Source: Gammaproteobacteria bacterium | GTDB taxonomy: Bacteria > Pseudomonadota > Gammaproteobacteria > Pseudomonadales > Azotimanducaceae | Reading direction: 5' to 3' | Assembly (NCBI GenBank): GCA_026706385.1 | Contig: JAPOYV010000126.1 | Coordinates: 1-51,021 of the forward strand | DNA length: 51,021 nt | In this document: positions 1 to 51,021 of the stretch, piece by piece | Numbering within the stretch: the stretch's first letter is position 1 | Layout: each line of letters begins with the position of its first letter | Notes under the pieces: model-generated | Databases searched by the model: none | What the model was told of the DNA's origin: nothing | Seen by the model: only the letters and a program-made list of their open reading frames with translations | Position numbers and translations under genes: made by a program

Positions 1-145
1 CGCTTGCCTGTGTTCCGAGGACGACGTTTCCCTTGCACGAGGCGTCACCGTGGTGTCCTGCATTCGGGGAACAGACTACTCCGAAATACTGTATATGTCA
101 ACAGTATTTTGGACATTGCCGCGAGATCGACCCTTCCCCCGCCAC

Positions 146-260
146 CAGAACATCGCCCTTTTCATGCCGGCCATCCGGTCAACGCCCCACCGGCGAACGG
201 CCCGGTCGGGCCTACGCTGCATGGCACTGCTGCGCCGAACTTGAAAAGGGCGATGTTCTG
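146..260. mobile_element. MITE-like element with 19-bp terminal inverted repeats
   Basis: CAGAACATCGCCCTTTTCA at 146-164 recurs as its exact reverse complement at 242-260, bounding a 115-bp unit with no coding capacity. That is the form of a miniature inverted-repeat element or the ends of a deleted insertion sequence. I see no target-site duplication in the flanks. The family is not recognised. A third copy lies at 454-472. Confidence 0.45.
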
Positions 261-453
261 TTTGCTGCCGGGCCGCAACCTCCCTCGGTGCGCCGCAGCG
301 TGCAACGTCTGGCGCCACCAGCTTCGGCGAGCCTTCTCCGGCCACCGCCGAACTACCACGACGACGCCGGCGGGGTTGTCCACGCTATGTCCATCGCGCC
401 GGTCCTGCGCAACCTGACGCGGTGGGCAAAGGGTGGGCAACCCCACACCGGCG

Positions 454-472
454 TTGAAAAGGGCGATGTTCC
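454..472. repeat. Third copy of the 19-bp repeat
   Basis: Positions 454-471 repeat 241-258 exactly (18 bp) in the same orientation, and the next two bases differ by one. This lone end supports a mobile-element or dispersed-repeat origin rather than a chance palindrome. Confidence 0.45.
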
Positions 473-710
473 GTACCCGGTCAGTACCGTTGCCTATCCC
501 TCTCACGGAGCCGTTTCCCCGCAGTCTGCGCTAGACGAAGTGGCTTTGACCGGCAGCGCCCGTGCCGCCGCGCTCTGTGGCCCGGCTACCGCACGGTGTC
601 GTGCGTGGCCCAAACGACGTTCCCAGGCTGAAGACCACGCGCGGGGCCGTGTGCCGAAGCGTAGCTGCCGTCGGTGCGTACCTGGCGGGGTCCGATCCCG
701 GGCTGTCGAG

Positions 711-850
711 ACATGCTCGAGCGTCTCAGCGAGGAGATCCGCTGCCGCACGCGCGTTGTGCGCATCCTCCCGACGAACTGCCCGCCTGATCCGCGGCCTC
801 GCGGTCGAGACGCTACAAGGACTGGCTACTCGGCGAAGCGAGCCGGTGCG
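711..850 (+). pseudogene. Degraded 3' end of an IS256-family transposase
   Basis: The frame at 713-778 reads MLERLSEEIRCRTRVVRILP. This matches the conserved C-terminal block of IS256 (mutator-type) transposases, which usually runs like LERLNEEIRRRTRVVRIFPN. The match continues in another frame from about 783 (LIRGLAVET) and then in a third (YKDWLLGEAS), the expected order for this family's tail. At least two frameshifts and the absence of the upstream catalytic part make it a relic. It overlaps the end of the convergent thiamine-diphosphate enzyme gene. The call rests on motif memory only. Confidence 0.55.
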
Positions 851-2469
851 CGGGAGTTCTCCGCGCGGGTCTTGACGTCGATGAGCACCGTCTTGCCTTC
901 GGCGTTGAGGCGCATCGCCGCGGCGAGCGCGGGTGCCATCTCGGCGGCCTGGGTCACGTGGATGCCTTCCGCACCCATGGCCTTAGCGAGGCCCGCGTAG
1001 TCGCCTTGCATGTGCGAGACGCCGAACTGCTCGCGAGCCGTGGGGAAACCGCCCGGATAGGTCGCCATGATCCCGTTGTTGAGTACGATCGTCGTGATCG
1101 GGATCCCGGCGCGGGCGGAGGTCTCGATGTCGAGGCCGGACATCCCGAAGGCACCGTCGCCCATCAGGTTCACGCACATGCGCTCCGGTGCCGCCATCTT
1201 CGCGCCGATCATCAGCGGGATCGAGAAGCCCAGGTGCGTGGTCTTGCCCCAGCCAACGTAGCTGTGCGGTGTCGTGGCGCGATAGAACGGCACGATCTGG
1301 TCCCGCGGTGCACCCGCGTCGTGGGTGACGACGCTGTTCTCGTTGTCGAGGACTTCGTTCATTTCGTGGATGACCCGATACGGCGACAGCGGCCCGTCGT
1401 CGTTGGTCAGGTATGGACGCCAGCGGGCGAGCCAGGTGTCGCGCGCCTCCTTGACGCGCGCCTGGACGCCCGTGTCCCGACCGTCTTCGCCGACGAGGCC
1501 CTTGACCGCGTCGATCAACGCCGCGAGTGTGAGCTTGGCATCGCCCACGAGGCCGATGTCCGCCGCGGTGTCCTTGTTGACCTCCTCGTCGGCTATGACC
1601 GCGTGGATGAGGAACTTGTCGCGCGAGAAGCGCTGGCCGTACGGGGTCGAGGTCAGCGACGTACCCACGGCGAGCAGGACGTCGCAGTCGTCGAGCCACT
1701 GCCGGGCCGGGCCGGCCACCGTCGATCCTCCCGCGCCGACCGACAGCGGATGCCGCTCGTCGAACGCCGACTTGCCGGGCATCGACGTGTAGACCGGGAC
1801 GTCGAGCAGTTCCGCGAGCGTGCGCAACTCCTCGCAGGCGTCCGCCGACATCACGCCCGCACCGGCCCAGATCAGTGGCTCCTTCGCATCGACCAGGTGC
1901 CTTGCGGCGTCGACCACCGCACTCGCCGAAGGCGCGTACTCCGCCGGCGCCGGCGAGGCATAAGCTGGGGCGTTGTCAGGAATCGGCGCCGCACAGACGT
2001 CCCCCGGCATCTCCACCAGGACGGGGCCCGGACGGCCGGTGCGCAGGGCGTGGAAGGCGCGGCGCATGACGTTGCCCGTCTGATCGGGCCGGGTAATGAC
2101 CTCGACGCGTTTCAGGACCGGCTCCCAAGTCTTGCCGGCGAAGAAATTCGGCCGCACGAACAGCATGTCCAGCGAATTGCCCCCCGGTAGCGCCAGGATC
2201 GGCACGTTGTCCGCGTTCGCCTGCGCCAGGCCGCCGAGGGAGTTCTCCGCCCCGGCCTGCGACTGCACGGCGACGACGCCGAAGCGCTTGCGGTCCGAGA
2301 GCCGGGAGTAGCCGTCCGCAGCCATCACGGCACCGCGCTCGTGGCGGAACGCCACCGGGCGGATCCCCTCTTTGGCGACCGCTTCGATGAGCGGGTTGGA
2401 CGGGTAGCACGACATCCACGTCACGCCCTCGTCTTTGAGGATGCGGGCGACGTATTCAACGCTGTTCAT
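826..2469 (-). CDS. Thiamine-diphosphate-dependent enzyme, acetolactate synthase-like
   Basis: 547 residues, the usual length for the acetolactate synthase/benzoylformate decarboxylase superfamily. The N-terminal pyrimidine-binding domain shows the cofactor-activating glutamate in RHERGA (Glu44). The central domain follows, and the C-terminal domain carries the GDG...NN motif (GDGAFGMSGLDIETSARAGI, ending in LNN) that binds Mg-ThDP. It would act in the cytoplasm on a 2-keto acid or an acyl-CoA-type substrate. No regulatory subunit lies beside it, so a catabolic lyase or decarboxylase is as likely as a branched-chain amino acid synthase. The ATG start at 2469 faces the rhomboid gene. The substrate cannot be told from the sequence. 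Confidence 0.85.
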   Translation of the reverse strand: MNSVEYVARILKDEGVTWMSCYPSNPLIEAVAKEGIRPVAFRHERGAVMAADGYSRLSDRKRFGVVAVQSQAGAENSLGGLAQANADNVPILALPGGNSLDMLFVRPNFFAGKTWEPVLKRVEVITRPDQTGNVMRRAFHALRTGRPGPVLVEMPGDVCAAPIPDNAPAYASPAPAEYAPSASAVVDAARHLVDAKEPLIWAGAGVMSADACEELRTLAELLDVPVYTSMPGKSAFDERHPLSVGAGGSTVAGPARQWLDDCDVLLAVGTSLTSTPYGQRFSRDKFLIHAVIADEEVNKDTAADIGLVGDAKLTLAALIDAVKGLVGEDGRDTGVQARVKEARDTWLARWRPYLTNDDGPLSPYRVIHEMNEVLDNENSVVTHDAGAPRDQIVPFYRATTPHSYVGWGKTTHLGFSIPLMIGAKMAAPERMCVNLMGDGAFGMSGLDIETSARAGIPITTIVLNNGIMATYPGGFPTAREQFGVSHMQGDYAGLAKAMGAEGIHVTQAAEMAPALAAAMRLNAEGKTVLIDVKTRAENSRAPARFAE

Positions 2470-2502
2470 CTATGCGGCTCCGGTCAGGGCACAAAGCGCC
2501 GA

Positions 2503-2560
2503 ATGGTACTCGATCCGTTGGCGGCCTCGTTCATCTCCTCGCCCGCGCACCGAGTACCAT
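2503..2560. promoter_or_regulatory. 10-bp inverted repeat in a divergent promoter region
   Basis: ATGGTACTCG at 2503-2512 is the exact reverse complement of CGAGTACCAT at 2551-2560. The pair sits between the divergently read ThDP-enzyme gene (start 2469) and the rhomboid gene (start 2567). The second arm touches the likely ribosome-binding region of the rhomboid gene. It could be a regulator site or an RNA hairpin; no regulator gene is adjacent. Confidence 0.3.
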
Positions 2561-2566
2561 GACGCG

Positions 2567-3442
2567 ATGCTCGACGACGAGGCTTGGCTATCGCTGCGCA
2601 AGGCCCGAGAGCGGCGCGATCTGCGCACGCTCGAGTTGGTACTGAGCGCACGCGGGATCGAGAGCCGGGTCACCTACGACGCCGGCGTCTGGCACCTGCT
2701 CGTGGCGGCCGACGACCTGCTCGACGCCAATCGCGAGCTCGTCGCCTACGACCGCGAGAACGTCCCGGCGCCGCCGGTTGCCATGCCGGCGGTGATCGAC
2801 AACGGCTACGTCGGCGTGGCCGCCTACCTCGCGGCCATCTGGCTGGTGATGTTCTGCGACGCGAATGCCGCCTTCGGCTGGGATTGGCACGGGAACGGTC
2901 GACTGCAGGCAGGCGCGGTCGCGTCCGGCGAGTTCTGGCGCCTGGCGACCGCGTTGACGCTGCACGCAGACATCGGCCACATCGCCGCCAACTCCCTGTT
3001 CGGCGGTCTGTTCGGCGTCCTCGTCGGCCGCTACTTCGGCTCTGGCCTCGGCTGGCTGTGCATCCTCCTCGGCGGCATCCTCGGCAACGCGCTCAACGTC
3101 ATCGTCCGCCACGAGGACTTCAGTTCCATCGGGGCGTCCACGGCGACCTTCGCAGCCGTCGGTCTCGCCGCCGCCTTCGCTTGGCGCACGGGCTACTTCC
3201 GACGACTGACGTGGCAGCGCGGGTTCGCACCGGTGTTCGCCGCCATCGCGTTCTTCGCCTACACGGGCATCGGCGGTGAACGCACGGACGTCGTCGCCCA
3301 CATCGCCGGACTCGTCGCCGGCTTCGGCATCGGACTCGGCGTTGCGAAGACGCGGCTGCAACTCGCCGGCGCCCGCGCGCAGCGCTTCTTCGCGGCCACC
3401 GCCGTAGCGCTTGTCGTCCTCGCTTGGCTATCCGCGAACTGA
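2567..3442 (+). CDS. Rhomboid-family intramembrane serine protease
   Basis: About 291 residues from the ATG at 2567. An upstream in-frame extension overlaps the neighbouring start region and looks non-coding. A soluble N-terminal domain of about 75 residues precedes six or so hydrophobic segments. Diagnostic rhomboid features are HADIGHIAANSLFG in the second core helix, the catalytic serine in SIGASTATF, and the partner histidine in VAHIAGLVAGFGIG. It would cleave membrane-protein substrates within the inner membrane. The gene ends one base before the convergent ABC permease gene, so it is not part of that operon. Its substrate is unknown. Confidence 0.85.
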   Translation: MLDDEAWLSLRKARERRDLRTLELVLSARGIESRVTYDAGVWHLLVAADDLLDANRELVAYDRENVPAPPVAMPAVIDNGYVGVAAYLAAIWLVMFCDANAAFGWDWHGNGRLQAGAVASGEFWRLATALTLHADIGHIAANSLFGGLFGVLVGRYFGSGLGWLCILLGGILGNALNVIVRHEDFSSIGASTATFAAVGLAAAFAWRTGYFRRLTWQRGFAPVFAAIAFFAYTGIGGERTDVVAHIAGLVAGFGIGLGVAKTRLQLAGARAQRFFAATAVALVVLAWLSAN

Positions 3443-3443
3443 G

Positions 3444-4385
3444 CTAAGTAGCGCGCCAGCGATCCAGGATCACCGCCAGGATGATCACCGCGCCCGTCGT
3501 CACCCGCTTCGTGGGTTCGGTGATCCCAATCTGGGCGAGACCGATCTGCAGCACGGAGACGATCAGGACGCCGACGAACGCGCCCATGACCGACCCTCGC
3601 CCGCCCATCAGGCTGGTGCCGCCAATCACCGCCGCCGCGATCGCCGAGAGTTCCAGGCCGACGCCGGCGTTTGGATCCGCGGAGCCCAGGTAGGACGAAC
3701 TCATGAGCCCGCCGAGGCCGGCGAGCGCTCCGGAGATGACCAGTACCGTGCAGCGGACCTGCCTCGGGTCGATTCCCGACACCGCGGCGGCGCTCTCGTT
3801 GCTGCCCACGGCGACGATCTGGCGGCCGAAGACCGTCGACTTCAGCAGGAATTCGAACGCGATCACCAACACCAACGCGGTCATGAACGACGCCGACATG
3901 CCAAGGCCGTCGATCGGCAGCGCGAAGCCTTGGATCTGCCCGCCCATGTACACAGTCTGCGAATCCGTCACCAGATACGCGAGGCCGCGCGCGACCTCCA
4001 ACATGCCGAGGGTGACGATGAAGATCGGCAACCGCAGGTACGCGCCCAGCGACCCGTTGGCGAGGCCGGCGAGCGCCCCCGTCATGATGCCCGCGAGGGC
4101 GGCGAGGGGCACCGGCAATCCGAACAACACGACGCAGGCGCCGATGACCCCGGCGCTGAGCGCAAGCACGGAGCCGACAGAGAGATCGATGGCGCCCGAG
4201 ATCAGCACCAGGGTCATGCCGATGGCCACCACGGTCAGCGCAGGCAGTTGGTTGAGCAGTGTCGAGAGCGTCGTGACGGAGAAGAACCGCTCGGACGCGA
4301 AGCCGAAGAAGGCGACGATCGCCACCAGGGACAACAGGATCAGGTTCTCGCCGAAGAAGCGGTATACACGCGCCGATCTAGCCAC
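3444..4385 (-). CDS. Ribose-type ABC transporter permease
   Basis: 313 residues, mostly hydrophobic helices, with GAIDLSVGSVLALS, the conserved signature of the RbsC/BPD_transp_2 permease family. It forms the inner-membrane channel of the importer whose ATPase and binding protein lie immediately upstream. The GTG start is 9 bases after the ATPase stop. These permeases normally work as a homodimer with one double-domain ATPase. Substrates of the family are pentoses, hexoses, inositols or nucleosides; the actual solute cannot be read from this sequence. It is the last gene of the minus-strand run starting near 11453. Confidence 0.88.
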   Translation of the reverse strand: MARSARVYRFFGENLILLSLVAIVAFFGFASERFFSVTTLSTLLNQLPALTVVAIGMTLVLISGAIDLSVGSVLALSAGVIGACVVLFGLPVPLAALAGIMTGALAGLANGSLGAYLRLPIFIVTLGMLEVARGLAYLVTDSQTVYMGGQIQGFALPIDGLGMSASFMTALVLVIAFEFLLKSTVFGRQIVAVGSNESAAAVSGIDPRQVRCTVLVISGALAGLGGLMSSSYLGSADPNAGVGLELSAIAAAVIGGTSLMGGRGSVMGAFVGVLIVSVLQIGLAQIGITEPTKRVTTGAVIILAVILDRWRAT

Positions 4386-4394
4386 GGTAGTCCC

Positions 4395-5915
4395 TCACGC
4401 GCGGCTCGGCGTCGCTGCCGAGGAGTACTCGCTGAACGCCGCCGCCAGGATGTCCTCCTGACGCCACGTGCTGCGGTGGAACTCGGCGACGAGCTTGCGG
4501 TTCGACAACACCAACATCCGGTCGCAGAGGCTGCACAACTCTTCCAATTCGCTGGAGACGGCGACGATGGCGACCCCGGAGTCACGCAGTCTGACCAGTT
4601 CCTCGTGGATGGCGAGCTTGGCGGCGACATCGACGCCACGGGTCGGCTCGTCGAGCAGCAGCAGCCGCGACTCGCAGTGCAGCCAGCGGGCCAACATCAG
4701 CCGTTGCTGATTTCCACCGCTGAGCTCCCGAATCCTCTGTCCGATGCCCGTGCTCGTCACGCGCAGGTCTTCAATCAGCTTGGATACCGCCGGCGTCTCC
4801 CGCCCGCGCACCACGCGCCCCGCCCGGTCCGCTACGCGCCGAAGCCCCGCGATGGTCACATTGAACGCAAGGTCGCGGTCCCGGAAGATCCCGTCCCTGG
4901 CCCGGTCCTCGGCCACGTAGCCGACGCCGCAGCGGATTGCCTGGCGCGCATTTCGGATCTCCGTCGCCTCGCCAGGCCCCAAGACGGTGACCGAGCCGCC
5001 GAGTCGCCGATCGATGCCGAAGACCGCGTTCAGCAATTCCGTCCTGCCCGACCCGGCGAGGCCGGCGACGCCGAGTATCTCGCCCTGCCGGCAGTCGAAG
5101 CTGATCGGATGGCGGAGCGCGACTGAACGCAGGTCCTCGACGCGCAAAAGTACGGGGCGCGTGTCCTCGATCGACCGCGGCCGGGCGTCGAAGTCCGCAT
5201 CCGCACCGGCCATCTCGCGGATCAGCGTCTGCTCATGCAGCGCGTGGCTGTTCTCCGTCAGGCGGACCTCGCCGTCGCGCAGCACGGACACGCGGTCGCA
5301 CACGGCCAGGACATCGCGCAGACGGTGCGAGATGTAAATCACCGCCACGCCGCGTTGCGCCTCCTCGCGCAGGATTGCGTGCAACCGATCCGACTGCGGT
5401 GCCGTCAAGGCCGAGGTCGGTTCGTCCAGGATCAGCAGTTTCGGATCGGTTGCCAGCGCCCTCGCCACCTCGACAAGCTGTTTTTCCGCAAGGCTTAAGC
5501 GCCCTACGCGCACGTCCGGGCTCGCATCGAGACCCACGGTCCGAAGGACACGGGCCGCCTGCTCGTGCGCGGCTTTCCGCCTTATGCGCGCCAGACCTGA
5601 GGTCGCCGTGTGCAGCAGGATGTTCTCCGCGATGGACAGGTCGCCGACGAGACTGAGTTCCTGGGCGCAGATGGCAACACCGGCCGCGAGGGACTCCGCC
5701 GGTGTGCGCGGCTGGTACGGTCGGCCGTCCAGCAACAGGTCTCCGGAGTCCGCGTGCTCCAGCCCGACGATGATCTTCGCGAGCGTCGACTTGCCGGCGC
5801 CGTTCTCGCCCACCAAGCCGTGGATGCACCCAGTGGGAATCTCGAGGTCGACGTCTCGCAGGACGGGGGTCGCGAACGACTTGCCGATCCTTCTCGCGGC
5901 AATCCTCGGCGTCAC
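4395..5915 (-). CDS. Ribose-type ABC transporter ATPase with two nucleotide-binding domains
   Basis: 506 residues, the length expected for RbsA/MglA/XylG proteins, which fuse two ATPase domains. The first domain has Walker A GENGAGKST, the signature-like LSLAEKQLVEVA and Walker B LLILDEPTSALT. The second has the degenerate Walker A GLAGSGRTE, signature LSGGNQQRLMLAR and Walker B LLLLDEPTRGVD. A weakened second P-loop is usual in this family. Translation starts at GTG directly after the TAA of the binding-protein gene, so the two should be translationally coupled. It energises import by the neighbouring permease. Confidence 0.9.
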   Translation of the reverse strand: MTPRIAARRIGKSFATPVLRDVDLEIPTGCIHGLVGENGAGKSTLAKIIVGLEHADSGDLLLDGRPYQPRTPAESLAAGVAICAQELSLVGDLSIAENILLHTATSGLARIRRKAAHEQAARVLRTVGLDASPDVRVGRLSLAEKQLVEVARALATDPKLLILDEPTSALTAPQSDRLHAILREEAQRGVAVIYISHRLRDVLAVCDRVSVLRDGEVRLTENSHALHEQTLIREMAGADADFDARPRSIEDTRPVLLRVEDLRSVALRHPISFDCRQGEILGVAGLAGSGRTELLNAVFGIDRRLGGSVTVLGPGEATEIRNARQAIRCGVGYVAEDRARDGIFRDRDLAFNVTIAGLRRVADRAGRVVRGRETPAVSKLIEDLRVTSTGIGQRIRELSGGNQQRLMLARWLHCESRLLLLDEPTRGVDVAAKLAIHEELVRLRDSGVAIVAVSSELEELCSLCDRMLVLSNRKLVAEFHRSTWRQEDILAAAFSEYSSAATPSRA

Positions 5916-6893
5916 TTAACCCGCCGGGGATTCGCTCTCGGCTGGAACGTCGGCCCGGGTAATCACAACGGTCGGCGTCTCCCGGTCCGCGACAACGGCG
6001 TCGCCCGCGATCATGTCGAGGGCCAACTCGATCCCGTTGACCGCGAAACGGTCGCCGTACTGCTCGACCGTGGCGAGTATCCGCCCGTCCTCAAGCAACG
6101 GGTGGACCGCGGAGATGTTGTCGAAGCCGACGATGGTGACCTCGTGGTCGAGTTCCGCGAAGGACACCGCGGACGCCGCGCCCAAGGCCATGTTGTCGTT
6201 CGCCGCGAGGATGACCTGCGCCTCCGGGTGACGAACGAGAACCGCCGCAGTCACTTCCGCCGCCTTGGTCTGGTCCCATTGCGCGCTTTGCATGGTGAGC
6301 AAGGTGGCGCCGGTGTCGGCGATCGCCTCGGTGAACCCGAGCCTACGCTCGATCGCGTTGTGGGCGCTCGTGACACCCTCGAGAACGACAACGTTCGCGC
6401 CCTCCGGATACCGTTCCAGCGCGACCATGGCCGCCGCCTTGGCACCCTTGCGGTTGTCCGGGCCGATGAAGGGAATGGCCAAGTCGAACTCGGCAAGCAC
6501 ATCACGATCGAGCTGGTTGTCGATATTCACCACCTGGATGCCGTTGGTCCGGGCTCGGGCGAGCGCCGGCACCAGCGCTTTTGAGTCCGCGGGCGCGATG
6601 ACGATGGCATCAACATCCAAGGCGATCATCTGGTCCACCAGCGCAACCTGCTGCGCCAGGTCGCTCTCGTTCTTGATGCCGTTGACGACGAGCTCGTAGG
6701 CGTCCGGCCGTTCCTCCTGGTGGCGCTCGGCCGCCGCGGCCATCGTCACGAAGAACTCGTTGGCGAGCGACTTCATGATGAGGGCCACCGTGGGTTTGGC
6801 GGGCTCCTCGGTGGCCGGGCCGCAGGCCGCGAGGGCGACCAGGCTCGATAGGAGCGCGGCGACACCAAGGCGCCTTGCGCAACGGAGGTTCAT
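5916..6893 (-). CDS. Ribose-type ABC transporter substrate-binding lipoprotein
   Basis: About 325 residues from the ATG at 6893. This start is chosen because it overlaps the TGA of the upstream gene as ATGA and gives a compact lipoprotein signal, MNLRCARR followed by a hydrophobic stretch and the lipobox LAAC with Cys24. The mature part is a periplasmic-binding-protein-like domain (type I fold): VALIMKSLANEFFVTMAAAA, then DAIVIAPADSKALVP, as in RbsB-type proteins. It captures a small solute, probably a sugar or nucleoside, and delivers it to the adjacent permease and ATPase. Coupling to the upstream glycohydrolase-like gene hints that the ligand is released by that enzyme. Confidence 0.88.
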   Translation of the reverse strand: MNLRCARRLGVAALLSSLVALAACGPATEEPAKPTVALIMKSLANEFFVTMAAAAERHQEERPDAYELVVNGIKNESDLAQQVALVDQMIALDVDAIVIAPADSKALVPALARARTNGIQVVNIDNQLDRDVLAEFDLAIPFIGPDNRKGAKAAAMVALERYPEGANVVVLEGVTSAHNAIERRLGFTEAIADTGATLLTMQSAQWDQTKAAEVTAAVLVRHPEAQVILAANDNMALGAASAVSFAELDHEVTIVGFDNISAVHPLLEDGRILATVEQYGDRFAVNGIELALDMIAGDAVVADRETPTVVITRADVPAESESPAG

Positions 6894-8176
6894 GGCGCGG
6901 CCCCGGGAATGACCCACCCGTCGCTACCGACCTCGCCGCCGATCTCGTCCGCGACGACCCGGTCGACGATCGCGATCCCGGTCGCCGCCATGGCTTCGAA
7001 GTTGTCAACGCCATTGGAAACGGGGAAACCCCGCCGCGTGCGATGGATGTTGTAGCGGTCCGAGAACTGCTGGCCGAACGCCTCTTCGATGCCCGCCTTG
7101 CCGTCCATGAAGCCAAGCAGGCCACCCCAGGTCGCCGCCGGGTTGTCGGAGTCCCAGCCGGCGAGCACGGCAATCTTGACCGTCTCCTGGTAGTCGCCCT
7201 CGCCGTAGAGCAGGCTGACGATGCTAGCGGCGAAGTTGATGCCGGACGCGAAGCAACCGTTGCAGAAGACGTTGCGCGACGTCATGTCGTAGCCGTCGGC
7301 CTGGTCTACCTGGTAGCGCTGGTACACCTCGTCGCGGGCCTGCTCCCAGGGCACGTCCGCCTCGTAGCGGCCCTTGACGAAGTCGTACATCTTCGCGCTC
7401 GTCGATTCATCGGGCAGATGCGCCCTCGCCGCGGCAGCCATCGACTGGACCTGCGCCTTGCGCGACTTCGCCGGATCAGCGCTTGCGGCGAGGGCATACA
7501 TCACCACGTAGAACTCCGATGCCAGGGCGGCTTCGCCGCTCGCGGTCGTCGCGATCGGCAGCTTCGCCATCGCGAGCGCGATATCCGGCCGGCCCGGCGC
7601 GTAGAGCCCGAAGATCTCCGTGGTCAATTGGGCATCGATCATCTCGTAGAACTCGTTGTTGTCCGGGTCGCTCGTCGCCGGCGGGACCATGCCTTCGAGC
7701 ATCAGGTCGTGGGCGCGCTGGTTGGACACCCAAAGGAAGTTCTCGCGTTCGTTCTCGTCGTAGATGTGTGCGAGCCAGCCGTCCCTGATCTGCTCGCCCG
7801 TCAACCGCGTGGTCGCGTTCGTAGCGAGCAGGTGCTGGTACATGTACTCGATGTCCGTGTCGTCGTCGGCACCCCAGATCTCGTTCGGTGCGCGACGAAT
7901 CCAGTCGATGTTGCGCGACAGATTCGACCGGCCGCCCCAGGCGTTCGGTTGATCCTCCCCGCCCCAATCCTCTCGGGTGTAGAACACGCCGGCGTCGCCT
8001 TCGCCGCCGATCTTGTCCATCTCCGTGATGATGCCCGTCCAGTTGGCGATGCACTGACCCAGCCAGAAGCCGTGCAGCTTTTCCGCGTACTCCGACTTGG
8101 AAAGGGTCAGGTCGTCCGCCTGGGCCATCGACGCGCAGAGCGCCACGAACGCGAGAGAGTAGAGGGGCCGTCGCAT
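6890..8176 (-). CDS. Exported ADP-ribosylglycohydrolase-fold protein
   Basis: The ADP-ribosylglycohydrolase family (all-alpha di-metal hydrolases) is recognisable from two acidic blocks. WGADDDTDIEY stands where the family has DDT, and AGWDSDNPAATWGGLLG stands where it has the DTD/GG block. The metal-binding Asp residues are largely kept. Unlike cytoplasmic ADPRH or DraG enzymes it has an apparent signal peptide, MRRPLYSLAFVALCASMAQA, so it should act in the periplasm. The start at 8176 fits that peptide; an upstream ATG at 8209 overlaps the previous stop as TAATG and is the alternative. The 3' end overlaps the binding-lipoprotein gene by ATGA. Family members cleave N- or O-glycosidic bonds of ADP-ribose or related ribosides; the substrate here is unknown. 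Confidence 0.8.
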   Translation of the reverse strand: MRRPLYSLAFVALCASMAQADDLTLSKSEYAEKLHGFWLGQCIANWTGIITEMDKIGGEGDAGVFYTREDWGGEDQPNAWGGRSNLSRNIDWIRRAPNEIWGADDDTDIEYMYQHLLATNATTRLTGEQIRDGWLAHIYDENERENFLWVSNQRAHDLMLEGMVPPATSDPDNNEFYEMIDAQLTTEIFGLYAPGRPDIALAMAKLPIATTASGEAALASEFYVVMYALAASADPAKSRKAQVQSMAAAARAHLPDESTSAKMYDFVKGRYEADVPWEQARDEVYQRYQVDQADGYDMTSRNVFCNGCFASGINFAASIVSLLYGEGDYQETVKIAVLAGWDSDNPAATWGGLLGFMDGKAGIEEAFGQQFSDRYNIHRTRRGFPVSNGVDNFEAMAATGIAIVDRVVADEIGGEVGSDGWVIPGAAP

Positions 8177-8208
8177 GGAGGCATACCTGCTTTGAGGGCG
8201 ATCCAGCA

Positions 8209-10059
8209 TTATGGCGTAGCGCTTTCACGACCCGCAATGCGCTGCGCCTTGCTCTCGTCCCACCACCAAGCGTCCGGAAAGCCCGTGCGGAACGGCGGAT
8301 CTTCTTCCGGCCTGCCGAACTTGTCCCAGTAGACGACCCGCGGACCCGAGATGCCGACCAGCGGGATGTAGTAGTAGTTCCACAGCAGCACGCGATCCAG
8401 CGCACGCGCCGCCGCGATCAGTTCGTCCATCGAGCGCGCACCGAGGGTCTTCTCGAGCATCTTGTCGACGGCGGGATGGTCGATCCCGGCCCAGTTCGTC
8501 AGCGCCGACGATGCTGACGAGGAATGCACGCGACCCCGCAAGCCGGACTCGGGCGTGATGCCAGCGCCGAAGTTGCCGAAAACCACGTCGAACTCCCCTT
8601 CGGTCAGGATATTCACGAACTGGGCGGTCTCGACCATTCGAATGGTCGAGCGTATGCCGAGGCGCGCCAGGTGGTTGACGTAAGGCAGCAGCGTGCGGCG
8701 CTCATTCGCCGTCCGGATCACGAAGCGCAAGGAGAATGGCCGGCCGCTTTCGTCGCGCAGTTCGCCCTCGTGCGTGCGCCAACCCGCCTCGCCGAAGAGG
8801 TTCGAGGCGTCGATCAAGGCTCCTCGGTTGTCACCGAAGCCGCTCGATCGCGGCAACTCGAACGCCTCGGTGAAGAGCGCCGCCGGCAGCGACCCGCGGA
8901 ACGGCTCCAGGAGGCGATGCTCCGCCGCCGAGGGCGGACCCCGCGCCGCAAGATAGGAGCCGGGAAAGTAACTCATGGGCCTGTCGTAGAGGCCGTGATT
9001 CAACGCGCGGTTGCCCCACTCGTAGTCGAATGCCATGGAGAGCGCTTGCCGAACACGCCGGTCGGCGAGCTTCTCCTGGCGGGTATTGAACGCGATGCCA
9101 CTGCGAAAGCCTACGTACGACATGTAGTTGTGACGGCGCATGACCAGCCACCCCTTGTCCTTGGCCGGAATGTCGTAGCCGGTCGCCCAGTAGCGCGGCT
9201 CGGCTTCGACGCGGTAGTCCACGAGGCCCTTGCGCAACGCTTCGCGCTCGACGGTGGCATCGTGGTACACCTCGTAGCGGACAGCGTCGAAGTTGTGCCG
9301 GCCGCGGTGGATTCCGAGGTGTCGCCCCCAGTAGTCGGGTACCCGCTCGTAGCGGATGTAGCGGCCGGGCTGGAAGTCGGCGATCCGGTACGGGCCACTA
9401 CCGAGCGGCGGTTCCAGGGTTGTTTGCGTCAGGTCCCGATCGCGCCAATAGTGCTCGGGGACGATGGGCCACTTGCCCATGACCATCACGTTGTTGGGGC
9501 CTAAGCCGCTCACATCGCGGAAGCGGAAGCGGATCTCGCGCTCGCCAAGGATCTCGATCGTGTCGATGAACCCGAAGGCCTGCTTGACGCCGCCCATGCC
9601 GTGCTCGGCGATCCAATCGAAGGTGAACTTGACGTCCCGGGCCGTGACGGGCACGCCGTCGTGCCAACGCGCTTCCGGACGTAGGCGGAAGACCGTCCAA
9701 CTGTAGTCCTCGGCGAGCGCGACGCTTTCCACGAGGTTGCCGTAGAAGCTGCCCGGTTCGTCGTCGGACGGCCAGAACAACGGGTCGTAGACCATCGCCA
9801 GTTCGATCACGTGCAGCCCGGGCGGGTTGATCCCCTTGCCGATGTTCGGCGTGAAGCTGTTGAACTTACTAGCCGTGGCGAGCACCAGCGTGCCGCCCTT
9901 GGGGGCGTCGGGGTTCACGTAGTCGAAGTGCGCGAAGCCTTGGCGGTACTTCAACGCCGCGAAGTTCGACACGCCGTGGCGGAACTGCGGCTCGGCGTAC
10001 CCACACGCCGCGATCAGGAGCGCCCCCGCAAAGGCAATCAACGCGGGCACTGCGCCCAA
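8209..10059 (-). CDS. Family 5 extracellular solute-binding protein, YejA-like
   Basis: 616 residues, typical of peptide/nickel/opine binding proteins (SBP_bac_5). The N-terminus ends in a lipobox-like LIAACG, followed by the mature motifs YVNPDAPKGGTLVLATASKF, DGVPVTARDVKFTFDWI and LADRRVRQALSMAFDYEW. The NPDAPKGG block resembles YejA, the periplasmic component of a microcin C/oligopeptide importer. The first available start is TTG at 10059, with GTG at 10050 as alternative. No matching dipeptide-type permease or ATPase genes lie in the window, so it is an orphan binding protein inside a run that encodes a ribose-type importer. It begins 21 bases after the PhyH gene and ends at the ADP-ribosylglycohydrolase-like gene. 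Confidence 0.85.
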   Translation of the reverse strand: MGAVPALIAFAGALLIAACGYAEPQFRHGVSNFAALKYRQGFAHFDYVNPDAPKGGTLVLATASKFNSFTPNIGKGINPPGLHVIELAMVYDPLFWPSDDEPGSFYGNLVESVALAEDYSWTVFRLRPEARWHDGVPVTARDVKFTFDWIAEHGMGGVKQAFGFIDTIEILGEREIRFRFRDVSGLGPNNVMVMGKWPIVPEHYWRDRDLTQTTLEPPLGSGPYRIADFQPGRYIRYERVPDYWGRHLGIHRGRHNFDAVRYEVYHDATVEREALRKGLVDYRVEAEPRYWATGYDIPAKDKGWLVMRRHNYMSYVGFRSGIAFNTRQEKLADRRVRQALSMAFDYEWGNRALNHGLYDRPMSYFPGSYLAARGPPSAAEHRLLEPFRGSLPAALFTEAFELPRSSGFGDNRGALIDASNLFGEAGWRTHEGELRDESGRPFSLRFVIRTANERRTLLPYVNHLARLGIRSTIRMVETAQFVNILTEGEFDVVFGNFGAGITPESGLRGRVHSSSASSALTNWAGIDHPAVDKMLEKTLGARSMDELIAAARALDRVLLWNYYYIPLVGISGPRVVYWDKFGRPEEDPPFRTGFPDAWWWDESKAQRIAGRESATP

Positions 10060-10080
10060 GGACTTATGCGCGCCGCAGCC

Positions 10081-10962
10081 CTATAGCTTCGCGGCGGCAG
10101 CGGCGTACATGAACTTCTTCATGTCCACATCGTTCTTCGGCGTCGCGGTGTGGAAGAAGAGCTCCGCACCCAGAAGCTGCCGCATACCCTCCGGCGCGCT
10201 CGCCATGTAGGCCTCGTCCTTCAAAAGGTATGTGAAGTCGTCGATGGGCTGCGTGTAGAGACGCTGATAGGTGGCGTGCAGCACTGTGCGTGTGCCGGGA
10301 ATCCTGCGTGGCAAGGAACCGTGCCAGACCGCGCCGTCCCAGACGGCGACGTCGCCCTTCTGTGTCTCGATGGCCACGGGCTCGGCGGTCTCGAGGTCCT
10401 TCGCCGTGGGCGGCCGGCGCAATCGGTGCGAGCCGGGCACGACGCAGGTCGCGCCGCCGGCATGGGTCATCCCCTCGCAGGCGAAACAGAAGGTCATCAC
10501 CAGGTTGTGTTCGGGGAACGGCACCGGCATCCAGTTCTGGTCCGCGTGCAGGCCCAAGGCGCCGTCGCCCTCGCCTGTGAACTGGTGCTTGATGCTGCCG
10601 ACGAAGCGGCCGCCGCGCATCGCCTTTCCGCAACTGAACTCCGCGATCGCCATCACCTTCGGCAAGGTCGCAATGCGGTCCACCGCGGGGTGCCGACCCA
10701 GTAGGAGCGGCGCCGAGCCCACGATGCCCGTGGCGCTCGCATCCTCGGTGGGCGTGGACAGCGTATGAATGGCCTCGCGCAGGTCATCCCAAAGCGCCGG
10801 CGGCCCGGCTTGCCGGATCACGCCGTAGCCGTGCTCTCGGAGGCTGGCGATGACGTCCCAGAGCTCGAATTCGTCGATGCGCGGGCGCAATTCGTCCGAC
10901 ACTTCGAACGGTCCGACCGGCTTCGCTTCCTCCGGTCGCTCAAGAGTCTCGGCTTCGGCCAT
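10081..10962 (-). CDS. Phytanoyl-CoA dioxygenase (PhyH) family protein 1
   Basis: 293 residues. Fe(II)/2-oxoglutarate oxygenases of the PhyH family have an HxD...H iron triad, here most likely His139, Asp141 (LHADQNW) and His214 (VWHG), with Arg225 placed to bind 2-oxoglutarate. The ATG at 10962 has a GAGGGG ribosome-binding site. It should hydroxylate a small organic molecule in the cytoplasm; the family ranges from phytanoyl-CoA to phosphonates and ectoine. It is clearly paralogous to the gene at 14990-15922. The shared blocks LYTQPIDD, TYLLKDE and YMASAPE indicate a fairly recent duplication. It is the second gene of the seven-gene minus-strand run. Confidence 0.88.
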   Translation of the reverse strand: MAEAETLERPEEAKPVGPFEVSDELRPRIDEFELWDVIASLREHGYGVIRQAGPPALWDDLREAIHTLSTPTEDASATGIVGSAPLLLGRHPAVDRIATLPKVMAIAEFSCGKAMRGGRFVGSIKHQFTGEGDGALGLHADQNWMPVPFPEHNLVMTFCFACEGMTHAGGATCVVPGSHRLRRPPTAKDLETAEPVAIETQKGDVAVWDGAVWHGSLPRRIPGTRTVLHATYQRLYTQPIDDFTYLLKDEAYMASAPEGMRQLLGAELFFHTATPKNDVDMKKFMYAAAAAKL

Positions 10963-11039
10963 CGTGGTATCCCCTCACGGTGAGCTTGAGGATACTAGCA
11001 CCCCGTTTGGTGTGCGGCCGTGGACGCCCGCACCAGCAC

Positions 11040-11453
11040 CTAGGCCGTGATGAGCGCCATCTTGTTGTGCAACTCGACCAGCCACGCCGGAAAGATGCTC
11101 GTATCGCCCTGGACGTCCGGGGGTGGCCGGGAGGACAGTTCGGCGACGATCTCCGGCGTATAGACCGTGCGCGCCCCTGGCAGCGCGGTCTCGTAGTCCG
11201 CACGGATCTTGACATCCGTGTCGTCCACTTCGCCGGTGCCGACCGTGACGCTCCTGCCGTTGATGAAGAAGTACCAGGCGGCCGTGCCCGATGGTGCGAC
11301 CTTCGCCGGCACGTCCGTGAAGACCTCGCATACGCTGAGCCTGGTGTCGTCGTCGCAATGCTCGGCCACGAGTTCCTCGAGAACGCCCCGGGCCGCGTCG
11401 ACCCACGCCGCGCCTGCAAAGTCAACCTTGGCGGTCTCCGCTTGTTCGCTCAT
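11040..11453 (-). CDS. Small SCP2-like protein of unknown function
   Basis: About 137 residues from the ATG at 11453, preceded by AAAGGGA; the upstream ATG at 11477 lacks a ribosome-binding site. No signal peptide or membrane segment is seen. The middle part (AWYFFINGRSVTVGTGEVDD followed by TDVKIRADYETALPG) resembles the beta-sheet core of sterol-carrier-protein-2-like domains, which bind hydrophobic ligands. This is a weak family guess. The gene leads the seven-gene run and faces the TonB receptor gene. Its first eight codons (MSEQAETA) are identical in DNA to those of the PhyH gene at 14990. Confidence 0.6.
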   Translation of the reverse strand: MSEQAETAKVDFAGAAWVDAARGVLEELVAEHCDDDTRLSVCEVFTDVPAKVAPSGTAAWYFFINGRSVTVGTGEVDDTDVKIRADYETALPGARTVYTPEIVAELSSRPPPDVQGDTSIFPAWLVELHNKMALITA

Positions 11454-11486
11454 TTCGTTCCCTTTGATTGCAGCCATTTGATTCTA

Positions 11487-11500
11487 ACGGGGATTCCCGT
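11487..11500. promoter_or_regulatory. Short palindrome in the TonB/SCP2-like divergent region
   Basis: ACGGG-GATT-CCCGT forms a 14-bp inverted repeat between the starts at 11453 and 11608. Its position between two divergent transcription units makes it a possible regulator site, but five-base arms are short enough to arise by chance in this GC-rich DNA. Confidence 0.22.
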
Positions 11501-11607
11501 GCGCCCCGCAAGGCCGTGGCGGACGCGGGCTTCCTCGGCGCGAGCCTTCGGAAACCGCGTCAATTGTGTCAAGATGTGTCCAGTTCGTTAAAGGCTAGGG
11601 ACTTAGC

Positions 11608-14016
11608 ATGAACCCATTCAGCGACGTGCGCATTGTGCGCAGTTCCCTCGTCGTTCCGGCCCTTCTTCTCGTCCTTCCGACGTCCTTCGCCCGGGCCCAG
11701 TCGATGGCCGAGGACGCAGAGCCGATGATCGAGGAAGTGATCGTGACCGCCACATACCGCGAAACCGACCTGATGGACACGGCACAGTCCATCAGTGCTG
11801 TCACCGACAGCCTGGTAGAGGATCTGGGCGGTCAAAGCATGGGCGACATCTTCACCATGGTGCCGGGCTTAAGCATGCAGGGGGGCTACAACGGCGAAAA
11901 CCGCTACACCGTTCGCGGCGTGACGTCGCAGACCGGCAGCACCGGCTACTTCCTGACCGGCGCCACCATCGGCGTCTACCTGGACGGCACGCCGGTCACG
12001 GCGGCGCTCGGCCCGGACAACCAGGTCAGCGGCACGCTGTTCGACATCGAGCGCGTCGAGGTCCTCAAAGGGCCCCAGGGGACGCTATTCGGGGAAGGCT
12101 CCCAAGGCGGGACGATCCGCTACCTTTACAAGCAGCCGGACCCCACCGAGTTCGACGCGGCCGTCAACGCGAGCTACTCGAACATGGGCTATTCCAGTAA
12201 GAACTCCAGGCGCATCGACGGCATGGTCAACATTCCGTTCGGCGACGGCTTCGCGCTGCGCCTCACCGGGTGGGAGGCCGAGACGGCGGGCTACATCGAT
12301 GAACTCGGGACCGACGGCGTGCTGGCCGCGGAGGACACCAACTCGGCGGGCCGCGAAGGCTTCCGCGCGGCTCTGCGCTACGAGGCCGATCGATTCTCGA
12401 TCGCGGGCACGGTATACAGCAGCACGCAGGAGACCGACGGCACCCTGAGGACGGTGCGCGCATACGAGGCCCCCCCCACGCCCAGTGTGGAAGGCTACGC
12501 AAACATCTCCACGGACGAGATCGACATCTACAGCCTCGTCGTGGAAGTCGATTTCGACTGGGCGAACTTCCAGTCGATGACGTCCTTCACGGACCGGAAG
12601 ATCCCGTCGGTCATCAACGTGGAATACACGGGCTTCTGGGGATTGGACTTCGTCTACGGCGGATCGACGTTGGCCGCAGACCACCCGGGCTGCACGCCCG
12701 CATTCTCCTTCGGGTTCTGTCCAGGGTGGCCTGGATTCTTCAATCTTGCCGTGCCGGGATCCGTCATCCCGGACGGCAGGAACATCGCGGCATTCGTGGC
12801 CCTGGGCAACAACTACAGCGAACGCATGGTTCAAGAGTTCCGCCTGGTCTCGCCCGGCGATCAGCGGCTGCGCTGGACGGCCGGTGCGTTCTGGAAGGAC
12901 AGCGAGGATCACAGCCAGAACCAGCAGATCAGCTTGTACAACCCAGGACGCGAGGGCTTCGGCACATTCTTCGACCCGCTGCTGATGGTTCCCGCCAACA
13001 CCCACACCGACTTGCTCGAAGAGTACGCGGCGTTCGGCGAGGTCAGCTACGACCTCACCGACCAACTCGAGGTCACGGCGGGCTTAAGGGTCTCCGACCT
13101 CCAGCAGTACTTCTCGAACACGGACTCGGGCACCGACGACACTCCCGTGTCGCCGAAGTTCGTGGTGTCGTGGCGGCCGCTGGATGAGATGCTGCTGTAT
13201 TTCAACTACGCCACCGGGTTCCGGCCGGGCAACGTCAACAACCACATGGAGTTCAACGTCCGCCAGCTCGGAATCCAGATCGAGCAGGCGATGGCGGCCG
13301 GGAACACGGAGGGAGTGCCCCTGCTGCGCCAGGGCCAGGAACTCTCCCGAGCGCACCGATTCTTCGATGGCGACCATGTGTCCAGCTTTGAGGTCGGTTT
13401 CAAGAGCACGCTTCTGGACGGTCGAATGGCCGTGCTTGCCTCGGCCTACTATGTCGACTGGGCCGAGATGATCCTGGTCGAGGACGTCCCTGCGCTTCGC
13501 GCACTGACTCCCGGAACGAGCGTCTACAACACGAACAGCGGCGGCGCCGAAATCCAGGGCTTCGAGATGGAACTGACCGCATTCGTGACCGAGCGCTTGG
13601 CGGTTCGCCTCGCCGGTGACGTCGTGGATACGGAAGTGACGAAGGGGCCGGCGCAGTCTACGGACAGTCCCGAAGGCGCCGAGCTGCTCTACGCGCCGGA
13701 CAAGAGCGGCTCGTTGGCCGTGGACTACACCATTCCACTGAATGACGGCTGGAACATGGTGCTCCACGCCGACCGAGCGTACGTGGCCGAGCAGTTCGCC
13801 AATACCGAGAACACGCTCGTCATTCCGAGCTACCAGAAGTCGAACGCTCGAGTCACCCTGCGCAGTGCCGACGACAAGTGGCGCATCGCCGCTTACGCGA
13901 CCAACCTCAGCAACAACGCGATCCTGAGCGGTCGATCCCAGCAGCCGATCTTCTACTGGTACCCGCCACGCCAGGTGGGCATCGAGGTGGGCTACAACGG
14001 CAACTTCCGCGACTGA
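11608..14016 (+). CDS. TonB-dependent outer-membrane receptor 1
   Basis: 802 residues. A signal peptide ends near SFARAQ and is followed by the TonB box-like IEEVIVTATYRE. The plug domain follows (VPGLSMQGGYNGENRYTVRG, FDIERVEVLKGPQGTLFGEG) and then a long beta-barrel. It imports a scarce nutrient across the outer membrane using TonB/ExbBD energy. The C-terminus (GYNGNFRD) lacks the usual terminal aromatic residue. It is followed 15 bases later by a PhyH gene with a strong ribosome-binding site, so both are likely co-transcribed. Receptor, oxygenases and the divergent ABC importer together suggest one uptake-and-catabolism locus. The ligand is unknown. Confidence 0.9.
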   Translation: MNPFSDVRIVRSSLVVPALLLVLPTSFARAQSMAEDAEPMIEEVIVTATYRETDLMDTAQSISAVTDSLVEDLGGQSMGDIFTMVPGLSMQGGYNGENRYTVRGVTSQTGSTGYFLTGATIGVYLDGTPVTAALGPDNQVSGTLFDIERVEVLKGPQGTLFGEGSQGGTIRYLYKQPDPTEFDAAVNASYSNMGYSSKNSRRIDGMVNIPFGDGFALRLTGWEAETAGYIDELGTDGVLAAEDTNSAGREGFRAALRYEADRFSIAGTVYSSTQETDGTLRTVRAYEAPPTPSVEGYANISTDEIDIYSLVVEVDFDWANFQSMTSFTDRKIPSVINVEYTGFWGLDFVYGGSTLAADHPGCTPAFSFGFCPGWPGFFNLAVPGSVIPDGRNIAAFVALGNNYSERMVQEFRLVSPGDQRLRWTAGAFWKDSEDHSQNQQISLYNPGREGFGTFFDPLLMVPANTHTDLLEEYAAFGEVSYDLTDQLEVTAGLRVSDLQQYFSNTDSGTDDTPVSPKFVVSWRPLDEMLLYFNYATGFRPGNVNNHMEFNVRQLGIQIEQAMAAGNTEGVPLLRQGQELSRAHRFFDGDHVSSFEVGFKSTLLDGRMAVLASAYYVDWAEMILVEDVPALRALTPGTSVYNTNSGGAEIQGFEMELTAFVTERLAVRLAGDVVDTEVTKGPAQSTDSPEGAELLYAPDKSGSLAVDYTIPLNDGWNMVLHADRAYVAEQFANTENTLVIPSYQKSNARVTLRSADDKWRIAAYATNLSNNAILSGRSQQPIFYWYPPRQVGIEVGYNGNFRD

Positions 14017-14031
14017 TCCGAGGAGGATCCC

Positions 14032-14946
14032 ATGGAAGCAGCCACTGCCAACGTGAAGCGCCTAGACGAACTCGCGCGACTCAAGATCGAGCGCAATGCG
14101 CTGGAGCTGGAGGCGAACGGCTACACCGTGGTCGAGGATGCCCTCGATCCGGATCTCACCGCGCGCGGCCTCGAAGCCGCCTTGACGAGCATCGACGAGC
14201 GCACGGGCAAACGCCCGAAGATCGAGTCGGACGCGGGCTACGGCGGCTACTGGGTGTGGCGATACATGCTCCTGAAGGATCCGGCCTTCGAAGAGATCGT
14301 GATGGCGGAGAAGGTGCTGGCGCTGGTCGACTACCTCGTCGGCGATGACTGCATCCTCAGCACGCTGACCTGCCACATCCGGGGCGAGGGCCGCAGCAAG
14401 GACTTACCAACCGGCTACCTGCCGTTGCACGGCGACGATCCGCATCCACACGCGGGGTTCAACAACTCCGTCACCGTGAACATCTGCCTGACCGACGTGA
14501 CCGAGGAGTCCGGATGCCTGGCGTTCGTCCCCGGCAGCCACAAATTGGCGCGGCAGCCGGCCCCGAAGGAGCGCGTGCTTGCCGGGGACGGTGCCAACGA
14601 CGAGGCCGTGCCGCTCGTCGCGCCGGCCGGTTCGGCGATCATCTGGCCCTCCCACACTTGGCATGGCTCCTGGGAGTCGCCGTCACCGGGGTTGCGCGTC
14701 ACCTTGGCGGTGCTCTATGCGCGACCCCATCTTCAGCCCTACGAGCTCTACCGGGAGACCGTGCCGGACGAAGTGCTCGAGCGGAACTCGCCGCGCTTCG
14801 CGACGCTCATGGGCATGGACACGATGAGCGGCTGGAACGACAACCAGGACGACTGGCACAAGAAATGGCGCGACCGGGACCGGTCCCGGTATGCACCGCG
14901 GGTCGTGGCGGCGAGCGCGGCGGGTTCGCAGAGCGTCGAGCACTGA
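14032..14946 (+). CDS. Phytanoyl-CoA dioxygenase (PhyH) family protein 2
   Basis: 304 residues, starting at an ATG preceded by AGGAGG. The iron ligands are most likely His133 and Asp135 (LHGDD) and His211 (TWHGSW), with Arg222 for 2-oxoglutarate. The fold start (ERNALELEANGYTVVEDAL) is typical of the family. It lies between the TonB receptor gene and a second PhyH gene, 15 and 43 bases away, and probably belongs to one transcript. It is more like the frameshifted gene at 19944-20853 than like the two paralogs containing LYTQPIDD. The substrate is unknown. Confidence 0.88.
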   Translation: MEAATANVKRLDELARLKIERNALELEANGYTVVEDALDPDLTARGLEAALTSIDERTGKRPKIESDAGYGGYWVWRYMLLKDPAFEEIVMAEKVLALVDYLVGDDCILSTLTCHIRGEGRSKDLPTGYLPLHGDDPHPHAGFNNSVTVNICLTDVTEESGCLAFVPGSHKLARQPAPKERVLAGDGANDEAVPLVAPAGSAIIWPSHTWHGSWESPSPGLRVTLAVLYARPHLQPYELYRETVPDEVLERNSPRFATLMGMDTMSGWNDNQDDWHKKWRDRDRSRYAPRVVAASAAGSQSVEH

Positions 14947-14989
14947 TCCACGTGATGTATATTCCACCGAGTTCCTAGGGAGGGTCGCC

Positions 14990-15922
14990 ATGAGCGAACA
15001 AGCGGAGACCGCCGTGGAAGAAAACCCGAGAATGGCCTTGCTGGGCGAACGGGCCAAGGTACTCCAGCCGCTTATGAACAGCGTGCAGAAGAGCAACGGC
15101 CTGCTCGGGCCCTACGACGTCGCGGACCACCTGCAAGCCAGGATCGACGAGCTCGATCTCGCCGATTCCATCGCGCACTTCCGCGAGCACGGCTACGCGG
15201 CGATCCCCGACGTCGCTCCGCCCGAGGAGATGGACGAGCTACGCGAGGCGATTCACAGCCTGTCCGGCGAGATTGTCGTCGGCACGCCCACCCGCGGCGC
15301 GTCGTATCTGCTCGGCCGCCATCCCGCCATCGACCGGATCGCGACCAATCCCAAGATACTCGCCTTCGCGGAGGTCAGCGTTGGCAACGGGCTGCGCGCT
15401 AGCCAGTTCGCGGCGTCCATCATGGGCAAGGTTGAAAAGCCCTTTGCCGGCGGCATACACGCTGACCAGAACTGGCTGCCGGCACCGTTCCCGGAACACA
15501 ACTGCGTCATCACCTTCTGCATCCCCTGCGACGGCATGACGGACGAAGAAGGTGCAACGCGCGTCGTCCCGGGGTCGCACCTCAAGCGCCGGCACCCGAC
15601 GCCCGACGAGGCCAAGTCGGAGACGGTCCCCATCGAGGTCGAGAAAGGCGGCGTCGCCGTCTGGGACGGATCCGTCTGGCACGGCACCGGTTGGCGACGC
15701 GTCGACGGCGTGCGCACCGTGCTCCACGCCACCTATCAGCGGCTCTACACCCAGCCCATCGACGACTACACCTACCTGTTGAAGGATGAGGACTACATGG
15801 CATCCGCGCCCGAAGCCATGCGCGGACTGCTCGGCGAGCGGCTGTTCTTCGGCACCGCCCACGCCGGCAGCATGGTCGACATGGGCAAGTTCACGGAAGC
15901 AACGATCCGTTCCAAGCTGTAG
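14990..15922 (+). CDS. Phytanoyl-CoA dioxygenase (PhyH) family protein 3
   Basis: 310 residues from the ATG at 14990, chosen because AGGGAGGG lies five bases upstream. The longer open frame would run back into the previous gene. The likely iron triad is His157, Asp159 (IHADQNW) and His231 (VWHG), with Arg242 for 2-oxoglutarate. It is a close paralog of the divergent-strand gene at 10081-10962, with about 30 extra N-terminal residues. Its first 24 bases are identical to those of the SCP2-like gene at 11453. It should be a cytoplasmic Fe(II)/2-oxoglutarate hydroxylase in the same pathway as its neighbours. Confidence 0.88.
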   Translation: MSEQAETAVEENPRMALLGERAKVLQPLMNSVQKSNGLLGPYDVADHLQARIDELDLADSIAHFREHGYAAIPDVAPPEEMDELREAIHSLSGEIVVGTPTRGASYLLGRHPAIDRIATNPKILAFAEVSVGNGLRASQFAASIMGKVEKPFAGGIHADQNWLPAPFPEHNCVITFCIPCDGMTDEEGATRVVPGSHLKRRHPTPDEAKSETVPIEVEKGGVAVWDGSVWHGTGWRRVDGVRTVLHATYQRLYTQPIDDYTYLLKDEDYMASAPEAMRGLLGERLFFGTAHAGSMVDMGKFTEATIRSKL

Positions 15923-16078
15923 AGGCCGACCGGTCGTTCGCTCCAACCACCCGTCACTGCGAGTCCTGGTCGAGGTTCAGCATCCGGCCGGGCCTTCAAC
16001 GCCCCAGTGTCCGGAATCCGACAGACCCAGTCGGGCTCGACCAGTCGTGTAACCAGTTCGAATCGAGAGGAAGGCAGC

Positions 16079-16750
16079 ATGGATGTGTTCGAAGCGATGA
16101 TGACGCAGAAGAGCATTCGCCGTTACAGCGACGAGCCCGTGTCCGACGACGAGATTCGGCAATGTCTGAAGGCGGCGGTGCAGGCGCCGAACGGCGGCAA
16201 CAGCCAGCCGTGGCAGTGGCTGGTGGTGCGCGACGCCGACAAGAAACGCCAAATCGGCGAGTGCTATCGCAGGGCGTTCCACGAGCGCTATTGGCCGGCC
16301 ATCACCCGACTGTCGGCCAACGCCGCCCGCGATGTGTCCGACGAGGCGCGCAAGGCGGGAGAACGCACTGCGGCCTCCGCAATCCACCTCGCCGATCACC
16401 TCGGCGAGGCCCAGGCACTGGTCATGCTGATCGGCACCCGTGCCGAGCGCGACTGGGAGCTTCACGACGACCAAGGCCTGATCGACATCGGTCGAACCTA
16501 CTACACGTCGCTCATTCCCGCGCTGCAGAACTTCATGCTCGCCGCCCGTGGGCTCGGCATCGGCACCTGCCTGACCACCCTTTTCCGCGTACACCAGCCT
16601 GAGATACGCGAGATCTGCGGTATCCCGGACGACCGTGAGATTGAGGCGCTGGTACCCATGGGGCGACCGCGAGGCCATTTCGGGGTCGCGCCCCGCATCC
16701 CGGCGGCGCAACGTACCTCCTGGGACACCTGGGGCGAGCACCGCGACTGA
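16079..16750 (+). CDS. Nitroreductase-family FMN oxidoreductase
   Basis: 223 residues from the ATG at 16079, which has AGAGGAAGG upstream; a longer in-frame start at 16007 lacks such a site. The N-terminus MDVFEAMMTQKSIRRYSDEP and the block APNGGNSQPWQWLVV are typical FMN-contacting parts of the nitroreductase fold, and GLGIGTCLTT marks the C-terminal half. Family members are dimeric NAD(P)H-dependent reductases of nitro compounds, quinones, enones or iodotyrosines. Set among PhyH oxygenases it probably takes a redox step on the same substrate. The actual reaction is not predictable. Confidence 0.85.
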   Translation: MDVFEAMMTQKSIRRYSDEPVSDDEIRQCLKAAVQAPNGGNSQPWQWLVVRDADKKRQIGECYRRAFHERYWPAITRLSANAARDVSDEARKAGERTAASAIHLADHLGEAQALVMLIGTRAERDWELHDDQGLIDIGRTYYTSLIPALQNFMLAARGLGIGTCLTTLFRVHQPEIREICGIPDDREIEALVPMGRPRGHFGVAPRIPAAQRTSWDTWGEHRD

Positions 16751-16796
16751 GCCCGCAACTGGTCTGTCCGCACCCACATACACCCTAGGGGTCCAT

Positions 16797-16821
16797 GTGC
16801 AGACGCGCGCGAGCGCTGCAC
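16797..16821. promoter_or_regulatory. Inverted repeat upstream of PhyH gene 4
   Basis: GTGCAG at 16797-16802 and CTGCAC at 16816-16821 form a six-base inverted repeat with a 13-base spacer. It lies about 40 bases before the ATG at 16864, inside a 113-base gap that also carries the AAGGAGGTG ribosome-binding site. It could be an operator or part of a leader hairpin. The evidence is weak. Confidence 0.2.
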
Positions 16822-16863
16822 TTGGGCTACATTTGCTCAAACAGTCCGAAGGAGGTGCTTCGA

Positions 16864-17958
16864 ATGGCCGAGCTGCGAACGTTGACCCTGGATGAGAAGC
16901 GAACGCTGTACCGAGACGGCTACATCGTGCTCAAGAAGGCCGTGTCCGACGATCTGGTCGATGCCGCCAGAGCCCGCATCAAGTCCGCGAAGAAGGGCGA
17001 AAGGCTCGGTGGCGAGCAGGTCATGATCGATCTCGTCAATGCGTCGAGCATCACGCCGATCCTGCATGACGTGATGGGGCAATTCGATCCCCCGACCGCG
17101 TGCCAGGTGGGCGTGATCAAGCCCAGTCAGCCAAGCGACCGGTTCAACAACGTCGGCTACCGGGACCGCGACATGCCCTACTACGGCGCGCAGACCCACA
17201 TGGACGGCAGCATCACGATCGCCGCGCCCCAGGAGGTCCAGGAAGGCACGCCCGACGAGATCTACCGGCGCCACTTCGCCTCCGGTCCGAAGGGCGACCT
17301 CGGCCGCAGCCCAGAGGTGATGGGACACAACATGGTGCCGCTGTTCGAGGATCCGGCAATGACGCTGGGGCTGGGCAGTTTCACCGCGTTCGTGTTCGTG
17401 TGTCTCAACGACCAGACCGAGGAAGGCTGCGGCCAGACCGCGCTATTGCGCGGTGCCCATCACGACATGGAGAGTTTCTTCCAGTGGCAATACGCCACCA
17501 ACGGCCGTCTCGGTCCCGAGGGGCCCGGCTGGCCCCGGCTGAACTACGCGGCCCCGAACCGCTGCGGGATGGTGTACATGCCGCCTTCCGTCCAGGACAA
17601 GTTCGTCGACGACACCTCCGACTCCACGCCCGACGGCAAGAAGTGGCCGCGGCCGACGCAGATCCTCATGGAACCCGGCGACGCGTGCATCACGTCCTAC
17701 CACATCCCGCACTCGGGCACGCGCAACGAGAACGGGACGGAGTCCCGCAAGAACATCATCTTCCGGATCCGCAACAAGAAGCGGCAGCCGAACGTCGTGG
17801 TGAGCGGCGTCACCGACCACCCCGACCGGGGCCAGATGGGCGAGTGGCTCGACTTCGAGGAGGGCAACGACCCGTGGGAGCGGTCCAAGTACGCCATGTG
17901 CAACATGTGGCACGAGTGGGACGGCATGGGCGACGTGGTCGCCGAGGAGCGCGCATAG
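16864..17958 (+). CDS. Phytanoyl-CoA dioxygenase (PhyH) family protein 4, divergent
   Basis: 364 residues from the ATG at 16864, preceded by a near-ideal AAGGAGGTG. The proximal iron ligands are probably His112 and Asp114 (THMDGS), with a distal histidine in the HIPHSGTRNENGTESRKN segment. It is longer than its four neighbours and has a different middle region, with conserved-looking aromatic and proline stretches, so it belongs to another PhyH subgroup. It may hydroxylate a later intermediate. It closes the plus-strand group that begins with the TonB receptor. Confidence 0.8.
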   Translation: MAELRTLTLDEKRTLYRDGYIVLKKAVSDDLVDAARARIKSAKKGERLGGEQVMIDLVNASSITPILHDVMGQFDPPTACQVGVIKPSQPSDRFNNVGYRDRDMPYYGAQTHMDGSITIAAPQEVQEGTPDEIYRRHFASGPKGDLGRSPEVMGHNMVPLFEDPAMTLGLGSFTAFVFVCLNDQTEEGCGQTALLRGAHHDMESFFQWQYATNGRLGPEGPGWPRLNYAAPNRCGMVYMPPSVQDKFVDDTSDSTPDGKKWPRPTQILMEPGDACITSYHIPHSGTRNENGTESRKNIIFRIRNKKRQPNVVVSGVTDHPDRGQMGEWLDFEEGNDPWERSKYAMCNMWHEWDGMGDVVAEERA

Positions 17959-18038
17959 CGGATTTCGCTCGCGGCTCCACCCATGCCATTGGGCGGCGGA
18001 ACCTGTTCACGGCCCCCCGGGTCGTGCCACTCGCACGA

Positions 18039-18806
18039 TTACTGGCTCCCGATACGCCTCGATCCGGCATCGGCGAAATTCGCCAAGTTGACCAGGCAGT
18101 GCGCCACTATGCCCGGGCGGACGCTACCGGTGTGGAGGGTCGTGTAGATGAGGGGAAGGAGTCCCAGCGTGCGGACTGGAATCATCCAGGGGGCGTCGAA
18201 GTGGTACACGGAGAAAAGCAGGCTGTGTACCGCGGGCCTCAGCCGCCCGAACTGACTGGGCATTCTCGGCAAGAGATATCCGCGAAAATAGAGCTCCTCG
18301 GTTATGGGAACGAGGATGCCGGTCAGTAGGATGTGTGCAACGAGGACGATTCCTACGGCCTCCGGGCCCGCTGTCACCTGGTACTTCGCGAGGACGCTGA
18401 CACCAACGAGGGTGGTTTCAAGCCAATGGGTTATCGGTTCAAGGGCCACGAAAATGATGGCGGTCGGCACCAGGATCACGGGAACCCATATGAAATAGCG
18501 GGGCCAAGAGACTGGTCGGTCGTACACGACGACGCCTTCAAGCGACCACCCCCGGTTGCGCCGCTTCTTGGCCACGTAGTAGAGCCAGCCTAGCTGCACG
18601 GGAATCAGCACGAGGATATTCGCGAATACGCCGAAAAAGAGCTCCGGCGGCAAAGACGGGTTCCAAAGAGTCGCCAATCCCAGCAGGGTCGCTGCTATGT
18701 TCGCGACGCCGGGAGCCAAGTGTAGGAATAGACACTTCGCAAGGGAATGAGGCTCAACTGCCGAACCGATCGGAGGACTAGCCGGGGTGGGACCCCCAGT
18801 CTTCAA
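18039..18806 (-). CDS. CPBP (CAAX/Abi) family membrane metalloprotease
   Basis: 255 residues with several hydrophobic helices. The three family motifs are visible: EELYFRGYLLPRM (the EExxxR metal/catalytic motif), HSLLFSVYHF, and HCLVNLANF. Such proteins act in the membrane as prenyl-protein-type proteases or, in bacteria, in bacteriocin immunity or maturation. Translation starts at TTG (18806) with AGGGG upstream. The gene is visibly less GC-rich than its surroundings and is read against the PhyH group, so it may have been acquired separately. Its role is not predictable. Confidence 0.8.
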   Translation of the reverse strand: MKTGGPTPASPPIGSAVEPHSLAKCLFLHLAPGVANIAATLLGLATLWNPSLPPELFFGVFANILVLIPVQLGWLYYVAKKRRNRGWSLEGVVVYDRPVSWPRYFIWVPVILVPTAIIFVALEPITHWLETTLVGVSVLAKYQVTAGPEAVGIVLVAHILLTGILVPITEELYFRGYLLPRMPSQFGRLRPAVHSLLFSVYHFDAPWMIPVRTLGLLPLIYTTLHTGSVRPGIVAHCLVNLANFADAGSRRIGSQ

Positions 18807-18889
18807 GAGGAACCCCTATAAAACAATGGTTTAAACGCGATCTAGGGGACTTGAACAGAGGCGTCCAGACGAGGCTTGCGCCATCCTTC

Positions 18890-19768
18890 TCAATCCGCCT
18901 CGTCGCCAGGCGCCCCCTTGCGGAACCTGAGCGTCATGCGGTCGGATTCGCCGATGGCTCGGTAGCGGGCCTCGCAGGCCACACGCTCGTCCGCGTCCGC
19001 CGCCTCGCCGCACAGCGCGAACGAGGGCGGCAGCGTCCAGACCCCCGCCTCGTGGTCGTGCGTATCCTGCGGATTGGCATTGATCTGCGATGACGCTTCG
19101 AGCACGAGTCCGGCCGCCTCCGCCATCTCGATCACGAGCGCCTCGGCAACGTAACCCGTCCGCCCGGCATCGGCCGCGGTCCAACCCGGCGGGGCGCGGT
19201 GCGTCACCAGGCCGAGCACGCCGCCCGGGCGCAGAGCGCGGGCCATCACGCGAAACATCGCGGGTGCGTAGTCGCCACGGATCCAGTTGTGCACGTTGCG
19301 GAACGTCACCACGAAATCCAAGGACCCCGGCGGCGCGATCGTCGTCCGCTCCGGTACGCTCAGCTCCGTCGTGACCACCGCGTCGTATAGTTCCGGCTGC
19401 GCCTCGAGCTTTTCGGCGAACCGCTTCTGCACACTCTTGCGCCACGCGGGCGTGCGGTCGGCGGTCATGGCGAAGCCCGCCGCGTAGTAGACCCCTTCGT
19501 CGCGTAAGGCAGGCGCGAGGATCTCCGTCCACCAGCCGTCGCTCGGCCAGATCTCGGCGACGCTCGAGTCCGGCGTGAGCCCGAAGAAGGCGAGGACCTC
19601 GCGGGGATGCCGGTGCTGATCGCGGGCGCGTTTCGCCGGATCCCGATGTTCGCCGGCAACCGCCGCCTCAAGCCAGTTCCGAGTGGCCGGATCGAGTTCG
19701 TCGGCCCCGGCGGCGACTCCGCACGGCAGCGCGAGCACGATCGCAAGTGCGGTGATGTGCAGTTTCAT
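18890..19768 (-). CDS. Exported class I SAM-dependent methyltransferase-like protein (COG4798 type)
   Basis: 292 residues with an N-terminal signal peptide, MKLHITALAIVLALPCGVAAG, so the protein appears to leave the cytoplasm. The Rossmann-type methyltransferase core is seen as DSSVAEIWPSDGWWTEILAP (motif I), DFVVTFRNVHNWI and ALRPGGVLGLVTHR. This matches the puzzling group of predicted periplasmic methyltransferases. SAM is not expected in the periplasm, so the fold may be used for another reaction. The ATG at 19768 has GAGGAAGG upstream. It faces the frameshifted PhyH gene. Confidence 0.75.
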   Translation of the reverse strand: MKLHITALAIVLALPCGVAAGADELDPATRNWLEAAVAGEHRDPAKRARDQHRHPREVLAFFGLTPDSSVAEIWPSDGWWTEILAPALRDEGVYYAAGFAMTADRTPAWRKSVQKRFAEKLEAQPELYDAVVTTELSVPERTTIAPPGSLDFVVTFRNVHNWIRGDYAPAMFRVMARALRPGGVLGLVTHRAPPGWTAADAGRTGYVAEALVIEMAEAAGLVLEASSQINANPQDTHDHEAGVWTLPPSFALCGEAADADERVACEARYRAIGESDRMTLRFRKGAPGDEAD

Positions 19769-19845
19769 CGGGCCTTCCTCGCCGCGAGGACACGCGCCCT
19801 ATCGTAGCCTCCACCGAGGATCGTCGGAACCGCGGTCATCTTGTG

Positions 19846-19925
19846 AGGCTGCACTCGGATCCGCCCTCACCGTGCCTACTCGCGCGTCATGCTATGTTCG
19901 TACACCACTCTAGGCTGCACCCGAA
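19846..19925. promoter_or_regulatory. Direct repeat in a divergent intergenic region
   Basis: AGGCTGCACTCGGA at 19846-19859 and AGGCTGCACCCGAA at 19912-19925 match at 12 of 14 positions, 66 bases apart. They lie between the methyltransferase gene and the PhyH gene at 19944. They may be paired binding sites of an unidentified regulator. Confidence 0.25.
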
Positions 19926-19943
19926 CAGGGGTAGGAGCATGCC

Positions 19944-20853
19944 GTGGACATCAGCGAATACGGGGTTTCCCCCAACGCGGATCCCATCGTCCGAGACCTC
20001 GTCAAGTACGACCTCCTGAAACACGCAGTGGAGCTTCAGGCCTACGGCATGACCGTCGTGCCGAAGGAGAAGATGGGCGTTGACGACGACTTCGTCGAGC
20101 GTCTGCGCGGCGCCATTCTCCGTGCGTGCGAGAAGCGCAACGGCGTCGATCAACGACCACACCGCCGACGAACCCGATCCCAAGCAGATCGGCAAGAACT
20201 CGTGGTACCTCCTGCAGGAGGACGAGGCATTCGTCGAGGCCGCCACCAACCCGCGCGCGCTGGCGTTGGTGCGTTGGCTATGCGGCCAGAGCGTCTGCCT
20301 CACGGCGCAAACCTGGATTATCAAGCCGCCCACGCAGGAAAAGGTCGACCCCGCCGCCAGCGTCGGGCTGCACAGCGATGCCCACGGCATCCCGCCGGGC
20401 GGCGGCCACATCGCCCACATGTGCAACGCGTCGTGGCTGTGCACCGACTACGAGGGCGCCGAGGATGGTCCTACCGTCTTCGTGCCCGGAAGCCACCACT
20501 ACGGCCGGGCGACGCTGCCGCATGAGTCGTCCATGGGGTTAAGCGACGACTCCCCGTTCAAGGTGTTCCCGCTTATCGGCGAGGCCGGTTCCCTCGCGCT
20601 TTGGCACGGAGCCACCTGGCACGGCACCACGCCGCGCACGAATCCCGGCCTGCGGGTCACCCTGGTGCAGGTCTTCATGCGCATGCACATGCGCCCGATC
20701 CACATTTGGGACGACGTCTCGCCGCAACTCGTCGAGAAGTTTCCCGAACTCAAGCGCGTCCTCGGCGAGCATACGTATCCGTTCCGGGAGAACGTCGACC
20801 GGCCCGAGACGATCGCGCCGTTCATGGCCACGGGGACGGACCCGTACGCGTGA
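19944..20853 (+). pseudogene. Phytanoyl-CoA dioxygenase (PhyH) family gene 5, frameshifted
   Basis: Two overlapping frames together give one PhyH protein. The first runs from the GTG at 19944 (MDISEYGVSPNADP) to about 20145 (RACEKRNGV). The second continues from about 20150 (INDHTADEPDPKQIGKNSW) to the stop at 20853. One extra base, or two missing ones, near 20140-20155 breaks the gene. The second part retains the likely iron ligands in LHSDAHG and TWHGTTPRTNPGLRVTL. It is either a recent pseudogene or a sequence error; no slippery heptamer suggesting programmed shifting is evident. Confidence 0.75.
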
Positions 20854-21059
20854 GACGCAGTGCCGAGGCCCCACACTATGGGGTGGCTGCACAACCCCCA
20901 TAACGTATTGAAAACAAAGGGCGTTTGGCGGAGCGGACGCCCGCCGATCCGGGGTTGTCCGCCGCCTCTTTAAAGTGCTAGAATTCACCCTAACCTACTG
21001 ATTTATTTATCATTTTGAAATCTTTCGGTACCGCGAGGTTTCGCCAGTTCTTCCCAAAA

Positions 21060-21081
21060 AAGTGATACCTGAAGTGATACC
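21060..21081. repeat. Tandem 10-bp repeat before the integrase gene
   Basis: AAGTGATACC occurs at 21060-21069 and again at 21072-21081, within an AT-rich stretch just upstream of the integrase start. Short direct repeats next to an integrase gene often serve as arm-type binding sites or flank an attachment site. No matching copy was recognised at the far side of the island. Confidence 0.35.
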
Positions 21082-21090
21082 GAGAACCTC

Positions 21091-22254
21091 ATGAAACGAC
21101 CTGCCCGACTCTCCGCCACCTTCGTCAAGACCGTCAACGTCCCCGGCCGCTACGGCGACGGCCGCGGCGGCCACGGCCTCAGCCTCCTCGTCAAGCCCGC
21201 GTCGGCGGGCGGCTTCTCGAAGGCCTGGGCCCAGAGGATACGTCCGCACGGCGAGCCCGCCAACATCGGACTCGGCGCCTATCCGGTGGTGTCCCTGGCA
21301 ACGGCCCGCGGCAAGGCCCTCGCCAACGCCAAGGCGATCGCCGAGGGCCGGGACCCGCGCGCAGCCACGAGCCGCATCCCGACCTTCGAGCAGGCCGTCG
21401 AGACCGTCATCGCCATCCACGCCGCCAACTGGAAGAGCGGCGGCAAGTCCGCGGACCAATGGCGCGCCAGCCTGCGCGACTACGCCCTCCCGGTCCTGGG
21501 CAGCAAGCGCGTCAGCGCCATCACCACCGCCGACGTCATGCGCGTCCTGCTGCCGATCTGGTCCGCCAAGCGCGAGACCGCCACCCGCGTCCGGCAGCGC
21601 ATCGGCGCCGTCTGCAAGTGGGCGATCGCCCAGGGCTACCGCGAGGACAACCCCGCCGGCGACGCCATCTCCGCCGCGCTGCCGAAGAACTCCGTGCGCC
21701 GACAGCACCAGCGCGCCCTCCCGCACGCCGAGGTCGGCCGCGCGCTCGCCACCATCCGCGCGTCGCGCGCCCACCGCGGCACGATCCTGGCGTTCGAATT
21801 CCTCGTTCTCACCGCCTCCCGCTCGGGCGAGGTGCGCGGGGCCCTCTGGACCGAGGTCGACCGGGACGCCGCCGCCTGGACGATCCCCGCCGGCCGCATG
21901 AAGGCAAGGCTCGAGCACCGCGTGCCTCTGCCGGCAAGGGCGCTCGAGATCCTCGACGAGGCGCTGCCGCTCGCGGACGAGAGCGGCCTGGTCTTCCCCT
22001 CGCCCACCGGCCGCATGCTGAGCGATGCCACCATGTCCAAGCTGCTGCGCGAGCAAGGCATCGCCGCCGTGCCCCACGGCTTCCGGTCGAGCTTCCGGGA
22101 CTGGGCTGCCGAGTGCTCCGACGCCCCGCGGGAGGTGTGCGAGATCGCCCTCGCCCACGTCAACAGCGACCGGGTCGAGGCGGCCTACCGGCGCACCGAC
22201 CTCTTCGAGCGCCGCCGCCAGCTCATGGAGGAATGGGCCGCCTACATCGCGTGA
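21091..22254 (+). CDS. Tyrosine-type site-specific integrase, P4-like
   Basis: 387 residues. An N-terminal arm-binding domain (LSLLVKPASAGGFSKAWAQR, NIGLGAYPVVSLATARGKA) of the type found in P4-like integrases is followed by a core-binding domain and the catalytic domain. The catalytic signature is intact: the first Arg in SRSGEVRGALW, Lys in AGRMKAR, His and Arg in HGFRSSFRDW, the later His in LAHVNSD, and the nucleophile Tyr in EAAYRRTDLF. It should integrate and excise a genomic island. Such genes sit at one end of their island, so the small accessory genes to the right, up to about 25.1 kb, are probably its cargo. No tRNA gene is seen at the left border. Confidence 0.92.
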   Translation: MKRPARLSATFVKTVNVPGRYGDGRGGHGLSLLVKPASAGGFSKAWAQRIRPHGEPANIGLGAYPVVSLATARGKALANAKAIAEGRDPRAATSRIPTFEQAVETVIAIHAANWKSGGKSADQWRASLRDYALPVLGSKRVSAITTADVMRVLLPIWSAKRETATRVRQRIGAVCKWAIAQGYREDNPAGDAISAALPKNSVRRQHQRALPHAEVGRALATIRASRAHRGTILAFEFLVLTASRSGEVRGALWTEVDRDAAAWTIPAGRMKARLEHRVPLPARALEILDEALPLADESGLVFPSPTGRMLSDATMSKLLREQGIAAVPHGFRSSFRDWAAECSDAPREVCEIALAHVNSDRVEAAYRRTDLFERRRQLMEEWAAYIA

Positions 22255-22493
22255 CACCGCCGTCCGGACGAGCAGACGGCCGAAGCCACCATCCCCGCGC
22301 TCCGCCTTCGCGCCAGTTCCTCGATCCCTATCGCGGGCCGCTCGAGATCCAGGCTGCGGATCTCGGCGACGAGCTCCGAGTAGGGGATCAGCCGCCGGCG
22401 GGCCTCCACGGCCATCGTCGCCGCTCGCGCCTCCGCCTTCGCGGCCTGCCACGCTGCCTCCGGGTAGCCCTGATCGACGTTGTCCCGTTTCAT
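22242..22493 (-). CDS. Small hypothetical protein, probably C-terminally truncated
   Basis: About 83 residues from the ATG at 22493 with GGGAG upstream. The first 55 residues or so (DQGYPEAAWQAAKAEARAAT, then RRRLIPYSELVAEIRSLDLE) look like a helical small-protein family I recall from island contexts, in which the chain normally continues much longer. Here it turns into ERPAIGIEELARRR, encoded by one copy of an 18-bp direct repeat (22321-22338), and soon stops. It overlaps the integrase 3' end by 13 bases in the opposite direction. The function is unknown. Confidence 0.5.
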   Translation of the reverse strand: MKRDNVDQGYPEAAWQAAKAEARAATMAVEARRRLIPYSELVAEIRSLDLERPAIGIEELARRRSAGMVASAVCSSGRRCHAM

Positions 22494-22640
22494 GTCGCTC
22501 CCGTCCTCAAGCCCGGTGTGCCCTTCCACACGCGCTTCCGGGGATTGGGGGCGATCCCTTCGGGCCGGGCTCTCGTGCGAAGCACCGAGCCCCGGCAAGC
22601 CGGGTCTCGGCCCTGGCGGGCTTCGATCCCTATCGCGGGC
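22321..22640. repeat. 18-bp direct repeat pair
   Basis: TCGATCCCTATCGCGGGC is found at 22321-22338 and again at 22623-22640, about 300 bases apart. One copy is inside the 3' part of the small truncated gene. The repeats may be a rearrangement junction or a dispersed genomic repeat. Confidence 0.5.
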
Positions 22641-22747
22641 GCGCCGGGCGGCCGCGCGCCGCCTGCCGGTCGCTCAGTGCAGCGTCACCGGCCGATCGGC
22701 GTCGTCCCGACCCCGCCCAAGGAGGAGGTCGCACTGTCCGCCACCCG

Positions 22748-23020
22748 CTAGTCCACCGGCGCGTCGCCCGCGAGCCGTTCCAGGCGCACCAGACGCGCCG
22801 CGGCGTGCACCGACTCCACACGCCAGCCGGCGCTCGCGCACGCGTGCGATCCCGGCCACGCTTGCCACCCGTCCGGGTCGGTCCACCATGCCGACGACGC
22901 CGCGGCCTCCGGCAGTACACGGCCGGTCAACTCCCGCATCCGCTCGAAGGGCAGCGCGCACGTGCCGCCGACGAGCCCGTCCAGGTAGTCGCTCAGCTTC
23001 TTGAGTCCGTCGTGTTCCAT
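22748..23020 (-). CDS. DUF7662-like small protein
   Basis: 90 residues from the ATG at 23020 with GAGG upstream. The order of features (LKKLSDYLDG, a helix with FERMRELTGRVLPEAA, the tryptophan pair SAWWTD, then WPGSHACASAGWRVESV) matches small proteins annotated as DUF7662, which are common in islands and plasmids and resemble a DNA-binding helix-turn-helix-like unit. The gene lies between the integrase and the PLD-type nuclease gene and reads in the same direction as the latter. The role is not known. Confidence 0.6.
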   Translation of the reverse strand: MEHDGLKKLSDYLDGLVGGTCALPFERMRELTGRVLPEAAASSAWWTDPDGWQAWPGSHACASAGWRVESVHAAARLVRLERLAGDAPVD

Positions 23021-23291
23021 GCGACCTCGGCCGCCAACCCGTGTCCGTCGGGGGCATGATCGACGCATCGGGCGTGGTGTTCAAACCGACGCGGACCCGC
23101 CCCCGCCACCGAACTCGCGCAGCGCCAGACCTTCACCCCCCTCAGCGCCGACGTGATCGCGAGATCTCCCGCCTCGCGAACGACCTGCACTGGTTGCGCC
23201 GGAGTCTTCAACTGCGCGCGGCCCGGTCATCATCCAACTCCGGAAGCCGGCTCTAGGTCCGCCGCCGATCCGCGCCGCCTGGCGAGCTCGC

Positions 23292-24560
23292 CTAGGTGGG
23301 ATCGACGTCGAACCCCAGGTAACGAAGGGCTTTTGCCATGCGTCCATTCATCGGCGGGCACTCCGCGGGATTCACGGTTCCATAGAGTTCCAGCGCGCAG
23401 AAACGCCCGAACTTGCTCAACTTCATCGAAGGATCATAAGGCACGTCATGCAGCCGCCGAATGAAGTCACCGGGCCCATGGATCAGATGCGCCAACGTGT
23501 TCTTGACCCGCGACACGTCGTTGCCATTCAGTTTCCAGAACTCGTCAGGCAATCTGTCGTAGCCGCCTTTGACGAATCGAAACTGCTCGGTGAACGCGTG
23601 AATGGACATCAATCCCTCGGTGATCGCGTCCTTGCCCGCCGCATCGAACGCGCTGCGCGTCGCGAAGACCCGGGCAACGGTCGCGAGACGGGCCGAGTAG
23701 TCCTCGGGCACTCTGTTGTCGGCGGCCTCCACCCATTCCCGCCCGAAGCGCTCGATCTCCGGGCGGCGCTCGACCCTGTTCCGCTGCTTCGCGTTTTGCC
23801 ATGCAGCGTCGCCCTGGGCGTGGGTCAAGCGGACGTAGTTCAGGAACCGGTTCGTTTCAATGGCGTCACCGACGCCGGCCAGGTCGCTGCGGCGTAGTCC
23901 GTTCTCGTCCAGAATCGCGGTGACTTCGTCGAACGCGGGACCATACTCCTCGTAGACCTGCTGTCGCAGCCCCTCCAGGAACGTCCTCTCGCCCGTGATC
24001 CTGCGGCTCTCGACGTTGACGTTCGGCGGCTCCGCCCGGCCGACCGCAGCCTCGATGGTGGCGTCCAGATCGGATGGTTCGTCCGCCAGCGTCTCCTTGG
24101 CTCGTTCGAACGTCTCCAGCTTTTCGTTCGTCAGAACGCGGCCCGCCTCCCAGAGTTCGAAAAACAGCGCCTTGAGCTCATCGATGGCCTCCCCATCCTC
24201 CGGCCGATCAAGGCAGATCACCGCTTCGCGATTGGAAAGGAAACCCGCTCGCGTAAGGTTGGATGAGCCAACCAGAGCCGCACGGTCGAACACGTAGATC
24301 TTGGCGTGGAAGCGGTGGGTCAGGTAGCGAATCGCGATCTCGGGCCGCCCGTGAACCGCCTTCAGCGCATCGGCGTCCGTCGCCGCGTTCAACCCGACCA
24401 GCAGCTGTACCGGCTTTCCCTTCTCGGCCTCCACCAGCAGCGGTTCAGCATGCGTGAAGTACGGAGCGGCAAGATAAAGGCGTTGCGAGCCGGCGGCCAA
24501 TTCGTTGAAAGGATTGACAACAAAATCACCGAGACCGCCATTGGAGAAGATTCTGTTCAC
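23292..24560 (-). CDS. Phospholipase D-fold nuclease-like protein
   Basis: About 422 residues from the GTG at 24560, which has a GGGAG site; a TTG at 24584 opens a longer frame without one. The N-terminal 140 residues form a PLD-type domain with one HKD motif: HAKIYVFDRAALVGSSNLTRAG, where His and Lys of HxK are followed by the GSSN block. A single HKD implies action as a dimer, as in Nuc/BfiI-type nucleases. The C-terminal 280 residues are an unfamiliar alpha-helical region ending in KFGRFCALELYGTVNP. Its position on an integrase-linked island fits an anti-phage or restriction-like role, but that is inference. Confidence 0.7.
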   Translation of the reverse strand: MNRIFSNGGLGDFVVNPFNELAAGSQRLYLAAPYFTHAEPLLVEAEKGKPVQLLVGLNAATDADALKAVHGRPEIAIRYLTHRFHAKIYVFDRAALVGSSNLTRAGFLSNREAVICLDRPEDGEAIDELKALFFELWEAGRVLTNEKLETFERAKETLADEPSDLDATIEAAVGRAEPPNVNVESRRITGERTFLEGLRQQVYEEYGPAFDEVTAILDENGLRRSDLAGVGDAIETNRFLNYVRLTHAQGDAAWQNAKQRNRVERRPEIERFGREWVEAADNRVPEDYSARLATVARVFATRSAFDAAGKDAITEGLMSIHAFTEQFRFVKGGYDRLPDEFWKLNGNDVSRVKNTLAHLIHGPGDFIRRLHDVPYDPSMKLSKFGRFCALELYGTVNPAECPPMNGRMAKALRYLGFDVDPT

Positions 24561-25126
24561 AAGCCTAGCTCCCAACTCAACCAAGCGAAGGCGTAGCCAC
24601 TCCGTTCACTCACCACGCGAAGGCACCGGAAATTGCAGCGCGAAAACCGCGTGCCGCTCAGCCTCCGGGCAGTAGACCCCCTCGCCGAAGCGGCCGGATC
24701 CCGTCTTCCCCCTCCGCCCGGGCCCGACCAGTACTCATGACGAGCATCGCCGCATCCTTCGCGCGCGCGCCTCCGAAAAACAAGGCTCCCCGGGCGCCGC
24801 AATCAGTCCAGATGTCGTCGGTCCAAGAAGGGTTGTCCATGAGCGGATTGCGATTGCCTGGCGGCTCCATCACCCGGTCATTCCTACGTACCTCGAACGC
24901 CGTCGGAGGATACGTCCGATTCCATTCAAGAAGTGGACAAAGATGTCCGATCCACGGTTCCTGACCCTGCACAGGCCAACACCGGAGCGAGGGCTACGGC
25001 CGCTTGCGTCCTCCGATCAACCCATCCGCCACTCCTCCACCAGCGCGAGGCTCTCGTCGCGGTTGGTGACGGACCTGCGCCGGCCTCCGTATCGGTTCCG
25101 CCGCGTAGTGCCGTCATGCCAGTTCC
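24561..25126. other. Gap holding an endonuclease I remnant
   Basis: This 566-bp stretch separates the island nuclease gene from the thioesterase gene. Apart from the endonuclease I fragment described separately, no frame looks like protein. The right border of the integrase island probably lies here. Confidence 0.4.
24658..24972 (-). pseudogene. Fragment of an endonuclease I (EndoI/ExeM-type) gene
   Basis: The frame from about 24948 to 24808 reads HLCPLLEWNRTYPPTAFEVR and continues with RRNDRV, GNRNPLMDNPSW. This is the C-terminal signature of the endonuclease I family, normally like LLEWHxxDPVxxxExxRNxxIxxxQGNRNPFIDHP. The essential upstream His/Asn metal-binding part is missing, and what follows (GARGALFFGGARAK) is not family-like. 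It is therefore a short relic of a secreted or periplasmic nuclease gene, left at the island edge. Confidence 0.55.
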
Positions 25127-25570
25127 TCATCGACCGACCGGCGGCGCCGTCCGAAACGTCCCACGCGCGATCGCAACCAGCTCGCCGCCATCGCCGTTCA
25201 CGTCGACGTCGACCACGCCGACGCTCCGACCCAGGCGCCGTACGGTCGCGGTCGCCCGCAGCCGCTTCGCCACGGCCGGACGCAGATAGTCGACGCGCAG
25301 GTCCACCGTCGGCACCGCGCTCGCCAACACACCCACCAGAACGAAACAGCCCGCCGTGTCGGCCAATCCGGCCACCGCGCCGCCGTGAAACTGACCGCCA
25401 CCCGCGACCCGTTCGCATCGCGCGTCCAACGGCATCTCCAGCACTAGCCGCCCGATGCCGTCGAACTCCACGACCCGCATCCGCCCGTCCCGCACGTAGG
25501 GCGACGAATCCATCGCCCGTTGCAGGTCCGCTGCTCCCAGCGGGACCGGCGCAGCCCCCGTCCCGCTCAT
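25127..25570 (-). CDS. PaaI-type hotdog thioesterase
   Basis: 147 residues. The hotdog-fold block GGQFHGGAVAGLADTAGCF carries the HGG active-site loop and the acidic residue used by PaaI-type acyl-CoA thioesterases, and VDLRVDYLRPAVAKRLRATA is the conserved strand that follows. The start codon overlaps the stop of the VOC gene as ATGA, so the two are translationally coupled. It probably hydrolyses an aromatic or branched acyl-CoA made by the synthetase two genes upstream. A decayed copy of this gene lies at about 49650-49850. Confidence 0.85.
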   Translation of the reverse strand: MSGTGAAPVPLGAADLQRAMDSSPYVRDGRMRVVEFDGIGRLVLEMPLDARCERVAGGGQFHGGAVAGLADTAGCFVLVGVLASAVPTVDLRVDYLRPAVAKRLRATATVRRLGRSVGVVDVDVNGDGGELVAIARGTFRTAPPVGR

Positions 25571-26208
25571 CCGCCGAGACGCTCGCCGCTGCGCAGCACG
25601 AGCTGGCCGTTCGGCGTGTCCAGCACGGCCTCGATGCCGTGCGCGGGACCCGCCGCCACCGGCACGTCGATGGCGAGCCCCTCGTGGATCCGCGCCAGCG
25701 ACTCCACCTCGGGCGTGACCGCTCGCAGGCTCCGCAGCGTGCAGCCGACCGGACTCGTGGTCCCCGGATGCGGCGTCGCCCCCCAGTCGATGAAATGCGG
25801 AACCACCGCCCCGAAATCGTGTCCGGCCACCACGCCGATGCGCCAGGAGAGCGCCTCGCCTGCCGGCGTGCGCCGCCCCATCGTGAAGTCGGGGTCGATG
25901 GCCAGCCCCAGACGGGCCGCCGCCAGGACCACGCGGTCCATGTCGTTCGTCGCGACCAGGTAGTTGGCCAGCATCGGCGCCGACAGCTTCGCCAGGCGTG
26001 CGCCGAGGGACTCCGCCGGCTGCCCCTCGGGATCCGGGTACATGATCTCGAGAAAACAGCGCCGCCCCAGCGACAGCAGCGCGTTGGCGGTTCCGTTCAC
26101 GGTGTGACGACCGCCGGGCGCCGCCCGCACATCCGTCAACGCCTCGAACGCCTCCATCCCCGCCTCACTCGACGGCGCCACGACCGTCAGATGGTCTACC
26201 GCCGCCAT
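25567..26208 (-). CDS. VOC-superfamily protein (glyoxalase-like)
   Basis: 213 residues from the ATG at 26208, preceded by GGGAGG. The opening VDHLTVVAPSSEAGMEAFEA and the block FLEIMYPDPEG correspond to the glyoxalase-like (VOC) fold, in which His and Glu on paired beta-alpha-beta units hold a metal. Family members isomerise, epimerise or open small molecules; methylmalonyl-CoA epimerase-like or lyase roles are possible in an acyl-CoA pathway. A strikingly similar protein of identical length is encoded at 49842-50483 with the same neighbours. Confidence 0.8.
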   Translation of the reverse strand: MAAVDHLTVVAPSSEAGMEAFEALTDVRAAPGGRHTVNGTANALLSLGRRCFLEIMYPDPEGQPAESLGARLAKLSAPMLANYLVATNDMDRVVLAAARLGLAIDPDFTMGRRTPAGEALSWRIGVVAGHDFGAVVPHFIDWGATPHPGTTSPVGCTLRSLRAVTPEVESLARIHEGLAIDVPVAAGPAHGIEAVLDTPNGQLVLRSGERLGG

Positions 26209-26262
26209 CACGTCCTCCCGATCCCGCAACCACCCGGGACGACCGGCACGGCCCGCCGCGAT

Positions 26263-27762
26263 CTAGCCGTCACGTCCGTCCGCCTCCGCCAACCCCCTGA
26301 GCTTCGCCCGGTCGACCTTGTCGACCCCGGTAAGCGGCAGCGCATCCAAAAAGTGCACCCGGCGCGGGTACTGGTACGGCGGACCGTGCTCGAGCGCGTA
26401 CGCCTGCACGGCGTCCACGTCGAGCCCGCCGCCGGCCCGCCGCACGACGAACGCGACCGGCACGGCGCCGCGCACGTGGTCGGCCAAGGGCACCACGGCG
26501 CAATCGAGTATCTCGGGGTGTCCCGCCAGCAGCTTCTCGACCTCGCCGGGGTACACGTTCTCGCCCGAGCAGACGAACATGTCGTCCTCGCGCCCGACGA
26601 AGTAGAAGAAGCCCGCTGCGTCCCGGCGGACCACGTCGCCGGTGTCGTACCAGCCGTCCACGATCCGCTCGCGCGTTCGCTTCGCGAGATTGTGATAACC
26701 CTTCGTCAACGCCGGACTGCGCAGCACGAGCACGCCCTCGTCCGAGTGCGGGCCTCGCAGCAGACGGATCTCCACCTCGGGCAGCGGATAGCCGAGGGCC
26801 AGCTCCGGCTTCGCGATCCCCTCCGGATGCGGTCCGAACACCGCCGGACCCGCCTCGGTCGTGCCGTACCCGTTCGACACCGTCGCGTTCGGGAACAGCA
26901 ACGCCACCTCGTCCGCCACGGCCCGCGTCAGCGGGGCCGAACCGAGTCCCACCACACGGACGTCCGGAAAGCGCCGCCCGGCCACGTCCGCATTCGCCGC
27001 CATGCGCGCGAACATCGTCGGCACGCCGGACACGTAGTCGATGCGGTGGCGCTCGATCGCATCGGCGAACGTCCGCGCCTCGAAGCGCGGCAGCAGCACC
27101 AGCGTCGCGTTCGCCGCGAACGCGAACTGCGCAGTGAACAAGGCGTTCATGTGGTACAGCGGCGCCGCCGTCAGCAGCCGCATCGACGCGATGGCGTCCC
27201 GCGCCCCGTCGTACGCCGTGCTCGCCCAGTACTGGCCATCGTGGGTCAACAACACCCCCTTGGGCCGACCCGTCGACCCCGACGTGTACAGCACCAGCGC
27301 CGTGTCGCCATCCTCCACCGGCACCGGATCGAACGTCCCCGGCGCCAGGAAGCGGCCGTAGTCGGCGCCGTCGAACGACACCACGGGCACGCCCATGCCC
27401 GCCGCCGCGCCCGCCCGGGCCGCGTCGCAGAACACCATCCGCGGTCCGCTGTCCGCCACGATCAGGCGCAACGTCGCCTCCGGCAGGCGGAAGTTGACCG
27501 GCACCGGCACCACGCCGGCCCGCAGGCAGCCGAACAAAGCCGCGAGCATCTCCTGCCGATTCGCCGACAGGATCACGACGCGTTCGCCGCGGCCGACGCC
27601 GGCCGCGACGAGCCCGCGCGCGAACGCGTCCGCCGCCGCCACGAGGCCGCCGTACGTGTACGTCCGAGTCCCTTCGTGGAGGTCCACCAACGCCGTCCGC
27701 CCGAGCGCGTTCCCCGGCTCCAGGTCGTGCCTCTCCAGCAGCGTTCCGAGGTTTCTGGCCAT
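26263..27762 (-). CDS. AMP-forming acyl-CoA synthetase
   Basis: 499 residues. All main motifs of the adenylate-forming family are present: P-loop LYTSGSTGRPKGV, the YGTTEAGP motif, GWYDTGDVVRR, and the C-terminal catalytic Lys in GVDKVDRAKLR. It activates a carboxylic acid to its CoA thioester with ATP. Substrate preference cannot be read here; the setting (MDR oxidoreductase, VOC, thioesterase, MaoC) points to a fatty, aromatic or terpenoid acid. The ATG at 27762 has GGAGGAGA upstream. It is the second gene of a four-gene operon. A 3' fragment of a near relative survives at 50511-50593. Confidence 0.92.
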   Translation of the reverse strand: MARNLGTLLERHDLEPGNALGRTALVDLHEGTRTYTYGGLVAAADAFARGLVAAGVGRGERVVILSANRQEMLAALFGCLRAGVVPVPVNFRLPEATLRLIVADSGPRMVFCDAARAGAAAGMGVPVVSFDGADYGRFLAPGTFDPVPVEDGDTALVLYTSGSTGRPKGVLLTHDGQYWASTAYDGARDAIASMRLLTAAPLYHMNALFTAQFAFAANATLVLLPRFEARTFADAIERHRIDYVSGVPTMFARMAANADVAGRRFPDVRVVGLGSAPLTRAVADEVALLFPNATVSNGYGTTEAGPAVFGPHPEGIAKPELALGYPLPEVEIRLLRGPHSDEGVLVLRSPALTKGYHNLAKRTRERIVDGWYDTGDVVRRDAAGFFYFVGREDDMFVCSGENVYPGEVEKLLAGHPEILDCAVVPLADHVRGAVPVAFVVRRAGGGLDVDAVQAYALEHGPPYQYPRRVHFLDALPLTGVDKVDRAKLRGLAEADGRDG

Positions 27763-27781
27763 CGACGGGTCTCCTCCAAGT

Positions 27782-28831
27782 TCAGGTCGCGGGCGTCTCG
27801 GCCCGGGGCGGCAGCAGGACGGACTTGCCGACCACGCGGCGGGCGGCGAGCTCGGCGATAGACTCGGCGGCGCGCCGCATCGGCCGCACCGCGTGGATCA
27901 GGGGCTTCAGACCGCCGTCGGCCACCAGCGCCAGCACGCGCCGCTGGTCCTCGGGCAGCCAGCCGTTCGAGCCGCGGATCTCGAGCTCGAACGACCAGAC
28001 GTAGCGCAGGTCGGTGCGCGGATCGTGCCCCGCCGACGCGCCGCACGTCACGACCCGCCCGCCGCGGCGTACCGTGCGCAGCGCGGGCGCCCACGTCTCG
28101 CCGCCCACGTAGTTCACCACCACATCCACGCCGCCCCCGCCCAGGAACCGCGGACGACCGGCGATCCGCCGTGCCGCCGCGACGAAATCCTCCCGCGACG
28201 TGTCGACGACGTGGTCCGCGCCGATCGCCGCCAGCGACGCCGCCTTGCCGGCTCCCGTCGCGCAGGCGATCACCTCGGCGCCGATGCGCTTGGCCAACTG
28301 CACGCAGCACGTGCCGACGCCGCCGGCCGCGCCAAGCACCAGGACCCGCTCGCCGGGCTCGACCTCGGCGCGCGTGTGCATCAGCCGGTACGCCGTGCCG
28401 TAGGCGATCGGCAGGGCCGCGGCGTCGACGAACGACACCGCCGCCGGCACGGGCAGCAGATTCGCCGCCGGCACCGCGAAGTACTCGCGGCAAGTCCCCG
28501 GGACCACCTCGCCCATCATCCCCCGGCCCGCCACGAACGGGTACAGGCTCACCCGGTCGCCACGCCCAAGCGGTTCCAGCCCGTGCCGTTCGCGCAGCGC
28601 GTTCGCGCCCGGTCCGAGCTCCGCCACGCGCCCCGAAGCATCCCCGCACGGCACCATCGGCAACGGCGTCTTCAGCGCCGTCGTGCCGAGCGCCATCATC
28701 GGGTCAAAGCCGTTCAGGGCAACCGCCTCGACGCCGACCAGACACTCGTCGTCGCCGCAATCCGGAACCGGCACGTCCGCGTAGCGCAGATTCCCGATGT
28801 CCCCCTGCTCCTCGTAGAACACGGCTTTCAT
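27782..28831 (-). CDS. Zinc-independent MDR oxidoreductase (quinone reductase-like)
   Basis: 349 residues from the ATG at 28831 (MKAVFYEEQGDIGNLRYAD). In-frame ATGs upstream at 28864 and 28876 are possible. The GroES-like N-domain (VEAVALNGFDPMMALG) and the nucleotide-binding motif VLVLGAAGGVGTCCVQLAKR identify a medium-chain dehydrogenase/reductase. The structural-zinc cysteines of alcohol dehydrogenases are absent, as in NADPH:quinone and enoyl reductases. It probably reduces an enone or enoyl-CoA. It is the first gene of the operon that continues with the acyl-CoA synthetase 19 bases later. A palindrome lies 55 bases upstream. Confidence 0.85.
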   Translation of the reverse strand: MKAVFYEEQGDIGNLRYADVPVPDCGDDECLVGVEAVALNGFDPMMALGTTALKTPLPMVPCGDASGRVAELGPGANALRERHGLEPLGRGDRVSLYPFVAGRGMMGEVVPGTCREYFAVPAANLLPVPAAVSFVDAAALPIAYGTAYRLMHTRAEVEPGERVLVLGAAGGVGTCCVQLAKRIGAEVIACATGAGKAASLAAIGADHVVDTSREDFVAAARRIAGRPRFLGGGGVDVVVNYVGGETWAPALRTVRRGGRVVTCGASAGHDPRTDLRYVWSFELEIRGSNGWLPEDQRRVLALVADGGLKPLIHAVRPMRRAAESIAELAARRVVGKSVLLPPRAETPAT

Positions 28832-28885
28832 CGTCCGTCCGCCAACCGCCATCGTCGTTGCCATGCTACCGCGCATTCGGGCATT

Positions 28886-28899
28886 CTACTCCCCAGTAG
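28886..28899. promoter_or_regulatory. Candidate TetR operator between two divergent operons
   Basis: CTACT-CCCC-AGTAG is a 14-bp perfect inverted repeat placed midway between the divergent starts at 28831 and 28935. It has the same layout (CTACY, four bases, RGTAG) as the palindrome in front of the tetR gene at 38005-38020. Confidence 0.4.
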
Positions 28900-28934
28900 C
28901 CTCGATGCGCGAGCGCCCGCCAGGAGTCCGACCC

Positions 28935-29834
28935 ATGCCCGATCGCCGCAGCCCCGAGTTCCGCGCCTTCATGCAGGCGGTCCGCGCCAGCGCCGCCGAG
29001 CGCGCCGCAGCCTCGCGCACGCTCGCCGGCATTCGCGCGACCATCGACTCCTTCGCCGGTTCCTACCCCCTGCCCGACGACGTCCGCGTGACCCCCGTCG
29101 ACTGCGATGGCGTGCCCGCCGAGTGGGTCGAGGCCGCCGCCGCCGACCGGGTCGTCCTCTACGCGCACGGCGGCTGCTACGTCTCCGGATCCCCGGCGGT
29201 CGTGCGCGAGTTCTGCGCGCGCCTGGCGACCGCGAGCGGCTGCCGGGTCCTCAGCGTCGACTACCGCCTCGCCCCCGAGCACCCGTTCCCGGCCGCCCTC
29301 GACGACGTCCTCGCCGCCTACCGGTGGCTCGTCGGCCGCGGCGTTCCGCCCACCCGCATCGCCGTGGCCGGCGAGTCCGCGGGGGGCGGCCTCGTGTTCG
29401 CCGCGCTCATCGCCTGCCGCGACCGCGGCTTGGCGCCCCCCGCCTGCGGCGTCGCCCTGTCCCCCTGGGTCGACCTCGAGGTCTCGTACGGCGCCTCGCT
29501 CGTGACCAACGCCGACCGCGACATGGCCACGGCCGACCCCCTCGTCCTCGGCGCGCGCGCCTATGCGGGCGCCGACCCGCGCAACCCCCTCGCCTCCCCC
29601 CTGCACGCCGACCTCGCCGGCTTGCCGCCCCTGCTCGTGCAGGTCGGCACGGCCGAGCTGCTGCGCGACGAAGGGCTCGAGATCGCCGCACGCGCGCGGC
29701 GCGCGGGCTGCGACGTCACCGTCGAGCCGTGGGAAGACATGGTCCACGTCTGGCACTGGTTCGGGTCCGTGTTCCCCGAGGCCCGCGCGGCCATCGAGTC
29801 CGTGGGCGCGTACCTGCGCGCCCACCTGGCCTAG
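28935..29834 (+). CDS. HSL-type alpha/beta hydrolase (esterase/lipase family IV)
   Basis: 299 residues from the ATG at 28935 with CAGGAG upstream. The oxyanion-hole motif HGG (YAHGGCYVSG), the nucleophile elbow GESAGG, and a C-terminal His in DMVHVWHWF are those of hormone-sensitive-lipase-like esterases. The acid residue would lie in VGTAELLRDEG. It should hydrolyse a carboxyl ester in the cytoplasm, perhaps to free the acid used by the acyl-CoA synthetase encoded divergently. A hypothetical gene follows 40 bases later on the same strand. Confidence 0.88.
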   Translation: MPDRRSPEFRAFMQAVRASAAERAAASRTLAGIRATIDSFAGSYPLPDDVRVTPVDCDGVPAEWVEAAAADRVVLYAHGGCYVSGSPAVVREFCARLATASGCRVLSVDYRLAPEHPFPAALDDVLAAYRWLVGRGVPPTRIAVAGESAGGGLVFAALIACRDRGLAPPACGVALSPWVDLEVSYGASLVTNADRDMATADPLVLGARAYAGADPRNPLASPLHADLAGLPPLLVQVGTAELLRDEGLEIAARARRAGCDVTVEPWEDMVHVWHWFGSVFPEARAAIESVGAYLRAHLA

Positions 29835-29874
29835 CTTCCCGCTCGCGCGACACCAGGCAGCCGGCCGCGAACCC

Positions 29875-30663
29875 GTGCCCGGCGAACATCCCGACGCCTT
29901 CCTGCTGGACGTGTCCCTGCGCTGCCCCGACGCGGCGGCCGCCGACCGCGTCCTCGACGGGCTGTCGCGCTGCGCGGCGGCCACGCGCCGGGCCGGACCT
30001 GGCGTCCCGGTCTACCTGTTCCACCGCATGCCCGTCGGGCCGGCCGGCCCCCCGACGGTCGATCTCGAGTACTGCGAGCTCTACCTCGGCGCCGCGGCGT
30101 TCTGGCGCCATGCGGAGTCGTCCGAGTTCCTGGCCTTCTACCGAATCGCCACCCGCGCCGCCGACCGGCTCGCGGTACGGATCGGGTTCGCCGGCGCACC
30201 GTCGATCGACGTCGTGTCGCGTTCTCTCGTCCCGCAGCTGCGCGCCCGACCGCTCGCCGTGCACGTCGCCACGCTGTTCGACACGCGGCGCGCGCGCGAC
30301 GCCCCGGGCGCCGAGTACCTGTCGCTGTGTTTCTCGCGCCCCGCGCCGCCGGCGCCGGGCGCCGTCGATCTCTTCGGCCAGCTGCTCGCGGCGGGCCCGT
30401 GGGTCAGCGTCGTTGTGTTCGACGATCCGTCGCAACCGGACCGGCTGCGCCTCAAGGGCGTGCGCGCCGCGCTGCCGCCGGACCCGCGCGAGCGCGCCCT
30501 GTGGTACGCCCTCGCAGCGCGGGCCGATGTAGCCGGCATCCGCATCGGCGACGCCGGCGCCCCCCTCGCCGGCCTGCTGGACGACGCCCCGGGCTTCGCC
30601 GTCACCGCCCCCGCCCGCCACGTCGGCTATGTCCTCCATCCCTGCGCCGGGGCTGTCCTCTAG
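29875..30663 (+). CDS. Hypothetical protein, unrecognised
   Basis: 262 residues from a GTG at 29875, the only plausible start after the hydrolase gene. No signal peptide or membrane helices. The sequence falls into two halves of about 130 residues, each with alternating hydrophobic strands (FLLDVSLRCPDAAAADRVLD, VYLFHRMPVG, VVVFDDPSQPDRLRLKGVRA, HVGYVLHP). This suggests a dimeric alpha-beta barrel or ferredoxin-like fold, but I recognise no family. Its stop shares the CTAG tetranucleotide with the stop of the convergent MaoC-type gene. A role in the surrounding catabolic cluster is likely from position alone. Confidence 0.6.
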   Translation: MPGEHPDAFLLDVSLRCPDAAAADRVLDGLSRCAAATRRAGPGVPVYLFHRMPVGPAGPPTVDLEYCELYLGAAAFWRHAESSEFLAFYRIATRAADRLAVRIGFAGAPSIDVVSRSLVPQLRARPLAVHVATLFDTRRARDAPGAEYLSLCFSRPAPPAPGAVDLFGQLLAAGPWVSVVVFDDPSQPDRLRLKGVRAALPPDPRERALWYALAARADVAGIRIGDAGAPLAGLLDDAPGFAVTAPARHVGYVLHPCAGAVL

Positions 30664-31602
30664 CGCGTTCCGGCGGACCCAGCACCCGCGCCGCCGCCGG
30701 CGCCGGGCCTCGCACCCGCGGACCCGTCGAACCGCGCGAAGCCGTCCGCAATCGCCAGGCCGCCCTCAGCGTTGCGGACCTCGAACCCGACCTCCAGCAC
30801 GCCCGCGGCCGTCCCGCGCACCGCGCCCGACACCTGCAGCGGCGTTCCGGCCACCACCGGCGCGCGGAACCGCCCGCGCAGCCGGCGCAGCGCCGTCAGC
30901 GACAGTGCGCGCAGCTCCGCCACGTGGTCGCGGATTTCGCGCGCCGCGATCGCCCAGCTGGCCACCCCCTGCAGGATCGGCTGCGCGAGTCCGGCGCGGC
31001 GCGCCGCCGACATCTCCGTGTGTATCGGGTGCCACACACCGCCGCACTCCGCGTACACATGGGCCGCGCCGGCGGGGAGCGCGAACCCGAACGCGAATGC
31101 GCGGCCCGTCTTCCACCACCGGCGCCGGCCACGCCGCGACGCCGGCCGTGCCGGTCGCCGCCGCGCCTCGCAACAAGATGCCGGCGAGCGACTCGTACAC
31201 CGCGGCGCAATCCGCCGCGCGCACCGCGCGAAACCGATAGCTCGCGAGGCAGCCCGCGCGGGTCGGCGTCACGCCGTGCACCTCGGCGTCGATACGCAGC
31301 GGTTCCCGAACCGGGATCGGACCCCTGAACCGCGAGTCCTGGTACGCGTGGAACCCCACCAGGCCGGCGCCGCGGGCGACGCCAAGCGCAGCGAGCGCCT
31401 CGCCCGACTCCACGAAGCGGAACTCCTGCGCGACGCACTGCGTCGGCAAGGCGCCGAACCCCGGCCGGGTGTCGTCCAGGAACTCGGCGCGCCCCTCGCC
31501 GCAGGCGGCGGCGTACGCAAGCGCCTCGCGCGTCGTCGTCGTGATCGTCCGCGCCGGCAGTCGCCGCCCGACGGCGCCCGCGTCGACCTGCGCCCCGCGC
31601 AT
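30660..31602 (-). pseudogene. Double-hotdog MaoC-type dehydratase gene, frameshifted
   Basis: Starting at the ATG at 31602, the first frame encodes about 160 residues (TREALAYAAACGEG, FHAYQDSRFRGPIPV). A second frame then continues with RAFAFGFALPAGAAHVYAEC, GVWHPIHTEM and PILQGVASW, the typical hotdog hydratase block. The span of 943 bases is one over a multiple of three. Removing one base from the CCC run near 31105-31107 would join the frames, so a single-base insertion or a sequence error is likely. An intact protein would hydrate an enoyl-CoA. It follows the transporter gene by 23 bases. Confidence 0.75.
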
Positions 31603-31625
31603 CCCGCCCCGCCCGCAGCCGCCCG

Positions 31626-33065
31626 TCACGCCCGCGCGGCCAGACGCGCGACCGCCCGCCCATGCTCTTCGCGCGTGATGCGGTAGCCGGCGAGAAACAC
31701 GCACAGCAGCGTGTAGAGCACGATCAGCACCGGCACCATCGCCGCCGCCAGCATGCGCGGCTGCGCGGGATCCACCTCCGCCCCGGCCGTCGGGAACGCG
31801 ATCACGTCGAGCACCACCCCGGCCAGAAACCCGCCGATCCCGGACGACGCCTTCGCGATGAACGTCAGCACCGAGAAGAACACCCCCTGCAGCCGCCGGC
31901 CCGTCGCCAGTTCCGTCACGTCGGCCGCGTCGGCGATCATCGACACCAGCAGGATCTGCACCGCGATCACCACCGTGGTGAGCACCAGGGTGTGCGCCAG
32001 CACCACCGCCAGCAGCGCCGGCCCGCCCGCCGCCGGCATCGCGCCGAGCAGCCACGCGGCGATCGGCAACGGGCCGATGGCGGTCGCCAGCATCGACAGC
32101 CACAGCGCGCCGCGGCGCTTGCCGAAGCGCCGCCCGAGCGGTCCCGCGAGCGCCGTGCCCAGCGCCACCGCCCCGATCAGCGCGAACAGCAGCAGTCCCA
32201 GCTGACCGGTCGAGAAGCGCCACACGAAGGTGTTCACGTAGAGGCCCGTCGCGCCGGTGAAGCCGGCCGCGACCGACGCGCACAGCGCACCGATGCAGAC
32301 CATGCGGAACGAACGGTTCGACGCCGCACCGGCCAAGTCCTCGCGCAACCGGCCGATCCCGGCCCGCCCGGCGCCGGTGGCCTGCGGCAGCGTCCGGATC
32401 GAGCCGTGCGTCCCCGCCGCGCAGACGAGCACCGCGACCGCGACGGCCGCCCCGCACGCCCAGCCGAAGTCGCCGTAGGCCGCAGCGTCGAAGCGCCCGT
32501 CGGCGAACGCCGCCGACGGCGCGAAGAAGTAGAGGTAGCCCGCCTGGCCCACCGCCAGACTGCCGACCCAGAAGAACAGCGTACGCACGCCCGCGAGCCC
32601 GGTACGCGCGTCGTAGTCGCGGGTCAGTTCGGCCACCAGCGCGTTGCTCGGCACGGAGTAGAACGTCATGGAGACGCGCACGCCCACCGCGCAGGCCAGC
32701 AGCCACGCGAACAGGCCCGCCTCGGCGAGGGCCGGCGGATTGAACAACAGCACCAGGGCGGCCGCCATCGGCAGCGCCGCCGCGTACATGTACGGGTGCC
32801 GCCGCCCGAGTCGGGATCGCGTCGCGTCCGACACCGACCCCACCAGCGGATCCGTCGCCGCGTCCACGCACAGCGCCAAGAGGATCGCCAGGCCGGCGAG
32901 GCTCCCCGACAAGCCCAGCACCTGGTTGTAGTAGAACAGCAGGAACGTGTCGAAGGCGACCGACTTCGCGCCCTCCGCCACCGACCCCACCCCGAATGTC
33001 AGCCGGACCGGCAGCGAGGGCAAGACACCCCGCTGCCCGCGTTCGGTGGGTTTGGTTTTGAACAT
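31626..33065 (-). CDS. MFS transporter of the GPH (glycoside-pentoside-hexuronide) symporter type
   Basis: 479 residues with about 12 hydrophobic helices. GSVAEGAKSVAFDTFLLFYY at the start and DPLVGSVSDATRSRLGRRHP in the first cytoplasmic loop are diagnostic of the MelB-like GPH branch, which moves sugars or organic acids with cations. Many environmental members occur beside lipid or steroid catabolic genes rather than sugar genes. It faces the second TonB receptor gene across a 50-base gap, so outer- and inner-membrane transport of one substrate may be paired. The MaoC-type gene follows. Confidence 0.88.
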   Translation of the reverse strand: MFKTKPTERGQRGVLPSLPVRLTFGVGSVAEGAKSVAFDTFLLFYYNQVLGLSGSLAGLAILLALCVDAATDPLVGSVSDATRSRLGRRHPYMYAAALPMAAALVLLFNPPALAEAGLFAWLLACAVGVRVSMTFYSVPSNALVAELTRDYDARTGLAGVRTLFFWVGSLAVGQAGYLYFFAPSAAFADGRFDAAAYGDFGWACGAAVAVAVLVCAAGTHGSIRTLPQATGAGRAGIGRLREDLAGAASNRSFRMVCIGALCASVAAGFTGATGLYVNTFVWRFSTGQLGLLLFALIGAVALGTALAGPLGRRFGKRRGALWLSMLATAIGPLPIAAWLLGAMPAAGGPALLAVVLAHTLVLTTVVIAVQILLVSMIADAADVTELATGRRLQGVFFSVLTFIAKASSGIGGFLAGVVLDVIAFPTAGAEVDPAQPRMLAAAMVPVLIVLYTLLCVFLAGYRITREEHGRAVARLAARA

Positions 33066-33077
33066 GCAGTAAGTTAT

Positions 33078-33093
33078 TCTACCGGCCAGGAAA
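33078..33093. promoter_or_regulatory. Possible TetR half-site
   Basis: TCTACC-GGCC-AGGAAA lies between the divergent transporter and TonB receptor genes. Only the left arm equals the palindrome found in front of tetR (TCTACC-N4-GGTAGA); the right arm is poor. It is listed because the location matches the pattern of the two better sites. Confidence 0.2.
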
Positions 33094-33115
33094 AAGACGG
33101 ATCGGAGGGTACCAC

Positions 33116-35416
33116 ATGACCCGCCTGCGCCTCTTCGCCGCCACTTCCGCGGTCGCCGCCCTAGCGGGCGCGCCGGCCAGCGCCCAGGATCTCATCGAGG
33201 AGATCGTCGTCACCGCCGAGAAGCGCGAGTCCACCGTGCAGCGCACCGCCGTGGCGGTGACCGCCCTCGCCCAGGCCGACCTCGACGAGGCGCTGGCCCA
33301 GCGCTTCGACGACCTCGCGAGAGTCGTGCCCAACCTGCAGATGGGCAGCACCGGCGACGCCTCCAAGCTGTCCATCCGCGGCGTCGGCAACGAGCTCGTC
33401 CAGGCCGGCGGCGACCCCGGCGTCGCCCTGCACCTCGCCGGCATGTACCAGCCCCGCCCCGCCCAGCTGTTCCACACGCTCTACGACCTCGAGCGCGTCG
33501 AGGTCCTGCGCGGGCCGCTGTCGACGCTGTACGGCCGCAACGCCAACGGCGGCACGCTCAACGTCCTGCCGGCGCGCCCGGACGCCGACGCCCTCGGCGC
33601 CGACGCCGATGTCGAGTTCGCCGACCACGGCCGCCGTCGCGTGCGCGCCGCGTTCAACGTCCCCCTCGCCGCCGGCGCCGCCGCGCGCATCGCCCTCGTG
33701 CACCAGGACGAGGACGGCAAGATCGACGCCACCGACGGCGCGGGCGGCGTCAACGAGGACGACATCGCCGCCGTCCGCCCGAGCCTCCTTTGGCGCGCCT
33801 CGGACCGCCTGTCGGTCTACCTCCTCGCCGAACACGTGCGCCTCAAGGGCACCGGCCCGGTCCAGCGCGCCCTGCGCGACCCCAACTTCTCCCAGTTGGT
33901 CGGCGCCCCGTACGGTGCCAACCCCGCCACCTGCGCCTTCGTCGGCGCCGGCGCGCTCACCGCCACCGGCACCTGCGCGCCGGCCACGCCCCAGCCGCGG
34001 GCGTTCTACCGGACCACGCTGGACGTCGAGCCGATGCGCGACGCCGAGTACGCGACCTACGTCGCGGAGCTGCGTATCGCCCTCGGCGACGCCCTCCTGA
34101 CCGCCGTCACCGGACTCCAGGAGACGCGCAGCGAGGCGCTGCGCGACATCGACGCCTCCGACGCCGACATCCTCGCCCTCGGGTCGCTCGCCGAATCCCG
34201 CACCAAGTCGCAGGAACTGCGCCTGCAGTCCGACTCCGACGCTGCCCTGCAGTGGATGTTCGGCGCGTACTGGTTCCGCGACGAGTTCGAGTCGCTGCGC
34301 CCCGTGTTCACCTTCGGCTACGACTCCTCCTTCGGCGCCCTCGCCGCCCTGACCGGCAGCCCCGTGGTGCTCACGACCGGCCCGGGCACGGGCAGCCGGG
34401 ACGCGTCCCGCGCCGCCTTCGGCCGCCTCGAGTGGCGCGCCAGCGAGCGCCTCGCCGTGAAAGCCGGCCTGCGCTACACCGACGAGTCCAAGCGCGGCTA
34501 CCGCGCGCCGCTCATGTGGGGCCCCGTGCCGTTCGGCGTCGCCATCGAGGCGGACGACGAGTTCGACAACGTGAGCGGCGACCTCAGCGTCGAGTACACC
34601 CCGAACCCGGACGCCCTCTGGTACGCCAAGTTCGCCCGGGGCTTCAAGAGCGGCGGCCAGAACCTCGGCTCGATCGCCAATCCGAAATACGACGAGGAGA
34701 CCGTCAATGCGCTCGAACTCGGCTGGAAGCGCCGCGCGCTCGACGGCCGCGCCCAGGCCAACGTGGCCGTCTTCCGCTACGACTACCGCGACTACCAAGT
34801 CCAGGTCTTCGACGCCACCCTGCCGCCCGTCGGCGGCAACACGAACTTCAACTACGACGCCACCGTCTGGGGCGCCGAACTCGAGACGCGCTGGCTGCCA
34901 CGCGCCGACCTGCAGCTCGCCCTCAACCTCGCCTACCTCTCCACCGAACTCCGCGAGGGGATCAACGAGGACCAGCGCGACGCGATCCTCACGTTCGACG
35001 CCACTTTCGCCCCCGGCGCCGTCGTCCTCGTGCCGCCTCCGTCGCAGCGCCTGCGCGGCAACGAGCTGCCCCGCGCGCCGGGGCTCGGCGCCAGCCTCGC
35101 CGTCGACTACCAGCGCCCGCTGCGCGGCGGCGCGTCGATCTCGGCCGGCGCCCGCGCCTACTGGCAGGACGACGTCTTCTACGACGTGCTCAACTCGCCG
35201 TTCAACCGCCAGGCGTCCTTGGCCCAAGTCGACGCGTACGTGGGCTGGACGAGCCCGGGCCGCCGCTACGTCCTGCAGCTCTTCGGCCGCAATCTCGGCA
35301 ACACCGAGTACGCCACCGACATCCTGAGCACCAGCCTGCAGAACGGGGGGCACGAGACCGCCGCCCTCGGCCTCCCGCGCACCCTCGGCATCCGCATCGG
35401 ACTGGCCTTGCCGTGA
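33116..35416 (+). CDS. TonB-dependent outer-membrane receptor 2
   Basis: 766 residues. The signal peptide ends at APASAQ and is followed by IEEIVVTAEKRE, a TonB-box-like segment. The plug domain follows (VVPNLQMGSTGDASKLSIRG, YDLERVEVLRGPLSTLYGRN) and then the barrel (DALWYAKFARGFKSGGQN). It differs widely from receptor 1 in the barrel and presumably binds another ligand. The C-terminus LALP is not the usual aromatic end. It opens a plus-strand run with the BAAT-like gene 98 bases later, and is divergent from the GPH transporter gene, as expected for a substrate-uptake pair. Confidence 0.9.
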   Translation: MTRLRLFAATSAVAALAGAPASAQDLIEEIVVTAEKRESTVQRTAVAVTALAQADLDEALAQRFDDLARVVPNLQMGSTGDASKLSIRGVGNELVQAGGDPGVALHLAGMYQPRPAQLFHTLYDLERVEVLRGPLSTLYGRNANGGTLNVLPARPDADALGADADVEFADHGRRRVRAAFNVPLAAGAAARIALVHQDEDGKIDATDGAGGVNEDDIAAVRPSLLWRASDRLSVYLLAEHVRLKGTGPVQRALRDPNFSQLVGAPYGANPATCAFVGAGALTATGTCAPATPQPRAFYRTTLDVEPMRDAEYATYVAELRIALGDALLTAVTGLQETRSEALRDIDASDADILALGSLAESRTKSQELRLQSDSDAALQWMFGAYWFRDEFESLRPVFTFGYDSSFGALAALTGSPVVLTTGPGTGSRDASRAAFGRLEWRASERLAVKAGLRYTDESKRGYRAPLMWGPVPFGVAIEADDEFDNVSGDLSVEYTPNPDALWYAKFARGFKSGGQNLGSIANPKYDEETVNALELGWKRRALDGRAQANVAVFRYDYRDYQVQVFDATLPPVGGNTNFNYDATVWGAELETRWLPRADLQLALNLAYLSTELREGINEDQRDAILTFDATFAPGAVVLVPPPSQRLRGNELPRAPGLGASLAVDYQRPLRGGASISAGARAYWQDDVFYDVLNSPFNRQASLAQVDAYVGWTSPGRRYVLQLFGRNLGNTEYATDILSTSLQNGGHETAALGLPRTLGIRIGLALP

Positions 35417-35434
35417 GCCCCCCAGGGTCTCCCC

Positions 35435-35476
35435 GACCGCGGCCGCGCGTCTCCCGGCTCCCCCCCGGCCGCGGTC
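35435..35476 (+). terminator. Hairpin after TonB receptor 2
   Basis: GACCGCGGCCG at 35435-35445 is the exact reverse complement of CGGCCGCGGTC at 35466-35476, an 11-bp stem with a 20-base loop starting 19 bases after the receptor stop codon. There is no T-run, so it could be a weak or Rho-assisted terminator, or a transcript-stabilising hairpin that lowers expression of the next gene. Confidence 0.4.
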
Positions 35477-35513
35477 GCGGTCACGCTCCCAGCCCGCCGC
35501 CGGCGGCCGCCTG

Positions 35514-36866
35514 ATGCGCGTTCATCTCCGGGCGCCGACGGCGCTCGTCGACGAGCCCCTCGACGCCGTCGTCACCGGACTCGCCGCGGGCGAACGGGTC
35601 GAGCTCGAGGCCGAGACCCGCGACGCCGCCGGGGCGGTCTGGCGCTCGGTCGGCCGCTTCGCCGCCGACCCCCGCGGCGTCGTCCGCACCCGCACCCACG
35701 CCTCGCGCGGCGGCACCTACGCCGGCACCGACCGCAGCGGCCCGACCTGGTCGATGGCCCCCGCCGACGAACGCGCCGTCCCGAACGTGCCGCCCGACCG
35801 CGGCGTCGTCCAGACGTTCGCGGATGCGCAGTACGCCGGCGCCGCCCCCGTCGCCATCGAGGTGCGCGCCTGGAGCGCCTCCGGGGCCGCGGCCGAAACC
35901 TCCGCCGAGCGCTGGTTCGGCGATCCCGGCGTAGCGGACGCGTGCGTCCGCGACGGCGGCCTGCGCGGCCGCACCTTCAGGCCGGCCGGGCCGCCGCGCG
36001 CCGCGGTGCTAGCCCTCGGCGGTTCGTCGGGAGGGATCGTCGAGCGCCAGGCCCGACTGCTCGCGGCCCGCGGCTACACCGTGTTCGCGCTCGCGTACTG
36101 CGGCTACGAGGACCGCCCGCCGCACCCGCGCGACCTCGACATCGAGTACTTCGAGGACGCACTCGCCTGGTTCCGCGCCCGCACCGCCCCGCTGCCGCTC
36201 GCGCTGATCGCCACGTCGTACGGCACCCAGCCCGCCGTCCACGCCGCCGCCGCCGCCCCGGAACACGTCGACGCGCTGCTGCTGCTGGTGCCGTCCCACG
36301 TCCTGAATATGGGCCTAGGCGAGAGCTTCGCGGTGGCCGGCTGCTTCCTGCGGCGTCGGGGCCGGCCCCTGCCCTACCTCACCGTCGACTTCGACATCGC
36401 CGCCCGCGTGGCCGCCGCGCAGCGCGACCGGGTGCGCGACGAGATCGCCCTGTCCGACTACTACCTGGCGGCTTGGCGCGACGCCGCGCCGGACCCCCGG
36501 GTGCACCTGCCCATCGAGGCCGTCCGGGCCCCCGTACTCCTCGTCTCCGGGCGCGACGACGCGTTGTGGCCGTCCGACTACGCGGCCGAACGCCTCGTCG
36601 AGCGCTTGCGCGGAGCGGACCGCCGGGCGCCGGTGTGGCACGTCCGCCAACCGGGCGGCCACCGCGCGGTCGACGTTCCCGGACACGCCAGCTGGCCGTG
36701 CCACCTCGGCGAATGGAGCACCGCGCCGCCCTACGTGGGCTTCCCGCTCGGCGGCACACCGCCGACCAACGGTCGCGCCCAGTTCCGCACCTGGCAGGCC
36801 GTGCGCGCCTTTCTCGCCCGGCGCGCCCGGCCCGGCCCGACGCTACACGAAGCAGCGCCAGCGTAG
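35514..36866 (+). CDS. Acyl-CoA thioesterase / bile acid-CoA:amino acid acyltransferase-like hydrolase
   Basis: 450 residues in two parts. The N-terminal beta-sandwich of about 150 residues (VDEPLDAVVTGLAAGERVEL) resembles the Bile_Hydr_Trans domain. The C-terminal alpha/beta-hydrolase (AVLALGGSSGGIVERQARLL, DLDIEYFEDALAWFRA) resembles BAAT_C. The nucleophile elbow reads ATSYGTQPA rather than the commoner G-x-S/C-x-G. The acid and histidine are likely in SGRDDALWPS and GGHRAVDVPGH. Family enzymes cleave acyl-CoAs or transfer the acyl group to amino acids. In this cluster it may act on a bulky isoprenoid or steroid-like acyl-CoA. The 3' end overlaps the convergent Rieske gene by 24 bases. Confidence 0.78.
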   Translation: MRVHLRAPTALVDEPLDAVVTGLAAGERVELEAETRDAAGAVWRSVGRFAADPRGVVRTRTHASRGGTYAGTDRSGPTWSMAPADERAVPNVPPDRGVVQTFADAQYAGAAPVAIEVRAWSASGAAAETSAERWFGDPGVADACVRDGGLRGRTFRPAGPPRAAVLALGGSSGGIVERQARLLAARGYTVFALAYCGYEDRPPHPRDLDIEYFEDALAWFRARTAPLPLALIATSYGTQPAVHAAAAAPEHVDALLLLVPSHVLNMGLGESFAVAGCFLRRRGRPLPYLTVDFDIAARVAAAQRDRVRDEIALSDYYLAAWRDAAPDPRVHLPIEAVRAPVLLVSGRDDALWPSDYAAERLVERLRGADRRAPVWHVRQPGGHRAVDVPGHASWPCHLGEWSTAPPYVGFPLGGTPPTNGRAQFRTWQAVRAFLARRARPGPTLHEAAPA

Positions 36867-37847
36867 CCGTCGCGAGGGGCCGCGCCGCGGGCCGTTCAGG
36901 GCGTCGGCGACCAACCCCCGCGCCGCGCGCGTGCCCTGGTCGGCCAGCACGTGCCGCTCCGCAGACTCCGCGCCTTCCGGCGCCGCGCGGAGGCTCTCCA
37001 GCACCCGCCGGTCCTGTGCCAGGACCGGCGGCTCGTCCTCGGCGAAACGCACCTCCAGCGGCGCGCCCGGCCCGCCGGGCGGACTCGCGGCGATGACCTC
37101 CAGCCGGCACTCGTTCTCGGACAGCGGCACCCAGTTGAAGATGGCCCGCGTGCCCTCGTCCTCCAGGAACACGTAGTTCCGGTACGGCAACTCGAACGAC
37201 AGGAAGCTCAGCCCCGGCCGCTCGGGCCCGGGAAAGCGGTCGTCCGGCGTCTCCGGGGGGACCGCCCAGGTGGTCACCACCGACTCCGGGCCGACCCGCG
37301 CCGCGAACCGGCCCTCCCGCAGCGGCAGGCCTTCCCCCGCCTTGGTCGGGTGCACCGCGCCGTGCACGAAGGCGAGATGCGCCGAGTCCAGCTGGTTCTC
37401 CGCCGCCGCCATGGCTCCCACCCGCCACACCGCGCTGCGCTGCGTCCACACGCCGTGCTCGATCCCGTGCAGCCGCGGCACCGCGTCGGGCCGGGCCCGT
37501 TCGCCGGGGATCCACACCCACACGTAGTGGTCCGCCTCCACGGCCGGAAAACCCGGCACCGCGTACGCCGGCAACGACCGGTCGGGGCCCAGCGACGGCA
37601 CCTTCACCACGCGCCCGGCGCCGTCGTACTCCCAGCCGTGGTACGGGCACGCCAGACACCCGTCCCGCACCGCCCCGAGCGACAGCTGCGCACCGCGGTG
37701 GCAGCAGCGGTCGAGCAGCACCCGCGGCGCACCGCCGGCGTCCCGGAACGCCACCAGTTCGCGGTCCCAGACGCGGAACGGCCACGGCCCTTCCCGCTGC
37801 AACCGCGATGCCGCGCAGACCGGGTACCACTGGTCCTTGATGAGCAT
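36843..37847 (-). CDS. Rieske-type ring-hydroxylating oxygenase, alpha subunit-like
   Basis: 334 residues from the ATG at 37847, which has an excellent AGGAGGTGA upstream. The Rieske [2Fe-2S] ligands are seen in CCHRGA and CPYHGW. The mononuclear iron site is in ENQLDSAHLAFVHG, giving two histidines and a later Asp. The length suits the small Rieske monooxygenase group (vanillate demethylase, ketosteroid 9-alpha-hydroxylase, carnitine or choline-type oxygenases). It needs a reductase not encoded here. It is divergent from tetR, with an operator-like palindrome in between, so it is a probable target of that regulator. Confidence 0.9.
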   Translation of the reverse strand: MLIKDQWYPVCAASRLQREGPWPFRVWDRELVAFRDAGGAPRVLLDRCCHRGAQLSLGAVRDGCLACPYHGWEYDGAGRVVKVPSLGPDRSLPAYAVPGFPAVEADHYVWVWIPGERARPDAVPRLHGIEHGVWTQRSAVWRVGAMAAAENQLDSAHLAFVHGAVHPTKAGEGLPLREGRFAARVGPESVVTTWAVPPETPDDRFPGPERPGLSFLSFELPYRNYVFLEDEGTRAIFNWVPLSENECRLEVIAASPPGGPGAPLEVRFAEDEPPVLAQDRRVLESLRAAPEGAESAERHVLADQGTRAARGLVADALNGPRRGPSRRLRWRCFV

Positions 37848-38004
37848 CGTCACCTCCTGTCTCGCCGTCCCGTCGCGTCCGCCGCACCACGCCGGCATCC
37901 GATGACCGTCGCGCCGGTCGTTCGCGCGACCCGGTTCAACACCGCATCCCGCGTCCTGCCTTCGACCGGCGCGAACCCCTGAATCCTACCTGCAGTTCCG
38001 TTTG

Positions 38005-38020
38005 TCTACCACTAGGTAGA
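38005..38020. promoter_or_regulatory. Candidate TetR operator in the Rieske/tetR intergenic region
   Basis: TCTACC-ACTA-GGTAGA is a perfect 16-bp inverted repeat with six-base arms, ending 36 bases before the tetR start codon at 38057 and within the 209-base gap to the Rieske gene. TetR proteins usually bind such palindromes in front of their own gene. A related site lies at 28886-28899. Confidence 0.5.
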
Positions 38021-38056
38021 ATCGCTGAACACAGCCGTTCGCGTTACAATCCGCGC

Positions 38057-38692
38057 ATGCCGGACCAGACCGTCGACCGACACCTCTTCGACAAGGACAA
38101 GCGCCGCGAAGCGAGGGTCGAGGCGATCCTCAACGCCGTCGGCGCGGTCATCTCCCGCCGCGGCGCCAGCCGCCTGTCGCTCGACGACGTCGCCCGCTCG
38201 CTCGGCGTCACCAAGCCGACGCTCTACCACTACGTCGGCGGCAAGGCGCAGCTGCTCGGTCTCTGCCTGATGCGCGTGCTCGACGTCAAGGAGCGGCTGC
38301 TCGCCGAGGCGGAACGGTGCGGGGCCAACGGCCGTGACAAACTCGAGCGCTTCTACCGCGACTACGCCGCCTACGCCTGGAGCGACGCCTCCGGCATGCC
38401 GGCCCTGATCCTGACGCCCGACATCGATGTCGAGACACGCCTTGCCTTCAACCGGCGCAACCTCGCCCTCGTCGAGCGCACGCGCGCGATCATCGACGAG
38501 GGCACGCGGGACGGCTCGCTGCGCGTCGAGCGGGCCGAACTCGTCGAGAACTTCCTCATCGGCACGATCCTGTGGGGCTCCGTCTCGTTCCTCCAGCGCG
38601 CCCAGCCCATCGATGCCGACGTCGTCGTTGACCACTACCTGTCCTACCTGTTCGACGGCATCGCGGCCCCGGATGCCGAACCGTCCAACTGA
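38057..38692 (+). CDS. TetR/AcrR-family transcriptional regulator
   Basis: 211 residues. The N-terminal DNA-binding domain carries the helix-turn-helix LSLDDVARSLGVTKPTLYHY followed by VGGKAQLL, the family signature. The remaining residues form the ligand-binding helical domain. It likely represses until it binds a small molecule or acyl-CoA. Its position, divergent from the Rieske oxygenase and in the middle of an acyl-CoA catabolic cluster, makes it the best candidate for the local regulator. No clear ribosome-binding site precedes the ATG, which could mean weak translation. Confidence 0.92.
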   Translation: MPDQTVDRHLFDKDKRREARVEAILNAVGAVISRRGASRLSLDDVARSLGVTKPTLYHYVGGKAQLLGLCLMRVLDVKERLLAEAERCGANGRDKLERFYRDYAAYAWSDASGMPALILTPDIDVETRLAFNRRNLALVERTRAIIDEGTRDGSLRVERAELVENFLIGTILWGSVSFLQRAQPIDADVVVDHYLSYLFDGIAAPDAEPSN

Positions 38693-38757
38693 CGCCCACC
38701 TCCGCCCCTCGCCCCCAAACGCGCGGCCGCCACCCGGCGCGGCCCCCGCGTGCTCGT

Positions 38758-38772
38758 CGGACCGCCGGTCCG
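38758..38772. terminator. Hairpin between convergent genes
   Basis: CGGACC-GCC-GGTCCG is a perfect six-base stem with a three-base loop, in the 187-base gap between the convergently read tetR and beta-lactamase-fold genes. The placement suits a bidirectional terminator. No T-run follows, and the flanking DNA is so GC-rich that chance stems are common. Confidence 0.3.
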
Positions 38773-38879
38773 GCGCGCGGAACCCGGCCCGTCCGTAGCC
38801 CGGTCCGTCCCCGGGTTTGCCCGGCGCCGCACCGGCAGGGCCGCGACGCACCGGCGGCCACCGTCTGCCGCCCGCGGCG

Positions 38880-40055
38880 TCAACGAATCCGCGGGCCGTC
38901 CACCGCCGCCCCGCGGCCGAGGCACTCGTAGACCGCATCGATCAGTGCGATCGCGCGCGGATCGCCGGCCAATCCCGCCAGCAGCCGGTTGGGCGCGTAG
39001 CCCATGCTCAGACGGCAATCCGGATCCGCGCAGCCGAACGACCCGCCCGTGCCGCTGTGGCCGAACGCGTCGGCATTGGGGCCGTACACCGCGCCGTGCT
39101 GATTGCGCAGGAACCCCAGCGTGAACTGCGCCTCAATGCCGAACACGGCATCCACCGTCGCGCTCTGCACCGACGCCGCCTCGGCGACGACCGCGGGCGA
39201 GAGCACGCGGGCACCGTCGAGCATCCCGGCGTTCGCGTAGATGGCGAACATGCGCGCGATCGAGCGGGCGTTGGTGTGCGCATTGCCGGCAGGCAGTTCC
39301 ATGCGACGCCAGCGAAGCCGCTGCGCCGATGTCATCTGCGCCGGCGCCGGGGGGTTGGTGAACGTCTTGACCGCAATGGACTCCGGATCCGTCGCGCCCC
39401 AGACATCCGCTGCGCTCTGGCCCCCATAGTCCGGCACATCGTCCGCGATGCGCGCGTCCAGCTCCGGGCCGGCGCCGATGTGCATGTCCAGGTCCAGCAA
39501 ACCGCCCACGTCCCGCAGGTACCCGCCGACGGACGTGCCGGTGATGCGCCGAATGACCTCGCCGACCAGGTAGCCGAAGGTCACCATGTGGTAGCCGTTC
39601 CGCTCCCCCGGCGTCCACAAGGGCGCCTGCCCGGCCAGCAGGCCGGTGACCTTGGCCCAATCCGCACAGTCCTCGAAGGAGATCGGCTCGCGCCACGTAC
39701 ACAAGCCCGACGTGTGCGACAGCAGCTGCCGGACCCGAACCTCGCCCTTGCCCGCCTGCGCGAACTCCGGCCAATAGCGGGCCACCGGGAGGTCCACGTC
39801 CAAGCGTCCCTCCGCCATCAGCACATGCGCCAGGAACGCGGTGATCGCCTTGGACGTGGAAGCGACCTTCACCAGGCTGTCCCGCGTCCAGACGCGGCTC
39901 CGGCCCGCGTCCCTGTGGCCGCCCCACAGGTCGACCACCATCTCGCCCTCGATCGCCACCGCGACACTCGCCCCGACCTCGTCGCCACGGCCGAACGCGG
40001 CCTCGAAGCGGTCCCGCACCTTCCCGAAACGTTCGTCGCAGACGCCATCCACCAT
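38880..40055 (-). CDS. Beta-lactamase-fold serine hydrolase (EstB-like esterase)
   Basis: 391 residues from the ATG at 40055, preceded by GGAGGAGGAG. The class C-type active site is visible as the SxxK tetrad STSK (Ser66, Lys69), a Tyr in NGYHMVTFGYLVGE, and the HSGTGG block replacing KTG. There is no evident signal peptide, so it is probably a cytoplasmic esterase or transesterase rather than a true beta-lactamase. Relatives are found beside fatty-acid, polyketide and steroid catabolic genes. It closes the cluster that starts at 25127. Confidence 0.85.
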   Translation of the reverse strand: MVDGVCDERFGKVRDRFEAAFGRGDEVGASVAVAIEGEMVVDLWGGHRDAGRSRVWTRDSLVKVASTSKAITAFLAHVLMAEGRLDVDLPVARYWPEFAQAGKGEVRVRQLLSHTSGLCTWREPISFEDCADWAKVTGLLAGQAPLWTPGERNGYHMVTFGYLVGEVIRRITGTSVGGYLRDVGGLLDLDMHIGAGPELDARIADDVPDYGGQSAADVWGATDPESIAVKTFTNPPAPAQMTSAQRLRWRRMELPAGNAHTNARSIARMFAIYANAGMLDGARVLSPAVVAEAASVQSATVDAVFGIEAQFTLGFLRNQHGAVYGPNADAFGHSGTGGSFGCADPDCRLSMGYAPNRLLAGLAGDPRAIALIDAVYECLGRGAAVDGPRIR

Positions 40056-40292
40056 TGTCCGACTCCTCCTCCACGCCGCCGCACCGCGCACCAACGCCGA
40101 CACCGGCGTTCGTCATCGGCGGTGCCTCGACTCTACCGAAAGCACGGCCTTGCGCCCAGTACCACTGCCGCGGTCATACCCTGCCGCGCTCCGTGTCCGC
40201 CAAACCGCGCCAACGCCGGACGGATCGCGGGCGAAGCCCGACCCTGTTGCCGTCTCGATCCGTCCCCCAACTTGCCGGCTTTCGCTACTGAC

Positions 40293-43200
40293 CTAGCGGG
40301 CGCGGTCGGGGCCGCCGCGCGGCGGCACGACGCGCACGCGCACGCGGTCGCCGAGAGCGGCGGCGTCGGCGTCCGGGCCCACCGTCGCGGCGCGCAGCGC
40401 CGGCAGCCCGGCCAGCGGCCCCACGTCGTCCAGCGGGTTGCCCGCCAGGCGCACCGCGCGCAGGCCCGACAGGCCCGACAGCGCGCCCACGTCCGTCAGC
40501 GCGTTGCCGCGCAGGTCCAGCTCCTCCAGACCCGACAGACCCGCCAGCGGCTCCGCGTCCGCCAGCCCCGCCCCGCGCAGCGACAGCCGCCGCAGACCCG
40601 ACAGCCGCGCCAGCTCCCAGGCGTCCCCCGCGAACCCGTCCGCGTTCAGCGACCGCAGCCGCCCGAGTCCCGCCAGCGGACCCAGGTCCGTCACCGCGCC
40701 GCCGCCGATGTCCAGCCGCTCCAGCCCCGCCGCCCACTCCAGACCGCCCAGGTCCGCGATCCCCGCGCCGCGCGCGTCCAGCGCCGTCAGCGCCGCCAGC
40801 TCCCGCGCCCCCACCGCCGCGTCCGGCGCCTTGCCCAGCGCCGCCGCCACCCGCGCCGCCAGCGCTCCGTCCGCGAACCGCACCGCCGGCCCCGCGTCCG
40901 CCGACGGCACGCCGTGCGCCCGGCTGCCCGCGCCCGCCGGCGCCGACGCCCGCGCGTACGCGTACAGCCGGCCGTCCGCCTCGTCCGCCACCCACAGCGT
41001 CCCGCCGTCCGACCACAGACCCGTCGGCGCGTCGTTGCCCGACGCCGACGTGTCCACGTCGTACGCCGGCTGCCGCGCGCCGTCCGACAGCGCGTACGCC
41101 CGCACCGAGCCGCGGTTCAGCGACGACGCGTAGATCCGCTCGCCGTCCGACCACAGACCGTTCGGCCGCATCCGCTCCGCGTCCACGTCCAGCCCGAAGT
41201 CCCGCTCCGACGCCCGCGAACCGTCCGACAGCGCGTACCCGTACGCCACCCGCGTCGCGTTGTCCAGAACCCACAGCGTCCCGCCGTCCGACCACAGACC
41301 CGTCGGCGAGACCGCCGCCGCCGCCGCCACGTCCCGCTCCGGCAGCCGCGCGCCGTCCGCCAGGCCGTACGCCTGCACCCCGCCGAAGTAGTCCGCCACC
41401 CACAGCGTCGTCCCGTCCGACCACAGGCCGTTCGGCGCCGCCGTCTCCGCCACCGCCAGGTCCCGGTCCGGCAGCCGCGCACCGTCCTCCAGACCGTACG
41501 CGTACAACCCGTCGAACCGCCCCGCCACCCACAGCGTCGTCCCGTCCGACCACAGCGCCGTCGGCACCGGCCCCGACTCGCCCAGCGCGATGTCGCGGTC
41601 CGGCTGCCGCGCCGCCCCCGCCCGCGTCACCGTCACCGCGTAGCGCCGCGTCGTCGCGCCGTCCTCCGCCGTCACCGTCGCCGCGATCGCGTTCGCCCCG
41701 GGCACCAGCAGCGAGCGCCGCTCCGTCCCCAGCGTGCTGCCCCGCGCGTCCTCGATCGACACCGCCGCCGACCCGTCCGCCGGCAACGCCGTCACCGTCG
41801 TCGACCGCGTCCCCGACGGCGCCTCGCCCGCGTACTCCGTCGTCTCCGGATCGAAGCGCCCGATGTCCACCCCCGTCAGCGCCAGCGACGACAGCGTCGC
41901 GTCCGCCGACGGCGCCGCCGGGCGCGTCACCGCCACCGCGTACGTCTCCGTCGCCCCGCCGTCCGCCGCCGTCACCGTCACCGCCACCCGCGTCTCCGAC
42001 TCCGCCGCCAGCGACACCTGGTGGCCCGCCGCGACCGCGTCCGCGTCCGCCGGGGCGATCGACACCGTCGCCTCGGCGTCGGTCGCCGTCGCCGTCACCG
42101 TGGTCGACTCCACCGCGTGTCCCACGCTCGCCGCATAGTCCGTCGTCGACGGGTCGAACACGCCGAAGTCCACGCCCGACAGACTCAGCGACGACAGCGT
42201 CGCGTCGGCCGAAGAGGCCCGCGCCACCGCCACCGCGTACGTCTCCGTCGCCTGGCCGTCGGCCGCCGTCACCGCCACCGCAACGGTCGTGGTCGATCCC
42301 GCCGCCAGCGACACCTGATGCCCCGCCGTGTTCGGATCCGCGTCCGTCGGACCGATCGACACCGTTGCGTCCGGGTCCGTCGGCGTCGCCGCCACGGTGG
42401 TCGACTCCACCGCGTGTTCCACGCGCGCGGCGTAGTCCGTCGTCGCCGCGTCGAACACGCCGAAGTCCACGCCCGAGAGGCTCAGCGACGACAGCGTCGC
42501 GTCCGCCGCCGACGCCCGCGTCACCGCCACCGCGTAGGTCTCCGTCGCCTCGCCGTCGGCCGCCGTCACCGTCACCGCAACGGCCGTCGTGGATCCCGCG
42601 GCCAGCGCCACCTGGTGGCCCGCCGCGTTCGGGTCCGCGTCCGCCGGGGAGATCGCCACGGTCGCCTCGGCGTCCCTGGCCGTCGCCGACACGGTGGTTC
42701 GCCCCACCGCGTAGGCGACCGACGCCACGTACGTCACCGTATCGGGATCGAACCTGCCGAAGTCGACGTTCGAGAGCGCGAGCGATGCCAGCGCAGCGTC
42801 GTCCGACGCCGCGCGCCTCACCGCCACCGTGTAGGTCGCCGTGGTCTCGCCGTCGGCCGCGGTCACCGTCGCCGTCACGTCCGTCTTCACTCCGGGGGCG
42901 AGGGCCACCTGGTGGCCGGCGGCATCGCCATCCGCGTCCGCCGGATCCAACTCCACGGCAGCATCCACGTCGTTGGCCGCGGCCGACACCTCCGTCGAGT
43001 CCACCGAATACGCCACATCGGCGGCGTACGCCGTCTTGGCCGCATCGAAGGTCCCGAAGTCGACATCCGTCAGGCTCAGCGACGACAGCGTCGCGTCGGA
43101 CGAGAGCGGACCCGCCACGGTCCTCTCAATGCCCCTCGCAAGCCGGCCGCCGTCCGTCGTGCAGACGGCCCCCGCCTCCTCGCACGCCCGTTCCGCCGCG

Positions 43201-46200
43201 ATCGCGAGCGTTACGGGCGCATCCGAATCCGGCGCCACGTCGATCTCGAACAGCTCGCCGCCGCCATCGACGTCGCGAGCGCCCGTCACCGTCGCGTTGG
43301 ACGCTGCCGCCGAGCGGGCGAAATCTCCGCCCCCGATCACCACGGGCGCGCTGAACGCGACCAGCGCGGCGAAGCTCGTTCCGGCGCCCCCGTGCCGCTC
43401 CGGAATCTCCTCAAACCGCCCCGACAGACCCGCGGGCTTCCCGGCCCACGCGTAGGCGTACACCCGGCCGTCCCCCTCGTCCGCCACGTAGAGCGTCCCG
43501 CCGTCCGACCACACGCCCGTCGGGGCGTCGTTGCCGGACGTCCCTGTCTCCACTCTGTAGTCCGCCCGGCTCCCGCCGCCGTCGAGCGCGAACGCCAGCA
43601 CCGCGCCGCGGTTCATCCACGACGACACCACGGTGTCGCCGTCCGACCACAGCCCCATCGGCCACCCCGACTCCATCGCCAGCCGGAAGTCCGAATCCGC
43701 CAGCCGCGCGCCATCCGCCAGACCGTACGCGTACGCCGTGCGCGTGACGTTGTCCAGCACCCACAGCGTCTCGCCGTCCGACCACAGCCCGGTCGGAGAC
43801 CCCGCCTCCGGCGCCGCCACGTCCCGCTCCGACAGCCGCGTCCCGTCCGCGAGGCCGTACGCCTGCACTCCGCCGTAGTAGTCCGCCACCCACAGCGTCT
43901 CGCCGTCCGACCAAAGTCCGTTCGGCGCCGCCGTCGACGCCACCTCCTGGTCGCGTTCCGGCTGCCGGGTCCCGTCCGCCAGCCGGTAGGCGTACACCCG
44001 ATCCAGCCGTCCCGCGACCCATAGCGTCGAGCCGTCCGACCACAGCGCCATCGGCTCCGCCACGGCATCGCCCAGCTCGATCTCCCTCTCCCGCAACCGC
44101 ACCACTCCCCCGTGGGTCACCCTGACCACGTAGCGGCGCGTCGACGTTCCATCCTCGGCCGTCACCGTCACCGCGATCTCGTTCTCCCCGACCTTCAGCC
44201 ACGAACGCCGGCCCGTGCCGGCCGTACGTCCGATCGCGTCCTCAATCACCACCGTCGCATGCGAATGGGTCGGCAGCGCCTTGACCATTGTCGACGTCGT
44301 GCCGGTCCTCGCCGTTCCAACGTAGCTCGTCGTTCCGCGCTCGAACACGCCGATGTCGACGTCGGACAGGGTCAGCGCCGAAAGCGTCGCGTCGTTCGAC
44401 GGCGTCGCCAACCGACTCACATCCACGGCGTACCGCCGCGTCGTCACCCCGTCCGCGGCCGTCACGGTCACCCGGACGGCCGTCGACGCCCCCGCCTCAA
44501 GTGCTACCTGATGGCCGCTCGTAGCCCCGTCCGCGTCCGCGGGCGCCAGGGCGACCTCTGCCCCGGGATGCCGGGTCGTCGCCGCCACGGTGGTCCTCTC
44601 GATCGAAAACGGCACCTCTGCCGCGTACGCGGTCGTCCCGGCATCGAACGCGATTTCCACATCCGAAAGGTCCAGCGTGCCCAACGCCGCATCGTCCGAC
44701 GGGGCACGCGTCACCGCCACCTCGTAGGTTCTCCGTGTCCGGCCGTCCGGGGCCGTCACCGTCGCCCTCACGATCGTGGTCGCGCCGTCCGCGAGCGCCA
44801 CCTGGTGCCCCGCCGCGACCGGATCCGCGTCTCCAGGCTCCACCGCCACGGTCGCGTCGGGATGCTCCGCCGGCGCCGCAACCGTGGTCGTCTCCGTCGA
44901 GAACGCGACGTCCGCCGCGTACGACGTCGTCTCCGCGTCGAACCCGCCGAGTTCCACGTCGGACAGGGCCAAGGCGGACAGCGTCGCGTCATCCGACGGG
45001 GATCGCGTCACGGCCACCGCATAGGTTCTCCGCGTCCGGCCGTCCGCGGCCGTGACCGTCACCCTGACCATCGTCGTCGCGCCCTCCGCGAGCGCGACCT
45101 GATGACCGGCCGCGTCCGGGTCCGCGTCTCCGGGCTCCACCGCCACGGTCGCGTCGGGATGCTCCGCCGTCGCCGCAACCGTGGTCGTCTCCGTCGAGAA
45201 CGCGACGTCCGCCGCGTACGACGTCGTCTCCGCGTCGAAGCCGCCGAGTTCCACGTCGGACAGGGCCAAGGCGGACAACGCCGCGTCGTCCGACGGCGCT
45301 CGCACAACGGCCACCTCGTACGTCGTCCGCGCCTCGCGGTCCGCCGCCGTCACCGTCGCCCGGACGGTGGTCGTCGCCCCTTCGGCCAGCGCCACCTGGT
45401 GACCCTCGGCACTCCCGTCCGCGTCTCCGGGTGTCAGCGCCACCGTTGCGTCGTCGTGGCTCGTCGTCGCGGCCACGGTCGTCGCCGCCACCCCGTGCGC
45501 CACGCTCGCCGCATACCTCTCGACGGCCGGGTCGAACGCCAGGGCCACGTCCGACAAGGCCAGCGCCGCGAGCGTCGCGTCGTCGGACGCGAGCGGGGTC
45601 CCTCCCGCCTCCTCCGACGGCAATCCATCCACCCCATCCGCCGTCGCCACGACGCGCACCCCATACGCAGTCCCGGCCTCGAGATCCCGGATGACGTACG
45701 TCGTCGCCGCCACGGCGGCCTCGCGGTCGCCGCCGTAAGCGAGCGCGCCGGATCGCCACGCCACGCGGTACCCCTCAGCGTGGTCAACCTCCTCCCAACC
45801 CACCACCAGACTTTCCACAGCACCGACCACGGTCACGCCGGTGACCTGCCCGACGGACACCGGCGCCCGCGGCTGCACCGGCGCAGTCGCCGCGCTCGCG
45901 CGGCGCTCCGCGTTGCCGTCGTCGTCCCGGAACTCCGCCCGCACTCTCAGCGCCGCCCCCACGTCGTCGGCACCGATCACGTACGTCGCGGCCGTCGCGC
46001 CGTCGATGTCCGCGGCCGCGCCGTCCGCCGTCCTCGCCCACTGCCAGGCGAACGCGAACCCTGCTTCGCCCGCCGCGGCCCGGCTCAGGCCGTCCTCGTC
46101 GGCAATTGTCCCCGGTCCCGCAGTTAGCACCTCGCCCACACGCGCGATGCCCGACACCGAAGGTGCGCCGGTCGCCTCCCGGCTCGGCGACGTCACAACC

Positions 46201-47495
46201 ACCGGCGCCCGGTTGCGCACAAGCCGACCGAGCCCGGAGTCGCCGCTCGCGGCGAGGGCGACATGGAACACGGCCCGGGGGCGCGCACCGATCGCCCCGG
46301 TCTCTATCGTCACCGAACGCGACCCTCCGGGCGAGGCATCGCCCGTCCAGTCGAAGCTCTGGTACCCGTAGGTGACCCGCAGCGACCGCGAGCCTCCCGA
46401 GAACAGCTCGCCGTACCCGTAGTGGTAGTTCTCCCGCGCAGGTTGCTGCGCGTCGCCGATCGTCGCCACCACCGCAAACGAGTCGCTCGCCGCCGGCAGC
46501 AGCGGATCCCCCGCCACCAGGGCCCGTTCGGCGCCGTCGTCGGAACTGTGCAGGATCGCCGCTACCGGCCACGCCCCGGTGCTTCGCCCGACGTTGACCA
46601 GGGTGCACGCCAATGCCGCACCCGGCTGCACGGTCGACGGGCATGTCAGCTCGAAGCCGTCCTGCCGCACTACCACGGCGTCCGGGCGCGCAGCGCGCAG
46701 CACCTCGAACCGGTACGTCTTCGCCGTGCCGTCCTCGGCCGTCACGGTCACCGACACCGGGGTCACCGCGCCCGCCGCCAGCGGCAGCAGCGGGCTCTCT
46801 CGCCCACCCGGCACGTCGACCCCGTTCACGGCCAGGCTGGCGCGCGCATCCCCCGGCGTCGCCGTCACCGTCACACCCACATCGCGGTAGGCCACGGACA
46901 TCCGGGACTGCGTATCCGCCGCCGGCGCAAAGCTCCACTCCGGGCGCACCCCGTTCGACGTCGCGAACGCGACCTCCTGCAGCCATGTGTCCACGCTTCT
47001 GGTGTCGCTCTCCGCCACGACCACCGCCTGCCGCGCCAGGAACAGCGCCCCCGGTCCGCGCCGTCCGCTCGGCGCAAGCGCCACGTAGAACGTCTCCTCG
47101 CCCTCGTAGCGGTCGTCGTCCATGACATCGATATGGACCTGACGCGTGCTCTGCGCCGCGGCTACGCCGGGCCAGTCGAAACGCGACCAGCCCACCAGCG
47201 TCGGGCCGATCCAGACCACGCCGCCCTCGATGTCGGCGGCCGGGTCCGGCGCCGCCAGCTGCACGTCCAATGGCGACCCGCGGACCAGCGCCCGGGCGGC
47301 GTCGCTGCCCAGATGCAGGATCCCCACAACGGGCCATGCGGCCTCGGCGTCGCCCGTGTTCGTCAACGTGCAGACGATCCTGCCGCCCTCCACCGCCGTG
47401 CCCGGACAATCGAGGTCGAAACCCTCCACGGCGTCGGCCGGCGCTGCGCCGGCCAGCGCCCACACGGCGGCTAGCCGCAAGATCGCGAGCCGCAC
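40293..47495 (-). CDS. Giant secreted repeat protein: cadherin-like, LWSDG and leucine-rich repeats
   Basis: About 2400 residues from the GTG at 47495, which gives the signal peptide VRLAILRLAAVWALAGAAPA; the longer frame to 47678 runs into the upstream gene. Rough order: two related N-terminal domains (GFDLDCPGT and GFELTCPST), an Ig-like and a fibronectin-like part (to about 630), five cadherin-like beta-sandwich repeats of about 99 residues (640-1130), and five LWSDGxTLWVA repeats (1140-1355). A linker domain follows, then five more cadherin-like repeats (1465-1960), five more LWSDG repeats (1965-2185) and a C-terminal LRR domain. The two 5+5 modules correspond repeat for repeat. No sortase, T9SS or transmembrane anchor was recognised. 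It probably acts in adhesion or glycan and host-surface binding. It follows the GH16-type gene by 61 bases. Confidence 0.85.
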   Translation of the reverse strand: MRLAILRLAAVWALAGAAPADAVEGFDLDCPGTAVEGGRIVCTLTNTGDAEAAWPVVGILHLGSDAARALVRGSPLDVQLAAPDPAADIEGGVVWIGPTLVGWSRFDWPGVAAAQSTRQVHIDVMDDDRYEGEETFYVALAPSGRRGPGALFLARQAVVVAESDTRSVDTWLQEVAFATSNGVRPEWSFAPAADTQSRMSVAYRDVGVTVTATPGDARASLAVNGVDVPGGRESPLLPLAAGAVTPVSVTVTAEDGTAKTYRFEVLRAARPDAVVVRQDGFELTCPSTVQPGAALACTLVNVGRSTGAWPVAAILHSSDDGAERALVAGDPLLPAASDSFAVVATIGDAQQPARENYHYGYGELFSGGSRSLRVTYGYQSFDWTGDASPGGSRSVTIETGAIGARPRAVFHVALAASGDSGLGRLVRNRAPVVVTSPSREATGAPSVSGIARVGEVLTAGPGTIADEDGLSRAAAGEAGFAFAWQWARTADGAAADIDGATAATYVIGADDVGAALRVRAEFRDDDGNAERRASAATAPVQPRAPVSVGQVTGVTVVGAVESLVVGWEEVDHAEGYRVAWRSGALAYGGDREAAVAATTYVIRDLEAGTAYGVRVVATADGVDGLPSEEAGGTPLASDDATLAALALSDVALAFDPAVERYAASVAHGVAATTVAATTSHDDATVALTPGDADGSAEGHQVALAEGATTTVRATVTAADREARTTYEVAVVRAPSDDAALSALALSDVELGGFDAETTSYAADVAFSTETTTVAATAEHPDATVAVEPGDADPDAAGHQVALAEGATTMVRVTVTAADGRTRRTYAVAVTRSPSDDATLSALALSDVELGGFDAETTSYAADVAFSTETTTVAAPAEHPDATVAVEPGDADPVAAGHQVALADGATTIVRATVTAPDGRTRRTYEVAVTRAPSDDAALGTLDLSDVEIAFDAGTTAYAAEVPFSIERTTVAATTRHPGAEVALAPADADGATSGHQVALEAGASTAVRVTVTAADGVTTRRYAVDVSRLATPSNDATLSALTLSDVDIGVFERGTTSYVGTARTGTTSTMVKALPTHSHATVVIEDAIGRTAGTGRRSWLKVGENEIAVTVTAEDGTSTRRYVVRVTHGGVVRLREREIELGDAVAEPMALWSDGSTLWVAGRLDRVYAYRLADGTRQPERDQEVASTAAPNGLWSDGETLWVADYYGGVQAYGLADGTRLSERDVAAPEAGSPTGLWSDGETLWVLDNVTRTAYAYGLADGARLADSDFRLAMESGWPMGLWSDGDTVVSSWMNRGAVLAFALDGGGSRADYRVETGTSGNDAPTGVWSDGGTLYVADEGDGRVYAYAWAGKPAGLSGRFEEIPERHGGAGTSFAALVAFSAPVVIGGGDFARSAAASNATVTGARDVDGGGELFEIDVAPDSDAPVTLAIAAERACEEAGAVCTTDGGRLARGIERTVAGPLSSDATLSSLSLTDVDFGTFDAAKTAYAADVAYSVDSTEVSAAANDVDAAVELDPADADGDAAGHQVALAPGVKTDVTATVTAADGETTATYTVAVRRAASDDAALASLALSNVDFGRFDPDTVTYVASVAYAVGRTTVSATARDAEATVAISPADADPNAAGHQVALAAGSTTAVAVTVTAADGEATETYAVAVTRASAADATLSSLSLSGVDFGVFDAATTDYAARVEHAVESTTVAATPTDPDATVSIGPTDADPNTAGHQVSLAAGSTTTVAVAVTAADGQATETYAVAVARASSADATLSSLSLSGVDFGVFDPSTTDYAASVGHAVESTTVTATATDAEATVSIAPADADAVAAGHQVSLAAESETRVAVTVTAADGGATETYAVAVTRPAAPSADATLSSLALTGVDIGRFDPETTEYAGEAPSGTRSTTVTALPADGSAAVSIEDARGSTLGTERRSLLVPGANAIAATVTAEDGATTRRYAVTVTRAGAARQPDRDIALGESGPVPTALWSDGTTLWVAGRFDGLYAYGLEDGARLPDRDLAVAETAAPNGLWSDGTTLWVADYFGGVQAYGLADGARLPERDVAAAAAVSPTGLWSDGGTLWVLDNATRVAYGYALSDGSRASERDFGLDVDAERMRPNGLWSDGERIYASSLNRGSVRAYALSDGARQPAYDVDTSASGNDAPTGLWSDGGTLWVADEADGRLYAYARASAPAGAGSRAHGVPSADAGPAVRFADGALAARVAAALGKAPDAAVGARELAALTALDARGAGIADLGGLEWAAGLERLDIGGGAVTDLGPLAGLGRLRSLNADGFAGDAWELARLSGLRRLSLRGAGLADAEPLAGLSGLEELDLRGNALTDVGALSGLSGLRAVRLAGNPLDDVGPLAGLPALRAATVGPDADAAALGDRVRVRVVPPRGGPDRAR
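44881..45276. repeat. Near-identical 297-bp tandem repeats within the giant gene
   Basis: About 98 bases at 44881-44978 recur at 45178-45275 with a single difference, and similarity continues on both sides. The 297-base offset equals 99 codons, one cadherin-like repeat. These two repeat units (the second and third of the first block) are the most recent duplication in the gene. Confidence 0.8.
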
Positions 47496-47556
47496 GCCCT
47501 CGCCGCGCCCGCGCTTCAACGCGCGGCCTGCCGGGGAGGCATCCCGATAGGACCCT

Positions 47557-49239
47557 TCACTGGTACACCGGTTCCATGTCCGCGTAGCGGTTGCGCGGCT
47601 GGAACACGCGCACGTAGTCGAGCCGCATCCGCTGCCTGACGTCCGGGTTGTTGGGCCATCCCCAGCCATCGATCCCAAGGCTCAGCGGCAGGTGACTCAC
47701 CCCGACCTGCTCCAGCACGCTGTCCTCGTCACCGTCGACCAGCAGTTCGAAGTAGCGGTCGCGTCCCGCGCCGCGGAACTCGGTTCGGGTTCCCCAGGTG
47801 ACCTCGTCCCCGTTTCTCTCGTCGACCGGCGCGTGGCTCACCTGGATGTTGGACCGCCGCAGAACGCGCATCGCGTCGTGCAGCTCGTGGACCCGGTACT
47901 GCGTGCGCCACCCCCGCGGCGTCCACTCCACCCCGAGCGTCACGGTCATCGTCGTCCCGGAGCCGCAGCCTGACGGGATGAACTCCCGTTCGTACCAACG
48001 CTGCTTGCCCGTGCACAGTCGGAACGCCTTGCTGCTCCAGACCGGCATGACCTCCTCCCGGTACACCCAGGGAAACCAGTTCACGTACTGGTGCCAGATC
48101 GACTTTCCGTAAGTGCCAACCCACTCGACCAGATCCACCTCGATCCAGGTGTACCTGAGCAACGACTCGTAGTCGTCGACCTCGACGCCGAAGCGCCCAT
48201 GGTTCGCCGAGGGACCGCCCCTTTTTTGTTCGTCGCCGCGCCCGAGCACGACCGCCAGGTTCGTGTACCCATCCGGTCGGCGGAGATCCACCGTGTACTT
48301 CAACTCCAGGTAGCCGTACTTGAACGCCACTTTGCCGAGCGTCCGGATGGCCCACGTGTCGACGCCTGAAATCGCCGTGAACTCGTAGTGGCCGTCCCGC
48401 ACCGTCTGTACGGGCTCGCCTTGCGAGCCGATCTTGTCGCACGCCGGCAGGTGGTTCCAAACCCGCCCGTCGAGCACGGCGTCGAGCCGCGGAAACCCGC
48501 CCGGACACTGCCCCTCCGCTCCCGCCACCGCGTCGAACTCCTCCGCGAACACCAGGTCGTAGTTCGCCTTCGGCTGCACCAACGTCTCTGGCAGCGCCGC
48601 CACCAGCGCCGCATCGTCCGCCGTCGCGTCCATCGTGGGCAGCAGCTCGCTGCCGAAGAGACACGTCCAGCGGTCGGCGTCCGCCGCGGGAAAGTCGCTG
48701 CAGTCGGCGACCGCCAAGTGCGGCCGGACCAGCACGTCGCGGTGGATCTTCAGACCCGAGGGCAAACGCGCGGACGCCTCCGCCCGGTGCGTCGTGAACT
48801 CGTCGGTGGGCAGCCAGATCGTAGGCTCGCCGGCCGCCCTCAGCCCGGCCGCCGGCACGTACAAATGGCCGTCCTCCACCGCGATGCCCACGTCCGCGCA
48901 CGTTTCCCGCATGCAGAGCTGCGACGAACCCGCATCCGGCTGCGCCTCGATCGCGAACTGGGCCGTCGAGCCTCCTTCGCCGCTCACACGCAGCACTCCG
49001 AAGTACCTCATCCCCTCGCGTTTCTTTCTGCGAGGTTCGGCGGCAGGCTCCAACCAGGCCTGCAGCCGGTACTCGCCGTCCCCCTCGAACCGCAGCGCCA
49101 CCTCGGGCGCATCCGCCCCCTGCGCCAACGCCGCCAGGCCGAAGGCCACGCCGGCCGCCGCTCCGCGAAGCCCAACGGCCCTAGCCCGGCCTCCCGTCGT
49201 CGGCGGCCGGCCGCCATTGCGGGCAGTGCCGGACCGCAC
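47557..49239 (-). CDS. Secreted GH16-type glycoside hydrolase (beta-glucanase/laminarinase-like)
   Basis: The C-terminal 370 residues begin with YDLVFAEEFDAVAG, the usual GH16 opening. They carry the catalytic ExDxxE motif in WIEVDLVEWVG and, further on, SLGIDGWGWPNN and MRLDYVRVFQP, typical of the family's end. An N-terminal region of about 150 residues of unknown type precedes it. The start is unsure: GTG at 49239 gives a signal peptide-like stretch (GLRGAAAGVAFGLAALAQGADA), while the frame is open to 49509. It should cleave a beta-1,3- or mixed-linked glucan or a galactan outside the cytoplasm. It lies directly upstream of the giant repeat protein gene, probably in one operon. Confidence 0.8.
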   Translation of the reverse strand: MRSGTARNGGRPPTTGGRARAVGLRGAAAGVAFGLAALAQGADAPEVALRFEGDGEYRLQAWLEPAAEPRRKKREGMRYFGVLRVSGEGGSTAQFAIEAQPDAGSSQLCMRETCADVGIAVEDGHLYVPAAGLRAAGEPTIWLPTDEFTTHRAEASARLPSGLKIHRDVLVRPHLAVADCSDFPAADADRWTCLFGSELLPTMDATADDAALVAALPETLVQPKANYDLVFAEEFDAVAGAEGQCPGGFPRLDAVLDGRVWNHLPACDKIGSQGEPVQTVRDGHYEFTAISGVDTWAIRTLGKVAFKYGYLELKYTVDLRRPDGYTNLAVVLGRGDEQKRGGPSANHGRFGVEVDDYESLLRYTWIEVDLVEWVGTYGKSIWHQYVNWFPWVYREEVMPVWSSKAFRLCTGKQRWYEREFIPSGCGSGTTMTVTLGVEWTPRGWRTQYRVHELHDAMRVLRRSNIQVSHAPVDERNGDEVTWGTRTEFRGAGRDRYFELLVDGDEDSVLEQVGVSHLPLSLGIDGWGWPNNPDVRQRMRLDYVRVFQPRNRYADMEPVYQ

Positions 49240-49623
49240 TGCGCGGTCCCCGAGCGCGCCCGCCTCCGCGCTGCGCGACGTTGGCACCGCCGGGTGGTGA
49301 GCCCGGCAATCGTTCGCCAAAGACGCATGACTTGCGCGCTCTTTCAGGCACGACCGTGCTTCACGACTCTGCACAACAAACCTGCTTTCCGAAACCAACG
49401 CCCCGGCCGCCCACCTCCGAACCCGACATCCGGACGGACGACCTGCCCAAAAAACCCTACACGCCAGCGGCAGGTGCCGCAACCCGCGCTGCGAAACCGG
49501 CTCCCGCACAGCCGACGTTGCATCGGCGTCGGCGCCGCACGCACGTTGGAACTCCTAGACCATCGGTCCACTTGAGAAACACGCCGATGCGAGGGTCAGT
49601 CTTGGATTACCCGCTTCGCGGAG
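49240..49623. other. Probable promoter region of the GH16/giant-protein operon
   Basis: This 384-base gap between the GH16 gene and a decayed thioesterase gene shows no convincing protein. The GH16 frame remains open to 49509 but its content there is not protein-like. Any promoter for the two-gene operon must lie here; I cannot name clear -35/-10 boxes. Confidence 0.35.
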
Positions 49624-49649
49624 CTAGCGGGTGCCGCTCCCCCCATCGA

Positions 49650-49845
49650 CGTGGCGCGATCCGCGGACCCTCCGGTCCGGAACGTCCCGCGGGCGATCGC
49701 CGCCAGTACGCCGCCGCTCCCACGCCTCCACCAACGGCATCTCCACTGCGAGCCGCCCGACGCCGTCGAACTCCACCACCCGGATGCCGGCGTGCCGCAC
49801 GTAGGGCGACGCGTCCATTGCCCATTGCAGATCCGTCCGGCTCAT
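49650..49845 (-). pseudogene. Decayed second copy of the PaaI-type thioesterase gene
   Basis: The first 46 codons are kept (MSRTDLQWAMDASPYVRHAG, then VVEFDGVGRLAVEMPL) and match the gene at 25127-25570. The central part with the HGG active site is deleted. The last strand (VLAAIARGTFRT) reappears directly afterwards in another frame. Internal deletion plus frameshift make it non-functional. Its start overlaps the VOC gene's stop by ATGA, as in the intact copy. Confidence 0.75.
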
Positions 49846-50483
49846 CCGCCGACTCGCTCGCTCCTGCGCAGCGTCAGTCGCCCGTTCGGCGTGCCGAGCA
49901 CCGCCTCGAGGCCGTGCCTCGGCCCGGACGCCACCGGCACGTCGATCCCGAGTCCGGCGTGTATCCGCGACAGCGCCGCCACCTCGGGCGTAAACGCCCG
50001 CACGCTCCGCAGCGTGCAGCCGCCGGGGCTCGAGCCGCCCGGATGCGGCGTTCTTCCCCACTCGATGAAGTGCGGCACCACCGCCCCGAAGCCGTGTCCG
50101 GCGACCACGCCGATGCGCCAGGACAGGCTGTCGCCGGCCGGCGTACGCCGGCCCGTCGTGAAGTCCGGATCGATCGCCAGCCCCAACGCCGCCGCCGCCC
50201 GCACGAGCCCGTCCATGTCCTCCGTCGCCACCAGGTAATTGGCCAACGTCGGCGCCGACAGCTCCGCCAGTCGGGCGCCGAGCGACCCCGCCGGCGGTCC
50301 CTCGGGGTCCGGAAACATGATTTCCAGGAAGCAGCGCTGCCCGAGCGACAGCAGCATGTTGGCCGTCCCGTTGACCGTATGCCGGCCGCCCGCGACCGCA
50401 CGCACGCCCGTCAGCGCCTCAAACGTCCGCACACCCGACTCGCACGACGGCGCCACGACCGTCAGGTGGTCTACGCCCGCCAC
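49842..50483 (-). CDS. VOC-superfamily protein, second copy
   Basis: 213 residues from the GTG at 50483, the position aligning with the ATG of the copy at 25567-26208; another GTG at 50492 is possible. The two proteins have the same length and are alike throughout: VDHLTVVAPS, GGRHTVNGTAN, RCFLEIM, ANYLVAT, SWRIGVVAGH, FGAVVPHFI, TPHPG. I estimate about three quarters identical residues by eye. It is intact although both flanking partner genes are broken, so it either still has a use or has decayed more slowly. The function is unknown, as for the first copy. Confidence 0.78.
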   Translation of the reverse strand: MAGVDHLTVVAPSCESGVRTFEALTGVRAVAGGRHTVNGTANMLLSLGQRCFLEIMFPDPEGPPAGSLGARLAELSAPTLANYLVATEDMDGLVRAAAALGLAIDPDFTTGRRTPAGDSLSWRIGVVAGHGFGAVVPHFIEWGRTPHPGGSSPGGCTLRSVRAFTPEVAALSRIHAGLGIDVPVASGPRHGLEAVLGTPNGRLTLRRSERVGG

Positions 50484-50510
50484 GGCGCCCACCCGGTCCC
50501 GCAGCAGTAT

Positions 50511-50593
50511 CTAGCCGTCACGACCGACCGCCTCGGCCAGGCTTCGGCGCTTCGCCCGGTCGTCCACCGCGGCGAGCGCATCGGCTTCTGCCC
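50511..50593 (-). pseudogene. 3' remnant of a second acyl-CoA synthetase gene
   Basis: The last 23 or so codons read ADALAAVDDRAKRRSLAEAV then GRDG and stop. This aligns with the end of the synthetase at 26263-27762 (LDALPLTGVDKVDRAKLRGL, AEADGRDG). The catalytic lysine region is altered and everything upstream is missing. It lies in the same place relative to the VOC gene as the intact gene does in the first copy. Confidence 0.65.
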
Positions 50594-50894
50594 TCCAGGT
50601 CTCACGTTTCGCTCGACAACGCCTCCAAAGCCAACCCGGCCCAGACTGCCATGAATCCACAGGTCCGAGCCGCTCTCGATACTCGCGCACTGCGTCGGTA
50701 TCTGGACGTCGGCCGCAACGAACTGTGGCAGGCCGCGCCCGCGCCGGATTCCAACCCGCTGTCCGGTTCCCGGTCTGATCGGAATGGCTCCCGATCCACC
50801 GCCCCACGGCGGCCCCGATCGCCGAGAGAATAGCACCCGGCAAGAAACCGGCACCAGCGCCGCGCGTTTGGCGCGTCCGCGCGGAACGCTGCGT
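50594..50894. other. Gap with no confident gene
   Basis: About 300 bases between the synthetase remnant and the last partial gene. Short frames exist on both strands (for example 50651-50833 plus), but none shows domain-like content or a ribosome-binding site. It is likely the edge of the deleted part of the duplicated cassette. Confidence 0.35.
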
Positions 50895-51021
50895 TCACAC
50901 GGCGTTGCCCACGAACACCACCGTGCCGAGCACCATGGTCTCGTTGTCGCGGGTCAGCGCGACGTCGGGCCGGCCGTCGCGCGCGCGCAGGAGCAGCGCG
51001 CCGTCCGCCGCGACCAGGCGC
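50895..51021 (-). CDS. C-terminal end of a gene running off the window
   Basis: The last 41 codons read LVAADGALLLRARDGRPDVA, then LTRDNETMVLGTVVFVGNAV, and stop at 50895-50897. The alternating strands ending in VLGTVVFVGN resemble the tail of S24 (LexA/phage repressor-like) peptidase domains, which often end in a block like IIGRVVWVG. This is only a guess from 40 residues. Confidence 0.4.
   Translation of the reverse strand, partial: RLVAADGALLLRARDGRPDVALTRDNETMVLGTVVFVGNAV

Follow-up and report, generated by a model that had tools for sequence, protein, structure and literature searches.

A probable ribose-scavenging operon with an exported ADP-ribosylglycohydrolase-fold enzyme, adjoining an uptake and oxidation cluster in a gammaproteobacterium

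RESULTS

Gene content of the locus

The window analysed here, a stretch of 51,021 nucleotides from a Gammaproteobacteria bacterium (contig JAPOYV010000126.1), carries two adjoining sets of genes, referred to below as module A (3444-8209, minus strand) and module B (8209-17958) (Table 1). Open reading frames are present at all positions claimed by the first-pass annotation, most of them with a Pfam match, and codon-usage scoring, trained on 13 ORFs that include these ones, selects the identical ORFs. The minus-strand junctions given there (77, 21, about 0, -4, 0 and 9 bases) were borne out as well: the value of about 0 is a 1-base stop/start overlap (TAATG at 8209), and -4 holds if the binding protein begins at ATG 6893. 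No sigma-70-like promoter was found in 2400-18100, where terminator-like sites occur in chance number, and there is no Rfam match above the gathering score within the window. Short repeats at the divergent promoter were judged unconvincing as a regulatory signal, and a tRNA was dismissed as insertion site since none was found in the window.

Table 1. Genes and junction of the two modules
Feature	Position	Strand	Evidence
Module A permease, CUT2-type sugar ABC (BPD_transp_2)	3444-4385	-	Pfam E 5.1e-48; orthologs (80-97%) in the same block in 10/15 relative loci
Module A double ABC ATPase, AraG/XylG/RbsA type (two ABC_tran)	4395-5915	-	Pfam; same block in 10/15 relative loci
Module A sugar-binding lipoprotein (Peripla_BP_4)	ORF 5916-6917, probable start ATG 6893	-	Pfam; 4-base overlap with enzyme stop
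Module A exported ADP-ribosylglycohydrolase-fold enzyme (ADP_ribosyl_GH), 439 aa	6890-8209	-	Pfam; AlphaFold model
Breakpoint, SBP_bac_5 3' end abutting enzyme gene	8209-8240	-	Comparison with G007
Module B YejA/MbnE-like lipoprotein (SBP_bac_5)	8209-10059	-	Pfam; PDB matches
Module B PhyH oxygenase a	10081-10962	-	Pfam; 60% identical to PhyH c on the other side of the receptor
Module B SCP2-fold small protein	11040-11477	-	AlphaFold model; without Pfam family
Module B TonB-dependent receptor	11608-14016	+	Pfam; G013 ortholog 62%
Module B PhyH oxygenase b	14032-14946	+	Pfam; adjoins receptor in G013 too, also in G004 and G010 (35%)
Module B PhyH oxygenase c, paralog of a	14891-15922	+	Pfam; 60% identity to a
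Module B nitroreductase-family protein	16007-16750	+	Pfam; 82% identical ortholog beside G013 cluster
Module B divergent PhyH-like protein d	16795-17958	+	PhyH E 0.0034, under Pfam cut-off

The exported enzyme and the sugar importer

The enzyme scores over the curated cut-off of PF03747 (93.3 versus 26.2 bits), and its AlphaFold model (pLDDT 89.9) has the all-helical ADP-ribosylhydrolase fold. Foldseek returned 30 matches to the model at E <=0.001, mostly ARH3, plus DraG and related chains, with TM by target of 0.51-0.67. Sequence identity to ARH3 and DraG structures is only ~10-14%, and a profile search of solved chains in the PDB with the enzyme alignment gave no match at E 0.1. Residues D115-D117, T118, D353, D355 and N356 are invariant among 38 sequences; the resulting motifs, DDDTD and DxDN, may by eye correspond to the metal site of ARH3 (T76-D77-D78 and D314-x-D316-T317). 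The protein is like ARH1, ARH3 and DraG in Pfam family and fold, and perhaps in these acidic motifs, and differs from them in that low identity, its length of ~440 aa, a signal-peptide-like N-terminus (judged by eye) and its sugar-import gene context.

Like RbsABC and other CUT2 importers, module A combines one binding protein, one double ATPase and one permease; none of its three proteins, however, reaches the equivalog cut-off of any named sugar system listed, the binding lipoprotein falling far under that of RbsB (142.2 versus 337 bits). The RbsB pocket is kept at 10 of 14 listed positions and changed at the remaining four (N64, R90, S103 and F164). Twelve of the 12 complete binding proteins compared, including both that adjoin a ribokinase, are identical at these 14 positions. 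The closest solved structure is 4yle_A (E 2.1e-78), an entry that carries only the name "binding protein" in the structure listing.

Module A as a conserved unit

In 10 of 15 relative loci the genes for enzyme, binding protein, ATPase and permease directly follow one another (63-97% identity); the ATPase ortholog in L041 is a match split over two pieces. Across 80 named loci the enzyme occurs together with ATPase and permease in 14, in two gene orders, and with a ribokinase in its gene run in eight, all eight kinases lying above the TIGR02152 cut-off and the linkage requiring four changes on the tree. A RhaT/RbsU-like sugar symporter cluster, of which one member was scanned, is also present in five of those eight (L073, L091, L094, L101 and L117), with ribokinase, symporter and enzyme side by side. 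Most of the named loci have neither importer nor ribokinase close to the enzyme, so that its substrate may vary. Flavobacterium and Robiginitalea are among the cultured relatives with the enzyme.

No ribokinase is linked to module A in the window's genome, where the best match scores 223 bits (cut-off 299.65) and comes from a different contig. The kinase at C28 of the same genome was rejected as a partner: every genome of G000-G015 but G001 has a similar one, with or without the enzyme, and it is therefore uninformative. The earlier proposal had joined the enzyme to a ribose-type ABC importer. The four-gene block and the ribokinase linkage support this part of it, the two being a conserved unit with a link to ribose, and from these comparisons module A is a probable ribose-scavenging operon, in which cleavage of a riboside in the periplasm would be followed by import of ribose. 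Titles and abstracts, within the limited coverage of our literature search, gave no description of such an enzyme with ribose import.

Module B

The SBP_bac_5 lipoprotein matches 7z8e (E 9.2e-127), YejA (4.8e-119) and MbnE 5icq (3e-89) in the PDB, and the window's contig holds no PF00528 (BPD_transp_1) match that could be its permease. The TonB receptor lies near this YejA/MbnE-type binding protein, an arrangement repeated in G004 and G010 and similar to the pairing of MbnT and MbnE in methanobactin uptake (PMC7558416). Module B differs from it by the addition of PhyH oxygenases, a nitroreductase and the SCP2-fold protein, and by the missing permease. The last of these additions has a model pLDDT of 88.3 and finds no family in the Pfam scan; its first 16 Foldseek rows are all SCP2-type (best E 2.8e-4, TM 0.35-0.62). 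The further PhyH protein proposed at the distal end has in its translation an HxD...H pattern, as in the PhyH motif, though its profile score stays under the Pfam cut-off.

The window's genome holds 22 SBP_bac_5 members and 95 PhyH matches, the densest PhyH cluster being the one described here (4 within 11 kb). Given such abundance of PhyH, a PhyH neighbour alone is weak evidence. Of the 11 listed YejA-like copies (14 were counted), six have a PhyH match at 2 kb or less, with 1.2 expected (P 0.0005), but of all 22 SBP_bac_5 genes only six have one within 2.5 kb, where 2.6 are expected (P 0.04). This link between the binding proteins and PhyH is thus modest, and the test was a post hoc one.

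Distribution of the two modules

Orthologs of the receptor, the SBP_bac_5 and SCP2 genes and the window's PhyH genes lie beside the enzyme only in L039 (genome G007, enzyme 94% identical) among the 15 relative loci, several of which are short or ended by a contig edge; the others give only a partial receptor match of 29% (L046) and a PhyH match of 27% (L048). Receptor, SBP_bac_5 and SCP2 orthologs are missing in nine of the 10 loci with the four-gene block. Seven of these nine have several kb upstream visible; L041 and L046 stop less than 2 kb upstream of the enzyme, and absence from these two therefore carries little weight. Conversely, the one-contig genome G013 has the receptor, PhyH a and b, the SCP2 gene and the nitroreductase within ~10 kb and no match to the enzyme, and G004 and G010 each carry a related receptor-PhyH-SBP_bac_5 cluster on another contig than the enzyme. 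The first-pass annotation had linked the TonB receptor, these PhyH enzymes and the importer in a single pathway. Conserved synteny holds for the four-gene core and not for the whole gene set, and the single pathway is not supported.

The junction points the same way. In G007, the nearest relative, the modules are ~4.5 kb apart, and the interval holds a Uma2-type ORF, a partial second SBP_bac_5 3' end and a PQQ dehydrogenase; the near-zero junction is thus not common to the two genomes. It looks like a recent deletion in the window's lineage, and we infer a deletion here rather than an insertion in G007. Such a deletion would have fused the module B binding-protein gene, by its 3' end, with the beginning of module A, and the modules may now share a transcript without sharing a substrate. 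G007 also lacks a nitroreductase gene in the corresponding place, none being found between PhyH c and d in L143.

Oxidative genes near the enzyme are not confined to module B. Nitroreductase-family genes (32-33% identity) lie upstream of it in four of the 15 relative loci and a divergent PhyH gene is near it in several, and oxidation may therefore be part of what module A does. A PhyH gene outside the window, G000:C52:71271-72452, has close orthologs in 10 of the 10 genus members with the enzyme and in none of the six without it; it is unlinked to the enzyme, and its neighbours are common within G000/G007 and within G005/G009/G014, and not between these groups. In the window's genus the enzyme seems, by co-occurrence, to be coupled to a PhyH that is a different gene from those of the window.

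DISCUSSION

We consider it fairly probable that the locus consists of two adjoining units, a ribose-scavenging operon and an uptake and oxidation cluster for another compound, given that the four-gene unit is conserved, that each unit occurs separately, that ribokinases are linked to the first in some relatives and that the junction differs in G007. In module A an exported metal-dependent enzyme would release ribose from a riboside in the periplasm, for capture by the binding lipoprotein and entry through the CUT2 ABC transporter. In module B the other compound, which is probably peptide-like or lipophilic, would cross the outer membrane by way of the TonB receptor; the YejA/MbnE-like lipoprotein would bind it, and the PhyH oxygenases, nitroreductase and SCP2-fold carrier would modify it.

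The near-contiguity of the minus-strand genes, the neighbouring position of the modules in G007 too, and the recurrence of PhyH or nitroreductase-family genes by the enzyme in other genomes would all be expected if a ribosylated molecule entered through the TonB receptor and was cleaved in the periplasm, its ribose passing through the ABC importer and the freed aglycone being oxidised by PhyH enzymes and nitroreductase. This is unlikely, however, in view of the module B parts found without the enzyme in G013, the orthologs missing from nine of 10 four-gene-block loci and the tight junction not found in G007; it was discarded as the main reading on the distribution of parts and that junction difference. 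The SBP_bac_5 gene, one of 22 such genes in the genome, was likewise not accepted as a member of module A. It is also improbable that module A serves ADP-ribosylated or NAD-derived matter, with the exported enzyme still an ADP-ribosyl hydrolase that would act outside the cytoplasm to free ADP-ribose from arginine, serine or nicotinamide, and the importer carrying a fragment. The ARH3/DraG fold and the similar acidic motifs are consistent with it, but identity to those structures is only ~10-14%, no phosphodiesterase or Nudix match is found among the scanned proteins of 2435-17958, and it is in just a few Bacteroidota loci that the enzyme has an endonuclease/exonuclease/phosphatase-family cluster next to it.

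The imported sugar might also be something other than ribose. Pocket positions 90 and 164 are changed relative to RbsB, the genome itself has no ribokinase above cut-off, and the nearest solved binding protein, 4yle, bears no sugar in its name, all of which could point to a related furanose or modified pentose, on which ribokinase-type kinases act in some lineages. We regard this as rather unlikely, since the eight linked kinases are above the ribokinase equivalog cut-off and the two binding proteins that adjoin such kinases have the window's pocket letters.

Module A as a ribose-scavenging operon finds its closest parallel in the Rus ribose utilisation locus of Bacteroides thetaiotaomicron (BT2803-2809), which has a ribokinase, a transporter and a hydrolase thought to free ribose (PMC10434189 and PMC12596196). 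The five named relatives with a symporter pair it and a ribokinase with the enzyme. The window's module A, in contrast, is without ribokinase and without a SusC/SusD pair (the proteins scanned, those of 2435-17958, gave no SusD-type match), relies on ABC import instead, and has an ADP-ribosylglycohydrolase-fold hydrolase in the place of the nucleoside hydrolase. ADP-ribosylglycohydrolases may, reportedly, be mentioned for some loci in the Rus work.

Characterised members of the fold cleave alpha-ribosidic bonds, because of which the natural substrates could be alpha-ribosides; nucleoside hydrolases are not known to serve these. Alpha-NAD is an ARH3 substrate (PMC8319183). A tentative extension would make the enzyme family a branch of the fold that hydrolyses ribosides, occurs in Bacteroidota, Gammaproteobacteria and other phyla and feeds ribose to CUT2- or RbsU-type importers; in one gammaproteobacterial genus it might work with the dedicated PhyH-family oxygenase G000:C52:71271-72452 acting on the same riboside or its aglycone.

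If the junction is indeed a deletion, the locus shows how genes that are neatly packed together in a single genome may have been joined only recently from separate units. The ADP-ribosylglycohydrolase fold has been studied in enzymes that erase protein ADP-ribosylation. If the proposed function is true, a widespread exported branch tied to ribose kinases and importers would extend the fold to carbon scavenging, and many proteins whose sole annotation is ADP-ribosylglycohydrolase family would gain a function that can be tested.

Distribution and predicted function of the enzyme and its importer

The gene list of the first-pass annotation is borne out in the window (one contig, C114, from a draft genome totalling 5.1 Mb), and the minus-strand genes are as tightly packed as it gave: stop and start overlap by 1 base at 8209, and two genes share 4 bases at 6890–6893. 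Judged by sequence, the core formed by the exported ADP-ribosylglycohydrolase-fold protein (hereafter the enzyme) and its ABC importer is probably an operon that cleaves a riboside and imports ribose, a variant form of the ribose scavenging already known, with its activity, substrate and transcription all predicted; the remaining genes are a separate receptor-oxygenase cluster.

Of 97 genomes, 27 gave enzyme matches with E-values no higher than 1e-10; weaker matches, 26–31% identical, look like other family members. Fifteen loci were taken round the stronger matches: enzyme, binding protein, ATPase and permease form a single block in 10 (L039–L048), three (L049–L051) have the enzyme without the importer and two (L052, L053) are partial or ended by contig ends. 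A scan of named genomes confirmed at least 567 loci; the best 80 of them (57–77% identical, some on the same contigs as the 15) were retained and come from Gammaproteobacteria, Bacteroidota, Hyphomonadaceae, Neomarinimicrobiota, a Gemmatimonadales bin and others. In 14 of these best 80 the enzyme has the ATPase and permease next to it, a count that includes L062, whose permease shows in the copy of this locus taken as L042.

The AlphaFold model of the enzyme (38 input sequences, mean pLDDT 89.9) resembles ARH3 and DraG structures at 10–14% identity. Residues resembling the family's metal site are invariant in the alignment, as is glutamate E63, which could be the counterpart of ARH3 Glu41; PMC8319183 describes the roles of Glu41 and of T76, D77 and D78 in ARH3.

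The link to ribose comes from neighbours. Among the best 80 of at least 567 loci, eight (L073, L091, L093, L094, L097, L101, L117, L118) carry a kinase a few bases from the enzyme, one gene off or heading the importer-enzyme block, and all eight exceed the TIGR02152 ribokinase cut-off of 299.65 bits (375.6 for L117, 352–391 for the other seven). An HMM built from them found one further, weaker kinase in the 80, in L082. Five of the eight loci share a transporter cluster, whose L117 representative matches RhaT/GlcU, weakly RbsU-type symporters, and Pfam Ureide_permease and Sugar_transport. A second enzyme-family member also adjoins the ribokinase in L097 and L093, and in genome G036 a distant enzyme homolog lies head to head with a ribokinase below cut-off. 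A FastTree was built from 79 enzyme sequences, the window's and those of 78 of the 80 loci, the other two lacking a called frame. On it, ribokinase linkage amounts to four changes; the window's gene order occupies a single clade of nine (support 0.991), and the other order lies elsewhere on the tree. The window's binding protein keeps 10 of the 14 RbsB positions compared. Because the same 14 pocket letters recur in all 12 complete binding proteins compared, both ribokinase-linked ones included (the partial L082 protein differs at one position; the comparison covered loci with a called ORF), loci of either gene order probably share one ligand.

Four loci have, next to the enzyme or close by, a further gene cluster whose single scanned member (L105) belongs to the endonuclease/exonuclease/phosphatase family; in L105, L110 and L125 it is accompanied by genes of a cluster with a BglX-like scanned member. 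In these loci the substrate is perhaps a phosphoryl-ribosyl polymer.

Features in the window and in compared loci
Feature	Location	Details
Enzyme gene	window 6890-8209	minus
Phage-type integrase	window 21091-22254	Arm-DNA-binding domain; beyond PhyH gene 20080-20853
PLD-type nuclease ORF	window 23292-24584	
MFS_2 sugar-type transporter and second TonB receptor	window 31626-35416	back to back
2461-codon ORF	window 40293-47678	minus
PhyH gene, ~400 aa	L047:8047-9252	divergent from enzyme; PhyH E 3.6e-11; ~110-aa N-terminal extra region
PhyH gene, ~400 aa, window's genome	G000:C52:71271-72452 (L153)	~110-aa N-terminal extra region
Gene cluster whose scanned member (L105) is endonuclease/exonuclease/phosphatase family	L105:8973-9875; L110:9014-9850; L121:4951-5805; L125:13385-14224	
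Receptor-oxygenase-like cluster	L150:3908-14820	sigma factor, FecR, TonB receptor, PhyH, SBP_bac_5, beta-lactamase-family protein, GH32 gene
MFS_2 gene	L138:2664-4103	beside G013 receptor-oxygenase cluster
Stretch separating the modules in G007	L039:8618-13101	Uma2-type ORF, partial second SBP_bac_5 3' end (9812-9953), PQQ dehydrogenase

The receptor-oxygenase cluster and its junction with the importer

PhyH a and c, which flank the receptor on both sides, are paralogs (60% identical). The one-contig genome G013 has adjacent receptor (about 61%), PhyH b (73%) and PhyH a (73%) genes, with the nitroreductase (82%) and SCP2-fold (69%) genes at most 6 kb away; it gave no match to the enzyme, and none to SBP_bac_5 within the two stretches taken there. 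A receptor-PhyH b pair at 35% lies near a divergent SBP_bac_5 gene in G004 (48%) and G010 (two overlapping matched pieces, 54% and 42%); in G004 a beta-lactamase-family gene stands between, and FecR and sigma-factor genes adjoin the receptor. Among 58 genomes, PhyH a orthologs of at least 76% occur in G000 (the window's own), G005, G007, G009, G013 and G014, on a different contig from the enzyme in G005, G009 and G014. The closest PDB proteins to the SBP_bac_5 lipoprotein are YejA-type, and MbnE also matched. The window's genome holds 95 PhyH matches and 22 SBP_bac_5 genes, nine of the latter with no BPD_transp_1 permease within 3 kb.

In G007, the nearest relative, the two modules stand apart. 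On the enzyme side, window DNA as far as 8240 aligns with G007 as far as L039 8617; on the SBP_bac_5 side, the alignment runs from window 8237 and from L039 13102. The window's final SBP_bac_5 codons resemble the G007 sequence immediately upstream of the enzyme gene, and both G007 SBP_bac_5 copies share an ending different from the window's. The simplest account of these alignments is a deletion in the window's lineage; an insertion in G007 could instead have produced the difference. The G007 SBP_bac_5 match spreads over two reading frames, naturally or by assembly error.

Further along the window, the integrase and nuclease possibly mark the edge of a mobile region; a search of the window for tRNA found none. 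From 26000 to 50000, G+C rises from ~0.64–0.69 to 0.69–0.77 and negative GC skew is stronger.

Another PhyH gene co-occurring with the enzyme

A different PhyH gene, of ~400 aa, adjoins the enzyme or lies one gene off, divergently, in L042, L043, L045, L047, L052, L059 and L063 (L061 duplicates L047, and L062 duplicates L042). Orthologs of at least 68% identity occur in 11 of 58 genomes searched whole: every one of the 10 genus members whose enzyme match is strong (that of G002 being a contig-end fragment) and G022, also enzyme-bearing. The six genus members in which the enzyme search gave no match (G001, 81% complete, G006, G011, G012, G013, G015) have weaker PhyH copies only, at most 61% over part. 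The chance of this 10/10 versus 0/6 split is 1 in 8008 under independence of genomes, which does not hold. The two genes are on separate contigs in six of the 11 genomes, the window's included. G035 has a 64% copy with a distant enzyme homolog only, and G031, G069 and G072, with strong enzyme matches, gave no such PhyH at E 1e-40.

The first-pass annotation had joined an oxygenase to the importer. Given the co-occurrence within the genus, that idea may be right, with this other PhyH gene in place of the ones it named.
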